Source of the DNA: an uncultured Clostridia bacterium
GTDB taxonomy: Bacteria > Bacillota > Clostridia > Christensenellales > Borkfalkiaceae
Length of the DNA stretch: 64,000 nt
Assembly (NCBI GenBank): GCA_947631195.1
Contig: CANRKK010000001.1
Coordinates: forward strand, 1 to 64,000
Reading direction: 5' to 3'
Shown here: one piece after another, positions 1-64,000 of the stretch
Layout of the letters: the number at the start of each line of letters is the position of its first letter
Position numbering within the stretch: the stretch's first letter is position 1
Notes under the pieces: generated by a model
Database searches by the model: none
Seen by the model: the letters and a program-made list of their open reading frames with translations, nothing else
Told to the model about the DNA's origin: nothing
Program-made: the position numbers and the translations under genes

Positions 1-25
1 AATATGGACAAGGTTTGATGAAACG

Positions 26-249
26 TGTCATTCCGAGTCGCGGAGCGCGAGGTAATCCCCTCGTGGATTGGTCGAGGCAGGTTAAGGCGGTGCAGAGTAA
101 TGTGCGAGACATTAAGGCAATGCCGTTTCATCCTGCCAAGAGCCGCCACAGGGGGAAAGAAATGGTTTCATCCAACCAAGAGCCACCACAGGGGGATTCT
201 CTCACTCAATCGCCCGCCTGCGGCGGGTCTCATATCGTTCGAAATGACA
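26..249. repeat. Small non-coding repeat-like element with imperfect terminal inverted repeats
   Basis: TGTCATTCCGAG (26-37) is inverted relative to TTCGAAATGACA (238-249). Internal 32-bp direct repeats at 125-156 and 165-196 (29/32 identical). CCGCCTGCGGCGGG palindrome inside. Confidence 0.45.
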
Positions 250-427
250 AGGCTTAATTGGCTCGGGTTATTATGGTCGGCGAAAGGGGAAGGGGACGAC
301 ATTGTGACGAAAATGTTAAAATTCTGTGAAAACGGTGTTTGGGACAACAAAAATATGTGAATACCGTTCACCAAATGTTTGAAACTCACACAAAAGGAAT
401 TTGTCGACAAAAATGCGATTTGTATGG

Positions 428-455
428 TTGACATATTAAAAAATATATTTATACT
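428..455 (+). promoter_or_regulatory. Sigma-A-type promoter upstream of the first surface-protein gene
   Basis: TTGACA (428-433), 16-nt spacer, TATACT (450-455). Confidence 0.5.
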
Positions 456-474
456 TAAAACAAGAGTTGGTTTT

Positions 475-515
475 ACGGCCTGCAGGCCGTTGCGTGCTGC
501 GTTGCAGCACGCAAC
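475..515 (+). promoter_or_regulatory. Structured 5' leader: 16-bp palindrome plus strong hairpin
   Basis: ACGGCCTGCAGGCCGT (475-490) and GTTGCGTGCTG-CGTTG-CAGCACGCAAC (489-515), between the putative promoter and the start codon at 562. Confidence 0.5.
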
Positions 516-561
516 GTATGGCTGTACCACCCATAAAAATGTCTATCAGGAGAATTATTTT

Positions 562-1356
562 ATGAGATCAAAAACAAGGTTGATAGCAGCCATAGCCTCC
601 CTGCTTGTCTGCTTGGCAATGGTTGGCACTGGTTTCGCCAGCTGGGTTATTTTACAAGATAAAACCGTAGATGCTAGTGGCAATGTAAAGGCTGAGGCGG
701 TTAGTGAGGACGGATTGTCGTTTAGTTTGACGTCCCCTTCTAGTGTAGATATACTTTTTACAGGGCCCAAAGAGCAAACTACAGGTGGTGCATGGTTATA
801 TTCTGATGGCGCAACCGGATCTGAAAATTTGGAAGTAACGTTTGAGTTCACTATATCAGGTGCAGTTGGTAGTATTGATATTGGATATGATGAGTCTTCC
901 TTACAATCGGCTATAGATTCTCATTACATTCAGAAAGCTACATGGTCTATAGTTAGTGTTACAAATAGTTCTTTAAATACTGACGTTTTGAGTGAGTCAC
1001 AAGCAGAAATTTCTGGAAGCAGTGTGAAGTTCGGAACGAACGGATATAAGTTTACGGACGGTAAAATTTCAATAAAACTGTCATATAAGTGGGGAGAAAT
1101 GTTTACTACCAGTTCTGGTGTGACATCTAATCCTTATGTTTTCTTTAATGCTAAGAATAAAAATACAAAAGTTCAAGATGATGAAAACTATAGTAGTGGT
1201 TTGAATTTATCTACATATTATTCTTCATATTCAAGTGACAATTGGGATGCAGCGGCTCGAAAAATTCTTAGCGATCTATACACTAAGGTTGGTACAACTG
1301 GTAACTTGAGTATAAATATTACCTTTACTGCCCATCAGGCAAAAGCAACAGCCTAA
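562..1356 (+). CDS. SipW-dependent-type secreted surface protein (TasA/camelysin-like N-terminus)
   Basis: ATG at 562 with SD CAGGAG. N-terminus MRSKTRLIAAIASLLVCLAMVGTGFASWVI resembles SipW substrates. The ORF-track start at 379 is upstream of the better start. Confidence 0.65.
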   Translation: MRSKTRLIAAIASLLVCLAMVGTGFASWVILQDKTVDASGNVKAEAVSEDGLSFSLTSPSSVDILFTGPKEQTTGGAWLYSDGATGSENLEVTFEFTISGAVGSIDIGYDESSLQSAIDSHYIQKATWSIVSVTNSSLNTDVLSESQAEISGSSVKFGTNGYKFTDGKISIKLSYKWGEMFTTSSGVTSNPYVFFNAKNKNTKVQDDENYSSGLNLSTYYSSYSSDNWDAAARKILSDLYTKVGTTGNLSINITFTAHQAKATA

Positions 1357-1396
1357 CAATTTTCAAGCAAATTAATAATCGGATATAAACCAAAAG

Positions 1397-1440
1397 CTAA
1401 AGGGGAGTAGCTTAAATAAACTATTCCCCTTTTAGTTTTA
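1397..1440 (+). terminator. Rho-independent terminator
   Basis: CTAAAGGGGAGTAG / CTATTCCCCTTTTAG stem followed by TTTTA. Confidence 0.55.
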
Positions 1441-1525
1441 TGGGGGCACTATGGGCATATTTTGCCTTTTTAAAATACGCGCGTGCGTGCGCATATAATG
1501 CGCGCAAAATAAGGAAACTGATACT

Positions 1526-2251
1526 GTGGCTAAACTTACAAAAAAGCAATATTCCCGCAAGCGGCTGATGGCCGCGGCGCTTATATTCGTGGCGGTGGCG
1601 CTGATTGTGACGGGCGTTGCAATCTGGCTGCTGTTTAACGCCCTCAACGGCACGTTCGGGGGCAATATCGCCGTAGGCGCCGTGGTAGACAGCCCGCTGG
1701 AATTTTCAAGAATAGTTATCGACGGCATAGAGGTGGACCTGAGGTCGCCCGACCACTCGGTTGACTCGGGGTTCAGGTTTGACTCGGCTTCGGGCGATTT
1801 GGACGGCAGGCTTATGTGGAACGGGGAAGACGCCGAAAAGATGTCGGTCCACGTGGACGTGGTTATTGACCACGCAATGTACCTGCAGCAGTTCGAATAC
1901 GAGTTGGAGCTGCCGGAGGGCGTTATCGAGGCCGCGCGCAAGGGCTATCTGGTTATCGACGAGTACTACGACTGGGAAAAGGCCGAGCCCAAGCGCATAG
2001 AGATCCCCGTGGACAGCGGAACGTACTACAAGGAGCAGGACTCCTGGAGGTTGCAGTTTGACCTCTACCTGTACTGGGGGGAGGCGTTCGGCGGGGTAAA
2101 TCCCAGCATCTGGTATGACGACGGCGGGGCGGACGTGCCCTATGACGATATGGTGGACGTGTTAAACGACTTTCACGACATAATCATGGGCGGGTCCAAA
2201 TTCAGCACCCCGACCTTTACGCTCACTCTGATAGCCAGCCCGAAGGTGTGA
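1526..2251 (+). CDS. Membrane-anchored or secreted protein of unknown function, probable SipW-type substrate
   Basis: GTG start with upstream AAGGAA. One hydrophobic N-terminal segment containing GVAIW. Ends 2 bp before the signal peptidase gene. Confidence 0.6.
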   Translation: MAKLTKKQYSRKRLMAAALIFVAVALIVTGVAIWLLFNALNGTFGGNIAVGAVVDSPLEFSRIVIDGIEVDLRSPDHSVDSGFRFDSASGDLDGRLMWNGEDAEKMSVHVDVVIDHAMYLQQFEYELELPEGVIEAARKGYLVIDEYYDWEKAEPKRIEIPVDSGTYYKEQDSWRLQFDLYLYWGEAFGGVNPSIWYDDGGADVPYDDMVDVLNDFHDIIMGGSKFSTPTFTLTLIASPKV

Positions 2252-2252
2252 T

Positions 2253-3272
2253 ATGGAACAACAGGAACTGATTGCAATTATAGTTACGTTTGTAGGCTTG
2301 CTCTGTTTCGGGGCGGTGTTCACCCTTTTGTATTTCGCATACAAAAGGTCCACCACGACGCAGATTGAAACGGGCAAGCGGGACATAGATTTGATAGACG
2401 CGGCCATTAAGGAAAAGGACCCCAAGGTACAGCGCAGGCGAAAGATTTCGGGCATTGTTCGCACTGTGCTATTCGTGCTGTTTTTGGCAATTATAATTCC
2501 CGTTCTGATAATGTCGGTTATAGGCAAGTTTACCGTAAAGCCGATATTCGACAAGGGGATTATAGTGGTTGCCAGCGGCTCCATGAGCGAGCGGAACCCC
2601 GCAAACGGCTATCTGGACGAAAACAACTTAAACGACCAGTTCAACACCTATGACCTTATCGTGATAAAAAAGGTGAACAGCGCGGACGAACTTAAAAAGT
2701 ACGACGTTATCGCCTACCGCAACAACAAGGGCACCACGATTATCCACCGCATAGTGGACGTTATTGAAACGCAGTCGGGCGGCGTGCGGTTTGAAACGCG
2801 TGGCGACAGCAACAACTCCAGCGACAGTTACCGCCCCGACATTTCGGACGTTATCGGCGTGTACACGGGCGGACGGGTTAAAACGGTGGGCATCTTCGTG
2901 ATGTTTTTGCAGTCGGTGCCCGGCATACTTACCGTGGCTTCGCTTATATACTGCCTGATAATGGTGGACAACGTGTCGCGGAAGATAGAAAAGGTTGAAC
3001 AGGCGCGGATAGACAAACTTATGGGCGCGATAGAGGACCTGTCCGACGTAAAGGATCTTAAAGCCGAATATCTGGAAATTATACACTATAAAGGGTTTGA
3101 ATATCATTTCAACGAGAAGGGCTTTATAAAAAAATCCGAGGTTCCGGTGGGGGAGCAGACGCCGGAACCGAACGAGATGCTCAAAACGATTGACGACGGC
3201 GCCACAAAGGTGACCAAGTCGATTATAATAGAAACCAAACAAATTGAAACGAGGAAAAAACATGAAAAGTAA
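2253..3272 (+). CDS. Signal peptidase I, SipW/ER type (Ser-His), with C-terminal cytosolic extension
   Basis: ASGSMS and TIIHRIVDV motifs (His rather than Lys dyad), N-terminal TM segments and a C-terminal TM followed by ~90 charged residues. Confidence 0.85.
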   Translation: MEQQELIAIIVTFVGLLCFGAVFTLLYFAYKRSTTTQIETGKRDIDLIDAAIKEKDPKVQRRRKISGIVRTVLFVLFLAIIIPVLIMSVIGKFTVKPIFDKGIIVVASGSMSERNPANGYLDENNLNDQFNTYDLIVIKKVNSADELKKYDVIAYRNNKGTTIIHRIVDVIETQSGGVRFETRGDSNNSSDSYRPDISDVIGVYTGGRVKTVGIFVMFLQSVPGILTVASLIYCLIMVDNVSRKIEKVEQARIDKLMGAIEDLSDVKDLKAEYLEIIHYKGFEYHFNEKGFIKKSEVPVGEQTPEPNEMLKTIDDGATKVTKSIIIETKQIETRKKHEK

Positions 3273-5085
3273 CAGACAGTATTTTACCCGCAGAAACCTT
3301 ATATTGTTTGCGCTCGTCGCGCTGTTTTCGGTTATGCTGGTGTTTGTTGCGCTTTGCCTTGACGGCAGCGATTCGGCCATACTCAGCAAAAAGAATCCCG
3401 TTGCCCTGATAGGCGCGGCGCTGAAATTCAAACAGATAACTTCGGGCATATACGGATTGGTGTGCGTTGCGCTGGTTGCCATATATCTGGTGCTCGGCAC
3501 CGTGGCAATCGTCTTTGAAAAGAGAATTGCCTATCTCAACGGAGTAAAAACTTCTTCGCTCAAAATGTGGCTTATCTACATAGCCACGGTTGTTGTATGT
3601 CTGGCGCTTTCGCTGGGGCTGGGCCTGCTTATCCAGCCGCAGATCACGCAGGAAAATATACTCAACCACCTTATCTTTTTGGGCGAAAGCCTTTCGGTTG
3701 CTTTGATTTTATATGCGGCGATAGGGCTGCTTATCACCGCCGTAGTTATGCTGGTGGTTAACTTCAAAAAGGTAAATAAGCCCTTTGAATTTTTCTCCGA
3801 CCCCTCGCTGGACGATATTTTAGACGAGGTTGAGGAGGAAAAGCCCGTTTCGGAGAACTTCGACGAGCCGCAGGAGACTGCCGCGGCGGACGGCACGGTT
3901 GCTTCGGGCGCGGGCGGCGCAGGCGGAGCTTCGGGCGCGGGCGGCGGAGTCGGCGGCGTTGGTTATGCCGTGACCGAGCCTGAAGAGCGCGAAAAGGTGT
4001 TCCCCGCCCTGTGCGGCGTGGACGCGCGTTACGAGGGCTTCGAGGCCGACAATCTGCACAGCGATACGGTAAACCTTCAGCAGCTGTGCGAGGGCTTCCG
4101 CAACTATCTTGCCAAGGCGGAACACTTATATTTCGATATCGACACCATAAGGTTGTTTATAAGCGGTTTAAACGCTTCCCACTTCATTCTGCTCGAGGGC
4201 TTGAGCGGCACGGGTAAAAGCTCGTTGCCCCGTTACTTTGCCAAGTACGTAAGCGGCAAGGCCACGTTCGTGCCCGTGCAGGCGACGTGGCGCGACCGTA
4301 CAAACCTCATCGGTTATTTCAACGACTTCAGCAAGACGTACAACGAAACGGACTTTTTGACCGCGCTGTACGAGGCGAATTTTGACGTGGACCGCATAAA
4401 CGTGTTCGTGCTCGACGAGTTGAACATAAGCCGCGTAGAGTACTACTTTGCCGACTTCTTGTCCGTGCTGGAGTATCCCGCTTCCGAGTGGAAGTTGAGG
4501 CTTATGCAGTTGCCCGTTAACTTCTTGCCGCCCGTCAAGCTGGACGAGGGCATCGTGCAGATTCCCGAAAACGCGTATTTCGTGGGCACGGCGAACAAGG
4601 ACGACAGTACTTTCACCATCGCCGACAAGGTTTACGACCGTGCAATTTCCATAGGCTTTGACAACCGCAACGCCGCCTTTGAAGTGGAGGGCGAAGCGGG
4701 CCCGATAGTTTTGGGCGCGTCCGCGCTGCACCACCTGTTTGCCGAGGCGCTGCAGGTTGACGAATACCGCTTTACCGCAGAGGACGCCGAAAAGTTCACC
4801 GCCGTAACGGGCTATATCTACGATACGTTTGATATTGCTTTCGGTAACCGTGTTCTCAACCAGATAGAAACGCTCGTTCCCACCTATATCGCCTGCGGCG
4901 GTACCAAGGAGGAGGCGCTCGACTTTATTTTGGCAAGCAAAGTGCTTGTGAAGTTGGAGGGCCGCTTTGAGGACTACATCAAAGAGGGATTAAAGAAAGT
5001 TTTGGCTATGCTTTCCTCGCAATACGGCGCGGGAACGTTTAAGCGCAGCGAAAAGGCGATAAATAACCTGCTTAAAAAACTTTGA
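3262..5085 (+). CDS. Membrane-anchored McrB-like AAA+ ATPase
   Basis: About four N-terminal TM segments, Gly/Ala-rich linker, Walker A LEGLSGTGKSSL, Walker B NVFVLDELNISRVE, sensor-like FVGTANKDDST. ATG at 3262 with GAGGAAAAAAC SD. Confidence 0.8.
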   Translation: MKSNRQYFTRRNLILFALVALFSVMLVFVALCLDGSDSAILSKKNPVALIGAALKFKQITSGIYGLVCVALVAIYLVLGTVAIVFEKRIAYLNGVKTSSLKMWLIYIATVVVCLALSLGLGLLIQPQITQENILNHLIFLGESLSVALILYAAIGLLITAVVMLVVNFKKVNKPFEFFSDPSLDDILDEVEEEKPVSENFDEPQETAAADGTVASGAGGAGGASGAGGGVGGVGYAVTEPEEREKVFPALCGVDARYEGFEADNLHSDTVNLQQLCEGFRNYLAKAEHLYFDIDTIRLFISGLNASHFILLEGLSGTGKSSLPRYFAKYVSGKATFVPVQATWRDRTNLIGYFNDFSKTYNETDFLTALYEANFDVDRINVFVLDELNISRVEYYFADFLSVLEYPASEWKLRLMQLPVNFLPPVKLDEGIVQIPENAYFVGTANKDDSTFTIADKVYDRAISIGFDNRNAAFEVEGEAGPIVLGASALHHLFAEALQVDEYRFTAEDAEKFTAVTGYIYDTFDIAFGNRVLNQIETLVPTYIACGGTKEEALDFILASKVLVKLEGRFEDYIKEGLKKVLAMLSSQYGAGTFKRSEKAINNLLKKL

Positions 5086-5101
5086 TTTATAATTCAGACA
5101 G

Positions 5102-6400
5102 ATGATACATTGTGCCGAAAAATTACTTAAAGCTACCAATATTGCGTTAGGGGACTACGCGTCCGCCCACAGGGCCAACGCGTCCTTTTGGCGTGATATT
5201 GAAAAACTTAAGCGGCTAAGCCTGCAGAAGCTCAGTTTGCAGAGCGACGCCGAGTTCTTCGACAAAATAAACACTGTTTTGAGCGTTATCACCACGATAA
5301 TCATACATCCCCACATATTGAACGCCCGCCAAACGGTTATCGTCCGCGCCGAGCAGGCGCACGGGCTTACCCCGGAGATGTTTATGGACACCGTCCGCGA
5401 CCAAAAATTGTGGAAAGACAAGCGCGGCCAAATGACGCCCGAAGAGGTGTATTATTTTGAGAACATAGACGAGTTGAAGAATTATGAAAACCGTTTTATC
5501 GTGCACTTGCTCGATAAAATAAACGATCAACTCAACGAATACGGCAAATTTTACGACTATATGCTGGGCAGGCTCAATCAGGGCGGCGTGCTAACGAAGG
5601 ACAATTCCCAGCTTGAAAAGCTGATGAGACGTTTGGACTCGCTCGCAAAAAAGGTTCGCCGCATCAAGGGCACGTATTTTTATAAGGAAGTGTCCAAAGC
5701 CAACACGTCGTTTACCCATATCGAAGCCACAAACGTTTTAAAGCACAACCGCGCATACAATTTTTGTTACCGCTTTTACACCGCGTACATCACGTACAGC
5801 GACGAGCAGGCGGTGGCGTCCGACCTTGCAAATTACTATTTCACCCGCCTGCTTTTGGCGTTGCTTTCCTGCGGCTTCGAGCTGCAGCCCTCTCCCGGGG
5901 AAAAGCATTACGGCGTGATCCGCCCCATGCGCTTCGAATCGCAGGATTTTGCGCTCGGTTTGGAGCCTGCGGGGGAATACGACGGGTTTTGGGTTAACGT
6001 GACCAATAAAAAGCTCGGCGGGGAGCTCGGCTGGCGCAATTTGCTGGTTTTTGACGGCTCGGTGGACTTTGAAACGGTGCAGCGCAATCTTTTAAGCTAT
6101 CCCGCAGGCGCGCATACGGCCGTCGACGCGATAAACGTTTGGGATTCGGCGTACGTTGACGGCGGTGTGAGGCCGCTTGACGCGGGCAGGCTCACCGAAG
6201 TGGCCATTCTCAAAAGGTATATCAAGGACAAAACCAAAACGGTTAAGGGCAGCCCGGGGATATATTCAAAGCATTGCCCCGTGTGCGGCGGCAAGGATAT
6301 AGGGCTTTTGGGCGACAACGAATTCAGCTGCAACAGGTGCGGCTCGGTGTATTCCTTCCAGGAAGATAATATTTGGTTTAAAAAACTTAGAAAAATATGA
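5102..6400 (+). CDS. DUF2357/McrC-like protein with C-terminal zinc ribbon
   Basis: ENRFIVHLLDKI motif typical of DUF2357-family partners of McrB-like ATPases. C-terminal CPVCGG...CNRCGSVYSF. Directly downstream of the AAA+ gene. Confidence 0.6.
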   Translation: MIHCAEKLLKATNIALGDYASAHRANASFWRDIEKLKRLSLQKLSLQSDAEFFDKINTVLSVITTIIIHPHILNARQTVIVRAEQAHGLTPEMFMDTVRDQKLWKDKRGQMTPEEVYYFENIDELKNYENRFIVHLLDKINDQLNEYGKFYDYMLGRLNQGGVLTKDNSQLEKLMRRLDSLAKKVRRIKGTYFYKEVSKANTSFTHIEATNVLKHNRAYNFCYRFYTAYITYSDEQAVASDLANYYFTRLLLALLSCGFELQPSPGEKHYGVIRPMRFESQDFALGLEPAGEYDGFWVNVTNKKLGGELGWRNLLVFDGSVDFETVQRNLLSYPAGAHTAVDAINVWDSAYVDGGVRPLDAGRLTEVAILKRYIKDKTKTVKGSPGIYSKHCPVCGGKDIGLLGDNEFSCNRCGSVYSFQEDNIWFKKLRKI

Positions 6401-7188
6401 GTACTCAAACTTCTAAAACAGCAGATCCGCAGGTTTCTGCGCCTGAAAAAGCGTCCGGCGAGCGCGAAGTTATGATATCCATAAAAAATCTCTGCAAGTC
6501 ATACGGCAAAAAAGAGGTTTTAAAGGGTATCAACCTCGACGTGTACGGCGGCGAACTCTTTGGGTTTATCGGCCGCAACGGTATAGGTAAATCCACGACT
6601 ATCGACTGCATGATAGGCGTAAAGCGGTTTGACAATGGCACGATCTCCATCGGCGGCTACGACATAGTGAAGGAAAGCGTGGAGTGCAAGCGCATTTTCG
6701 GCTACGTTGCCAGCGAGCCCACCTGTTATGATATCATGACGGGTTACGACTATCTTGAATTTGTGTCGAGCGTCTACGGAGTGGGGCAAAAGGAGTTCCG
6801 CACCAACTGCGAATATCTGATGGGCAGGCTGTCCTTCAAGGAAAGCGACTTGCACTTGCCTATATCGGGCTATTCCCACGGCATGAAGCAAAAGCTCTGC
6901 CTTATCGGCAGCTTGCTGCACAGTCCCGACGTCTGGATTTTGGACGAACCCACCGTCGGCCTTGACATAATGGCCGTGGAAGAGCTGAAAAAGATGATGC
7001 GCGAGTACGCCAACCATGGCAAAACGGTTTTTGTAACCTCGCATAACATAGAGCTTGTATCCAAGCTGTGCGACAGGGTTGCAATTGTGAATAAAGGCGT
7101 AGTCTCCGCCGTATATGACCTCAACCAATCGCCGAACTTGCGTCTGCGTTTGGCAAGGTTGTTTATAGAGACTTACGGAAACGAATAA
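6397..7188 (+). CDS. ABC transporter ATP-binding protein
   Basis: Walker A GRNGIGKST, signature SGYSHGMKQ, Walker B VWILDEPTVGLD. ATGA overlap with upstream gene. Confidence 0.92.
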   Translation: MSTQTSKTADPQVSAPEKASGEREVMISIKNLCKSYGKKEVLKGINLDVYGGELFGFIGRNGIGKSTTIDCMIGVKRFDNGTISIGGYDIVKESVECKRIFGYVASEPTCYDIMTGYDYLEFVSSVYGVGQKEFRTNCEYLMGRLSFKESDLHLPISGYSHGMKQKLCLIGSLLHSPDVWILDEPTVGLDIMAVEELKKMMREYANHGKTVFVTSHNIELVSKLCDRVAIVNKGVVSAVYDLNQSPNLRLRLARLFIETYGNE

Positions 7189-8780
7189 TGATCGCATTAT
7201 TGGCTAAGGATTTTAAGCTTGTTTTTGCAAGCGGAAGAGTAGGGAAGTGGCGCATAGTATCCTATGTGCTCAGCGTTATGCTCTTAATAATGTTTGTCGC
7301 AATCGAAACGTTTATCGTGTCGGGCGTTTTGTCGCGCCTTGACGCTTACGTAAACGCGCCCATTGCCTTTTTATCCATAGCCTTGTTTGTCGTCAGCATA
7401 TTGATGATTTTTCTCTGCCTCGTGCAGGCAAAAAAGCTGTTTTTTAACGAGCGCGACACAACCAATCTGTCCAGCATGCCCGTGAGCAACGCGCAGATCA
7501 TCATTTCCAAATTGCTGTTTTTGTTCCTTATGCAATATGTAACGGGTCTGATGTTTACATACCCTATCATCGTGGCCTACAACATTTTGTACGGCGGCGG
7601 AAAGATGATGTATTATTTTGGAGTATTTTATCCCATGCTGGCCTTTCCGTTTGAATGCGGCGTGGCGTTGCTTTTGGTGTATCCCTACAAACTGCTTTCG
7701 GATTTTTTAAAAAAACATTCCCTTGTGCAGTTTATCGTGGCGGCAGTGGTTATCTTCGGGGTATGTTATCTATACAGCGTTATACTGAACCTTTTTGTGT
7801 CGCTGGTAGCAAATAATAACTTTGACGCCATTATAAATACGTCTACCGTAAACGGCATGATTACCGCCAAGCGTTACATGGTTCCCATAAGTTGGCTGGT
7901 GGATTTGTTCTTCAGCGGCAAGATCCGCATGCTCGGCATATATTTGTGCGTGGCGTTGGGAATCTTTTTGCTTGGCTCTACGCTGTGCATACTTACGTTC
8001 AACTACCTGCGGAGCGTGCGTTTTCAGGGGAGACAACGCCCCAGACCTTTAAATTATAAACAGCACACGTTGACCCGCGCCCTGATAAAAAAGGAATTTT
8101 TATTGCTTTTTAAAGACAGCAACAATCTGTTTTCTTTTACCGGTTTGGTGTTGGTTCAGCCATTTTTGGTATATTTAATTATATCTTCTATAAACACAAT
8201 TTTCAAAAGCGGTATTTTTGCATATTATGTGGCCCTGATGCCGAACTTTTTGCCGATAATCGATATGTTGCTGGTAATTTTGGTCAGCCTGATTATCAGT
8301 CAAGGCGCAAACAGTTACATTTCTTCCGAGGGCAAAAATATACGCTTGATAAAACTTTTGCCCGTAAGCGTGTTCAAACAGTTATTTATAAAAGTGGCTT
8401 TGCCGCTTTCGTTTGTGGCGGTATCCGTATTGCTTAGCTACGTCGTGCTGTTTGTATTCGGATGCATAAATTTGTGGACGGCGCTGTTTGGATTGCTAAT
8501 CACATTGCTTATACAAGTTATTTTTAGCGTAATTTCCCTGTATGAGGAATTGCAAATCAGGCAAAACCGCGCGCGCAGTTACTTTTTGTCCTCGACATTT
8601 TCGTACTTGGTGCCCATTTTATACGCGGTAGCGATGATATTGGGGAGCTACTTCGGGCTTAATTTGTACGTTGGGTTTGCCATCGGCGTTGCAATAGTGG
8701 TGGCGAGCGGATTGCCTTGGGTAATAAATTTCCGCAAGCGCATTCTTGCACAGTTTGAGCAGTTGGAGGTAATCAACTGA
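7188..8780 (+). CDS. ABC transporter permease (ABC-2-like, about 10-12 TM)
   Basis: Many hydrophobic segments. Immediately follows the ATPase with 1-bp overlap. Confidence 0.8.
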   Translation: MIALLAKDFKLVFASGRVGKWRIVSYVLSVMLLIMFVAIETFIVSGVLSRLDAYVNAPIAFLSIALFVVSILMIFLCLVQAKKLFFNERDTTNLSSMPVSNAQIIISKLLFLFLMQYVTGLMFTYPIIVAYNILYGGGKMMYYFGVFYPMLAFPFECGVALLLVYPYKLLSDFLKKHSLVQFIVAAVVIFGVCYLYSVILNLFVSLVANNNFDAIINTSTVNGMITAKRYMVPISWLVDLFFSGKIRMLGIYLCVALGIFLLGSTLCILTFNYLRSVRFQGRQRPRPLNYKQHTLTRALIKKEFLLLFKDSNNLFSFTGLVLVQPFLVYLIISSINTIFKSGIFAYYVALMPNFLPIIDMLLVILVSLIISQGANSYISSEGKNIRLIKLLPVSVFKQLFIKVALPLSFVAVSVLLSYVVLFVFGCINLWTALFGLLITLLIQVIFSVISLYEELQIRQNRARSYFLSSTFSYLVPILYAVAMILGSYFGLNLYVGFAIGVAIVVASGLPWVINFRKRILAQFEQLEVIN

Positions 8781-8781
8781 T

Positions 8782-11373
8782 ATGAAAAAGAGAAATCTTG
8801 CTATATTGCTGATTATTCCGTTTTTGGTAGCTATTTTTGGGATTGTAACCATAAATACTGCATTTAATCTTGTCGACAACGATGTCGTCCGCATTGTGTG
8901 GGACTACCGCCAAAACGAGCTGTTTAACTTAAATAATCGCCACTTGCTCCGCGCAAAGGGAATTTTGGCCAACGAATCGGGTTTGGGTTCGGCCGGCAGC
9001 CAATTGGTTTGGACGGTTGCCAATCTCGATCCTGCGGATACGGAGGAACATGCGGTAATCGATAACTCCGACCACATCAACAGCTATCTTGTGCCCCAAT
9101 CCGTGGGCTGGATAACAATTATCTGCACTTCGCAAAAAGGCAATGTTACCCCGTTGAGAATGAACGCTTACATTTTTAGCGGCAACGCGTTTGTAATAAA
9201 TACCTCTACCGACGCATCTTCGCAAAACGTTGACGGCACGCTCTATTACGGCGAATTCGACCGCAACCAACAGACGGGTGAAAAAATAAAAGCGACAATC
9301 GGGTTCGACGTAAATGTTTCTGACAGCGATTTGCGCAACACGATCGTTTGGGATAGGGCAAATTCAACCGATAACGTCACTGTAAGTATGGAAAGCGGCG
9401 AAGGTACTATTTACGTTAACAGCGCGTTGTCCGACGGCAGCGATACGGTGGTTGCCTTTGTCAGCAACTCCGATCCCGAGCTTACGGCAAAGCTGGAGTT
9501 TCAGGTGGTGCCCCAGGGAATCAATGTTTATACTTATGATGATTTGCTTGCATGCACCAATAACTCCGAGCAGGGTGAAATAGTCGTTTTGCGCAAGCAT
9601 TTTGAATCGCTGGCTAATTTTGAAGATAACACCGCGTCCAACGTGGCCCTGTTCGGCACAAGGACGGCAGACGGCTTTAACTTTGCCAATGAAGTATACC
9701 GTTTTGAGACTACGTATAACCACGAATTCATGGACCAATGGAATCAGTGGACGAATACGCCTGACGGCGCGGGAAGAGGCACGGTAAGTTTGGACATTAT
9801 TGCCGGCTTGCATGTGCAAAAAGATTTTTACGGCAACGGGTACAGACTCAATTTGCATAACTTATGCTATCCTTCGCAGCGCAGGGAAACTACCGACAGC
9901 AACGGGAACAGCTACGAAGTGGCAATGTTGGGGCAGTCCGACCTTTTCCGCGGGCCCAAGCCGTTTTATATGCTGGGCGACCCCAACAGCACCTTGCCCT
10001 TGGTTACTGCTTTCGGACAGGACAACGTGGGGGTTTATATCGACGGAGATAACATTAAATTCAATGACGTAAAAGTGTCCAACGGCGATTTTGGGCTTGT
10101 AATGGAAAATCTCAACTATACCGGCACGGTGGTAGAGGTTGCGGGCAATAACAACACCGTATGCAACTGCGTGTTGCAAAACGGAAAGAATGTTCTCCGC
10201 AGTTTCAGCTCGCGTAATTTAATTATCGACAACTGCATATTGAGCACTTCGCGGAACTTCCTTTTGGAGGTCGGCAGCAACGAATATGTGAAAAACGACC
10301 CCGCCGACGTCAAAACCTATAATTTTGAAAAGCTCGACGGCACCTCATACAGCGGCGCGACGGCCGATTATCTCGCACCCGTCACGGATGATACTATCAA
10401 TATGCTCGGTGACCAGACGTTAAGTTTGTTCTTGTCGGGATTTGCAAGTTTAAACGACGTGCTCGAACCGCCCGAAACGCCGCGCTATGACCCGTCGACA
10501 CAAAAACCGCAGATGAAAGCCGCCCTACATTCAATCCAAAACGGTTTAAACCATCAGGACGAGGTGGACAGCTATTTTGACGGCTCAACAACGGTAAACA
10601 ACACTGTTTTTTACCGCAGCGGCATAGCGGCCATCGGCGTAAACAATATGTTCAACGGGCCGTTCCTCTATAACAATTCCCCCTCGTTGATAAGCGGTAT
10701 TTTGGGTTTGATGGGCAACATGCTGGGCGAAGCTATCCCCATGTTCCCCGACAACGTTGCGGGCGCAAGCAGACCCGTAAGCGTAAATTTAACCGGCGAT
10801 ACGATTTTTTATGACTATAAAACGTTGGCAGACTGGGATATCAGCGGCTTGATAGACCAGCATATAGGGGAACTTGTCGCGGGCTTGAATCTCGGCAGTT
10901 TCAACGTAACCATAGACGATATTTTCCCGCTTAAGGAAATCCTCACCAACGTTGCGGGCGGACAGCGCCTTATCTACACCTCGCATGTAATGGATGAAAA
11001 CGGCGATGTCTCCGACGTTGACTATATCAGCATTCCCGTGGCGTACTACGGCGGCGGTTATAACGCCTCGGTTGTGACTTCGGATAGCATAAACCACAAA
11101 GTTCTGTCGCCGACGTACAACGTAGACCTGCTGGATAGCTACCTCAATCTTACAACTACGCTCGACTTGTCCGATCTGGCAAACGGCGGGCTCAGCGGCG
11201 TAATGTCCAATCCGAACTTCGTGCGCTTCATGAAAGAGGTGCTTACAAAAACCGTTACGGCGGTAACAGGCTTCGAGCCGTTCAAATTCCAGTTTGAAAC
11301 TTCTGCGGAGGGCTTGTTTGACGAAAGCGGCAAACCTATAGCCCCCGACTATCAAATATTAATCAAAAACTAA
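8782..11373 (+). CDS. Exported protein with right-handed beta-helix-like repeats
   Basis: N-terminal TM/signal MKKRNLAILLIIPFLVAIFGIVTIN. Repetitive NNNTVCNCVLQNGKNVLRSFSSRNLIIDNCIL pattern. Confidence 0.6.
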   Translation: MKKRNLAILLIIPFLVAIFGIVTINTAFNLVDNDVVRIVWDYRQNELFNLNNRHLLRAKGILANESGLGSAGSQLVWTVANLDPADTEEHAVIDNSDHINSYLVPQSVGWITIICTSQKGNVTPLRMNAYIFSGNAFVINTSTDASSQNVDGTLYYGEFDRNQQTGEKIKATIGFDVNVSDSDLRNTIVWDRANSTDNVTVSMESGEGTIYVNSALSDGSDTVVAFVSNSDPELTAKLEFQVVPQGINVYTYDDLLACTNNSEQGEIVVLRKHFESLANFEDNTASNVALFGTRTADGFNFANEVYRFETTYNHEFMDQWNQWTNTPDGAGRGTVSLDIIAGLHVQKDFYGNGYRLNLHNLCYPSQRRETTDSNGNSYEVAMLGQSDLFRGPKPFYMLGDPNSTLPLVTAFGQDNVGVYIDGDNIKFNDVKVSNGDFGLVMENLNYTGTVVEVAGNNNTVCNCVLQNGKNVLRSFSSRNLIIDNCILSTSRNFLLEVGSNEYVKNDPADVKTYNFEKLDGTSYSGATADYLAPVTDDTINMLGDQTLSLFLSGFASLNDVLEPPETPRYDPSTQKPQMKAALHSIQNGLNHQDEVDSYFDGSTTVNNTVFYRSGIAAIGVNNMFNGPFLYNNSPSLISGILGLMGNMLGEAIPMFPDNVAGASRPVSVNLTGDTIFYDYKTLADWDISGLIDQHIGELVAGLNLGSFNVTIDDIFPLKEILTNVAGGQRLIYTSHVMDENGDVSDVDYISIPVAYYGGGYNASVVTSDSINHKVLSPTYNVDLLDSYLNLTTTLDLSDLANGGLSGVMSNPNFVRFMKEVLTKTVTAVTGFEPFKFQFETSAEGLFDESGKPIAPDYQILIKN

Positions 11374-11395
11374 CACAACGCTAAGGAGTTAAATC

Positions 11396-12544
11396 ATGTC
11401 AAAACGTATTGGCAAAGTTTTATGCCTGATATTTTTATCGGTAATACTTGTTTTGGTTTCGGCTTGTTCGTTTTTCGGCGAAGAAGAACGCCGCGAAATA
11501 GAAAATATCTACTACATTGCTGCCACGCAGGACGACGTAGAAGGTATTTTCGTAGTAATCGAATATGCCGGCGACGAGTATCCCGACAGTATGTTCTTCG
11601 TTGCCAACGGTGAAGAAGGTAAGGAGGGCAACGGCATTGCCGAAGTCACGGGCGAACTCATCGAGGACGGCGCAAAAATCCAAATCACCGTAAAATACAC
11701 AGACCAAACGCGCGATCCGTCCGTTTTTGAGTTTAACAACAGCGTTTTCCCCACCGATTGCCAAAGCGAACTCGACCCCGAAACGGGCGACTGGCACATC
11801 ACAATCACCCTTTCCAATGGCGAAATTGTTGAACTTGACGTCCATAACGGCGTTGACGGCGACGAAATCATAGATTTCCGCACCGAGCCCGGCAATCCCG
11901 ACCTCGACGAAGACGAAAATACGACTTATATCGTTATCGTAATGAAAAAGACCGACCCCGAAACGGGCGAAAATATAACTTACCGTATTCCTATGCCCGA
12001 GGGCGACAAGGGCGAACAGGGCGTAGGCATCGCGGGCATACGTGTAGACGACTACCTCACGCGGTATGACGCAAACTTCGTGCATCTCGTTATAGAACTC
12101 ACCGACGGCACCGAACTCAGAACCGAAATTCCCAAGGTAAACAACTGGACGGTAGGGGACGGAGCCCCTTCGCCCGGTTCGGGTATGGTTGGCGATTTCT
12201 ATTTTGACAGAAGAAATTGCATTTTCTACTACAGAAATAACGCCGGCACATGGGAAATAATTATCGACCTCTCCGACAAAACTACCGCCGACCATGTCGT
12301 AAGTTTTATGGTTGACGGAATCATGCTCGATACGCCCATTTATATCAAGCACGGAGATTACTTCTACGGTAAAACGGACAAAAAAATCCCCACGCCCCAA
12401 AAAGATGGCTTTAAGTTTGCGGGCTGGTACACCAAACTCAACGAAGACGGCACCGTAAACGTCAATTCGGGGCAGTTTACCGACCTTACGCCCGTTTTAA
12501 CCGATATGACTTTATACGCCTATTTTATAGCAGAAACCGACTAA
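11396..12544 (+). CDS. Surface lipoprotein with C-terminal InlB/Listeria-Bacteroides-type repeat
   Basis: Lipobox LVSAC. C-terminal FAGWYTKLNEDGTVN...LTDMTLYAYF. Confidence 0.75.
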   Translation: MSKRIGKVLCLIFLSVILVLVSACSFFGEEERREIENIYYIAATQDDVEGIFVVIEYAGDEYPDSMFFVANGEEGKEGNGIAEVTGELIEDGAKIQITVKYTDQTRDPSVFEFNNSVFPTDCQSELDPETGDWHITITLSNGEIVELDVHNGVDGDEIIDFRTEPGNPDLDEDENTTYIVIVMKKTDPETGENITYRIPMPEGDKGEQGVGIAGIRVDDYLTRYDANFVHLVIELTDGTELRTEIPKVNNWTVGDGAPSPGSGMVGDFYFDRRNCIFYYRNNAGTWEIIIDLSDKTTADHVVSFMVDGIMLDTPIYIKHGDYFYGKTDKKIPTPQKDGFKFAGWYTKLNEDGTVNVNSGQFTDLTPVLTDMTLYAYFIAETD

Positions 12545-12593
12545 ATTTTGTTTATGCGCCCGCGCGCCACGGCAAAAAGGAGGCCCAAAGACT

Positions 12594-13235
12594 ATGTACA
12601 AGAGAGCAATGACTATTTTAATATCATTCTTGTCTTGCTGCGCAATGATTTGCGTGGGCTTTTCGGCATGGACTTTTAATTTGGGGCAAGATCTACAGGC
12701 AGAGTCAAACGGCGTCATCCAGTCCGAAGATGTTATCGTCAGCGACGACTATGTGACGATTAGTGCTGAGGACATGTCCAATTTTGTATTCACGCCAACA
12801 GGATTTAAAAGCGGTTCAAAAGCTACTTTTAATATTAAATTAAAAGTGTTTGTTGAACAATGTAAAAAATTTGTCGGTGAAAATGATTTAACAGTTTCAA
12901 TAACATTGAGCTTATCAGTGCTTGACGATGTAAATGCTGATTATATTTTTACCAATGATATTATTTCTTTTTCTATGGATGATAGGAATGTGTCTCCCAG
13001 TTCTACACAATCATCTTATACAGCGGAATTTAAAATAACTAATGAAGAATTATCTACTGCTAAGGAGTCGGAGCAGAAAGAACTGGAGTTATCTGGACAA
13101 TTTACATTTACTATAAGTAATACTACTGATTATAACAGATTATATGATGCATTATTTGATGTTAATAATAATGAGCAGAAAAACTCATTTAAACTTGTAG
13201 TGGCGGTATCCAACGAACCGAATGAGGGTAATTAA
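12594..13235 (+). CDS. SipW-dependent-type secreted protein
   Basis: N-terminus MYKRAMTILISFLSCCAMICVGFSAWTF matches the signal motif of 562-1356. SD AAGGAGG upstream. Confidence 0.65.
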   Translation: MYKRAMTILISFLSCCAMICVGFSAWTFNLGQDLQAESNGVIQSEDVIVSDDYVTISAEDMSNFVFTPTGFKSGSKATFNIKLKVFVEQCKKFVGENDLTVSITLSLSVLDDVNADYIFTNDIISFSMDDRNVSPSSTQSSYTAEFKITNEELSTAKESEQKELELSGQFTFTISNTTDYNRLYDALFDVNNNEQKNSFKLVVAVSNEPNEGN

Positions 13236-13237
13236 AT

Positions 13238-16200
13238 ATGACGCGTTTAAGAAAGTATTTAATTATAATATTATCTATGCTGGCGGCCATGCTTTGCGCG
13301 GCCGGCGTTTCCACATGGATTATATCTACGCCCAAAATTATCACGCCCCTGTGGGAAGCAGCGCAACCACAACAACAAAAAGTTTATGTAAAGAAAATTG
13401 TTGAAACCACTCCTGCCGAAACAGTCACGGGCAGCTATCTTTCCAACGCGGCTAATAAGAAATTGGAGTTTAGCTTTGAGGGCGGAGCAGATGCAAGTAG
13501 TGCAATTCAATCTTTTGGTGTAGGTACTGCAAATAGTGGCGGTGCGGTTCCTAATGTGGAGTTTACAAAGGGAGAAGAAATTAAAGTCGGTTGCACATAT
13601 TCTGTGTCTGTTTTGGACATTACTTTTGTTTCTACTTCATACTCTTTAGCGGGAACTTATAAAAATAGAAAGGAAGGCGGTTTAGACGGTATAGAAGAAT
13701 CAAGCAGCATAAATATTATTCTCAAACATAAAACTGTGGACGTCGGCGGCACGCTCTACACCATAGAGGACGCGTTAGCAACGGGCGGCAACGCAACCGT
13801 AAAAGCTGACACTTCATTTGCGGGCAAAGACGTTGCTAACCAAGTCGGTTATACAAGCTCTAACTACACCGTTTCAAGCGGCGAAACATTACTGTTGCCG
13901 TATGACGGAAACGATGGCTTGAATACGACAACGTCCGCGGACACATCTGCGTTCGGGACTAATGCTAAAAAAGTTGAATTGAAAATAGGTGAAGGAATTA
14001 CACTTACAAATAACGGTACTTTAAATATTGGTGGGATAACAACAGGACGGCAAGGCGGTCAATCTGGCTGTACTGCGGGCGACCATGCTCAAATAACGCT
14101 TGGCAAAAACGCCATAATCAATTCATACGGCAATATCAATGCTTATGGTTTCATTGCTGAAGCTGACGATAATAACGGTTCTGAAGTTATCGTGAATACG
14201 GGCACATTGCTTATGCCGTTCATAGTTGTTGAACATAGAGGTGGAACAGCTTTTGCCAATATGGTAAGTAAAGGGGCTTTTCAATATGATAGCAAAAATC
14301 TGAAAACTTCTCCATTTAACCGTTTTTATATGGAAAATGTCCATCCTCAACTGACAGTTTTGAGCGGAGCTATTCTTAAAGGACACGCAAATTTATTTGC
14401 AAATGACCATGACAATACCACCGATATTAATTTAGTTGGAACGAGCGGATATCTCATCAATTTGAGTCAAAACACAAAGTTAGTCGCAAAATATAACGTT
14501 AATGCCAAGATAATGTCCGTTGAAATTAAGGGGAGCGCGACACTGAATGCTCTTGAGTTGTCTTTGACAAACCCTGTATCAATTACGCTTAGTACGAAAA
14601 CGGTACACTTCCCAATCTCGTGGCACTTTAATATAACATTGAGTTCTTATGAAGACGGTAATCCCTCTACCGTTACTGCAACCGAACAAAAACTTAAACT
14701 TTTACCGAGCGCAAAGTTTACCGTGGGGAAAAACGTGACCCTTATAGCAGACGAGTTAGTTGTTTATGATGAAAAAGCAATTGATTTTGTTGATCCAACC
14801 AAGAGTTATGATCCTTCTACAGATAACGTAAAGAAAAATATACCTGCTACCCTCATTATCAATGGAACTTTGCAGGCAAATAAATTAGCGGGTCATGTGC
14901 AAACAGAAATAGACAATGCCCATTTGGTAATATCCAATGGGAATACAATTGCTACTAAAGAGATTACTGCTATCGGCGGAACGACAGGACTGGGTTTGGG
15001 GGATCAATCTAAGTATAAAGATATATCACATACCCTGAATGGCGCAGTGTATAACGACGGAAACATATCCCAACAAAATCTTAACGTGGGAACGTATATC
15101 TCAAAGTTATTTGAGGATATTGGTGTATGGCTGACAAAGGAAATTCCTTCCGTAACCTATCAAGCAGGTGAAGGCTCGTTTGCAAATGGGGAAAAGTCTG
15201 TTACAAAACAATATAGCGACCTTGAGGATTTGCAAGGCGAGACAAAAATTTTAGGTCAAGACAAAATCGATTCGGAGACGCCCACAAGGCCGTACTATGA
15301 ATTCCTCGGTTGGGCAACAAAACAAAGCGGCGCAACAGCAGCCGATGTGATAAAAGACGGCCTCGAAATCACCATCGGCAATGAAATCACACTCTACGCC
15401 GTTTGGAAACCGATTGAATACACTTTCAACTATGATATCCTTGATGGAAGTACGGGTGAACACAAAACGGGCCTCCTTGCGACATGGACTGCAGAAATGG
15501 GGCAACTCACCTTGTCGGGAGTTGAGCTCCCGGTTGACAAACCCGTCGGCTATGAGTTCGACGGCTGGTACAGCAATCCCGAGTGCACGCTGACGGTCGA
15601 CAACATTGACGTAAGCAATGCGGGCAGCGTGTTCAAAGGAGAAACCTCCGTTACAGTTTACGGCAAGCTCGAGCAGGAATTTACTGCTACGATCGTTTAC
15701 GACCTCGGCGATATGAGCGAAGTGCAAGGCTATTCTGAGCTGCAAAATGTGCTTCCCGTCAATACAACGATAGACAGCGGCCTTAGCATTAAAGAGAAAA
15801 TTACAACTTGGGCAGACGGTTGTCCTGTCGATATAAATATTAATCTCGCAAAATACTTCGCCGGGTGGAAGATTAGAACCGCAAACGGTGATGAAGAGAT
15901 CACGGAAGGGACGACGGTATCGGGAGGCCTGTGTACGAGCGACAACGGCAATTGGACATTGACCTTGGTTGCTCAGTGGGCAGACAAAACAAAAGTAATA
16001 TTCAAAGACGATACGGTCGGATTTACAAGTCAAGATTATTACTATAAGCCCGGGCAGACGGTAGAAATCGATTCTTCCGATAATCTTACAATTGTAGCGC
16101 CTGATGGCCAATCAATCGATATTGCAGCCGAAGGTAGCGACAAAGCTGCGACGTCAACAACATTGCATAGTAAGGACTGCGACATAAGTGAAAAAACTTA

Positions 16201-17329
16201 TTACAATGACGGCGGTTGGAGTGGCGCAGGAGAAGTCGGAGAAACGGCGATGACGATCACCGTACAGCGCGCTAATAAGGTTACGTTGAGTGTAACAGTG
16301 AAAGAAAAAGCACAAATAACTTTAAGAGCCGACAATGTGCAAGGATTGCCTGATAAATTGCAACCTAATAAGAATTGGGTGGGTCAGCCGCAAGATACAA
16401 CTAAGGTATACTATTTGAAACCCGGTACGGTGGTTGACTACACTTTCGTTTCGAATGCTGACCCTGGTAACGATAATAATCCTGAATGCACATATAGCGT
16501 TAGTGGAGACTTAAAAGAAGGTGGCTTTGAATATCAAGGAGCCAAAGATGAGAAAAGCGGTAGCTTTACGCTCAAGGAAAGTGAAGGCGGAGAGGTTAAA
16601 ATTAGCGCAACAACCAAAGACGGTACCTGTATCGTCGAGGGTACTCTCATTACAATGGCCGACGGTACGCAAAAACCCGTTGAGGATTTGACGAAAGATG
16701 ACATTGTTTTGACGTTTAACCATACGACCGGGCAGTATGAGCCGAGAGGGTTGAACTTCATTGCTCACCAAGACGATGCTGCTTCCTTGCATCGGATCGT
16801 CAACCTTGTATTCTCCGACGGAACTACGCTACGTATCGTCGCAAGCCATAGTTTGTTCGATTTGACTTTGAGGAAATACGTTTCCATTGAGGAAGGCAAC
16901 ATGACCGAATTCATCGGCCATAGCTTCAACAAAGTTGATGTGCAGGCGGGACAATTCGAAAATCGGGCGGTCACATTGGTTTCTGCCTATATCACAGAAG
17001 AATGTGTGCGGGTATTCAGCCCGACTTCGGAGATGAATATCAATATTGTGGCAGAGGGCTTGCTGACATTGTCGCGTATTCCTTATGGCGCCGAAGAGCT
17101 ATTAAATATGTTCGACTTCGATGAGAATATGAAGTACGATGAAGAAAAGATGAAAGCCGATATAAAAACATATGGCGTGTACACGTATGATGACTTCAAG
17201 GATTACATGACCTATGAGGAATTCATCAATTCGCCTGTACCATATCTCAAGGTGGGAGTCGGAAAGGGCCTCGTCACATTTGAGCAAATCATCAAGCTGT
17301 TGGAATATCAGAAGAAATATACGGAATAA
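13238..17329 (+). CDS. Large surface protein with SipW-type signal, InlB-like repeats and C-terminal Hint domain
   Basis: MTRLRKYLIIILSMLAAMLCAAGVSTWII start. YEFLGWATK...ITLYAVWKP and YEFDGWYSNPEC repeats. CIVEGTLITMADGTQKPVEDLTKDDIVLTFNHTTGQY Hint start. Confidence 0.75.
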   Translation: MTRLRKYLIIILSMLAAMLCAAGVSTWIISTPKIITPLWEAAQPQQQKVYVKKIVETTPAETVTGSYLSNAANKKLEFSFEGGADASSAIQSFGVGTANSGGAVPNVEFTKGEEIKVGCTYSVSVLDITFVSTSYSLAGTYKNRKEGGLDGIEESSSINIILKHKTVDVGGTLYTIEDALATGGNATVKADTSFAGKDVANQVGYTSSNYTVSSGETLLLPYDGNDGLNTTTSADTSAFGTNAKKVELKIGEGITLTNNGTLNIGGITTGRQGGQSGCTAGDHAQITLGKNAIINSYGNINAYGFIAEADDNNGSEVIVNTGTLLMPFIVVEHRGGTAFANMVSKGAFQYDSKNLKTSPFNRFYMENVHPQLTVLSGAILKGHANLFANDHDNTTDINLVGTSGYLINLSQNTKLVAKYNVNAKIMSVEIKGSATLNALELSLTNPVSITLSTKTVHFPISWHFNITLSSYEDGNPSTVTATEQKLKLLPSAKFTVGKNVTLIADELVVYDEKAIDFVDPTKSYDPSTDNVKKNIPATLIINGTLQANKLAGHVQTEIDNAHLVISNGNTIATKEITAIGGTTGLGLGDQSKYKDISHTLNGAVYNDGNISQQNLNVGTYISKLFEDIGVWLTKEIPSVTYQAGEGSFANGEKSVTKQYSDLEDLQGETKILGQDKIDSETPTRPYYEFLGWATKQSGATAADVIKDGLEITIGNEITLYAVWKPIEYTFNYDILDGSTGEHKTGLLATWTAEMGQLTLSGVELPVDKPVGYEFDGWYSNPECTLTVDNIDVSNAGSVFKGETSVTVYGKLEQEFTATIVYDLGDMSEVQGYSELQNVLPVNTTIDSGLSIKEKITTWADGCPVDININLAKYFAGWKIRTANGDEEITEGTTVSGGLCTSDNGNWTLTLVAQWADKTKVIFKDDTVGFTSQDYYYKPGQTVEIDSSDNLTIVAPDGQSIDIAAEGSDKAATSTTLHSKDCDISEKTYYNDGGWSGAGEVGETAMTITVQRANKVTLSVTVKEKAQITLRADNVQGLPDKLQPNKNWVGQPQDTTKVYYLKPGTVVDYTFVSNADPGNDNNPECTYSVSGDLKEGGFEYQGAKDEKSGSFTLKESEGGEVKISATTKDGTCIVEGTLITMADGTQKPVEDLTKDDIVLTFNHTTGQYEPRGLNFIAHQDDAASLHRIVNLVFSDGTTLRIVASHSLFDLTLRKYVSIEEGNMTEFIGHSFNKVDVQAGQFENRAVTLVSAYITEECVRVFSPTSEMNINIVAEGLLTLSRIPYGAEELLNMFDFDENMKYDEEKMKADIKTYGVYTYDDFKDYMTYEEFINSPVPYLKVGVGKGLVTFEQIIKLLEYQKKYTE

Positions 17330-17377
17330 TCGTATAGGCACTTGTACGTATTTAACCTACGCAGCACATATTTGAAA

Positions 17378-17478
17378 GCGCGCGGCAGAAATGCCGCGCG
17401 CAAATGCGTTAAAAAGGCTCTGCAAGGCAAAGCAACGCTGCGGCGTGGTGGCGGGCGCGGGCGCGGCGCGCGCCCGCC
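17378..17478. repeat. Two GC-rich hairpins in intergenic DNA
   Basis: GCGCGCGGCA-GAAA-TGCCGCGCGC (17378-17401) and GGCGGGCGCG...CGCGCCCGCC (17450-17478). Confidence 0.6.
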
Positions 17479-17579
17479 TTGGCCCTATTTTGCGCCTTGT
17501 GAATAAATTTGCCCAACATTGTTGCTTTATCCCGCAGTCTGTGATATAATTATTCAAAACTCAACCAAAGGAGAATTTA

Positions 17580-18218
17580 ATGGAAAACTATTCTAATGTG
17601 TTTATATTTGACCACCCGCTTATCAAGCACAAAGTTTCTATCCTGCGCGACAAAAACACGGGAATGAAACAGTTTCGCGAGCTGGTGGAGGAGATAACCA
17701 CGGTTATGACGTACGAGAGCATGCGCGACGTTGAGCTCGAGGCGGTGGAGGTGGAGACTCCGCTTGAAAAGACCGTTCAGTGGCGCGTGCCCGAGGAGAG
17801 CGTGGCGATTGTGCCCATTTTGCGCGCGGGGCTGGGCATGGTGAACGGTGTGCACAAGGTTTTCCCCACGGCCCGCGTGGGGCACATAGGAATGTACCGC
17901 GACGAGCAGACTTTGGAACCGCACGAGTATTATTGCAAGCTCCCCGAAGGTATCCGGGACAAAACCGTATTTCTTGTCGACCCGATGCTGGCTACGGGCG
18001 GCTCCGCCTGCGACGCGCTCGCCGCGCTCAAAAAACGCGGTTGCAAACACATTAAATTTATGGCTATAATCGCCGCGCCGGAGGGCGTAGAGGCGGTTGC
18101 AAAGGCTCATCCCGACGTGCGCGTGTATATTTCCACGCTGGACCGCTGCCTGAATTCCAGCGGTTACATTTTGCCGGGGCTCGGTGACGCGGGCGACAGG
18201 CTTTTTGGCACCAAATAA
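17580..18218 (+). CDS. upp: Uracil phosphoribosyltransferase
   Basis: Full-length match to Upp pattern: [39 protein letters not shown]. Confidence 0.95.
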
Positions 18219-18224
18219 CGCAAT

Positions 18225-18250
18225 GCCCCGCCGACGGCGGGGCAAAATTT
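18225..18250 (+). terminator. Rho-independent terminator of upp
   Basis: GCCCCGCC-GAC-GGCGGGGC followed by AAAATTTTT. Confidence 0.6.
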
Positions 18251-18256
18251 TTGCAT

Positions 18257-18285
18257 GAAAAAAGGACGGACAGCGCGTCCGCCCT
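18257..18285 (-). terminator. Rho-independent terminator of rpsT
   Basis: Minus-strand stem AGGGCGGAC-GCGCT-GTCCGTCCT followed by a T run. Confidence 0.6.
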
Positions 18286-18301
18286 CGATTTTTTGTTTAC
18301 A

Positions 18302-18565
18302 CTACGCCATAGCGTTGAGTTTTTTTGCCAAACCGGATTTTTTGTTGGCTGCCGTATTCTTTTTTATAACGCCCTTAGTAACTGCGCCGTCGATAACGGA
18401 GCAGGTGTGGGGGAAGAGCGCTGTAGCTGCGGCCTTGTCACCGCTTTCGATTGCAGCGAGAAGTTTTTTGACCTCGGTCCTCATTTCGGACTTGAGGGCT
18501 TTATTTCTCTCTGTTTTTTTGTCGGTTACAAGTACGCGCTTTTTAGCAGACTTTATATTAGGCAT
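18302..18565 (-). CDS. rpsT: 30S ribosomal protein S20
   Basis: MPNIKSAKKRVLVTDKKTERNKALKSEMRTEVKKL. Confidence 0.95.
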   Translation of the reverse strand: MPNIKSAKKRVLVTDKKTERNKALKSEMRTEVKKLLAAIESGDKAAATALFPHTCSVIDGAVTKGVIKKNTAANKKSGLAKKLNAMA

Positions 18566-18705
18566 CAGATTTCTCCTTTAAATACCGTATTCACTGAATT
18601 CTTGAGTAATTTTATCATAAAAAACACTTATTGTAAACTGTTTTTAATCGGCTTTTGATAATTTTTTTAATATATTTTGCCTTTACATAATATTAATAAT
18701 AATGT

Positions 18706-19446
18706 ATGTTAAAAGATCGCGCCGCAAACACGCTTGTTTGCTTTTTTGACAGCGGTATAGGGGGGCTCAACCTGATGTACCGCTTTTATAAGCGCCGCCC
18801 CGGCTGCAATTTGGCCTACTTTGCAGATAACTACAACATTCCGTACGGCAACCGCGCCGAAAGCGATGTTCTCGGGCGGGTCGACCAAATCTTTGAAAAA
18901 ATCGCGCTCCTCAACCCGTCCGCGGCGGTAGTGGCCTGCAACACCGTCACTGCGCTGTGTATCGGGTTTTTGAGGCGCAAATACGACTTTCCTATAATAG
19001 GAATACAGCCTGCTGTCAAGCCCGCCGTAAAGGCCGCAAAGCGCTGTTTGCTGCTCGCCACGCCCGCCACGGTAAACAGCGTGGCGGTAAGGGAACTTAT
19101 TAAGCGCTACGGCAACGGCAGGGTTGTTCCCGCGCCCTGCCCCGACCTTGCCGCCTACGTTGAAAACAATATATTCGAGATTTGCGCGGAGGAAGTTGAG
19201 GCGTTGCTGCCACCGGCCGAATGTGACGGCGTGGTTTTGGGCTGCACACACTACAGTTTTGTGTCGGACATAATTTCTGCGCACTATAATTGCGAGGTCT
19301 ACGACGGGGCGGAGGGGACGGTCAATCAGATTTGCAAAATTTTAGGGATTTCTGACCACCAAGGTTTTTGCCCCCAAGAAGTGGCATTTTATGGCGGAAA
19401 TTGCCTGAAAAACGCCAATATATTCAATATTTTAAAAAACAGTTGA
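18706..19446 (+). CDS. murI: Glutamate racemase
   Basis: FFDSGIGGLNLM, ACNTVTAL, VLGCTHYSFV. Confidence 0.93.
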   Translation: MLKDRAANTLVCFFDSGIGGLNLMYRFYKRRPGCNLAYFADNYNIPYGNRAESDVLGRVDQIFEKIALLNPSAAVVACNTVTALCIGFLRRKYDFPIIGIQPAVKPAVKAAKRCLLLATPATVNSVAVRELIKRYGNGRVVPAPCPDLAAYVENNIFEICAEEVEALLPPAECDGVVLGCTHYSFVSDIISAHYNCEVYDGAEGTVNQICKILGISDHQGFCPQEVAFYGGNCLKNANIFNILKNS

Positions 19447-19462
19447 CCGCATCTTTTGTCCG

Positions 19463-19549
19463 ATGGTGGGTCGAAGTGGTTGTTTGTCCCAAAAATTACA
19501 AACTTTTTATTGAAAAGTGGTTGACAGTGGTCAAATATGGTGCTATACT
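19463..19549 (+). promoter_or_regulatory. mraZ promoter with tandem MraZ-box-like repeats
   Basis: TTGACA (19521-19526), 17-nt spacer, TATACT (19544-19549). 7-mers ATGGTGG/GAAGTGG and AAAGTGG/ACAGTGG repeat at 10-bp period. Confidence 0.6.
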
Positions 19550-19578
19550 TTTATTACAGTTTGTAGTTGGTGAAATAG

Positions 19579-20052
19579 ATGCGTATTCTGACCGGTTCGT
19601 ATAACCACACGGTTGACGATAAAAACAGAATAAGAATCCCTGCCAAGCTCAGGAGCGACTTGTTTGCGGACGACGCCGGGGAAGGCGACAAGGAAAAGAA
19701 GTACAGTCTTGTTTTCCATACGGGCACCGACGGTTGCGTTGCCGTTTACACGCAGGAGACGGTTGACAGAATTCTTGCTCCGTTTGCGGAAGTCAAGCTG
19801 TCCGACTTTGAAAGGTACAAGAACGTGAGAAAGTATTTAAACACGTTCGAAACTATTGAAAGCGACCCGCAGGGCAGATTTGTACTTCCGTTGAGGTTCA
19901 AAAAGCACGCAAAAATCAAAAAGGATTTAATAATCTGCGGAACAGTAGACCACATTGAAATCTGGGCCAAAGAAGTGTACGATCAATACTTTGGCATAGA
20001 CGAAATGGATGTTCCCGACATAAACGAACTCGTTGCAAAACTTGACATATAA
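19579..20052 (+). CDS. mraZ: Transcriptional regulator MraZ
   Basis: MRILTGSYNHTVDDKNRIRIPAKLR; upstream of rsmH. Confidence 0.93.
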   Translation: MRILTGSYNHTVDDKNRIRIPAKLRSDLFADDAGEGDKEKKYSLVFHTGTDGCVAVYTQETVDRILAPFAEVKLSDFERYKNVRKYLNTFETIESDPQGRFVLPLRFKKHAKIKKDLIICGTVDHIEIWAKEVYDQYFGIDEMDVPDINELVAKLDI

Positions 20053-20055
20053 AAC

Positions 20056-20997
20056 ATGAAAGAGTTTTCCCATATCCCTGTGATGCTCGAGGAGTGCATG
20101 CAGGCGCTCGATTTAAAAAACGGCGGCATATATTTTGACGGCACTTTAGGGGCTGCGGGGCACTCATACGAGATTTTAAAGCGGACTTCGCCCGACGGCA
20201 GGCTGGTTGCAACCGACCTTGACGACGAGGCCATAGAGGCGGCCTGCGGGCGGCTGAAAGAGTTTGAGGGGCGGTTTTCGGTTTATAAATCCAACTATAA
20301 AAACTACGAACAGGTTTTTAAAGACGCAAACATAGAGAGCCTTGACGGAATATTGCTCGACTTAGGCGTTTCCAGCCATCAGCTGGACGACGTGAGCAGG
20401 GGATTCAGTTATATGCATGCGGAGGCCCCGCTTGACATGAGAATGGATGTAACCCAGCCGCTGACAGCCGAATATATAGTAAACAATTATTCCCAATCGG
20501 AGCTCACAAGGATTTTAAGAGAATACGGCGAAGAAAAGTTTGCCCCGCAAATTGCCGCCAACATTGTTAAGGCGAGAACCCGAAACGCAATAACAACAGG
20601 CGGACAGCTGACGCAAATAATAGAAAGCAGTATTCCCGCCAAGTTCCGCCAGAACGGACCGCCAGCGAGAAAGAGTTTTCAGGCGATAAGAATTGCCGTA
20701 AACGGAGAATTAACAGGGCTGTACGAATGTGTTTTGGGCCTGACCCGAAGGCTTAAAAAGGGCGGACGTATAGCGATAATTACATTTCATTCTCTTGAGG
20801 ACAGAATAGTAAAGCAAGCGTTTAAATTGCTGGAATGTGACTGCATATGCGATAAAAGTTTACCCGTGTGCGTATGCGGCAAAAAGCAGGAGATTGAAAT
20901 AATCACAAAAAAGCCCATAGTTGCAAGCGACAGGGAAATGGTTGTAAATCCCCGCTCGCGCAGTGCAAAGCTGAGGGTGGCAAAAAAAATTATTTAG
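20056..20997 (+). CDS. rsmH: 16S rRNA (cytosine1402-N4)-methyltransferase
   Basis: HIPVMLEECMQAL, YFDGTLGAAGHS, ILLDLGVSSHQLD, AIITFHSLEDRIVKQ. Confidence 0.96.
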   Translation: MKEFSHIPVMLEECMQALDLKNGGIYFDGTLGAAGHSYEILKRTSPDGRLVATDLDDEAIEAACGRLKEFEGRFSVYKSNYKNYEQVFKDANIESLDGILLDLGVSSHQLDDVSRGFSYMHAEAPLDMRMDVTQPLTAEYIVNNYSQSELTRILREYGEEKFAPQIAANIVKARTRNAITTGGQLTQIIESSIPAKFRQNGPPARKSFQAIRIAVNGELTGLYECVLGLTRRLKKGGRIAIITFHSLEDRIVKQAFKLLECDCICDKSLPVCVCGKKQEIEIITKKPIVASDREMVVNPRSRSAKLRVAKKII

Positions 20998-21014
20998 TGC
21001 GATAAGGAGAAAAT

Positions 21015-21731
21015 ATGGCAGTCGCAACACCTATCTTGGAGAGAAAAACAGAAGAACGGGAAATAACGAACGACAGACAAGATAATACTGCAATGATGAC
21101 GGAAGATGAAATACACAACTTCAGAATTCCCAACATGTACGCCCGTCTTATCAATCCCGCGTCAAAACTGAGTGATTTTAAAACCGAACCGCAGACCCCG
21201 ACCGTTCCGCTCGTACAGGCATATGCCGCCCCGCAGGAACAGCAGGTTGCGCCCAATCAGGTATATTTGGTACAGAACGCGCGCGCAGACGCCGATATTT
21301 TCCGTGCGGACAGCGCGGTAAACATGAGGCCCGTCGCAGTTACGGAAGTTGACGCCGCGCCCCAGACCAACGACGAAGACAACGAGGATTTAGTGCCTTC
21401 ACGCACGACTATGCAGTACTCTGCCGAGGCAAAAGCAGATCTCGACGAGGGCACGATTATAAACAAAGGCGCGCAGAAGCATATAAGTTTGTCAAAGAGG
21501 GACAAAATCGTCATCGGTGTGGTTATATCGGTAATAATTGCGCTGTTTGTGCTTATTATCGTAAACTCCGTTTTGATTTCAAACGTAAACGACGATTTGG
21601 GAACTCTGCAAACGTCTTTAAACGATTCCCGCAGCTCTTATGAAAACGTTGTAAACGAAGTCAACGAATACGAATCTAATTTTGACGCCACGTTGCAGGC
21701 TTTGGCCGAGCAATACGGCATGGTAAAATAA
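21015..21731 (+). CDS. FtsL-like septum protein with long N-terminal cytoplasmic region
   Basis: Position between rsmH and the transpeptidase gene. Single TM followed by short coiled segment. Confidence 0.5.
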   Translation: MAVATPILERKTEEREITNDRQDNTAMMTEDEIHNFRIPNMYARLINPASKLSDFKTEPQTPTVPLVQAYAAPQEQQVAPNQVYLVQNARADADIFRADSAVNMRPVAVTEVDAAPQTNDEDNEDLVPSRTTMQYSAEAKADLDEGTIINKGAQKHISLSKRDKIVIGVVISVIIALFVLIIVNSVLISNVNDDLGTLQTSLNDSRSSYENVVNEVNEYESNFDATLQALAEQYGMVK

Positions 21732-21741
21732 GGAGAATATC

Positions 21742-23487
21742 ATCAAACCGGATAAATCAGGTTTTTCAACCACGGTTATACAAAAGAGGTTGTTGTCATT
21801 GGGATTGGCAATAACCTTTATTTTTTTCGTAATTATATGCAGATTGTTGTATGTTCAGCTATGCTGGAGCGACGAGCTGATTTTGCGCGCAACGGACCAG
21901 TGGAACAGGGAAATCCCCGTAATTGCGGAAAGGGGCACGATAACCGACAGAAACGGCGTTGTTTTGGCCGGTAACCGTTCGACGTTCAGCGTTTTTTTGC
22001 GCCCGAACGCCGTGTCCGACGCAGAGTTTACCTCGACGGTACTGAGCGGCATATTCGGCGCCGACCAACAAAAACTATTGGAAAAAATCAAAAACGGCAA
22101 AGTTTCCGAGATTACCGTTGCGCGCCAGACCGAAAAGCAGGATGTGGAAAAGCTGGTTTCATACAATTTGCCAGGCGTTTACTATGCCCGCGACAATTCG
22201 CGCAGCTACGCATATGGCGACGCGCTCTGCCAGGTGCTCGGTTTTACCGCCTCGGACGGCAGCGGGGTAACGGGAGCGGAAAAATACTATGATAACATTC
22301 TCTGCGGTTCCAACGGCGAGATTACATATTCCACCGACATAGTGGGTATCGAAACCGAAGATTCGACGGTTGTGTACCGCGAAGCCACTGCAGGGGACAG
22401 CGTCAAACTTACTATTGACATCGATATTCAGCTTTCCGTTGAGGAGGCGATTAAAACCGCCTACATCGAAAAACAGGCCAAGTCTGCTTCGTGTGTCGTG
22501 CTCGATCCGCAAAATTTTGAGATACTTGCGATGGCCAACTATCCTTCGTACGATTTAAACGAGATTCCCCGCGACGACACGGAAACGCTTAACCGCCTGA
22601 CGAGAAATCTGATTGTGTGCGATATATACGAACCGGGCTCTACCTTCAAGGTCATAACTGCGGCCGCCAATATCGAAGAATATCTGCAGGGCAACAGCCG
22701 CGCTTTTTCAAATTCATATATATTCAACAGCAGCAGAACCCGCACCGTTGACGGCACAAAAATCAAATGCTGGTCAAGTCACGAAAACGGCAAACATGCA
22801 AACCAAACGCTTGCAATGGCTTTGAACAACAGTTGCAACCCGTGTTTTACGGATATAGCGCTCTCACTCGGCAGCGAAACATTTTACCGCTATCTCCAAA
22901 ACTTCGGATTCGGAAACGTGACGGGCTTGGACTTTTCGGGCGAAGCGCTCGGGATGCTTATCCCGCAGTCGGCGGTGAGGGACTGCGATCTTGCGAGAAT
23001 AGGCTTCGGGCAGACGGTTGCCGTAACGGGAGTGCAACTGGCCTGCGCCGTTGCCGCGGCGGTAAACGGCGGAAATTATTATATTCCGCACCTTTTAAAG
23101 AGCGTTGTTTCGGCAGACGGTAAAACGGTAAAGGACAATGCGCCGATACTCAAAAACAAAGTTATAAGCGGTGAAGCCTCACAAATTCTTGCGGAAATGC
23201 TGGAGGGCGTTGTTACCGCAGGCAGCGGAACGCACGCCTACATCGAGGGCTACAGAGTGGGCGGCAAAACGGGCACGGCACAAAAATATGAAGACGGTCA
23301 CGTTGCGCAGGGCAAATATGTGTCGTCTTTTGCGGGCTTTTTTCCTGCCGATAATCCCAAATATCTCGCCCTTGTGATAATTGACGAGCCTCAAGGGACT
23401 TATTATGGCAGCACGGTTGCCGCGCCCGTGGCTAAACAGATCTTTGAAGATATAATTAATTTAAAAAATATTCAGCCATATGTTTGA
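21742..23487 (+). CDS. Division/sporulation transpeptidase (FtsI/SpoVD family PBP)
   Basis: EPGSTFKVITAAANIEE, SxN motif SCNP, KTG motif GGKTGTAQKYEDG. The ORF-track start is TTG 21790; the reading frame is open to an AGGAG-preceded ATC at 21742. Confidence 0.85.
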   Translation: MKPDKSGFSTTVIQKRLLSLGLAITFIFFVIICRLLYVQLCWSDELILRATDQWNREIPVIAERGTITDRNGVVLAGNRSTFSVFLRPNAVSDAEFTSTVLSGIFGADQQKLLEKIKNGKVSEITVARQTEKQDVEKLVSYNLPGVYYARDNSRSYAYGDALCQVLGFTASDGSGVTGAEKYYDNILCGSNGEITYSTDIVGIETEDSTVVYREATAGDSVKLTIDIDIQLSVEEAIKTAYIEKQAKSASCVVLDPQNFEILAMANYPSYDLNEIPRDDTETLNRLTRNLIVCDIYEPGSTFKVITAAANIEEYLQGNSRAFSNSYIFNSSRTRTVDGTKIKCWSSHENGKHANQTLAMALNNSCNPCFTDIALSLGSETFYRYLQNFGFGNVTGLDFSGEALGMLIPQSAVRDCDLARIGFGQTVAVTGVQLACAVAAAVNGGNYYIPHLLKSVVSADGKTVKDNAPILKNKVISGEASQILAEMLEGVVTAGSGTHAYIEGYRVGGKTGTAQKYEDGHVAQGKYVSSFAGFFPADNPKYLALVIIDEPQGTYYGSTVAAPVAKQIFEDIINLKNIQPYV

Positions 23488-23498
23488 CAGGTGGGTTT

Positions 23499-24938
23499 AT
23501 GTTACTTGGTTATCTTTCGGAGCAAATTGAGTTTAAAGAGCGCAGAGGTGATATGCAAACGGAAATCTGCGGTATAGCTACCGACAGCCGAAAAGTGAAG
23601 CGCGGCGATCTGTTTGTCTGCTATGCGGGAGTAAACTTCGATTCCCATTCGCGCATAGACGAGGCTAAAAAAAACGGAGCCGCGGCGCTTGTATGTGAAA
23701 AATTTGTAGAAACGGATTTGCCGTTGATAATAGTAGAAAACGGCAGGGAGCAGGTGGCAAAACTCGCAAGGGCGTTCTACGGTTTTCCCGATAAAAAACT
23801 AAAACTGGTCGGCGTTACGGGGACAAACGGCAAAACCACAACGACACATATGCTGGCTGAAATTTTTAAGGCGGCGGGCTACAAGACGGGGATTATTGGG
23901 ACGTTGGGCATAACTTATGGTGAAAAGGTCATTGCCCCCGAACTCACAACGCCCGATCCCGTCTATCTGCACTCGGTATTTGCCGACATGGTTTCAAACG
24001 GGGTGCAATTTGTATTTATGGAAGTTTCGGCGCACGCGCTGTATTTCAATAAAATAGACGGGTTGCACTTTGAAGCGGGCATATTTACAAATTGCACGCA
24101 GGATCACCTCGACTTTTTCGGAAGCATGAAGGAGTATTCCGAATGTAAAAAATTGCTGTTCAAAGACGGCAGGTGCGATTATGCGGTTATAAATTCCGAC
24201 GACGAACTGGGCCTTGAACTCATAAGAACGTTAAAAAACACCGTCAGCTACGGAATAGGAAATCCCGCCGACGTCTTTGCCGTGGATATCGTTGAAAAGC
24301 TCAGCGGCACAACTTTTGTTTTAAACCTGATGGACGAACTTTACGAAATCAAACTTTATCTGCCCGCGCTCTATAACGTATACAACGCCATGGCGGCCGC
24401 CGCCTGCGCGCATATACTCGGAATAAATACCGTAACTATCGCAAAAGGGCTAAAACAACTCAAAAAAGTTGCGGGACGGCTGGAGCATGTGGCGAACTAT
24501 AACGGCGCGGATATTTTTGTGGATTTTGCGCACACGCCCGACGGATTGGAAAAGTCGCTGCAGTCGCTCAAAAAATTATGTAAAGGCAAGCTGTACTGTC
24601 TTTTCGGGTGCGGGGGCAACAGGGATAAAACCAAGCGCCCGCTGATGGGGGCGGTTGCGGGGAAATATGCGGATTTTTGCATAATCACATCGGACAATCC
24701 GCGCTATGAGGAACCGTTTGACATAATATCCGAGGTGGAAAAAGGCGTTAAACCGTTCGGCAAAAAGTACGTAACCGTTACCGAGCGCGAAGTGGCCACG
24801 GAATATGCCATTCGGCTGCTTGAAAAAGGGGATATATTGCTTGTGGCAGGCAAGGGGGGAGAGCATTATCAGGACATTATGGGTATAAAACACAACTACG
24901 ACGACAATACAGTTATAAAAAAGATTATTGGCGATTAA
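23499..24938 (+). CDS. murE: UDP-N-acetylmuramoyl-tripeptide synthetase
   Basis: GVTGTNGKTTTTHMLAEI, DFAHTPDGLEKSL, TSDNPRYEEP. Confidence 0.94.
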   Translation: MLLGYLSEQIEFKERRGDMQTEICGIATDSRKVKRGDLFVCYAGVNFDSHSRIDEAKKNGAAALVCEKFVETDLPLIIVENGREQVAKLARAFYGFPDKKLKLVGVTGTNGKTTTTHMLAEIFKAAGYKTGIIGTLGITYGEKVIAPELTTPDPVYLHSVFADMVSNGVQFVFMEVSAHALYFNKIDGLHFEAGIFTNCTQDHLDFFGSMKEYSECKKLLFKDGRCDYAVINSDDELGLELIRTLKNTVSYGIGNPADVFAVDIVEKLSGTTFVLNLMDELYEIKLYLPALYNVYNAMAAAACAHILGINTVTIAKGLKQLKKVAGRLEHVANYNGADIFVDFAHTPDGLEKSLQSLKKLCKGKLYCLFGCGGNRDKTKRPLMGAVAGKYADFCIITSDNPRYEEPFDIISEVEKGVKPFGKKYVTVTEREVATEYAIRLLEKGDILLVAGKGGEHYQDIMGIKHNYDDNTVIKKIIGD

Positions 24939-25883
24939 ATGAAAATTTTGCTGATAAGCGCGCTTTCGGCATTTGCGGCGTCCTTTGTTTTATTGCTGGT
25001 TTTAATGCCGCTTTTAAAAAAGCTAAAGGCCGGGCAGTATATTTTAGGCTATGTTAAGGAACATATGTCAAAGAGCGGGACTCCCACGATGGGCGGGCTC
25101 GCCTTTATTGCCGCAATAATTATTGTCGGGCTATGCGTAAGGGGATTGGATAAAGGCAGGGTGAATTTGACCCTTGCCGTAACCGGCGGCTTTGCCGTAG
25201 TAGGTTTTTTAGACGATTTTTTGAAGATATACCGAAAGGAAAACGAGGGTCTTAAACCATACCAAAAAATAATTTTTCAATTTGCGATTGCCTCGGTTGC
25301 GGGCGTATATTGCTACGTCAACAACCTCACGAGGGTAGCCGTCCCGTTCTCGGGCGGGTATAGCGTCGACCTGAAGTGGGGCATTATTCCGCTTGTCGTA
25401 TTTATATTTTTGGCCACGGTAAATTGCGTGAATCTTACCGACGGGCTTGACGGTCTGGCAGGCGGGACAAGCATTGCGTACCTTTTGCCTTTCGGCATAA
25501 TGCTCAATATACGCGGGTCCGCGCTGGACGCACTGTGCTTTGCCGCGGTGGGAGCACTTGCGGCTTTTTTGATTTTCAACACCAACAAGGCCTCGATATT
25601 TATGGGGGACACGGGCTCGCTTGCGCTCGGCGGATTTATAGCATGCATGTCGGTGTTTACGGAAAATTCTCTATATATTCCTTTTCTCGGAATAATGTTC
25701 GTGGTTTCCGGAATATCGGTAATACTACAGGTAATATATTATAAACGGACAAGGAAGAGGATATTTCTGATGGCCCCGTATCATCATCATCTGCAAAAAA
25801 AGGGCTATTCGGAAGGAAAAATCGCGTTTGCGTATTTTATTATAACCTCCCTGGTCGGAATAATCTGTTTGTTGTTGGTATGA
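24939..25883 (+). CDS. mraY: Phospho-N-acetylmuramoyl-pentapeptide transferase
   Basis: SGTPTMGGLAFI, NLTDGLDGLAGG, APYHHHLQKKGYSE. Confidence 0.95.
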   Translation: MKILLISALSAFAASFVLLLVLMPLLKKLKAGQYILGYVKEHMSKSGTPTMGGLAFIAAIIIVGLCVRGLDKGRVNLTLAVTGGFAVVGFLDDFLKIYRKENEGLKPYQKIIFQFAIASVAGVYCYVNNLTRVAVPFSGGYSVDLKWGIIPLVVFIFLATVNCVNLTDGLDGLAGGTSIAYLLPFGIMLNIRGSALDALCFAAVGALAAFLIFNTNKASIFMGDTGSLALGGFIACMSVFTENSLYIPFLGIMFVVSGISVILQVIYYKRTRKRIFLMAPYHHHLQKKGYSEGKIAFAYFIITSLVGIICLLLV

Positions 25884-25889
25884 GGTAAA

Positions 25890-27242
25890 ATGTATTTTAA
25901 AAATCAAAAATTTTTAGTTGCCGGACTTTCCAAATCCGGGGAGAGCAGCGCGCGGTTTCTTTTGGCGAGAGGCGCCGAAGTATATCTCTATGACGACGTG
26001 ATAAGCGAAGCCGTTTCGGCAGTGTGCATAAAACTCGAAGAACTCGGCGCGCACGTCATTTCCGCAGGCGATTGCGACCAGGCGGCTTTCAATTGCGACG
26101 TGTTGGTTTTAAGCCCGGGAATTCCCATCGATACTGCGCTCCCTATTGCGTTCAGAAAGCAGGGCAAGGCAATTATAGGCGAAGAGGAGTTGGGCGCTCT
26201 TTACCTGCGCGCCACAGCCGTGGCCGTAACGGGAACTAACGGCAAGACCACGACGGTGTCCATGCTCAACGACGCTATCAACGCTTGCGGCAAGCATTCG
26301 GTCGCGTGCGGAAATATCGGGAATCCTCTCGTAAAAGAGGTTGAAAATCTTTCTTTTGACGATTTTGCCGTTGTAGAGGTATCGTCTTTCCAGCTTGAAA
26401 CGCTCTCAAGCCTGCGCCCGCACATTGCGATTATTACAAATGTTACCGAAGATCACCTCAACCGCCATTATAATATGGAAAATTACATATTTTTAAAGGC
26501 GAAAATTTTGAGGAACCTGCGTGAAAGCGAATATGCCGTTTTGAATTACGACGACCCCGTGGTGCGCGGTTTTGCAAAAAATTGCAAGGCAAAAGTAGTT
26601 TATTTTTCGGCGCAGGGCAAGATTGACGGAGCATATGCGGAGGGAGGAAGTTTATTTTTTAAGGGCGAGAAATATCTGGATACGGCAGATATGATTTTGG
26701 GGGGAGTGCACAATATTTATAATGCGCTTGCCTGCATAGCTGCGGCGGGAATTCTCGGTTTGGACAAAAACGCGGTTGGCAAATCGATTTGCGCCTTTAA
26801 AGGAATAAAACACAGAATTGAAAAAATACGCGAATTCGGCGGCGTAACTTACATAGACGACAGCAAGGGAACAAATGCGGACGCAACGGTAAAGGCGGCA
26901 CAGGCAATGAAGGCGCCCACGGTCATTCTCCTCGGCGGAAAGGACAAAGGCTATGATTATGGGCCCCTCTTTGAAAGTTTAAATTCAACCGCCGTGATAC
27001 ACGCCGTCATATACGGCGAAAACAGATTTAAAATGTTGAACGCGGCCATAAAGGCAGGTTTTGTGAGCGTTTCGCTCTGTTCGGAGTTTGCAACGGCCGT
27101 AAAACTTGCGGCATATATCGCAAAACCGGGCCAAAACGTGCTACTCAGTCCCGCAAGCTCATCGTTTGACAGTTTTGCTAATTATGAGGAACGCGGAGAC
27201 GCGTTTAAAGCGTTGGTGGAAAATTTGGATGAAGCCACTTAA
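25890..27242 (+). CDS. murD: UDP-N-acetylmuramoylalanine-D-glutamate ligase
   Basis: AVTGTNGKTTTVSML, NVTEDHLNRH, DDSKGTNADAT, LSPASSSFDSFANYEERG. Confidence 0.95.
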   Translation: MYFKNQKFLVAGLSKSGESSARFLLARGAEVYLYDDVISEAVSAVCIKLEELGAHVISAGDCDQAAFNCDVLVLSPGIPIDTALPIAFRKQGKAIIGEEELGALYLRATAVAVTGTNGKTTTVSMLNDAINACGKHSVACGNIGNPLVKEVENLSFDDFAVVEVSSFQLETLSSLRPHIAIITNVTEDHLNRHYNMENYIFLKAKILRNLRESEYAVLNYDDPVVRGFAKNCKAKVVYFSAQGKIDGAYAEGGSLFFKGEKYLDTADMILGGVHNIYNALACIAAAGILGLDKNAVGKSICAFKGIKHRIEKIREFGGVTYIDDSKGTNADATVKAAQAMKAPTVILLGGKDKGYDYGPLFESLNSTAVIHAVIYGENRFKMLNAAIKAGFVSVSLCSEFATAVKLAAYIAKPGQNVLLSPASSSFDSFANYEERGDAFKALVENLDEAT

Positions 27243-28326
27243 AAGTACCAAAAAAGCGGGAGATATCCCGCTTTTAATATGCGTTTTTCTGATGGCGTGT
27301 TTCGGCTGCGTCATGATCTATTCCGCGAGTTACTACACGGCGGGAGTGCAATTCGGAGATAAGTTTTATTTTGTAAAAAAGCAGATTGCGGGGTTGATTC
27401 TCGGGACGGCGGCAATGCTCGGAGCGGCGTTTTTGCCCTATCAAAAACTTGCGAAACTGAAGTTTCCCGCAATCATAATCTCGGTTATCCTTCTGGCGCT
27501 TGTATTTGTCCCGGGGATAGGTGTAACGAACTACGGCGCGACGCGCTGGATAGGTTTCGGCGGGCTTACAATCCAGCCTTCGGAAATTGCCAAATATTCT
27601 TTTGCGCTCTTTGCGGCCGCATATTTTGCCAAAAATTATAAAAAAGTCAAAACGGTAACGGGTATTTTGCCCGTGCTCGCCGTGGGATTGCTGCTGTGTC
27701 TGTTGGTCATAATCGAACCGAATATGTCGATAACGATGTGTTTGGGCCTTCTGATGCTCGCAATCATTTTTTTGAGCGGCACAAACTTTAAAACCTTTTT
27801 GATAATAATAATTCCGTGCGCTATCGCCGTGCCGTTGCTTATTATCCTTGAACCGTACAGGTTGCAAAGATTATCCGCGTTTATCGATCCGTGGGCGTCG
27901 CCTAAAGGAGAGGGATACCAACTTATCCAGTCGCTCTATGCTCTCGGCAACGGCGGCCTGTTTGGAAGGGGTATTTTCAATTCAACGCAAAAATACCGCT
28001 TTTTGCCCTTTGCGGAGAGCGATTTTATTCTTGCCATAATGGGAGAGGAACTTGGCTTTTTCGGTCTTTTGGTCTTTTTTGCCGCGTGCGGTTTTATAAT
28101 CTTCCGCGGTATAAGGATAGCCAAAAACTGTAGCGACCGCTTCGGCTATATGCTTGCTGCGGGGTTTACGCTGGTTTATGGCATACAAGTTATGATCAAC
28201 GCCCTTGTGGTCAGCGGCGCCATACCGCCCACGGGTCTGCCGTTGCCGCTGATTTCAAGCGGAAATACGTCACTTATAATCACCATGGCTTCGATGGGGG
28301 TGCTTTACAATATTTCGCGGAATTAA
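27229..28326 (+). CDS. ftsW: Cell division protein FtsW (SEDS glycosyltransferase)
   Basis: MIYSASYYTAG, TRWIGFGGLTIQPSEIAK, GNTSLIITMASMGVLYNISR. ATG at 27229 overlaps murD. Confidence 0.9.
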   Translation: MKPLKSTKKAGDIPLLICVFLMACFGCVMIYSASYYTAGVQFGDKFYFVKKQIAGLILGTAAMLGAAFLPYQKLAKLKFPAIIISVILLALVFVPGIGVTNYGATRWIGFGGLTIQPSEIAKYSFALFAAAYFAKNYKKVKTVTGILPVLAVGLLLCLLVIIEPNMSITMCLGLLMLAIIFLSGTNFKTFLIIIIPCAIAVPLLIILEPYRLQRLSAFIDPWASPKGEGYQLIQSLYALGNGGLFGRGIFNSTQKYRFLPFAESDFILAIMGEELGFFGLLVFFAACGFIIFRGIRIAKNCSDRFGYMLAAGFTLVYGIQVMINALVVSGAIPPTGLPLPLISSGNTSLIITMASMGVLYNISRN

Positions 28327-28382
28327 CAAGGCGAAAGCTGTCCGCCATATAATAAAGTATATTTTACTATTCGGAGTCAATA

Positions 28383-29639
28383 ATGGAAAAATACGTTATT
28401 AATGGAGGAAACAAGCTGTACGGGAGCGTTAAAATTCAATCGGCCAAAAATTCTGTGCTCCCGATACTTGCTGCTGCGGTACTGACGGACGGACAAGTGA
28501 AAATCTTAAACGTTCCACATATTTCCGACGTTTCAAATATGGTAAAAATATTGATACGGCTCGGGTGTAAAGCGGAGTACATAGGCGAAGATATCCTGAT
28601 TGACAGTTCATCGGCAAATTGCTTTGAAATTCCGAGCGGACTTGCACACGAACTGAGATCTTCCATCTTTTTGTTGGGATCGCTGATATCGCGGTTCAAA
28701 ATGGCTAAAATAGCTTTCCCCGGGGGATGCGACATAGGGTTGAGGCCGGTCGACCTGCATCTGAACGGGCTTAAACGGCTCGGGGTTGAAATAACCGAAA
28801 AGAACGGATACATACTTTGCAAATGCGAAAAGCTCGTGGGCACAGAAATAATGCTGGATTGCCCGAGCGTAGGCGCAACGGAAAACATCATGCTTGCCGC
28901 GGTTAAAGCCGAGGGAACAACGATAATAAAAAATGCTGCGCGCGAACCCGAAATAGAAGACCTGCAAAAATTTTTGAACGCAATCGGCGCAAAGGTTAAG
29001 GGCGCGGGCAGCGGAACGATAGTTATAGACGGAGTAAATACCTTGGGTTCGGCCGAGTTTTTGCCTATAAACGACAGAATCGAGGCGGGGACTTTCCTTA
29101 TAGCCGCTGCCATGTGCGGGGGAGAAGTTGAACTTGAGTGTACGTCTGCCGAAAATATCAGCTCACTTTTGCATAAACTTCGGGAAAACGGTTGCAATAT
29201 CCACATAAAAAATGATAAAATAATTTTGGAAAGTTCCAAAACGCTCACTTCCGTAAAGAGCATCGAAACCCAACCTTACCCCGGATTTCCAACGGATTTG
29301 CAGGCGCAGTTTACCGCCCTCTTGTGTATTTGCAAGGGTCAGTCGATTGTCACCGAAAATTTATTTGAAACAAGATTCAAATATGTGCCGGAACTCAGGA
29401 AAATGGGCGCAGACATAACCGTTATAAACAGAAGCGCGTTTGTTCGCGGGGTTGACAAGTTTAAGGGCGCCACGGTGGTTGCGCACGATTTGCGCGGAGG
29501 CGCGGCGCTTGTGCTTGCGGGTCTCGCCGCGGAGGGCAGAAGCGAAGTTTTGGACATAAGCCATATCAACAGGGGGTACGGCTCTTTTGAATATAAACTC
29601 CGTGCAATAGGCGGGGATATCACAAGGGTCGCTGTTTAG
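28383..29639 (+). CDS. murA: UDP-N-acetylglucosamine 1-carboxyvinyltransferase
   Basis: INGGNKLYGSVKIQSAKNSVLPILAA, YPGFPTDLQAQFTAL. Confidence 0.94.
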   Translation: MEKYVINGGNKLYGSVKIQSAKNSVLPILAAAVLTDGQVKILNVPHISDVSNMVKILIRLGCKAEYIGEDILIDSSSANCFEIPSGLAHELRSSIFLLGSLISRFKMAKIAFPGGCDIGLRPVDLHLNGLKRLGVEITEKNGYILCKCEKLVGTEIMLDCPSVGATENIMLAAVKAEGTTIIKNAAREPEIEDLQKFLNAIGAKVKGAGSGTIVIDGVNTLGSAEFLPINDRIEAGTFLIAAAMCGGEVELECTSAENISSLLHKLRENGCNIHIKNDKIILESSKTLTSVKSIETQPYPGFPTDLQAQFTALLCICKGQSIVTENLFETRFKYVPELRKMGADITVINRSAFVRGVDKFKGATVVAHDLRGGAALVLAGLAAEGRSEVLDISHINRGYGSFEYKLRAIGGDITRVAV

Positions 29640-29643
29640 CGGA

Positions 29644-30426
29644 ATGAAGTACATAAGAAAAATTGTAGTTCTCATTATTGCCGTAGTATTTCTCGCGTCG
29701 GTAATTATCGGCCTGGGCGTGATTTTTTCGGTTAAAAATGTAAATATTTCCATGCAAAGTTATACCTATCCCGAGGCGGAGAATATGACCGAAGCGGACA
29801 AGACAAACGTTGCGGCCGAAATTGACGGTTACAGGCAGCAAATTCTGAAAAAGTACCGCGGGACGCTGCTCGGCTTTGTAAATGAGGAGGAACTGTACAA
29901 AAATTTTGACGGCACGAAATATGTTCTTCAGAGTTTCGAAAAGGTTTATCCGTGCACGCTTAATTTGACGATAAAAGAGAGGCGCGAATCCTTTTGCGTG
30001 CGCACGGGCGAAAACAGCTACAACACATATGACAGCTACGGAACGTTGATGAGGGAAGGAGTTACTTTGGAAGAATCCCTCAATAATATCGACGGGGCGC
30101 CAAACGTAAGCGTGTCCGTTGAAAATGTGCGCGACATAAAGCTGATTGCCGATATGGCTGCGGTTTTTGCGGAGGAATTTTCGTCTCTGCGTTCGATAGT
30201 CAGATCCATCGAAGTAAATACCCGCAGCAACCAGCTCATTTTCCGTTTTTATTGCGGCATTGCGGTGCGCATATCGGAGTACGGGACGTTGACCAAGGAC
30301 AAGATACGCGCCGCGCACCAAAAATTTATGACGCTTACGGGCGAGGAAAAAATGAGCGGTACGATAGTGGTTGTCGCCAACGGGACGGGTGAAATCGTCG
30401 CGGAATTATTCGAAGAATCCGATTAA
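29644..30426 (+). CDS. FtsQ/DivIB-like cell division protein
   Basis: Single N-terminal TM, extracytoplasmic region with FEKVYPCTLNLTIKERRE (POTRA-like). Position in dcw cluster. Confidence 0.65.
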   Translation: MKYIRKIVVLIIAVVFLASVIIGLGVIFSVKNVNISMQSYTYPEAENMTEADKTNVAAEIDGYRQQILKKYRGTLLGFVNEEELYKNFDGTKYVLQSFEKVYPCTLNLTIKERRESFCVRTGENSYNTYDSYGTLMREGVTLEESLNNIDGAPNVSVSVENVRDIKLIADMAAVFAEEFSSLRSIVRSIEVNTRSNQLIFRFYCGIAVRISEYGTLTKDKIRAAHQKFMTLTGEEKMSGTIVVVANGTGEIVAELFEESD

Positions 30427-30461
30427 TCGATTTTTGCCGTCCGCCATATGTTTTGCAAGGT

Positions 30462-30491
30462 AAAAAAGCGGTTGCATACAGCCGCTTTTTC
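30462..30491 (+). terminator. Rho-independent terminator
   Basis: AAAAAAGCGGTTG-CATA-CAGCCGCTTTTT. Confidence 0.65.
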
Positions 30492-30502
30492 TTATTATTC
30501 GG

Positions 30503-30531
30503 TTGACTTTTATATAAGGTTATTATATAAT
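30503..30531 (+). promoter_or_regulatory. Sigma-A-type promoter of ftsA-like gene
   Basis: TTGACT (30503-30508), 17-nt spacer, TATAAT (30526-30531). Confidence 0.65.
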
Positions 30532-30567
30532 TGATTATATAATAGTGTTCAAAGGTATAGTTAGCGT

Positions 30568-31689
30568 ATGCGTAAGAATTACATAGCCGTACTGGATATA
30601 CGTTCGTCTGAAATCACCGCGGCAGTCGGGGAGAGGGGAGTAAATAATACTTTTATAATCAAGAGCAAATACACGTGCGCTTACGATGGTTATGCAAGCG
30701 GAGAGCTCCTGGATATTCCCGCATTTATTTCAGCCGTATCGGACGTGGTCCGCAATACGCTCAGCTCAGCCGGCGGCATTAAAACATTTTACGTGGGCGT
30801 GCCCGGGGAGTTTTTGAAACTCATAAATAAGGATAGCGTCCTCACTTTTCATTCGGCAAAAAAAATACACAAATCGGATCTGCAGGCTCTCAGCGGCATG
30901 TGCGCCCCTCAAGAGGAGAGCGAATGGAAAACTATCCGCCACAGCTGTCTGTACTATGTTTTATCGGACAAGCGCAAGGTTATTGACCCGATAGGCGCGA
31001 TAAGCGACAGTCTGCAAGGCAAATTTTGTTTTATCAAGTGCTCAAACCTATTTATCGACTGTCTGAGACAGGCTTTTAAGCAGTTTGCGGAAATAAGAAA
31101 TATAAATTTAATCCCTATGGATTTTGCCGAGGCGATGTACCTTGTGGAGCCCGAACAGCGCGACGAGTGCGCCGTGTTGCTGGATCTCGGCTATATATCT
31201 TCAACTTACAGCGTCATATGCGGGAACGGCCTTTTGTACAGCGAAGCCTTTTCCGTCGGCATAGGGCATGTGGCCTTTTATTTGATGAGTGAGCTCGACA
31301 TACCTTACGAAGTGGCCACAACTTTCCTTTCTACCGTTAACCTCAATGCCAAGGAAACGCTTAACAGCGCCGAGGAATGTATTTTCGAGGGCAAAACATA
31401 CAGTTTTTCCACCGCAACCCTGCGGGATAAAATCCGCGAAGGGCTTGACGGAATATGCGAAACCATAGAGGAGTGCAGGGCAAGTTTTACGGGCAAAAAC
31501 ATAGACGGTAAACCCCTTTTGATGACGGGTGAAGGCGTCAAAATAATACGCGGCGCGGTGGACCATATTTCAGGCAGACTGGTAAAAGGCGTTGAGGTAA
31601 TTTCACCCAAAGTTCCGTACTATGACAAACCGCAGTTTGCCTCGCTTTTCAGCCTTTTGGATATGGCGCTCTATGACGCGGCAAAGTAA
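30568..31689 (+). CDS. FtsA-like actin-fold cell division protein
   Basis: DIRSSEITAAVGE, VLLDLGYISSTYSVI, LLMTGEGVKIIRG. Directly upstream of ftsZ. Confidence 0.75.
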   Translation: MRKNYIAVLDIRSSEITAAVGERGVNNTFIIKSKYTCAYDGYASGELLDIPAFISAVSDVVRNTLSSAGGIKTFYVGVPGEFLKLINKDSVLTFHSAKKIHKSDLQALSGMCAPQEESEWKTIRHSCLYYVLSDKRKVIDPIGAISDSLQGKFCFIKCSNLFIDCLRQAFKQFAEIRNINLIPMDFAEAMYLVEPEQRDECAVLLDLGYISSTYSVICGNGLLYSEAFSVGIGHVAFYLMSELDIPYEVATTFLSTVNLNAKETLNSAEECIFEGKTYSFSTATLRDKIREGLDGICETIEECRASFTGKNIDGKPLLMTGEGVKIIRGAVDHISGRLVKGVEVISPKVPYYDKPQFASLFSLLDMALYDAAK

Positions 31690-31757
31690 TAATTTCAAAT
31701 ACACGATTTACTAAAATAAAAAATTTACTACATTTTCTGTTTTAACGGAGGTTAAAA

Positions 31758-33152
31758 ATGTTTAACGATTTCGGCGGGTATAATCCCAATCCCACACCTG
31801 CAGCGCCCAACGGAAACGGGCCTGTTCTCGGAAGGGCAAGAATAAAGGTAATAGGCGTAGGCGGTGCGGGCAATAATGCCGTAAACAGGATGCTCGAGGC
31901 GGGCATAACCAGCGCCGAATACTACGTTGTCAATACCGACAGCCAAATTTTGGGGTTGTCGTTATGCAAAAATAAAATTCAGATAGGCAGCAATCTTACA
32001 AAGGGACTTGGCGCGGGCGCCGATCCCGATGTGGGCAGAGCGGCGGCAGAGGAAAGCAAAGACGCCTTAACCGAGGCGATTAAAGATACCGATCTTCTGT
32101 TTATTACGGCCGGCATGGGCGGCGGTACGGGTACCGGCGCTGCACCCGTGATCGCTAAAATCGCGCGCGACATGAAGATTCTTACCGTTGCGGTGGTTAC
32201 CGAGCCTTTCAGCTTTGAGGGCAGGCAGCGCATGGAGAATACCGCAAAGGGTTTGGACAATCTCAAAAAGTACGTCGATACCCTCATAGTAATTCCCAAC
32301 GATAAAATAAGAACGGTTGTTGCCAAAAACACGCCCATGACCGAGGCTCTGCGCGTTGCCGACGAAATTTTAAAGCAGGGCATAAGGGGCATTGCCGAGC
32401 TGATTGTGAATCCTTCGCTTATCAATCTTGACTTTGCCGACGTGAGAACAATTTTAAAGGACAAGGGAATTGCCCATCTCGGAGTGGGGGTTGCCAAGGG
32501 CGACAACAGGATTATCGAAGCTGTGCGCGTTGCCGTAAGCTGCCCGCTGCTTGAAACGACAATCGAGGGCGCGCGCGGCGTTATATTGAATGTTTGCGGC
32601 GGACAAGACCTTACTTTTGACGAAGTCAACGACGCCGCCGAGCTTGTGCGCAGCGTTGTGGACGCGTCCGCAAATATAATTTTCGGCGCGAGAATCGATC
32701 CTAACGTGCACGACGAGGTTGAAATTACCGTTATTGCAACGGGATTCCCCGGTTTTGACAATAAACAGGCAGACGATCACCAAAGAGGCTATAACGGCGG
32801 GATGCAGTACGGCCAGTCAAGGCCTTCCGTAAAGGAACCCATATATCCCACCAGGCAGTCCTATCAGCCTCAACCCGTGCAGCAACCTTTGAATAATCCC
32901 CAATATACGGGATACCAGCAGCCTCCCGTACAACCCCAGCAACCTGTATATAATCCTTATCAGCAACCTGTTCAACAGCAAGTTCAGCCCGTGCAGCCCG
33001 TTCAACCGCAGCCGCAACAACCCGTGCAGCAGCCGCAAAATTATCCAACGCAACCTTTAAACGGGGGCGGCATTGAGCGGCCGTCAAACGAGAAAAAAAT
33101 ACCTAAATTTATTCAAAGGCTCAGAAACGGAAATAATAACAACAATAATTAA
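31758..33152 (+). CDS. ftsZ: Cell division protein FtsZ
   Basis: GVGGAGNNAVNRM, GMGGGTGTGAAPVIA. Q/P-rich linker and C-terminal peptide KKIPKFIQRLRN. Confidence 0.98.
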   Translation: MFNDFGGYNPNPTPAAPNGNGPVLGRARIKVIGVGGAGNNAVNRMLEAGITSAEYYVVNTDSQILGLSLCKNKIQIGSNLTKGLGAGADPDVGRAAAEESKDALTEAIKDTDLLFITAGMGGGTGTGAAPVIAKIARDMKILTVAVVTEPFSFEGRQRMENTAKGLDNLKKYVDTLIVIPNDKIRTVVAKNTPMTEALRVADEILKQGIRGIAELIVNPSLINLDFADVRTILKDKGIAHLGVGVAKGDNRIIEAVRVAVSCPLLETTIEGARGVILNVCGGQDLTFDEVNDAAELVRSVVDASANIIFGARIDPNVHDEVEITVIATGFPGFDNKQADDHQRGYNGGMQYGQSRPSVKEPIYPTRQSYQPQPVQQPLNNPQYTGYQQPPVQPQQPVYNPYQQPVQQQVQPVQPVQPQPQQPVQQPQNYPTQPLNGGGIERPSNEKKIPKFIQRLRNGNNNNNN

Positions 33153-33158
33153 AATCGG

Positions 33159-33190
33159 AACGGCGGGTAATTCCGCCGTTTAAGTTTTTT
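33159..33190 (+). terminator. Rho-independent terminator of ftsZ
   Basis: AACGGCGG-GTAATT-CCGCCGTT then TAAGTTTTTT. Confidence 0.65.
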
Positions 33191-33200
33191 AAGAGCATAA

Positions 33201-33240
33201 AAAAGAAAAGCGCGTTTATAAAAAACGCACTTTTCTTTTT
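33201..33240. terminator. Bidirectional terminator-like hairpin between ftsZ and spoVG
   Basis: AAAAGAAAAGCGCGTT / AACGCACTTTTCTTTT stem, 15/16 pairing. Confidence 0.6.
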
Positions 33241-33282
33241 ACAAATTCAGTATTATTTAACTGACTGAAAATCTAAAATGAC

Positions 33283-33546
33283 TTATTTGTTAAGTTCATC
33301 ATAGTAAGCCGAAAGGATTGCTTGTTTTAAAATTTCTCGGGTCTCGGTATTTAGCGGATGCGCAATATCCTTATACTCGCCATCATTAGTTTTTCTGCTG
33401 GGCATCGCAATAAACGCGCCTTCGGCAGATTCTATCACTTTTATGTCGTGAACTACGAAACAGTCGTCGATAGTGACAGAAGCCACAGCTTTAAGTTTAT
33501 TGTCCTCCTTGTTAACTAATCTGATTCGTACATCTGAGATTTTCAT
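33283..33546 (-). CDS. spoVG: SpoVG-family RNA/DNA-binding regulator
   Basis: [39 protein letters not shown]...IAMPSRK. Confidence 0.93.
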
Positions 33547-33693
33547 AATACACCTACCAGATTATACTTTCATTACAAACATTGTACAATAAAAGATAAT
33601 CAATTTCAATACTTTAGAATAAAAAATTTTTAATTTTTGACAAAAATCTTTAAAAATTGTGCTATTTTAGTGTGATTTTGCGTAAAATTTATT

Positions 33694-35028
33694 ATGTTAA
33701 ACGGCATATGCGGCAATAATCACAGTTTTTATTTTGTAGGTATAGGCGGCGTGAGTATGAGCGCGCTGGCAAAACTTGTACATTCGTGGGGCAAAAGGGT
33801 TGCGGGAAGCGATATCTGCCGAAGCGTTTACACGGACGAACTTGCCGGCCTCGGCATTGCGGTTGATATATGCGGCGCAGCATGCAGCGTGGCCGGATTT
33901 GACGTTGTAGTATATACCGACGCTATACCCGAAAGCAATCCGCAGTTGTCCGAAGCGCGCCGCCTTGGCAAAACGGTTATTTCCCGCGGGCGGTTTTTGG
34001 CCGACGTATGCGCAAATTTCGGGACGGTTATAGCCGTGTCGGGATGTCACGGCAAAACTACCTGCACATGCATGTTGGCGCACATATTCAGTGCGGCAGA
34101 CAAAAAATTTTGCGCCCATATCGGCGGGCGGGACATTGAATTTGGCAACCTGTATTCCTGCGGGAACGATTATTTTATTACCGAAGCCTGCGAATATAAA
34201 AAGAATTTTTTGTATTTAAAGCCCGATACGGCCATCGTGCTCAATACAGGTATAGACCATTTGGAATGTTATAAAAACATCGGCGACCTAAAAAACAGTT
34301 ATTTGAATTTTATAGGTTCGGCGGACGTGAAAATAAATTTCAACGGTGAACTTGAGCCGGACGGGTTGACGTTCGGGTGGGGCGATGGCGCAATGTATAG
34401 TGCCAAAAAGATAAACCAAACGAAGGGAAAGTATTCTTTTGACCTTTTTGAAGGGGACGCCGATCTCGGCAGAATAAATTTAAACGTGTACGGCAGGCAC
34501 AATATATTGAATGCTTTGGCTGCAACGGCGGCCGCAAGGAGCGCGCAGATCGGGTTTAATTATATAAAACTCGGTTTGTCGCAATTTAAAGGAGTGGAGA
34601 GGCGCTTTGAAAAATTGGGGGACGTCGGCGGCGTGGAGTTTATCGCAGACTATGCCCACCATCCCGAAGAGATCTCCGCAAGTATTTCTACGGCAAAAAA
34701 GGCGGCGGAGGGAAGATTGTTTGTCGTGTTCCAGCCGCATACATATTCCCGCACAAAATTGCTGTTCAAACAGTTTGTAAGAGTGTTGGCGCATTTGCAA
34801 AATCTTTTGATATACAGAACATATGCGGCAAGGGAATACTATGACGACGGCGGGAGCGCGCTCACCCTGTCACAACACATAAAAAAATCACGTTACGGCG
34901 ACGATGAGCGGGACATAATAGATTTTGTTTCGGCCGCGTCGGCGGGGGATATGGTGCTTTTCCTCGGCGCGGGCGATATCTACGATATTGCCAAGTCGGC
35001 AGTCAAAAAAATATCGGCACGCCTTTAA
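33694..35028 (+). CDS. murC: UDP-N-acetylmuramate-L-alanine ligase
   Basis: FVGIGGVSMSALAKL, VSGCHGKTTCTCML, ADYAHHPEEISASI, VFQPHTYSRT. Confidence 0.94.
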   Translation: MLNGICGNNHSFYFVGIGGVSMSALAKLVHSWGKRVAGSDICRSVYTDELAGLGIAVDICGAACSVAGFDVVVYTDAIPESNPQLSEARRLGKTVISRGRFLADVCANFGTVIAVSGCHGKTTCTCMLAHIFSAADKKFCAHIGGRDIEFGNLYSCGNDYFITEACEYKKNFLYLKPDTAIVLNTGIDHLECYKNIGDLKNSYLNFIGSADVKINFNGELEPDGLTFGWGDGAMYSAKKINQTKGKYSFDLFEGDADLGRINLNVYGRHNILNALAATAAARSAQIGFNYIKLGLSQFKGVERRFEKLGDVGGVEFIADYAHHPEEISASISTAKKAAEGRLFVVFQPHTYSRTKLLFKQFVRVLAHLQNLLIYRTYAAREYYDDGGSALTLSQHIKKSRYGDDERDIIDFVSAASAGDMVLFLGAGDIYDIAKSAVKKISARL

Positions 35029-35049
35029 CGGGGCGTGTCTTTTCATTTT
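35016..35049 (+). terminator. Rho-independent terminator of murC
   Basis: GGCACGCC...GGCGTGTC followed by TTTTCATTTTT; overlaps the stop codon region. Confidence 0.5.
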
Positions 35050-35102
35050 TAGCCCGTTTTTGCAAAATTTTAACGCAAATTTTTCAAAAAAACCGATAAT
35101 AC

Positions 35103-35131
35103 TTGACTTGAAAGCAATTTGAATATATAAT
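35103..35131 (+). promoter_or_regulatory. Sigma-A-type promoter of ilvC
   Basis: TTGACT, 17-nt spacer, TATAAT. Confidence 0.7.
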
Positions 35132-35159
35132 TTTATCCAAATTGTGATTGGAGGTTTCA

Positions 35160-36191
35160 ATGGCTAAAATATATTATCAGGGCGACTGCAATCTTGACGT
35201 GCTGAAAGATAAAACGGTTGCAATAATCGGATATGGTAGCCAGGGGCATGCCCATGCGTTAAATCTTCGCGACAGCGGGGTTAAAGTGATTGTAGGTCTG
35301 CGTTTGGGCGGCAAGTCCTGGGCAAAAGCGGTCGACGCGGGATTTGAGGTGTACACCGTAGCGGAGGCAACAAAGCGTGCCGACATTGTTATGCTTTTGA
35401 TCAACGATGAAAAGCAAGCGGGAGTTTATAAGGAGAGCATCGAGTGCAACCTTAAAGACGGCGCGGCGCTTGCGTTTGCCCACGGCTTTAACATTCATTT
35501 TCAACAGATAATTCCGCCCGCAAATATTGACGTGTTTATGATAGCTCCCAAGGGGCCCGGGCACACGGTTCGCTCGGAATATCAGGAGGGCAAAGGCGTT
35601 CCCTGCCTTGTTGCCATTCACCAAAACGCCACGGGTAAGGCTTTGGATATCGCGCTGGCATACGCTGCGGGCATAGGCGGTGCAAGAGCGGGTGTGCTTG
35701 AAACGACGTTTAAGTGTGAAACCGAAACGGATCTGTTTGGCGAGCAAGCGGTGCTTTGCGGAGGAGTAACTGCGCTTATGAAAGCGGGGTTTGAAACGCT
35801 TGTTGAGGCGGGATACGATCCCAAAAACGCATACTTTGAATGTATTCATGAAATGAAGCTGATTGTTGACCTCATTTATAAGGGCGGTTTTTCCCTAATG
35901 AGGTATTCGGTATCCGATACGGCTGAATTCGGAGATTATGAGACGGGCAAACGCCTGATTACTGACGAAACCAAAAAGGAAATGAAAAAAATCTTAGCGG
36001 AAATACAGGACGGCACGTTTGCCTCAAAATGGATTGCCGAAAATAACAACGGCAGGGCGCATTTTAACGCGATGCGCAGGCTCGAATCGGAACACCAGCT
36101 TGAGGAAGTGGGCGCAGAGATACGAAAGATGTATTCATGGAACGACGAGAACAGCGTGTCCGAGGCAGAAACGGGCAAGAAAAAACTTTGA
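35160..36191 (+). CDS. ilvC: Ketol-acid reductoisomerase
   Basis: [38 protein letters not shown] at 35160 preceded by GGAGG. Confidence 0.96.
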
Positions 36192-36204
36192 ATATCAAGG
36201 CAAC

Positions 36205-36237
36205 GCGGGCGTACGTAAGGTGCGCCCGCATTTTTTT
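36205..36237 (+). terminator. Rho-independent terminator of ilvC
   Basis: GCGGGCG...CGCCCGC followed by ATTTTTTT. Confidence 0.65.
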
Positions 36238-36251
36238 GCGTCGCCGCAGAT

Positions 36252-36278
36252 TTTTATATATAATATTTATATATAAAA
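36252..36278. repeat. Perfect A/T-only inverted repeat
   Basis: TTTTATATATAA-TAT-TTATATATAAAA. Confidence 0.6.
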
Positions 36279-36370
36279 TTATTAATTTGCGTTTCATTTT
36301 GTTGTTATTTTTTTTATTAAATGATATAATTTAGATTGACACATAGTAAATTTTTTTAACACTGCGGAGT

Positions 36371-39300
36371 TTGGAAGTGGCAAAGCAAAAATCAAACAAA
36401 TCGGGCAAACAGTCCTATATATTTACGAGAGAAACATTCGGAATGACATTGATGTTATTCTCTCTTATAACCATGTTCATTCTTTTTACGGGGAATTGGG
36501 CGCTGGGGCAAGTCGGCGCGGAAATTTGCAGGTTTATGTACGGGTCTTTCGGCTACGGGGCCTATGCCGTTGTTGTATTGGCGGCATATTTCGGTTTTTG
36601 GCTTGTTTCCGAAAAGTCGATAAAGGTGAGGCCCGCATTGGCTATTGCCATTGCCGCAGTTGTTTTGATGGTTTTTCTTTTGGCGCACGCGGTGTCGACC
36701 AGAAATTTTGATCTACAAAGTTACGGCGGATATCTCTCAACATGCTATAATAATGCAATAGCCGGTTGGGCGGGATATACCTTTGGCGGCGCCATTTCGG
36801 GACTTTTGGTCTATCCCGTTGCAAAACTTGCAACTTTCGCAGGGGCATACGCTGTTTTTTCGGTTTTGCTTTTGCTCTGCGCATATTTGCTGTTCGTTGC
36901 GGCAACCCGGAGGAAGATATTCTGGTTTCTCCGCCGCAAAAAGGAGAGCGGCGGCGAGTTGCCCGCAGAGAGCGCCGAACAGGAAACAGAGCCCGTGGAG
37001 CAGCCCCAAGTTGTTACCGAGGAGCAGGTGCAACCCCCCGTTACAAGTCAAGCGGGCGGACAGGACGGCGGTTATTATAATCCCTACGAGACGCCGTCGC
37101 AACCACAACAATTTTACGACCAAACGCAGCCCTATGCCCAACAGCAACAGGATTATCCTCCCGAGGCCGCTGACGACGACAAGTTTTCGCAGCGCAGTCT
37201 CGGCAGGAAGATTTTATTTGAAAATGACGAATTTGCGGCGGAAAGTTACAGAAGGAATCTGATTTTCAGCGAAGATTCTTATTTCAACCACCCCGTGAGG
37301 AACGATTCGGATTATCTTAAGAGTTTTTCCGGCAACCCTTCTGCAACGCAAAATCCCGTTCCGCCCCAACAGCAAACTTATACGCAGAGTTACCAGGATC
37401 AAGTGGTAAGCCAACCCGTAACGGAAACCCCCTCAAGTTATGTTTACGGCGATACGCCGGCACAAACTTTCGGCAACGACAGCTATCCGCAGCCACCGAC
37501 AGAAACGCAGCAGGACGGGCAGTTTACAGACGTACCCGTCGCAGACGAGTATGCGGACAGCATCGGTCGGACAGAAACCGCCGAAGAGCCTGCCGTAAAT
37601 CCCGACCGAACGGCGGAAACTCATACCGACAGGGACTTTTTTGCGGACGATTCCACGCCTTCGGCCAATACGCGCGGTACGCAACCCGAAATTAATCCCG
37701 AAGAGACCATTGAGCCCGTGCGCCGCAGGGAGCAACCCGACGAAGTGCGCCGCGAACCGCCCGCCCAGAATGGGGACGGACAAAATATTCTTTCTTCGAT
37801 ATTCGGCGGCGAGTCTATGCGCGGCGACCGCGGCAGGGTAGATGACGGCGGCGCCGACCGCAGCAACAGAAATTTGTTTGACGATGACGGCGAGGTTGAC
37901 CTCGGTGAAGACGTCTTTGGCGTGTCTTCGCGCGATAGGGGAGGATTAGACAGGGATATAAGAGGCGCAAACAGGAATACTGAGCCTCAGCAAGACCGCA
38001 ACGTGCCTCCCGTTGTGCCGCCCGTTACCCAACCCTCCGCGCCTTCCGCAAACGAAAGGACGGTCGGGTTTGATGTTTCGTCCACCGCAAGGAGAGGAGC
38101 GGAGCCGCCCAAGGAAGAGCCTAAGCCCGTGGAAAAGCCCAAGCACGTTTGGAAAAAGTATGACCGTCCGCCGATTGATTTGCTTGACGATTATCCCGAA
38201 AACAACAACGTCAATACGGGCGAAATAGAAGATAACAAGCGCATTATTGTGGATATACTTGCAAACTTTAAGATTGAATGTGAAGTTGCAAACGTTACTG
38301 TGGGGCCGTCGCTTACGCGTTATGACGTGGTGATAGCCGATAAAACAAAGACAAGAACCGCGCTGAGCTATCGTGACGATATTGCTTTGGCGCTCATGAA
38401 AAAGAATGTAAATACATACCTCAATTACACCAAGGGTGCAATTTCCATTGAGGTCCCCAACAACCAGCGTTCGGTCGTCGGGTTAAAGACGATGCTAACG
38501 AGCTCGCAATTCATAAACAGCAAACCCAATTCGCTTACTTTCGGTTTGGGCAAAAATATAGACGGCGAAGTTGTTTGCCCTGATATTACCAAGATGCCGC
38601 ACCTGCTTGTCGCAGGCACTACAGGCAGCGGCAAGAGTATCTGTTTGAGCACTTTGCTTATCAGCCTGTTATATAAATACGGCCCCGACGAGTTACGGCT
38701 TATTCTTGTCGATCCCAAGCAGGCCGAATTTATCCCCTACAATAGGTTGCCTCACCTTATGATCAACGAAATTCTCGATGACGTCAATAAGGTTATAAAG
38801 GCGCTCAATTGGGCCATTGCGGAAATGAACCGCAGATACACGCTGTTCAAAGAAATGACCGAAAACGGCGTCGTTACCAAAACGTTGAGCGATTATAATG
38901 CGCATTTGCCCGAAGGCGAGGAGAAAATGCCCAAAATTCTTATTGTGCTGGACGAATTTGCCGATTTGATGATGCGGGCAAAAAAAGATATTGAGGACAA
39001 AATAATAATTTTGGCACAAAAGTCGCGCGCCTGCGGTATTCACCTCATACTTGCAACGCAGAGGCCGTCGGTCGACTGCATAACCGGTTTAATCAAATCC
39101 AATTTGCCGACGAGAATAGGATTTAAGGTAAATTCATTTGCCGATTCAAGCACGATTTTCGACGTCGGCGGCGCCGAGAAACTTCTCGGTATGGGCGATA
39201 TGTATTACCGCTCCGTAGATAATCCCGAACTTGTGCGCCTGCAGGGTTGCTTTGTGGGCAACGACGAAGTACAGCGTGTAACGGACTATGTCAGGTCTCA

Positions 39301-39640
39301 TAATGAAACGTACTTCGACCAAAGCGTAAGCGATTTTATCAACAAGCCCGACGAGCCCGAAGTTTCGGATTCGCGTGGCGGTGAGGACAACGGTGAAGAT
39401 GGCGGTGACGCCAAGATTGACGATACGTTTATAAAAGCGTTAAAGTTCTGCGTAACGTCTAAACAGGCGTCGGTATCTATGATTCAGCGCAGATTCCCCG
39501 TGGGATATATAAAGGCGTGCAAAATTATAGACTGGATGGAAAATATGAACTATATCACCCAGTCCGAGGGCTCAAAACCGAGAAAAGTACTGCTGTCAAT
39601 GGATGAATTTATAAGCACCTACGGAGAAGTGGATGACTGA
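36371..39640 (+). CDS. ftsK: DNA translocase FtsK/SpoIIIE
   Basis: N-terminal TM segments, long P/Q/E/R-rich linker, Walker A LVAGTTGSGKS, Walker B LIVLDEFADLMM, C-terminal winged helix SVSMIQRRFPVGYIKA. Confidence 0.93.
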   Translation: MEVAKQKSNKSGKQSYIFTRETFGMTLMLFSLITMFILFTGNWALGQVGAEICRFMYGSFGYGAYAVVVLAAYFGFWLVSEKSIKVRPALAIAIAAVVLMVFLLAHAVSTRNFDLQSYGGYLSTCYNNAIAGWAGYTFGGAISGLLVYPVAKLATFAGAYAVFSVLLLLCAYLLFVAATRRKIFWFLRRKKESGGELPAESAEQETEPVEQPQVVTEEQVQPPVTSQAGGQDGGYYNPYETPSQPQQFYDQTQPYAQQQQDYPPEAADDDKFSQRSLGRKILFENDEFAAESYRRNLIFSEDSYFNHPVRNDSDYLKSFSGNPSATQNPVPPQQQTYTQSYQDQVVSQPVTETPSSYVYGDTPAQTFGNDSYPQPPTETQQDGQFTDVPVADEYADSIGRTETAEEPAVNPDRTAETHTDRDFFADDSTPSANTRGTQPEINPEETIEPVRRREQPDEVRREPPAQNGDGQNILSSIFGGESMRGDRGRVDDGGADRSNRNLFDDDGEVDLGEDVFGVSSRDRGGLDRDIRGANRNTEPQQDRNVPPVVPPVTQPSAPSANERTVGFDVSSTARRGAEPPKEEPKPVEKPKHVWKKYDRPPIDLLDDYPENNNVNTGEIEDNKRIIVDILANFKIECEVANVTVGPSLTRYDVVIADKTKTRTALSYRDDIALALMKKNVNTYLNYTKGAISIEVPNNQRSVVGLKTMLTSSQFINSKPNSLTFGLGKNIDGEVVCPDITKMPHLLVAGTTGSGKSICLSTLLISLLYKYGPDELRLILVDPKQAEFIPYNRLPHLMINEILDDVNKVIKALNWAIAEMNRRYTLFKEMTENGVVTKTLSDYNAHLPEGEEKMPKILIVLDEFADLMMRAKKDIEDKIIILAQKSRACGIHLILATQRPSVDCITGLIKSNLPTRIGFKVNSFADSSTIFDVGGAEKLLGMGDMYYRSVDNPELVRLQGCFVGNDEVQRVTDYVRSHNETYFDQSVSDFINKPDEPEVSDSRGGEDNGEDGGDAKIDDTFIKALKFCVTSKQASVSMIQRRFPVGYIKACKIIDWMENMNYITQSEGSKPRKVLLSMDEFISTYGEVDD

Positions 39641-40967
39641 TTTTACTAAAAAGAAATTCGGCATAATATCGCTCGGGTGTGATAAAAACAGGGTTGATAC
39701 CGAAAAACTTTTGGCAATAATAAGCGGCAGGGGATGCTGTATCACAGACGATATTTCCGAGGCACGGATTATTATTGTCAACACTTGTGCATTTTTAAAC
39801 GAGTCGCGAAAGGAAGCGATAGAGACCGTTTTGGAATGTGCGGCGTACAAAAGTAAAAATCTCGAAAAATTAGTCGTGACGGGATGTCTCCCCCAAAAAT
39901 ACGCAGCCGAGATTTATAACGGACTTACCGAAGCGGACTTGTTTCTCGGAACAGAGGATTACGACGAATTTTTTACCGCGCTCGAACGGACATACGCCGA
40001 CGGCAGGCTCAACTGCGTGGGAACGGGCAGCGGAAAGGTTAGCGCGGGCCGCCTGTTATCTACGCCAGCGCACTATGCGTATTTGAAAATTGCGGAGGGC
40101 TGCAACAACCATTGCACTTATTGCCTCATTCCGAAAATACGAGGGCCGTATAAAAGTTTTGCATGGGAACGGTTGGTTGAAGAAGCTGAAGGCCTCGGTG
40201 ATATTGCCGAGTTGATAGTCGTTGCGCAGGATATTACCCGCTACGGGATAGACTTGTACGGGCAAAAGAGCTTGTGCAAGCTGTTGCAAAAACTTACAGA
40301 ACTTGACAATATCGGCAGCGTGCGGTTGCTCTATTGCTATCCCGACATGCTCGACGACGAGCTGATTGCCGAGATACGCGACAATCCCAAGATAATTAAA
40401 TATCTCGATATTCCCCTTCAGCACAGCGAAGACAGAATTTTGAAATTGATGAACAGAAAGGGGAGCAGAGCGGAATATCTGGATTTGATTGCAAAATTGC
40501 GCCGCGAGATTAAAGGAATTGCAATCCGTTCGACGTTTATTGCCGGGTTCCCCACGGAAACCGAGCAGGAATTTGCGGCCTTAAAAAATTTTTTAGAAGA
40601 GGCGCGTCTTGACAACTGCGGCTTTTTCGCCTATTCGAGGGAGCCCGAAACACCCGCGTATAAGTTGCACGGGCAAATTAATTACTCGGTAAAAAGGAAA
40701 AGAGTAAAGGAGCTTTATGCCGCGCAAAAAGCGGTCAGCACAAAAAAATTAAGCGGGCTGGTCGGGCAAAAAGTCAAAGTACTTTGCGACGGTATAGACT
40801 ATGACAACGATTGCTTTGTTGGAAGGGCTTATTTCCAGGCTCCCGACATAGACGGCAAAGTTTATTTTAATGCGCACAATGCGGTTCAAGGCGAATATTT
40901 GGATATACTTATAGAGAGCACCGACGGATACGACCTTTTTGGACGTACGGAGGATTACGAATTATGA
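39633..40967 (+). CDS. rimO: Ribosomal protein S12 methylthiotransferase RimO (radical SAM)
   Basis: ISLGCDKNRVDTE, AEGCNNHCTYCLIPKIRGPYKS. Confidence 0.92.
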   Translation: MTDFTKKKFGIISLGCDKNRVDTEKLLAIISGRGCCITDDISEARIIIVNTCAFLNESRKEAIETVLECAAYKSKNLEKLVVTGCLPQKYAAEIYNGLTEADLFLGTEDYDEFFTALERTYADGRLNCVGTGSGKVSAGRLLSTPAHYAYLKIAEGCNNHCTYCLIPKIRGPYKSFAWERLVEEAEGLGDIAELIVVAQDITRYGIDLYGQKSLCKLLQKLTELDNIGSVRLLYCYPDMLDDELIAEIRDNPKIIKYLDIPLQHSEDRILKLMNRKGSRAEYLDLIAKLRREIKGIAIRSTFIAGFPTETEQEFAALKNFLEEARLDNCGFFAYSREPETPAYKLHGQINYSVKRKRVKELYAAQKAVSTKKLSGLVGQKVKVLCDGIDYDNDCFVGRAYFQAPDIDGKVYFNAHNAVQGEYLDILIESTDGYDLFGRTEDYEL

Positions 40968-41611
40968 ATGAAGAAAACGGGAGCGGTTTTTATAAATTTG
41001 CCAAAGGCAATGGTGTAATGAATCTGCCCAACAAACTGACGCTGAGCAGAATGGTTATGATACCTGTATTTATTGCTCTTTTCTACGTTAATTTTACGGG
41101 ACATTATTTTGTCGCGCTTGCCGTGTTTGCAATAGCAAGTTTAACAGACCTTCTGGACGGTAAAATCGCCCGCAAATATAATCTCGTTACCAATTTGGGC
41201 AAATTTCTCGATCCCATAGCGGACAAGGTTCTCGTTCTTTCCGCGCTTGTCGTGATGCTCACCGTGCCCCAAATTTTTACTTCGGGTCTTGGCGGTTGGG
41301 CAATTATTGCGGCAGGTTGCGGCGTGGCCGTTATCCTTGCACGCGAGATAATTGTCAGTGGTTTCCGCATGGTTGCGGCAAGTTCCGGCGTGGTTATCGC
41401 CGCCGATATTTTCGGCAAATATAAAACCACCGCGCAGGATATCGCCATAGTTATTTTGCTTGTCGGCGCGGGCGTTTGCGAATTGGCGGAGGGCCCCGCA
41501 GGGTCTGTCATAAATTATATCGGCCTTGGCTTTTTTGCCATAGCCGTTGTACTCACCGTTATATCGGGCATAAATTACCTTGTCAAAAACAGAGAAATCC
41601 TAAAGAAATGA
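40964..41611 (+). CDS. pgsA: CDP-diacylglycerol-glycerol-3-phosphate 3-phosphatidyltransferase
   Basis: NLPNKLTLSRM, DLLDGKIARKYNLVTNLGKFLDPIADKV. Confidence 0.9.
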   Translation: MNEENGSGFYKFAKGNGVMNLPNKLTLSRMVMIPVFIALFYVNFTGHYFVALAVFAIASLTDLLDGKIARKYNLVTNLGKFLDPIADKVLVLSALVVMLTVPQIFTSGLGGWAIIAAGCGVAVILAREIIVSGFRMVAASSGVVIAADIFGKYKTTAQDIAIVILLVGAGVCELAEGPAGSVINYIGLGFFAIAVVLTVISGINYLVKNREILKK

Positions 41612-42684
41612 GTCAAAAGAAGTGCTTACTGATATTCAGAAATAAAAAATTGAACGTGTTTGACAGGGCGGAGAGAAGCATTGCGGCTTTTTCTTCGGGC
41701 GGCATCTATTTTGACAGGATTTTATACTGTGCATACGATGACGCCGGGGAAATAACGCGCACGCTCAAGGAGTGTATCGCTGCATACGCAGACGTCGTTA
41801 TATTGACTCCTTCGGCAATGCGCGAATCGCTTTTGTCCTTTTGCGAAAAAACTTGCAACGGCAAATTTGACAATTTTGACATTTTAACTTCGGATTGTGC
41901 AAATATTTACGTTATAGTTTCCGATGGCGGCGGGCGGTTGCAGGAGAGCGACGTTGTCTCCATATTTGCCAAAAAATATGATTGCGGCGTGGAGCGCGCC
42001 TATATACGCACTGTCGGGGCCGCGATACCGCAAATCAATGCGGCAATATCAAAGGCAAAAAATATTTGTCCAGAATGTGACTTTAACGTCAGTGAGAGTT
42101 ATTCCGATTGCAGAATTGAAGCGGTATATCCCGCCAACGTGATAAAATCCGTGTTCGACGGCATGTGGCGTTCGCTTATCGGCAGCCTGAACGACTATAT
42201 CTATGCGCTCGAGGACATAACGCTTGCCGAAAGGTTATTCCAGCTTTTGCAGCTGAGAAGAATGAAAATCTCCGTTGCGGAATCGTTTACTGGCGGCGGG
42301 GTGGCCAAGCGCCTTGTTAGCGTCCCCGGCATAAGCGAAGTTTATTTTGAAGGGCTGAACACCTATTCAAACGAGTCCAAAATAAAACGACTCGGCGTTG
42401 ACGAGCTTATATTAAAGCAATACGGAGCGGTGTCCGAGCAAACGGCATTCAGAATGGCGGAGGGGCTGTTAAATACCAACGATTGCGATATAGCGATATC
42501 CACTACGGGCATTGCAGGGCCAAAATCGGACAACACGTTAAAACCCGTCGGACTGTTGTATATTGCGGCAGGCGTAAAGGAAAACATTTCGGTTTTCAAA
42601 TACGAATTGAAGGGTAACAGGGAAAGCATTACGGAAACTGCAATAAATCTTGCATTGTTCCATGCATTTAAAAAGATAAAATAA
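41608..42684 (+). CDS. CinA-like protein (C-terminal CinA amidohydrolase-type domain, divergent N-terminus)
   Basis: C-terminal MKISVAESFTGGGVAKRL, STTGIAGPKSDNTLKPVGLLYIA. Located directly upstream of recA. ATG at 41608. Confidence 0.8.
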   Translation: MSQKKCLLIFRNKKLNVFDRAERSIAAFSSGGIYFDRILYCAYDDAGEITRTLKECIAAYADVVILTPSAMRESLLSFCEKTCNGKFDNFDILTSDCANIYVIVSDGGGRLQESDVVSIFAKKYDCGVERAYIRTVGAAIPQINAAISKAKNICPECDFNVSESYSDCRIEAVYPANVIKSVFDGMWRSLIGSLNDYIYALEDITLAERLFQLLQLRRMKISVAESFTGGGVAKRLVSVPGISEVYFEGLNTYSNESKIKRLGVDELILKQYGAVSEQTAFRMAEGLLNTNDCDIAISTTGIAGPKSDNTLKPVGLLYIAAGVKENISVFKYELKGNRESITETAINLALFHAFKKIK

Positions 42685-42699
42685 TATAGGAGATATACA

Positions 42700-43713
42700 A
42701 TGAACGAAGAGAAACTAAAGGCGCTTAGCTCCACAATAGCTATGATTGAAAAAACATACGGTAAGGGCGCTATTATGCGGCTTGGCGATACGGACATAAA
42801 CAACGAACTTGATGTAATTTCAACCGGCTGTCTGTCCCTTGACCTTGCGCTGGGCGTCGGCGGCGTTCCCCGTGGCAGAATAATGGAGATCTTCGGTCCC
42901 GAATCTTCGGGCAAGACTACCGTTGCGCTGCATATTATTGCCGAAACGCAAAAGCGCGGAGGGCTGGCCGCATTTATTGACGCCGAACATGCCCTTGACG
43001 CGCAGTATGCGCATGCACTCGGCGTAAATACCAGCGAACTCTATCTCTCCCAGCCCGATACTGGCGAGCAGGCGCTGGATATATGCGAGGCTCTCGTGCG
43101 GTCGAGCGCGGTTGATATTATTGTTGTGGATTCCGTTGCCGCACTCACGCCCAAGGCGGAAATAGAGGGGGATATGGGCGACACCCATGTGGGCCTTTTG
43201 GCAAGGCTGATGTCGCAGGCTCTAAGAAAGTTAACCCCCATCACAAACCGTTCGAAAACCTGCGTTGTGTTTATTAACCAGCTCCGCGATAAAGTTGGTG
43301 TAATGTTCGGAAATCCCGAAACGACCCCCGGCGGCAAGGCGCTCAAATATTTTGCGTCGCTGAGGCTCGATATACGCAAAGCGGACGTGTTGAAAAGCGA
43401 CGGAGAGATCGTCGGCAACCGCACAAAGTGCAAGGTTGTTAAAAATAAGGTTGCGCCGCCCTTCAAGGTTGCCGAATTTGATATAATTTACGGCGAGGGC
43501 ATTTCGCAAGAGGGGTGCATAATCGATCTCGGGTTAGAGTACGGGTTGCTCACAAAGAGCGGTTCGTGGTTTAATTATAACGACGAAAAAGTTGCGCAGG
43601 GCAGAGAAAAGATGCGCGATTATCTCAAGGCAAATCCCACGGTCAAGGCCGATCTCGACGCTAAAATCCGTGCGGCATACAAGGAAGCGACTCGTAAAAA
43701 GGAAGAGTCATAA
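42700..43713 (+). CDS. recA: Recombinase RecA
   Basis: [51 protein letters not shown]. Confidence 0.98.
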
Positions 43714-43718
43714 ATATC

Positions 43719-43745
43719 AAAAGGCGGCATTTGCCGCCTTTTTTC
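43719..43745 (+). terminator. Rho-independent terminator of recA
   Basis: AAAAGGCGGC-ATTT-GCCGCCTTTTTT. Confidence 0.7.
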
Positions 43746-43876
43746 CATATTACAGAAATATTTATTATATTAAATTGACTTTTGCGATTTATAGGTGTAA
43801 AATATTCTATGGATATAAACAAGCCCCTTTGGGGTACAGTATATATTTAATTTATTTTATTTATCAGGAGGCTTTA

Positions 43877-45496
43877 ATGAACTATTTGGCATTGGGCAGC
43901 CTGTTTCTTGCTGTGAACGACGGCTTATTTATCGGTTTAACCGTAGGCCTTGCAGTTTTAGCGCTTGTGGGCGTCGTTACAGGTTTTTTTGTCGGAGGGC
44001 ATTTTAAAAAGAAGCAAATCGACAAGAGATTGGGCGAAGTTGAGCAAAGAGCCGCAAAAATGATTGAGGACGCTTCGCTTGAATGTAAAACTCTCAAAAA
44101 AGAAGCATTATTAGAGGCAAAGGAACAGGGACTGCAACTTAAAAACGAACTTGAAAAGGAGTACAAAGACAAAAAGGCGGAGCTGCAAAAACATGAGCAG
44201 CGGTTGGTGCAAAAAGAGGATATTCTCGATAAGAAAGAAGATTCTCTGATGAAACAGGCTGAGTTGCTGGAGAAGCAAAAACGTGAGCTTGCAAACCAGG
44301 AGGCCGAGATTAAGAAAACTCAGGAAAAGATCAACCACCAGCACCAGCTTATGGTTGCGGAACTTGAAAAAGTTGCACAACTTACAAAGGATGAAGCTAA
44401 AAAACTTTTGATTGATGAAATTCTTGACGACGCCCGCCACGAGTCGGCCTTGCAGGTAAGGAACATCGAACAAAAGGCAAAGGACGAAGCGGATACCGAG
44501 GCAAAGAAAATAATATCGCTTGCGATACAGCGTTGCGCGGCCGACCATGCTTCCGAGATAACGGTTTCGGTTGTGCCTCTGCCCAGCGACGATATGAAGG
44601 CCCGTCTTATAGGCAGAGAAGGTAGAAATATCCGTGCCATTGAAAACGCAACGGGCATAGAGCTTATAATCGACGATACGCCCGAAGTTGTAATTTTATC
44701 GGGATTTGACCCCGTAAGACGTGAAATTGCGAGATTATCGCTTGAAAAGCTGATATCGGACGGAAGAATCCATCCCGCAAGAATAGAAGAAACGGTAGAA
44801 AAAGTTAAAAAAGAATTGGATGCAGAGATTAAGCAGGCCGGCGAAAGCGCCATGTTTGAAGTTGGAATTTTCGGATTGCATCCCGAAATCATCAAACTTT
44901 TGGGCAGGCTTAAGTACAGAACCAGTTACGGACAGAACGTTTATAAACATTCCATAGAAGTTGCACAGCTTGCGGGGCTTATGGCGCAAGAGCTTGGGTT
45001 GGATGTCAACCTTGCAAAGCGCGCGGGCCTGTTACACGATATAGGCAAAGCTGTGGACCACGAGCAAGAGGGCACACACATTCAGCTCGGCGCCGATATT
45101 GCCAAAAAATATCGTGAAAGCAACAATGTAGTTAATGCGATAGCCGCGCACCACGGCGACGTGGAGCCCAAAACGGTTGAGGCAGTGCTTGTAGCTGCGG
45201 CAGACGCCATCTCCGGCGCAAGGCCGGGCGCAAGGCGCGAAACGGGCACAAACTATGTAAAACGCCTTGAAAAACTCGAAGAACTTGCTTCAAGTTTCAA
45301 GGGAGTGGATAAGAGTTACGCAATACAGGCAGGCCGCGAAGTTCGCGTTATTGTAAAACCCGAACAGATAGACGACGCGCAGGCAATATTCCTCGCCAAA
45401 GATATTGCAAAGAAAATCGAAAATGAACTTGAATATCCCGGACAAATTAAAGTTAACGTTATAAGGGAATTCAGGGCAAGTGAACTTGCAAAATAA
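43877..45496 (+). CDS. rny: Ribonuclease Y
   Basis: N-terminal TM, long coiled coil, KH domain [23 protein letters not shown] domain [16 protein letters not shown] at 43877 with SD. Confidence 0.95.
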
Positions 45497-45504
45497 ATTA
45501 TATA

Positions 45505-45541
45505 AAAACAATCCCGCCGTTTGAACGGCGGGATTGTTTTT
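45505..45541. terminator. Bidirectional terminator between rny and flavodoxin gene
   Basis: AAAACAATCCCGCCGTT-TG-AACGGCGGGATTGTTTTT. Confidence 0.75.
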
Positions 45542-45546
45542 ATAAT

Positions 45547-46011
45547 TCAGATATTCGTATTGTTGTATTTATCTATGACTTGACCGATAAAAGTTTGCGC
45601 GGCGTCAAAGTCATCCATATCGGGGTGACCCTTTGCAATGCCGCCGACAAGAGCGAAAATAAACCACTTGCACAGCCCTTTGCAGGCAAATGAGCCCAAA
45701 ACGTTTTTACAGTTGGCGTTTAAGTAGGACAAAAGATTTTCGTTATATTTTATTTTGCCCGTGCCGCTCGTTGAAAAGATAAACACGTTTTTAAGGTCGT
45801 CAAGATTTTTATCTATCAGATTGACAATCTTTTTTGCAAACTTGCCCGCATAAATACCGCTGCCGAATCCAACTATGTCAAAGTCGCGCACATTGTATTT
45901 TTCCGCTTCTTTTACGTCCGCTATGGTAATCGGCGCGGTTTCTGCCATGGCTTCGGCGATTTTCATTGTGTTTTGGCGGTGTGTTGAACTTATAAATACA
46001 AGAATTTTCAT
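45547..46011 (-). CDS. Flavodoxin-family protein
   Basis: MKILVFISSTHRQNTMKIAEAM...VGFGSGIYAGKF...FIFSTSGTG. Confidence 0.75.
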   Translation of the reverse strand: MKILVFISSTHRQNTMKIAEAMAETAPITIADVKEAEKYNVRDFDIVGFGSGIYAGKFAKKIVNLIDKNLDDLKNVFIFSTSGTGKIKYNENLLSYLNANCKNVLGSFACKGLCKWFIFALVGGIAKGHPDMDDFDAAQTFIGQVIDKYNNTNI

Positions 46012-46014
46012 ATT

Positions 46015-47523
46015 TTATTTGCTAAACAGATAGAACATCAGGCCGAACAACGGTATGTTTAAAGTGATTATGCACGGAACCACGATTTTGGCCATTATGT
46101 CTCCGACTGAAGAAAAGTTTACGTTTAAGAGCAACGAGGTAACAAATATTATCAACAATATGATGACGGCAACAATTATGCATGCCGACAGGTAGATAAG
46201 CGTTGTGGGCCTGCGTGAACTCTTGCCGATATCTGTAAAGCAAAGCACACCGAAAATAAGTACTTGGGCCACGGCAATCGCAAAAATCACAAACGGATAA
46301 GCAAGCGAAACTCCCATATCGTTTTTGAAGATAATGCACAGGGCAAACTCGAGGAGCATTATCACGCCGATTATAAGGGAGCATTTGAGCATTGTGTGCC
46401 CGCGGTTATACCGCTTTTTGCGCGCCCCGATTGAGTAGTCGGAGGTGCTGACGCTTAGGCCGTCGTTTGCAGCCTTTGACGTTGCGTCTTCAACTCTTAC
46501 ATTATTAACAACGATAGGTTGGGCAGTATAAACGGGCTGCTGTTGTTCAAGCGGAGGTTGTTGCGGTTGGGGTTCATAAACTTGCACGGGCTCTGGGTCG
46601 CGCAGGGTGCCCATAAACAGTTTGTTGATTAAATTTCTGTAGTCGCGCTCCGTTTCGGGGCGGTTATTGTACATCAATTTATTTGTGTCCATGCTTTCGG
46701 CATAGGGGGTCTCGCGTACTTCGCTCTTGGTTTCCGCAGGCTGCGACATAAGCCGTATATAATTTTCATGGACCTGCTTTTTTTGTTCCTCGGTCATCTC
46801 GGGCTCCGCATATTCAACTGCGGGGCGGGGAGGTTCGGGTGCAGGGGCAACGGGCGCGGGAGCTTCGGCCGGGATATCCTGTTGTATTGCGGGTTGCTCG
46901 GCGGGAGCCTCGGCTTTGGGCTCGGTTTCTGTTACTACGACGGGCGTTGCATCCTGCCGCTTGATTTCAACAACCTGTTCTTTGGCGGGCTCGTCATAAT
47001 TGACAATTCGGCCCTCATCGGATTCCCCGTCCGTTTCCTTTACGGTGGGGACACGGGACGTCGAGTTTTTCAGAATTTTAAAATCGACCGGGGCGGGAGG
47101 GGGCTGGGTAAAGTCAAAGTTTCTGTCGGATATGAGATTGTCTATTACAGTCCTCGAATATTCCCATTCGGCCTGGTTGCGTTCCGTTATTTCCCTGCCG
47201 CTGTCCGTAAGCGTATAATACTTGCGCCTGCCGCCCTGGGAAACTTCGTCGTTCTTCCAATAGGCGTTGATATAGCCCTGGCTTTCAAGCCTCTTTAATG
47301 CGCTGTATAGAGTGGGCTGCTTCAAAGTGTACTGGCCATGACTTTTTGTTTCTATTTCTTCTATAATTTCATAGCCGTATTTGTCGCGTTCGTACAGCGT
47401 GCGGAGTATAATGGTATTTATATGCCCGCGGATAAGATCTGCGCTTATGCCCGTATTTTTTGCTTCGGTATCGGGCGCAGTTTCGTTATCGTCTCGTTCG
47501 GGATCCATAATTTCTTCTTCCAA
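46015..47523 (-). CDS. PadR-family transcriptional regulator with P/E-rich linker and C-terminal membrane domain
   Basis: PadR winged helix LYERDKYGYEIIEEIE...LKQPTLYSALKRLESQGYI...GGRRKYYTLTDSGRE, then linker, then four hydrophobic segments. Confidence 0.8.
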   Translation of the reverse strand: MEEEIMDPERDDNETAPDTEAKNTGISADLIRGHINTIILRTLYERDKYGYEIIEEIETKSHGQYTLKQPTLYSALKRLESQGYINAYWKNDEVSQGGRRKYYTLTDSGREITERNQAEWEYSRTVIDNLISDRNFDFTQPPPAPVDFKILKNSTSRVPTVKETDGESDEGRIVNYDEPAKEQVVEIKRQDATPVVVTETEPKAEAPAEQPAIQQDIPAEAPAPVAPAPEPPRPAVEYAEPEMTEEQKKQVHENYIRLMSQPAETKSEVRETPYAESMDTNKLMYNNRPETERDYRNLINKLFMGTLRDPEPVQVYEPQPQQPPLEQQQPVYTAQPIVVNNVRVEDATSKAANDGLSVSTSDYSIGARKKRYNRGHTMLKCSLIIGVIMLLEFALCIIFKNDMGVSLAYPFVIFAIAVAQVLIFGVLCFTDIGKSSRRPTTLIYLSACIIVAVIILLIIFVTSLLLNVNFSSVGDIMAKIVVPCIITLNIPLFGLMFYLFSK

Positions 47524-47698
47524 GGTAAATTTCCCTCCTTAGTGTAAGTTTATTATAACATAATTGAGTATTTATGTCAATGTTTTACAAAAATAAAAAG
47601 TACTATGTCACGCATAATTTACACTAAATTGCGCAGAATAATGGACTTTTTGGGATAAAAGTGATAAAATTATATAAAAACGAAGAGGGCAATGAGAT

Positions 47699-48430
47699 TT
47701 GTATAGGAATATTAAACGGTATGCCATTCGTTATACCGATGTAGACGCTTTTGATAATTTAAAGATGTCGTCGCTTTTGGCCTTTCAGGAGGAGTCTGCC
47801 GGGCTGTCGGCCGACGAGCTGGGCTTTGGTTATAACGCCATAGCTTGCAAGAATTTAGGATTTATAATAGTCAACAACTATATAGAACTGAACCGCCCGA
47901 TTAAGCTCGGCGAGGAGTTGGAGTTGCACACCTGGCCGCTGAAACCGAGGCACACGATTTTTTTCAGGGACTACGAGATTTATGCATCGGGCGAAAAGGT
48001 CGGCGCAGCCACAACGCGGTGGTGCATGATAGATACAAAGAAATATGCTGTTGCGCCTGTGTCTGCGTACTTTTCCGAAGGGGACTTTGACGGTTACAAC
48101 ACCGAGAGAAGCGTAAATTTCAACGCATGGAAAATACCCCAGATGAACGGCGGCAGGCTTGCCTATTCAAAATTGGTTACCTGCTCGGACTATGACCATT
48201 ATTTTCATGTAAACAATACGAAATACGCCGATTATTTGCTCGATACGTTCTGTCTGGACGAATTAAAGGATAAATTTATAAAAAAATTGCAGATTACCTA
48301 TGTCAAGCAGTGCAAAATGGGTGAAATGATAGATTTTTACAGGGAAGATACAGGCGATTGCATCCGCGTTGACGGGAAAGTCGGCGATGAGATAAGAGTG
48401 CAATTCAGGGTGGAATTAAATGCAATATAG
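47699..48430 (+). CDS. Acyl-ACP thioesterase
   Basis: TTG start. IRYTDVDAFDNLKMSSLLAFQEESAG, HYFHVNNTKYADYLLD. Confidence 0.8.
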   Translation: MYRNIKRYAIRYTDVDAFDNLKMSSLLAFQEESAGLSADELGFGYNAIACKNLGFIIVNNYIELNRPIKLGEELELHTWPLKPRHTIFFRDYEIYASGEKVGAATTRWCMIDTKKYAVAPVSAYFSEGDFDGYNTERSVNFNAWKIPQMNGGRLAYSKLVTCSDYDHYFHVNNTKYADYLLDTFCLDELKDKFIKKLQITYVKQCKMGEMIDFYREDTGDCIRVDGKVGDEIRVQFRVELNAI

Positions 48431-49058
48431 CTATAAACTTATACGTTCGCCGCGAAAGAGCATTTCCGTGTCGATATCTAACCAAAACGAAATAACGGTC
48501 CGCTGTCCGTGGTCGCTGTCAAAAGCCGACATTATTAAGTTTTTGGATGAAAAATCCGAATGGATTGAAAAGGTTGTCCAAAACAATGCGGTCAGACTTG
48601 CGCGCAACGACGACGTGATTGAGCACCGCAGCATTTACTTCAACGGCAAAAAGCTGCCTCTTATAATGTCGGATAAAACCGAATTGGCTGCCGACGCGGT
48701 ATATATTAAAAAAATAGACGATATCGAAGGGCTTTACAAAAAGGAGTGTTCGGACGCCTTTTTAAAGCAAGTCAATGAAATATCCGAAATGATGCTGATA
48801 AAACCTGCGAGTATAGGCATTAAAAAATATAAGGGCAGGTGGGGCTGCTGCGATTCAAAAAATAATCTTTACTTTAACTTTATGATATTTATGCTCCCGC
48901 CCGATGTCCGCAGATATGTAATTATCCATGAGCTGTGCCACGTGCTGTGCCACAATCATTCGCAGGCTTTCTGGAAACTTGTATCGGATTACGAGCCCGA
49001 TTACAGGGAACTTAAAAAGAAACTTTCCTATTATGATTTTCTTACGCAGGTCTATTGA
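48420..49058 (+). CDS. YgjP-like/DUF45 metallopeptidase
   Basis: RWGCCDSKNNLYFNF, VIIHELCHVLCHNHSQAFW. Confidence 0.85.
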   Translation: MQYSYKLIRSPRKSISVSISNQNEITVRCPWSLSKADIIKFLDEKSEWIEKVVQNNAVRLARNDDVIEHRSIYFNGKKLPLIMSDKTELAADAVYIKKIDDIEGLYKKECSDAFLKQVNEISEMMLIKPASIGIKKYKGRWGCCDSKNNLYFNFMIFMLPPDVRRYVIIHELCHVLCHNHSQAFWKLVSDYEPDYRELKKKLSYYDFLTQVY

Positions 49059-49181
49059 GTCAAAAATCATAAATATGCAAATCAGCCCCATTTTATAATA
49101 TATTTATTCATTATATTGCAAAATATAAATTTTTATTCAAAACATAAATTAATTAAAAATTAAATTGAACCGCGTTTTTGC

Positions 49182-49216
49182 TTGACTTGAAATAATGCAA
49201 TGATATATAATTGCAT
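49182..49216 (+). promoter_or_regulatory. argG promoter with overlapping inverted repeat (candidate operator)
   Basis: TTGACT (49182-49187), TATAAT (49206-49211). ATGCAAT-N8-ATTGCAT (49195-49216) spans the -10. Confidence 0.6.
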
Positions 49217-49265
49217 AAGGCTTAAAGAGAAAGTTGTACAGTAAAAAATTTGTGTAGGTATTTTT

Positions 49266-50486
49266 ATGGAAAAAAAGATAAAAAAAGTTGTTCTTGCCTA
49301 TTCGGGCGGCCTGGATACGTCGATTATTATTCCGTGGCTTAAAGAAAATTATGACGGCTGCGAGGTTATAGCGGTATCGGGTGACGTAGGTCAAAAATCG
49401 GAGCTTGACGGGCTGGAAGAAAAGGCCAAAAAAACGGGCGCGTCCAAGCTCTATATTCTCGATTTAAAAAAGGAATTTATAGAAGATTATATTTATCCCA
49501 CAATGAAAGCGGGTGCCGTGTACGAGAACAAATATCTTCTCGGGACATCGTTTGCGCGCCCCGTTATTGCCAAGAGGATCGTTGAAATAGCCCAAAAGGA
49601 GGGCGCGGACGCCATTTGCCACGGTTGCACGGGCAAGGGGAACGACCAAGTAAGATTTGAGCTTGCAATCAAGGCTTTTGCACCAGAAATGCAGATCATC
49701 GCCCCGTGGAGGATTTGGAATATAAAGAGCCGCGACGAGGAGATAGATTATGCCGAAGCGCACGATATTCCTTTGAAAATAAGCAGGGAAACGAATTATT
49801 CAAAGGACAAAAATCTTTGGCATCTGTCCCACGAGGGGTTGGACTTGGAGGATCCTGCAAACGAGCCCGATTATGACAAGATACTTGAACTTGGCGTTTC
49901 TCCCTGGAAGGCGCCGGACAAGCCCGCATACATAACGATTCATTTTGAAAAAGGCGTGCCCACCGCGATAGACGGCGTCAATCTGGACAGCGTTTCGCTG
50001 GTTGAAAAGCTGAATGAAGTTGGCGGCGCAAACGGCGTTGGCCTTGTAGATATGGTTGAAAACAGGCTTGTGGGAATGAAAAGCAGGGGAGTTTATGAAA
50101 CTCCGGGCGGCACGATACTTTATGTCGCACACGAGTTGCTTGAATCAATCTGTCTGGATAAAGACACGATGCACTATAAGCAGCTGATAGGGATAAAGTA
50201 CGGCGAAATGGTTTACAACGGCCAATGGTTTACGCCCTTGCGCGAGGCGTTGGACGCCTTTGTAGATAAAACGCAGGAGACCGTAACGGGCGACGTTAAA
50301 CTTAAAATTTATAAGGGAAATATCTTTAACGCCGGTATAACTTCGCCCAATTCGTTATACAGCGAAGATATCGCAACGTTTGGCGAGGACGACTGCTACA
50401 ACCAGATGGATTCGCAAGGATTTATAAACTTGTTCGGGCTGCCCATAAAAGTCAAGGCCCTTCTCGACAGTAAAAAGATAAAGTAA
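49266..50486 (+). CDS. argG: Argininosuccinate synthase
   Basis: [38 protein letters not shown]. Confidence 0.97.
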
Positions 50487-51418
50487 TGTTCAGTGTTTTT
50501 ATTGACGGCAAAGAAGGCACGACGGGGCTTGAGATTTATGAAAGGCTTGGTAAGCGCAAAGATATCGAGCTTATTACCTTGCCCGAAGAACTGAGAAAAG
50601 ACAAGCGCGCAAGGACAGAGTGCCTCAATTCTGCGGATATCTGCTTTTTATGCTTGCCCGACGACGCGGCTAAAGAGGCGGTTGCGGCGGTGAGCAATCA
50701 AAAAGTCAAAATTATCGACGCGTCAACGGCGCACAGAACGGCGGAGGGCTGGGTGTACGGCTTTCCCGAACTGTCCAAGGTCAGGCGGGCGCAGATAGCC
50801 GAAGCCATGCGCGTTTCCAATCCGGGCTGCTATGCAACGGGCTTTATATCTATAGTTGCGCCGCTTGTGAAGGGCGGAATAGTTGCACCCGACTATCCGT
50901 TTGTCGCCCAAGGAATTTCAGGATATTCCGGTGCGGGAAAAAAGGGAATTGCCGCATATAATGACCCGCAAAGGGGCAAGGAATATGACGCCCCGCGGCA
51001 TTATGCGCTTAGGCTTGCGCACAAACATCTTCCCGAAATGGTAAGAGAATGTGGGCTAATCCATAGCCCGATATTCACGCCTGCGGTCTGCGACTATTAC
51101 AGCGGAATGTCTGTCACGGTGCCGCTATATGGCCGCCTAATGGCTAAAAAATTGACAATAAGTGCCTTAAGGGAGTATTTTGCAGAGTACTATGCCACAC
51201 AAAACTATGTTAAAATACCCTCTGAAGCGGAAATTCCTGCCTATCTGGCGGCAAATAGTTTGGCGGGAACCAATTATTTGAAAATATATATCGTCGGTAG
51301 CGACGAGCAAATATTTATTGCAAGCGTATTCGACAATCTCGGCAAGGGCGCTTCTGGCGCCGCTGTACAAAACATGAATATAATGCTTGGCATTGACGAA
51401 AGAGTTTCTTTGGATTAA
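50486..51418 (+). CDS. argC: N-acetyl-gamma-glutamyl-phosphate reductase
   Basis: VFIDGKEGTTGLEIYERL, VSNPGCYATGFI, QGISGYSGAGKKG. Confidence 0.93.
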   Translation: MFSVFIDGKEGTTGLEIYERLGKRKDIELITLPEELRKDKRARTECLNSADICFLCLPDDAAKEAVAAVSNQKVKIIDASTAHRTAEGWVYGFPELSKVRRAQIAEAMRVSNPGCYATGFISIVAPLVKGGIVAPDYPFVAQGISGYSGAGKKGIAAYNDPQRGKEYDAPRHYALRLAHKHLPEMVRECGLIHSPIFTPAVCDYYSGMSVTVPLYGRLMAKKLTISALREYFAEYYATQNYVKIPSEAEIPAYLAANSLAGTNYLKIYIVGSDEQIFIASVFDNLGKGASGAAVQNMNIMLGIDERVSLD

Positions 51419-51420
51419 AG

Positions 51421-52638
51421 ATGGGATTATATGAAATTAAGGGCGGTGTTTGCGCGCCGATAGGTTTTAAAGCGGGCGGCATACATTGCGGCATACGTAA
51501 GAATAAAGCAAAAAAAGATTTTGCCTTGATAGTAAGCGAAGTCAGGGCGGCAGCGGCGGGAGTTTATACTACTAATCTCGTCAAGGGCGCGCCCGTCGAG
51601 GTTACCAAGGAGCATTTGGCTGACGGTTACGCTCAGGCGATAATTTGCAACAGCGGCAACGCAAACACTTGCAATTCCGATGGCATTGAAATTGCGAACG
51701 CCATGTGCATGCTTGTCGAAAAAGTGAGCGGAATAAGCTCGGACGACGTTATTGTTGCGTCAACGGGCGTGATCGGGCAAAAACTTGAAATCAAGCCGAT
51801 GTCGGACGGTATAAATGAGCTCTATGCGGCGCTCGGCGATAACAGCGCAGACGCAAATGAAGCCATCATGACCACCGATACCGTGCAAAAGAGCGTTGCG
51901 GTGCAATTTATTATCGACGGCGCGGTGTGCAGAATCGGCGCGATAGCCAAGGGCATAGGTATGGTTTGCCCCAATATGGCGACAAATCTTATCTTTATTA
52001 CGAGCGACGTTGCAATTTCCCCCGCAATGTTGCAGGTTGCCCTTACGAATGACGTAAAATCGTCTTTCAACATGATAAGCGTGGACGGGGACCAATCCAC
52101 AAACGACACCTGTTGCATACTTGCAAACGGTCTGGCGGGCAACGCGCTTATTGATAGCGACAACGCAGCCTATAAAATCTTTGTGAAGGCGTTGCACTAT
52201 TGCACCGTAAAGCTATCCAAGATGATTGCCAAAGACGGCGAGGGTGCAACAAAGTTGATTGAATGTAACGTAAAGGGCGCAAAAACCGCAAAAATGGCCA
52301 AAACTGTGGCAAAAACAGTAATCAAATCGTCGCTGGTAAAAGCTGCGATGTTTGGTGCGGACGCCAATTGGGGCAGGGTGCTCTGCGCAATAGGATATTC
52401 GGGCGAACGGATAGATCCGCTCAAAATCGACGTCGATTTCAAATCGAAAAAGGGTAACCTCCCCGTATGCAGACAGGGTTACGGCGTTGAATTTTCCGAG
52501 GAGCTTGCAAAAAAGATACTCTCCGAGGACGAAGTGAAAATTAACGTCAATTTAAACCTTGGCTCGTGCTCGGCTTCGGCCTGGGGGTGCGACCTTACCT
52601 ATGATTATGTAAAGATTAACGGAGACTACAGAACTTAA
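51421..52638 (+). CDS. argJ: Glutamate N-acetyltransferase/amino-acid acetyltransferase
   Basis: CAPIGFKAGGIHCGIR, KGIGMVCPNMATNLIFITSD, GANWGRVLCAIGYSG-like motif. Confidence 0.95.
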   Translation: MGLYEIKGGVCAPIGFKAGGIHCGIRKNKAKKDFALIVSEVRAAAAGVYTTNLVKGAPVEVTKEHLADGYAQAIICNSGNANTCNSDGIEIANAMCMLVEKVSGISSDDVIVASTGVIGQKLEIKPMSDGINELYAALGDNSADANEAIMTTDTVQKSVAVQFIIDGAVCRIGAIAKGIGMVCPNMATNLIFITSDVAISPAMLQVALTNDVKSSFNMISVDGDQSTNDTCCILANGLAGNALIDSDNAAYKIFVKALHYCTVKLSKMIAKDGEGATKLIECNVKGAKTAKMAKTVAKTVIKSSLVKAAMFGADANWGRVLCAIGYSGERIDPLKIDVDFKSKKGNLPVCRQGYGVEFSEELAKKILSEDEVKINVNLNLGSCSASAWGCDLTYDYVKINGDYRT

Positions 52639-53486
52639 TGGACAAGCAGGAGCAGGCGGCCTTTCTGATAGAGGCAATGCCCTACATCAAAAAATATTTT
52701 AATAAGATTCTCGTTGTTAAATACGGCGGCAACGCAATGATCGACGATTCTTTAAAGAGTTCGGTTATGCGTGATTTGGTCGTTTTGAATTTGCTTGGAA
52801 TCAAAGTTGTGCTTGTTCACGGCGGCGGGCCCGAAATTACCGCAACCATTGAAAAAATGGGCAAGGAGTCGGTGTTTGTAAACGGTCTGCGTTATACGGA
52901 CGCCGAGACGGCCGAAATAGTCCGCATGGTGCTGGCAGGCAAAGTCAATAAAACGCTCGTCGATTTGCTTGAGCGGAACGGCGGTAAGGCCGTAGGGCTC
53001 TGCGGGCAGGACGGGCACATGCTTAAGTGTGAAAAACAGGACGAAAAACTCGGATACGTCGGAAATGTTGTGGAAATTGACACCACGGTAATTACCGATT
53101 TACTTAATCTCGGATATATTCCCGTAATTTCCACAGTCGGATACGACGATGACGGCAATATATATAATGTAAACGCCGATACCGCGGCCGCAGCTATCTC
53201 GGGCGCGCTCGGCGCGGAGAGTCTCATATTGATGACGGACATAAAGGGATTGCTTGAAAACAAGGACGATCCTTCGAGTCTTATCAAAAAAGTTTATGTA
53301 TCCGATATCCCCGCGCTCGTAAAGCAGGGAATAATATCCGGAGGCATGATTCCCAAAATCGAATGTTGCAAAGAAGCGATCCGCCGCGGCGTAAACAAGG
53401 TGTTTATGACCGACGGACGCGTAGCCCATTCTATTTTGGTTGAAATTTTGTCTGAACAAGGTAGCGGCACGATGTTTATCAATTGA
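52638..53486 (+). CDS. argB: Acetylglutamate kinase
   Basis: VVKYGGNAMIDDSLK, VLVHGGGPEITATIEKMG, ISGGMIPKIECCKEAI. Confidence 0.96.
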   Translation: MDKQEQAAFLIEAMPYIKKYFNKILVVKYGGNAMIDDSLKSSVMRDLVVLNLLGIKVVLVHGGGPEITATIEKMGKESVFVNGLRYTDAETAEIVRMVLAGKVNKTLVDLLERNGGKAVGLCGQDGHMLKCEKQDEKLGYVGNVVEIDTTVITDLLNLGYIPVISTVGYDDDGNIYNVNADTAAAAISGALGAESLILMTDIKGLLENKDDPSSLIKKVYVSDIPALVKQGIISGGMIPKIECCKEAIRRGVNKVFMTDGRVAHSILVEILSEQGSGTMFIN

Positions 53487-53532
53487 CTGATTTATTTTTA
53501 AATCAGTCTTTATTTTAATGCACGGAGGGCAG

Positions 53533-54702
53533 TATATGGATAAATCGCAAATAATCTCCGACGATAAAAATTTTATAGCAAACACGTACGCGCGGTTTAA
53601 TATCGTCGTAAAAGAGGGGCACGGCGCCAAAATAATAGATTCCGACGGTAAAGAATATATAGATTGCGCAACGGGCATAGGTGTAAATATCTTCGGGATC
53701 AACGATGAAGAATGGACGCATGCCGTCGTTGAGCAGCTCAAAAAAGTTCAGCACGTCTGCAACCTCTATTATTCCGAACCGCAGACGGAACTTGCAAAAC
53801 TTCTTTGTGAAAAAACGGGCGCAAAAAAGGTGTTTTTCGGCAACAGCGGCGCCGAAGCCAACGAATGTGCCATAAAAGTTGCGCGCAAATATTCCTATGA
53901 TAAATACGGCGAAGGGCGGTATGAAATAATTACTCTGAAAGACTCCTTTCACGGAAGGACTATGGCCACGCTTACGGCAACCGGACAAGACGCTTTTCAT
54001 AGGTATTTCGGGCCGTTTTTGGAGGGGTTCAGATACGCCGAGCCCGACTTGCATAGCATTATTTCTCAGTATAGCGAAAAGACCTGCGCAATAATGGTTG
54101 AAGTGGTGCAGGGTGAAAGCGGCGTAAACGAGCTTGACGGCAACATGCTGAAAAAGTTGGAGAGTTTTTGCAAGGAACGGGATATTTTGCTTATCTGCGA
54201 CGAGGTTCAGTGTGGCAACGGCAGAACGGGTTATTTGTATGCGTATGAAGCGTATGATTTGCATCCCGATATAGTTACGACGGCCAAGGGATTGGGCGGC
54301 GGTCTTCCGATAGGAGCATGCATGCTGTTTGATAAGTGCGAGCATACTCTTTCCGCAGGCGACCACGGCACGACATTCGGCGGAAATCCCGTGGCATGCG
54401 CGGGCGCCGTCAGCATTATCGGGAGAATCGATAACAGCCTTTTGCTTGAAGTCCGCGGCAAGGGCGCGTACTTAAAAAATCATATTTCGCTGATTAAAAA
54501 TGTTAAGAGAGTGAGCGGAATGGGGTTGATGATAGGAATCGAGACGAATAGACCCGCCCGCGAGATTGCGGAAAAGTGCTTGGATAAGGGACTTATAGTT
54601 TTGACGGCGCATAACAAAGTGCGGCTTTTGCCGCCGTTGAATATAACCAAAAACGAGATGAACGAAGCGTTAAGAATTTTGAACGAGGTGATATCGCAGT
54701 GA
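53533..54702 (+). CDS. argD: Acetylornithine aminotransferase
   Basis: FGNSGAEANECAIKVARKY, LLICDEVQCGNGRTG, TTAKGLGGGLPIGAC. Confidence 0.94.
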   Translation, partial: YMDKSQIISDDKNFIANTYARFNIVVKEGHGAKIIDSDGKEYIDCATGIGVNIFGINDEEWTHAVVEQLKKVQHVCNLYYSEPQTELAKLLCEKTGAKKVFFGNSGAEANECAIKVARKYSYDKYGEGRYEIITLKDSFHGRTMATLTATGQDAFHRYFGPFLEGFRYAEPDLHSIISQYSEKTCAIMVEVVQGESGVNELDGNMLKKLESFCKERDILLICDEVQCGNGRTGYLYAYEAYDLHPDIVTTAKGLGGGLPIGACMLFDKCEHTLSAGDHGTTFGGNPVACAGAVSIIGRIDNSLLLEVRGKGAYLKNHISLIKNVKRVSGMGLMIGIETNRPAREIAEKCLDKGLIVLTAHNKVRLLPPLNITKNEMNEALRILNEVISQ

Positions 54703-55601
54703 AACATTTATTGAAATTACAGGATTTATCGCGGGAGGAGATATTGTCTATACTCAATCTCGCAGACCAGCTCAAGTATGAGCGCAACCACGGGATAGCC
54801 AATAATTCCCTGAAAGGCAAAAAACTCGGAATGATTTTTCAAAAATCGTCTACGCGAACGCGCGTGTCGTTCGAAACGGGCATATATGAACTCGGCGGCT
54901 ACGGGCTGTTTTTGTCGAGCCACGACCTGCAGATAGGCAGGGGCGAGCCCGTCGAGGATACTGCGCGCGTTTTGTCCCGCTATTTGGACGGTATAATGAT
55001 AAGAACTTTTGCCCAAAAAGAAGTGGAAGATCTTGCAAAATACGGTTCAATACCTGTAATAAATGGTTTGACGGACTATGCCCATCCCTGCCAGGTGCTG
55101 GCAGATCTTATGACGATACGCGAATATAAGGGCAGTTTTAAAGGCTTAAAAATGACCTATGTCGGCGACGGCAATAATATGGCAAACAGCTTGATTGCGG
55201 GGGCCGTAAAGCTCAACATGGAAATTGCTGTAGCTTGTCCAAAAGGGTACGAGCCCGACGCAAAAATAGTTGAGTGGGCGCACAATAACGGTAAACTGAC
55301 AATAACCGAAAGCGTTGACGAGGCGATCGCGGGTGCGGACGTGCTCTATACAGACGTGTGGGCCTCTATGGGCATGGAGAGCGAAAAGGCCGTGCGGGAA
55401 CATGATTTTAAAGGGTATCAGATCAATTCCGTAAATATCAAATTGGCCAAGGGCGACGTTATGGTGATGCATTGTTTGCCTGCCCACCGCGGAGAGGAAA
55501 TAACCGCCGACGTGTTCGAGGCTCATGCCAATGAAATTTTTGATGAAGCCGAAAACAGGTTGCACGCGCAAAAGGCCGTTATGGTCAAATTAATGAAGTA
55601 A
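54699..55601 (+). CDS. argF: Ornithine carbamoyltransferase
   Basis: FQKSSTRTRVSFE, YAHPCQVLADL, MHCLPAHRGEEI. Confidence 0.95.
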   Translation: MKHLLKLQDLSREEILSILNLADQLKYERNHGIANNSLKGKKLGMIFQKSSTRTRVSFETGIYELGGYGLFLSSHDLQIGRGEPVEDTARVLSRYLDGIMIRTFAQKEVEDLAKYGSIPVINGLTDYAHPCQVLADLMTIREYKGSFKGLKMTYVGDGNNMANSLIAGAVKLNMEIAVACPKGYEPDAKIVEWAHNNGKLTITESVDEAIAGADVLYTDVWASMGMESEKAVREHDFKGYQINSVNIKLAKGDVMVMHCLPAHRGEEITADVFEAHANEIFDEAENRLHAQKAVMVKLMK

Positions 55602-55608
55602 GGGTATT

Positions 55609-56682
55609 ATGAAAAAAATAAAAGCATATTTAACTCTTAAAAACGGGAAACAATTTGTCGGATATCGCTTCGGCGCCGAAGGGGAAACGGTCGGCGAGCT
55701 TGTATTTACCACGGGCATGACCGGTTACATTGAAACTTTGACCGATCCGAGCTATTACGGGCAGATTGTCACCCAAACATTTCCGCTGATAGGCAACTAC
55801 GGCATGATTGCGCCCGACTGCGAAAGCAAAAAGCCGTGGGTTTCGGCCTATGTAGTCAGGGAAAAATGCGACAGCCCGTCCAATTTCAGATGCGAAGAAA
55901 CGCTTGATAAATATCTTAAAGATCACAATATTATCGGGCTTTACGATATAGATACGCGCGAGCTGACAAAAATAGTGAGGGAAGCCGGCGTGATGAATGC
56001 GGCGATCACGTCAAAGCCGCTTGTGGACTTTGACGGGTTAAACTCATTTACAATAAAGGACGCCGTCCGCAGCGTAACTTGCGGCGGCGTGGAATACTTC
56101 GGCAACCCCGACGGATATCGGGTCGTTGTCTGGGATTTCGGCGCCAAGGACAATATTATAAGAGAACTTGTAAAGCGCGGCTGTTATTGCATAAAAACAC
56201 CCTCATTTTATAGCGCGGAAGAGATTTTGGCTTTGAATCCCGACGGGCTTATGCTTACGAATGGCCCCGGGGACCCCGCCGAAAATATCGGGATAATTGA
56301 AAATATCAAAAAACTGGCGGGCAAACTTCCGATTTTCGGCATCTGCCTCGGACATCAATTGTTTGCGCTTGCCATGGGCGGAAAAACCAAAAAGATGAAG
56401 TACGGCCACAGAGGGGCAAACCAACCCGTTAAAAACGTTGAGACGGGCAGGGTATATATTTCAAGCCAAAACCACGGATATGAGGTTGTTGCGGCAAGCG
56501 TGCCTTGCGGCAGGCTGTCCTATGTCAATGCCAACGACAATACGTGCGAGGGGTTTGACTATCCCGAACTGAACGCATACACCGTCCAGTTTCACCCAGA
56601 GGCTTGCGGCGGACCGCAGGATGCCTCATTTCTTTTCGACAAATTTATATCCTGTATAAAGGAGAGCAAGCGCAATGCCTAA
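55609..56682 (+). CDS. carA: Carbamoyl-phosphate synthase small subunit
   Basis: LTNGPGDPAENI, IFGICLGHQLFALAMGG, VQFHPEACGGPQD. Confidence 0.96.
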   Translation: MKKIKAYLTLKNGKQFVGYRFGAEGETVGELVFTTGMTGYIETLTDPSYYGQIVTQTFPLIGNYGMIAPDCESKKPWVSAYVVREKCDSPSNFRCEETLDKYLKDHNIIGLYDIDTRELTKIVREAGVMNAAITSKPLVDFDGLNSFTIKDAVRSVTCGGVEYFGNPDGYRVVVWDFGAKDNIIRELVKRGCYCIKTPSFYSAEEILALNPDGLMLTNGPGDPAENIGIIENIKKLAGKLPIFGICLGHQLFALAMGGKTKKMKYGHRGANQPVKNVETGRVYISSQNHGYEVVAASVPCGRLSYVNANDNTCEGFDYPELNAYTVQFHPEACGGPQDASFLFDKFISCIKESKRNA

Positions 56683-59600
56683 AAGAGAAGATATCAAAAA
56701 GGTTCTTGTAATAGGTTCGGGACCCATAGTCATAGGGCAGGCGGCGGAGTTTGACTATGCCGGCGCGCAGGCATGCCGCGTGCTTAAAGACGCAGGAATG
56801 AACGTCGTGCTTTGCAATTCAAACCCGGCTACCATAATGACGGACCGCGCGCTTGCAGACGAAATCTATCTCGAGCCGCTCACAATCGACACCTTAAAGC
56901 GGATTATTATCAAAGAGCGGCCGGACAGCCTTTTGGCGTCGCTCGGCGGGCAAACTGGTTTGACTCTCGGCTGCCAGCTGGCGAAGTGCGGTTTTTTGGA
57001 TGAGTACGGCGTTAAGCTCATAGGCGTCAATCTTGAATCGATAGACAGGGCAGAGGACAGGGAACTCTTTAAGGAGACCATGCAGAAGATAAACCAGCCC
57101 GTAGTGCCCTCCGATATTGCATATTCGGTTGACGAATGTGTTACCATTGCCGAAAAAATCGGCTATCCCGTTATAGTCCGCCCCGCATATACGCTCGGCG
57201 GCGCGGGCGGCGGCGTTGCAAAGGATGTGGAAGAGCTGAGGCTGATAGCCCACAACGGGCTTATGTTGTCTCCTATAACGCAGGTGCTGATAGAGAAGTA
57301 CATAGGCGGATGGAAAGAGATAGAGTTTGAGGTTTTGCGCGACAGTGCGGGTAACGTTTTAACGGTGTGCTCAATGGAAAATTTTGACCCCGTAGGTATC
57401 CACACCGGCGACTCCATCGTTATTGCGCCTGCGGTAACGCTTTCCGACAAGGAATACCAGATGCTGCGCACCGCCTCGCTTAAAATAATCTCCGAATTGA
57501 AAATCGAAGGGGGTTGCAACTGCCAGTTTGCGCTCAATCCCGATTCGTTTGAATATTCGGTAATCGAAGTCAATCCAAGGGTGTCTCGGTCGTCCGCGCT
57601 GGCATCTAAGGCCACGGGTTATCCCATAGCAAAAGTTGCAACAAAAATTGCGCTCGGCTACACGTTGGATGAGATCAAAAATGACGTTACGGGCAAAACT
57701 TATGCCTGCTTTGAGCCTACGCTCGACTATGTGGTTGTAAAGCTCCCCAAATGGCCCTTTGATAAATTTTTATATGCCAAGCGCGACCTCGGCACAAGAA
57801 TGAAGGCTACGGGCGAAGTTATGGCCATAGGCACAAGTTTTGAAATGGCCATAATGAAGGCGGTGCGCGGCGCGGAGATTTCCGTCGGTACGCTGAATAT
57901 GCCCAAAATGGCCGAGCTTACTGACAGTGAGATAATGTCAAAGTTGCACGAGCTGACCGACGAAAGATTGTTTGTTGTATATCAAGCGATAAAGCGCGGC
58001 TTTTGCATAGATGAAATATATAAAATAACTAAAATCGACAGATGGTTTTTGCATAAACTGAAAAATCTTGCTGATTATGAGTTGGAAATAAGCGGCAAGC
58101 AGCTTACTCGCGGGCAATACTTGCAGGGCAAAAAAATGGGTTATCCCGACGTCGAGCTTGAAAAACTTTCAGGCCATAAATTGCCCGCGCACCGCAACGC
58201 CGTATTTAAAATGGTAGATACCTGCGGCGCAGAATTCGCCGCGCAGACCCCGTATTTTTATTCGACTTATGATGAGATAGGCCACGACGAGGCCAAACCT
58301 TTTGTTGTAAGAAGCACAAAAAAGCGGGTTATCGTTATCGGCTCGGGACCGATAAGAATAGGGCAGGGCATTGAGTTTGACTATTCGTCCGTCCATTGCG
58401 TTTGGGCTCTTAAACGTTTGGGATATGAAGTTATCATAATAAATAATAATCCCGAAACAGTTTCAACCGATTTTGATACTGCCGACAGATTGTATTTTGA
58501 GGCGCTGACCCCCGAAGACGTGCAAAACGTCATCGACATTGAAAAACCGTACGGCGTTGTTATAACGTTCGGCGGACAGACGGCAATAAAACTGTGCGGA
58601 TATCTCGATAAAAAGGGCGTGCGGATTCTCGGAACGCCCGCCGACAGCGTGGATTTGGCCGAGGACAGGGAAAGATTTGACGAACTTCTGGAGCAGTTTG
58701 ACATAGCCAGACCCAAGGGTCTTACGGTTATGACAAAGGAAGAAGCCGTTCGTGCGGCCGAAACGTTGGGTTATCCCGTGCTTTTGAGGCCCTCGTATGT
58801 GATAGGCGGGCAGAATATGACCATTGCCTTTACGCAAAACGATATCGAAAGGTATATGGACGTGATTCTTGCCCAAAAGATCGAAAATCCTGTTTTGTGC
58901 GATAAATATCTGATGGGCACCGAGCTGGAAGTAGACGCAATTTCGGACGGGGTTGACGTTTTGATCCCCGGAATAATGCAGCACATTGAGCGCGCGGGCG
59001 TTCACAGCGGCGATTCTATAGCCGTTTATCCCCCGTACAATCTTAGCGACGCGATGCTTAAAAAAGTGGTTGATATTTCAACCAAGCTCGCCGTCGCCTT
59101 AAAGACCAAGGGGTTGATAAATATCCAATATTTAATTTACCGCAACCAGCTATACGTGATTGAGGTAAACCCCAGGGCTTCGCGCACGATCCCCTATATT
59201 TCAAAAGTTACGGGCGTGCCCATGGTGGATTTGGCAACGCGGATTTTGATGGGGGCGAAGTTGAAAAAGCTCGGTTACGGCACAGGGCTTTATCCTTCAT
59301 CGCCCTATGTTGCCGTCAAGGTGCCTGTATTTTCCTTTGAAAAGCTGAACAACGTAAACTCTCAGCTCGGCCCCGAGATGAAGTCTACGGGGGAGGTTCT
59401 CGGTATAGGTAAAACTATAGAGGAAGCGTTGTTTAAGGGGCTTGTATCGGCCGGTTTCAATATGCAACATCCGGACAAGCAGCATCCTTCGGGCATCTAC
59501 TTTACCATAAATGACCAGGACAAGTTCGAGATAGTCAATATCGTTAAAAAATTTGCCGACCTCGGACTGACTTTATATGCCACAAAAGGAACGGCAAAAG

Positions 59601-60721
59601 TAATAAGAAGTATAGGTCTTGAATGTACCGACGTGGCGAGGTTGTCCACAAACGATGAAATTTTCAAACTCATGGACGAAGGCAAAATCGACTATATAGT
59701 TTACACAGGCAAAACCGATTTGGAATCGATAACCAACTATATGAGTCTTCATCACCATGCAATATTGCTCGGCATAACCGTTTTGACTTCGCTGGACACA
59801 ACTAACGCGCTTGCCGACGTTATTGCTGGAAGATATACGCAGTTTAATACCGAGCTTGTAGATATAAATAATTTGCGAAAGGAAAAGCTGAAGCTCAAAT
59901 TTTGCAAGATGCACAGTTGCGGCAACGATTATATTTTCTTTAATAATATGGATAACGCTATAACCTGTCCCGAATCGCTTGCTATCAATTTTTCCGACAG
60001 ACATTACGCTATCGGCGGCGACGGCATCGTGATGATGGAAAATTCTGGCGTTGCCGACGCAAAGGTGCGTGTCTTTAACCGTGACGGCAGCGACGGGGGG
60101 CTTGCGGCAAATCCCGTGAGATGCGTTGCAAAATATTTGTTTGATAACGGGATGATAAGTTCCGATACAATTACGGTAGAAACTTGCAACGGCGTGAAAA
60201 CTCTTACGGTCAATTCGTTTAACGGTAAGGCAAGTTCGGTGTCGATGAATTTGGGCGTGCCTGCAATTAAAAGGCAGGGAGAAATAGCCGTTCCGGATAG
60301 TTGCAAGGACTTGATTGGCGAGCGCAGCGGTTTTTACGGGATAACCGAGGTTGACTTCGGGAATCGGCATTTGGTTGTTTTTTGCGACAAAGTGGATGAC
60401 GTGGATTTTGAAAATATAGGACAATCTCTCACCGCGGCGGGCGTTATAAAAGACGGCGACTATATCGAATGTGTGCGCGTAGTAAATAATTTGACCTTAA
60501 AGATGCGCGTGTGGGAAAAAAGAAGCGGAGAAACACTGGCCTGCGGAACTGCGGCAGCTGCGGTTGCCGTGGCTGCGGTGGAGAACGGCTACTGCATAAA
60601 GGATAACGCAATTACCGTAAAATTGAAAGGCGGCGACCTTTTTGTGAATTATCATGCGGACGGCCACGTGGATTTGGACGGCATGGCCAAACTGTCATTT
60701 GAGGGTACGATAGAAATTTAA
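56675..60721 (+). CDS. carB: Carbamoyl-phosphate synthase large subunit fused to C-terminal diaminopimelate epimerase-like domain (CarB-DapF)
   Basis: Residues ~1-1065 are CarB (two ATP-grasp halves, [21 protein letters not shown] and [20 protein letters not shown]). From ~59,890 the same frame continues as [17 protein letters not shown]...[14 protein letters not shown]...[16 protein letters not shown] (DapF). Confidence 0.9.
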   Translation: [1348 protein letters not shown]

Positions 60722-61848
60722 TGATTTATTTAGATAACGCGGCAACAACCAAGCCCGACGTCGAGTGCCTGCAACGGGCCGAAAAATATCTCAGCGAAAA
60801 CTATTATAATCCTTCGGCCCTATATGCCGAGGGCTATAATATCCAACTTGGGCTCCGCGAGGCAAAAAAGAATATTCTCGCCACGGTTGCCGCATGCGGA
60901 AATTTTGATTTGATATTTACTTCTTGCGGTTCCGAGGCAGACAATCAGGCCGTATTTTGCGGAGGCAAGCGCGGGAATATAGTGACTACGCTCGGCGAAC
61001 ATTCTGCGGTTTTCAATGCGGCCAACGAACTTAAGCAGCGCGGCATGGACGTGCGGTTTGCCGCGTTGAACAGCGACGGAAGCGTAAATATTGACAATCT
61101 TTTGAGCTTGATTGACGAAAAAACTTCGATTGTTTCGGTAATTCACGTCAACAACGAAACGGGAGCGGTCAACGACGTAGCCGTCATTGCACAAAAGGTT
61201 AAGGATAGAAATCCCCGTGCGCTTTTTCATTCTGACGGCGTGCAGGCTTATGGCAAAATTCCTTTTGCGCTCACGAAAAATATTGATTTATATTCTGTAA
61301 GCGCGCACAAAATAGGCGGCGTCAAGGGAGTTGGCGGCCTTTTTAAGCGTAAAAATTTGGTTATAAAACCCTACATTTACGGCGGCGGGCAGGAAAGCGG
61401 ATTGAGAAGCGGCACGGAAAACGTGTTCGGAATTAAAAATTTTGAGTTTGCTGCCTTAAAAAAATATTCAAACATTTCCGACAGCTATAACAAAACGCGG
61501 ACATTGAACGACTTGCTGTGGGAAAAACTTGACAAAGAGCTCTTTACAAGAATTTCACCGTACGATAATTCGCCATATATATTGACCGTGGCGGCTGAGG
61601 GGCTGCGCGGCGAAACCGTATTGCATGAGGCCGACGACAACGGACTTATAATCGGCACGGGTTCGGCATGTTCCTCAAACGAAAAAAAGAGATATTCGCG
61701 CGTGATTCTCGCCTGCGGTATAAGCGAAACTATCGCCGACGGCGTGTTAAGACTTAGTTTATCGTCCGAAACAACTCGGGAAGACGTATGGCAGGCGGCT
61801 GAAATTTTGAACAGGATAGTAAAAAACAGAAAAGAGATAATGTTTTGA
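60721..61848 (+). CDS. Cysteine desulfurase (NifS/IscS-like)
   Basis: IYLDNAATTKP, FTSCGSEADNQAV, SVSAHKIGGVKGVGGLF, GTGSACSSNEKK. Confidence 0.92.
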   Translation: MIYLDNAATTKPDVECLQRAEKYLSENYYNPSALYAEGYNIQLGLREAKKNILATVAACGNFDLIFTSCGSEADNQAVFCGGKRGNIVTTLGEHSAVFNAANELKQRGMDVRFAALNSDGSVNIDNLLSLIDEKTSIVSVIHVNNETGAVNDVAVIAQKVKDRNPRALFHSDGVQAYGKIPFALTKNIDLYSVSAHKIGGVKGVGGLFKRKNLVIKPYIYGGGQESGLRSGTENVFGIKNFEFAALKKYSNISDSYNKTRTLNDLLWEKLDKELFTRISPYDNSPYILTVAAEGLRGETVLHEADDNGLIIGTGSACSSNEKKRYSRVILACGISETIADGVLRLSLSSETTREDVWQAAEILNRIVKNRKEIMF

Positions 61849-61849
61849 C

Positions 61850-63004
61850 ATGGAAAAAGTAATCATTATAAGATATTCCGAAATTCATCTTAAAGGCAAA
61901 AACAGAGGCTATTTTGAGAGGGTTTTCGGCATCAATCTTGAAAAATCGCTAAAGGGAATAAGGCATGAAATCCATCGCGGCAGCGGCAGGTATCTTATAG
62001 AGAACTTCGATGAAGCGCAATCGGAGCTCATTTTGCAAAAGCTGAGCAAGGTATTCGGAGTGCATTCCATGAGTATCGCGCTCAAGGTGCCCACCGATAT
62101 GGACTCAATTTTCTGCGCAGCAAAAACAGTCGGCCCGATGAACGGTACGTTTAAGGTTGAAACTCACAGGGCTGATAAAAGTTTTAAGCTCAATTCAATG
62201 GAGATCAGCGCCGAAATAGGCGGCAGGCTTTTATCCGAAAACCATAATCTGAAAGTTGACGTTCATTCTCCCCAACACACAATTCAAATTGACTTGAGAG
62301 AGGACGGCAGCACGCTTGTTTTCAATGAGTTTTTTAAAGGCGCGGGTGGCATGCCCGTAGGTACTGCCGGCAAGGGGCTGTTGCTTATCTCGGGCGGAAT
62401 TGACAGCCCTGTGGCGGGGCACATGATTGCAAAGCGGGGAATGAATATCGAATGTGTACATTTCCACAGCTATCCATATACAAACTTACAGGCGCGCGAC
62501 AAGGTAATTGAACTTGCAAAGGTGCTTTCGCAGTATTCCTGCGGGACAAAATTGCACATAGTTTCCGTAACGCACATTCAGGAGGAAATTCATAAAAAAT
62601 GTAACGGCGACTATATGGTTACCATTCTGAGGCGCTTTATGATGCGGATTGCCGAGCGGCTCGCCATAAAAACTGGCGCACAATGCATAATTACAGGGGA
62701 GAGTTTGGGGCAAGTTGCCAGCCAGACGATAGAGGGAATAACCACTTCGAACGACGTTATCGGCAAGCTGCCCGTCTTACGGCCGCTTTGCGGATTTGAT
62801 AAAGATGAGATTATAGAGCGCAGCAGAGCGATGGGGGCATTTGAAATATCGATACAGCCTTACGAGGATTGTTGCACAGTATTCCTGCCCAAACACCCGG
62901 TTATAAGGCCGACGGTGCAGGACGTATTGAACGAGGAAGCAAAACTCGATGTTGAGTCTTTAATAGAGGAAGCCTTTAAATCGATTGAAACATATAACCT
63001 ATAA
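61850..63004 (+). CDS. thiI: tRNA 4-thiouridine sulfurtransferase
   Basis: RYSEIHLKGKNRGYFE, LLISGGIDSPVAGHMIAKRG. C-terminal PYEDCCTVFLPKHPVIRP; no rhodanese extension. Confidence 0.94.
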   Translation: MEKVIIIRYSEIHLKGKNRGYFERVFGINLEKSLKGIRHEIHRGSGRYLIENFDEAQSELILQKLSKVFGVHSMSIALKVPTDMDSIFCAAKTVGPMNGTFKVETHRADKSFKLNSMEISAEIGGRLLSENHNLKVDVHSPQHTIQIDLREDGSTLVFNEFFKGAGGMPVGTAGKGLLLISGGIDSPVAGHMIAKRGMNIECVHFHSYPYTNLQARDKVIELAKVLSQYSCGTKLHIVSVTHIQEEIHKKCNGDYMVTILRRFMMRIAERLAIKTGAQCIITGESLGQVASQTIEGITTSNDVIGKLPVLRPLCGFDKDEIIERSRAMGAFEISIQPYEDCCTVFLPKHPVIRPTVQDVLNEEAKLDVESLIEEAFKSIETYNL

Positions 63005-63036
63005 AAATATAAGCGTGCAATTTGCACGCTTTTTAT
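63003..63036. terminator. Bidirectional terminator between thiI and PBP gene
   Basis: AAAAATATAAGCGTGCAA...TTGCACGCTTTTTATAT. Confidence 0.65.
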
Positions 63037-64000
63037 ATATTGTACCAATCCCCATTTATGATATGCGGGATTTTTATTTGGGGTTGCTGTTTATTCGATG
63101 AAATAAATATGGGTCCGACGTTTATTTCTTTGCCGAAATGCCTTGCCGTTCCGTCAAAATAGTAGGGGCAAACGGAGTACAGGTATGTTCCGTCGGGCGG
63201 AGAATCGGTTATTGATTTTTTCCATTTGCCATCATAAATTGTAGTTTTTATACCGCTATTGGCGCGTTTAACTATATATGAATAGTACTTTGTCTGACAT
63301 AAATCAATAAAAACGCTGTTATTTTCCACTTTGATTTCAGGTTTGCATATTGTAGGAGTTGAAAATCTGGTGGAGGTTGTTGCGGGTATGTTGGATTCCA
63401 AAGTTTTGATTTGCAGCAAATTCAACTGCGGCGAAATGTCGTCGGCAATTTCAATTTTGTTTGAATCGTAATATAATTCCGCGTCTATTTTAACCGTCTT
63501 TGTTCCCTTTGACGTTTCGAGCTTTTTGGGGGACTTATCCGCGTAGAGTTTATTCAAAATTGTCTGTGCCATTTTACAGCTTTGATTTCCGCCCGTAATG
63601 TCAAGTTTTTTGTTTGTGCCGTCGCCAAGCCAAACGGCTACGCAATTTTCGCTCGTATATGCTACGGAGTAGGCGTCCGTATTTCCGCTTTTATCTCCGC
63701 ACGTTCCCGTTTTGGCGGCCACGTCGTAAGGTAAATTTCTTAACATTTTTGCCGTGCCGCTTTTGGCTGTTTCAATCAGCATCTGGTTGATTAGCGATGC
63801 GGTTCCCTCCGAAAACGCCCGGGACTTTACTTTTTTCGGTTCGTATATCAATTTTCCGTTTTCATCTTCAATTTTTCTTATAAACGTTGAGGGGGCATAG
63901 ATGCCAGAATTTGCAAACTGATTGTAGCAATCGGCAATCTGTTTTATCGAAAAGCCGTGCGTCATTCCGCCCAAGGCAAGCGACAGGTTTTTCTCGCTTT
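63033..64000 (-). CDS. Penicillin-binding protein, class A-like, C-terminal part (truncated by window edge)
   Basis: SLALGGMTHGFSIKQIADCYNQFANSGIYAPSTFIRKI and KTGTCGDKSGNTDAY motif. Frame open to 64000 on the minus strand. Confidence 0.85.
   Translation of the reverse strand, partial: SEKNLSLALGGMTHGFSIKQIADCYNQFANSGIYAPSTFIRKIEDENGKLIYEPKKVKSRAFSEGTASLINQMLIETAKSGTAKMLRNLPYDVAAKTGTCGDKSGNTDAYSVAYTSENCVAVWLGDGTNKKLDITGGNQSCKMAQTILNKLYADKSPKKLETSKGTKTVKIDAELYYDSNKIEIADDISPQLNLLQIKTLESNIPATTSTRFSTPTICKPEIKVENNSVFIDLCQTKYYSYIVKRANSGIKTTIYDGKWKKSITDSPPDGTYLYSVCPYYFDGTARHFGKEINVGPIFISSNKQQPQIKIPHIINGDWYNI

Follow-up and report, generated by a model that had tools for sequence, protein, structure and literature searches.

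Gene content of the locus

The locus lies in a 64,000-nucleotide stretch of DNA (hereafter, the window) from an uncultured Clostridia bacterium, and all genes described below are on the forward strand. Seven predicted open reading frames (ORFs) are tightly packed at 1526-11373, with successive intergenic distances of +1, -8, +16, -4, -1, and +1 bp. These genes encode an anchored substrate, a SipW-type signal peptidase, a McrB-like AAA+ NTPase with four transmembrane (TM) segments, a DUF2357/zinc-ribbon protein, an ABC transporter ATPase, a permease, and a large exported protein. All seven genes of the original prediction are present with the close packing claimed (-8 to +16 bp), but the unit extends beyond these limits: a TasA-like gene upstream (562-1356) and a lipoprotein gene (11396-12544) and surface genes (12594-17329) downstream also belong to it.

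The product of 2253-3272 is a SipW-type (Ser-His, ER/archaeal-type) signal peptidase, as had been predicted, and is the only one in the genome. It matches NF046067 (E = 5.8e-19) and, above cut-off, TIGR02228 (59.3 bits), and contains Ser in SGSMS (108-112), His in HRI (165), and RGDSN (183). Its partner, the anchored exported substrate Sub1 (1526-2251), has a TM segment at residues 19-37 and the motif TGVAIW. The AlphaFold2 (AF2) model of Sub1 (pLDDT 83) consists of a single N-terminal helix and a beta-rich domain; a Foldseek comparison with the PDB found no significant fold match, and no TasA structure was among the matches listed. The first gene of the extended unit (562-1356) encodes a TasA-like substrate with a SipW-type signal (...VGTGFASWVIL), and a profile search indicated that it is paralogous to Sub1. 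A genome search with the SipW signal profile TIGR04088 found nothing above cut-off (best 12.6 bits vs. 19); a looser FAxW-type pattern behind a hydrophobic run is present.

The ABC transporter ATPase (6397-7188; PF00005 and TIGR01188) belongs to the DrrA-like exporter class, and the permease (7188-8780), which belongs to no known family, has approximately 11 hydrophobic segments. Surf (8782-11373) is a large exported protein with an N-terminal hydrophobic segment and no known family; its earlier description as beta-helix-like is not backed by any family match. The lipoprotein-like surface protein (11396-12544) has a hydrophobic signal followed by Cys and a List_Bact_rpt match (PF09479, 5.3e-8). 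Further downstream are a second substrate with a SipW-type signal (12594-13235; VGFSAW), which is a variable accessory, and a giant surface protein (13238-17329) with a SipW-type-like signal and List_Bact_rpt, which is accessory cargo.

The McrB-like NTPase and its DUF2357 partner

The gene at 3262-5085, for which ATG at 3262 is most likely the start codon, encodes a membrane-anchored McrB-like AAA+ NTPase with about four predicted N-terminal TM segments, a Gly-rich linker, and AAA+ motifs. These motifs (Walker A, GLSGTGKS; Walker B, VLDELN; TANKDDST; and DKVYDR) are invariant in 13 homologs, and predicted TM segments lie upstream of the AAA+ domain in 77/77 homologs. The closest PDB relatives in a phmmer search were structures of Escherichia coli McrB, namely, 6hz4 (E = 1.5e-4) and 6ut6, such that the predicted TM-anchored McrB-like ATPase was borne out. 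Its McrC-like partner (5102-6400) consists of DUF2357, a weakly conserved middle domain, and a Cys4 zinc ribbon that is kept across the alignment of homologs. In the AF2 model (pLDDT 78), the DUF2357 region contains helices at 128-160 and 168-189. In a Foldseek search with this model, McrC was listed but non-significant (6hz4_M, E = 0.34; 6ut6_G, E = 0.61). Among the families anticipated for this pair, DUF2357 was recovered above cut-off (PF09823, 31.8 bits), AAA_5 was sub-threshold, and PD-(D/E)xK had no match. Pfam scans of 29 DUF2357 proteins matched no nuclease family, and no catalytic residues are conserved in the middle domain in the homolog alignment. The modeled middle domain may represent an inactivated nuclease fold.

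The pair resembles E. coli McrBC in having an AAA+ domain (6hz4/6ut6) and a DUF2357 partner encoded by adjacent genes. In contrast, the AAA+ protein has TM segments in place of the DNA-binding N-terminal domain, and the DUF2357 protein lacks a recognizable PD-(D/E)xK nuclease. This kinship leaves room for a role in envelope defense, in which a membrane-anchored McrBC/CoCoNuT-like NTPase would sense phage entry or foreign RNA and act through envelope genes. The PADLOC candidate PDC-M26A does match the AAA+ domain (E = 6e-40), but the match spans only about 135 of the 724 profile positions (residues 270-405 to profile 298-432). It was rejected as evidence of defense membership because it is a domain-only match, and the identical match occurs in all clades tested. 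A PADLOC scan of ten flanking genes in the window found nothing; most of the flanking genes that could be assigned belong to the mra/mur cell-wall group. These results, together with the 29 DUF2357 proteins without a nuclease family, argue against defense.

Conservation and diversity of the gene neighborhood

The gene order SipW, AAA+, DUF2357, ABC, Surf, and lipoprotein is kept in 16/16 loci of the AAA+ clade that includes the window (class A; tree support 96/87) wherever the contig reaches. The linkage of SipW, TM-McrB, DUF2357, and ABC genes that was sought in this survey is conserved at these loci as far as the contigs extend. In one extra clade member (L054), the ABC and Surf genes are missing. 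SipW adjoins AAA+ in every informative class A locus, most of which keep the SipW motifs; Sub1 orthologs are immediately upstream of SipW, with one or two TasA-like genes upstream of SipW, and the permease, Surf, and the lipoprotein gene after Surf are likewise conserved. The order persists down to approximately 40% AAA+ identity among metagenome-assembled genomes (MAGs) labeled Clostridia, Bacilli, and Acholeplasmatales. Pairwise distances are correlated between AAA+ and the ABC permease (r = 0.97), AAA+ and DUF2357 (r = 0.95), and SipW and Surf (r = 0.91), although shared ancestry alone also gives high r.

Neighborhood class tracks the AAA+ tree with six label changes, which is the fewest possible. 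Class A neighborhoods have SipW/TasA-like substrates and ABC genes, and class B neighborhoods have two SipW genes and TFAWF substrates, with SipW present wherever the contig allows. By hydropathy, the region N-terminal to the AAA+ domain has 3-5 (mostly four) hydrophobic segments in class A and 1-2 in class B. SipW-type signals were found in 41/212 ORFs in class A, 28/203 in class B, 0/46 in class C, and 6/161 in class E and others. At two loci, representing two families, the pair lies in type IV pilus operons directly behind PilB. In other clades, the pair is found beside giant surface proteins, and tandem copies adjoin transglutaminase/AgI-II surface proteins. The five loci of class E have no clear surface partner or common theme. 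A phylum-wide search for further close relatives found none and returned only weak McrB-like matches (~145 bits). GH3-type proteins (1064-1171 aa) and the unrelated ORFs L080 and L081 were rejected as AAA+ homologs (signature absent; iterated-profile drift) and are left out of the final AAA+ tree.

Scattering of the pair without SipW/ABC neighbors, which had been named as evidence against a surface-secretion role, was observed in part outside the window clade, but several of these clades have pilus or giant-surface-protein neighbors. Such occurrences without SipW could suggest that the linkage is due to chance or is purely transcriptional, with no functional connection. This explanation is extremely improbable given the conserved order within the clade, its persistence across distantly related MAGs, and the match between neighborhood classes and the tree. 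In particular, the linkage at 1526-11373 is not attributable to chance because it is seen in 16 loci and the 2.3-Mb genome has a single copy of each of the SipW, AAA+, and DUF2357 genes. The distribution of the pair is patchy (113/396 genomes of the order), a pattern that would suit defense, but the genes that constantly accompany it encode leader peptidases together with substrates of these enzymes, replaced in one subclade by type IV pilus genes.

The closest published description is that of CoCoPALM, for which Bell et al. (2024; PMC11090510) mention TM-McrB/McrC pairs with signal peptidases in a few sentences, placed near type IV restriction, a placement that would also favor defense. In that account, an NxD-type NTPase is fused to a single FtsB-like TM and a coiled coil, and coiled coils are usually fused to the McrC homolog as well; the text found does not describe a setting with ABC, TasA-like, or type IV pilus genes (PMC11090510). 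Shared features are the membrane-anchored McrB-like NTPase, the McrC homolog, and the adjacent gene of a signal-peptidase family. The NxD motif is present as TANKDDST in the window and as TAN-x-DDST in most homologs, although it is also readable as NxxD and the distinction is not sharp. As far as this brief account goes, it fits class B (e.g., L012 and L063), whereas the window clade has approximately four TM segments rather than one FtsB-like TM with a coiled coil, one SipW rather than two, and an ABC exporter, Surf, and a lipoprotein in addition. The window system is a variation on this barely described kind, and we count it as a separate variant because of its four TM segments, ABC exporter, and surface protein.

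Proposed function in the cell envelope

We consider that the genes at 1526-11373 and their extensions probably constitute a cell-envelope export/assembly system. Based on family knowledge, the TasA-like substrates (562-1356, Sub1, and 12594-13235) would reach the membrane via Sec and be cleaved by SipW. By analogy with McrBC structures, the 4-TM McrB-like NTPase may form a ring on the cytoplasmic face of the membrane, in which the DUF2357 protein would act as the McrC-like stimulating or coupling subunit. We infer that NTP hydrolysis by this ring would assemble, gate, or remodel a membrane complex that builds or releases a surface polymer; the object moved and a filament as the product are likewise conjectural. 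The co-inherited ABC exporter, Surf, and lipoprotein would form the rest of the display machinery.

The evidence favors surface assembly over defense because the constant partners are leader peptidases, substrates, an ABC exporter, and surface proteins, and no nuclease family is matched. Of the two options originally proposed, the export/assembly machine with a co-opted McrBC-like motor is supported by these partner genes and the lack of a nuclease match, with the motor step itself being presumptive, whereas an envelope-located defense system is disfavored and, in our assessment, quite unlikely. Counting against the assembly model are Sub1 without a TasA match, TIGR04088 below cut-off, the class E loci, and L054.

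The SipW-type peptidase beside FAxW-type hydrophobic-signal substrates resembles Bacillus subtilis tapA-sipW-tasA and Clostridium perfringens sipW-bsaA; unlike the window locus, these operons contain neither an AAA+/DUF2357 pair nor an ABC exporter. To our knowledge, no cytoplasmic NTPase is required for assembly in the known SipW systems. Recombinant BsaA polymerizes in E. coli without operon partners (PMC7395162), which counts against the need for an NTPase in SipW assembly. In the archaeal secretion system predicted by Makarova et al. (2015; PMC5898192), which includes arCOG01314 and a MoxR AAA+, an AAA+ ATPase is similarly combined with a GldG/ABC-like component and surface proteins, but this system involves MoxR/vWA rather than McrB/McrC, with SipW unmentioned. 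The pair may alternatively act in maturation or quality control, as a MoxR-type chaperone that assembles or turns over SipW, the ABC permease, or other envelope complexes. MoxR AAA+ proteins serve as maturation chaperones (PMC9976466, PMC3893208), and one is predicted to lie next to a GldG/ABC-like component at secretion loci of archaea (PMC5898192); one pair serving several secretion types (SipW, type IV pilus, and giant adhesins) would also suit a chaperone. We regard this role as rather unlikely, as the nearest relative of known structure is McrB, whose partner is of the McrC type, and not MoxR/VWA, and as co-inheritance and a linkage specific to each class point to a dedicated component.

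The preferred reading, an export/assembly system, suggests that a motor family has been repurposed from defense to cell-surface assembly in a gut bacterium. More tentatively, membrane-anchored McrB/DUF2357 pairs could be a general restriction-derived, NTP-driven module of Gram-positive surfaces that moves or assembles proteins rather than nucleic acid and is interchangeable among SipW/TasA-type, type IV pilus, and giant-adhesin systems. By default, relatives of McrBC are classed as defense genes. If the proposed function is true, defense counts would have to be corrected for a large membrane-bound branch that lacks a recognizable nuclease and is found alongside leader peptidases, adhesins, and type IV pilus genes, and SipW/TasA-type surface systems, for which none is known so far, would gain a cytoplasmic energy source.

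Gene content and extent of the operon

All seven genes of the operon in the original prediction (1526-11373) were found in place and packed as described. Family searches supported the signal peptidase SipW (2253-3272), the ABC ATPase, and the McrC-like DUF2357 protein (5102-6400), which has a Cys4 zinc ribbon at its C-terminus. No family was matched in these searches for the ABC permease, the anchored substrate Sub1 (1526-2251), or the 863-aa exported protein Surf (8782-11373), and the "beta-helix-like" label of the latter is unconfirmed. The predicted model of Sub1 has a beta-rich domain on a single N-terminal helix and gave no significant structural match. The gene for the McrB-like AAA+ protein (3262-5085) most likely starts at ATG 3262, rather than at an upstream TTG. 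Its identity is supported by similarity to E. coli McrB structures and by motifs (Walker A at protein position 312, Walker B at 381, TANKDDST at 442-449, and DKVYDR at 454). The AAA+, SipW, and DUF2357 genes each occur at one site in this 2.34-Mb genome, so this operon contains its sole SipW-type peptidase gene.

The unit exceeds seven genes, with a TasA-like gene (562-1356) upstream and a lipoprotein gene followed by two more surface genes downstream, to 17329. A giant surface protein with List_Bact_rpt is encoded at 13238-17329 and at L007:1822-6798; its C-terminal segment (CIVEGTLITMADGTQKPVEDL...) resembles Hint/intein by eye, and Hint was not matched there in Pfam. A mraZ-mraW-PBP-mur cell-wall cluster starts ~2 kb beyond the unit; the region 17580-29636 contains mraZ, mraW, PBP, Mur ligases, and mraY. 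The DNA between operon and cluster encodes a uracil phosphoribosyltransferase and a member of the Asp/Glu racemase family.

Conservation and neighborhood classes

A scan of genome contigs found 12 AAA+ relatives. Ten have SipW, AAA+, and DUF2357 in that order, followed by ABC ATPase, ABC permease, Surf, and lipoprotein wherever the contig reaches. This order persists to 40% AAA+ identity, including MAGs labeled Bacilli and Acholeplasmatales. In the survey of the order, 113 of 396 genomes have AAA+ relatives; additional samples came from the class and the phylum.

Neighborhood classes were drawn from 40 regions and later additions. Class A, the window's type (16 distinct loci), has TasA-like genes, SipW, AAA+ with ~4 predicted TM, DUF2357, ABC, Surf, and lipoprotein. 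All informative loci are positive (SipW 15/15, ABC 15/15, Surf 14/14, and lipoprotein 13/13), these counts being reduced because L006, L008, L050, and L051 end at contig edges. We consider this gene set, order, and linkage established, as are the membrane anchors, as predicted by hydropathy. In class B (33 AAA+ rows), the N-terminus has 1-2 TM and a coiled-coil-like stretch; the flanks usually have two SipW genes and often TFAWF-type substrates. SipW is present in 32 rows, and the remaining one (L149) is cut at a contig end. Genes that resemble those of EAL/GGDEF signaling proteins by sequence (cluster c9) are often near such loci (L063, L067, and L082). Class C has DUF2357 with AAA+ on either side and lacks SipW. 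At four class C loci (L074, L075, L076, and L083), the two AAA+ domains of a locus match each other completely or almost completely, whereas those of separate loci differ, a pattern resembling that of concerted evolution or gene conversion. Class D AAA+ proteins carry 11-12 TM; in L078:36-2882 and L079:8952-11927 (~950-990 aa), these are predicted ahead of the AAA+ domain and make up a third type of anchor. The pair occurs at five class E loci with inconsistent partners and at two T4P-type loci of different families.

In the AAA+ domain tree of 77 proteins, class A forms a single clade (support 96/87) with L054, which lacks ABC and Surf. Its sister is E + T4P (83/83), and together they form a 4-TM clade (100/99). 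Class B is also a single clade (92/83). The classes require six changes on this tree, the minimum, a fit slightly favored because the late additions L141, L142, L148, and L149 were labeled by clade expectation and L087 and L097 were relabeled once SipW turned up in their wider regions (L143 and L144). Pairwise distances within class A correlate strongly with those of AAA+ (ABC permease 0.97, DUF2357 0.95, and Surf 0.93), as expected for joint inheritance; part of each correlation comes from shared species ancestry.

Evidence on restriction and defense

A defense role appears improbable. PADLOC reports PDC-M26A, but the match is confined to the AAA+ core and was seen in all clades tested, and ten flanking window genes had no PADLOC matches. 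None of 29 DUF2357 proteins had a supported nuclease family match (an Eco47II match in one protein, E 0.05, was noise), and the alignment revealed no conserved catalytic residues in the middle domain; a recognizable nuclease is lacking. An inactivated PD-(D/E)xK fold is possible: the strand/helix order in the AF2 model of the DUF2357 protein suits it, but a Foldseek match between this model and McrC was not significant. Predicted TM segments also precede the AAA+ domain in 77/77 homologs.

Surface-protein linkage and known systems

SipW-type signals, identified by a loose pattern made for this analysis, were found in 41/212 ORFs at class A loci, 28/203 at class B, 0/46 at class C, and 6/161 at E, T4P, D, and two discarded loci. 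The curated TIGR04088 model had no match above its cut-off in the window's own genome. Surface proteins of the transglutaminase and AgI/II-C2 types occur at class C loci, together with GH3 enzymes. Downstream of one class D locus lies a gene for an 1881-aa protein, whose Big_3_5 match is below threshold. At L057 and L059, the pair follows genes for a pilin-like protein, prepilin peptidase, PilC, and PilB (T2SSE E 1e-129, T2SSF E 5e-59, N_methyl and A24 domains). In these type IV pilus operons (L057:188-9814 and L059:8023-17384), the only two cases found, the pair is directly 3' of pilB.

To our knowledge, known SipW systems are without such an NTPase. BsaA polymerizes without helpers (PMC7395162). 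Class B fits CoCoPALM, the TM-McrB/McrC pairs with signal peptidases (Bell et al., 2024; PMC11090510). In our literature search, the name was not found elsewhere in relevant literature, and McrBC and SipW co-occurred in a single, unrelated paper, with one mention each. The window's clade shares the CoCoPALM core; however, we regard it as a distinct variant because its membrane domain differs and ABC, Surf, and lipoprotein are added.

In the known families, SipW cleaves hydrophobic-signal substrates, and DUF2357 of McrC stimulates an McrB ring. Chaperone-like maturation would be one role for the system, though a rather unlikely one. Our preferred reading is that the system probably serves surface assembly or export, in which a membrane-bound ring would power the assembly or export of surface proteins.
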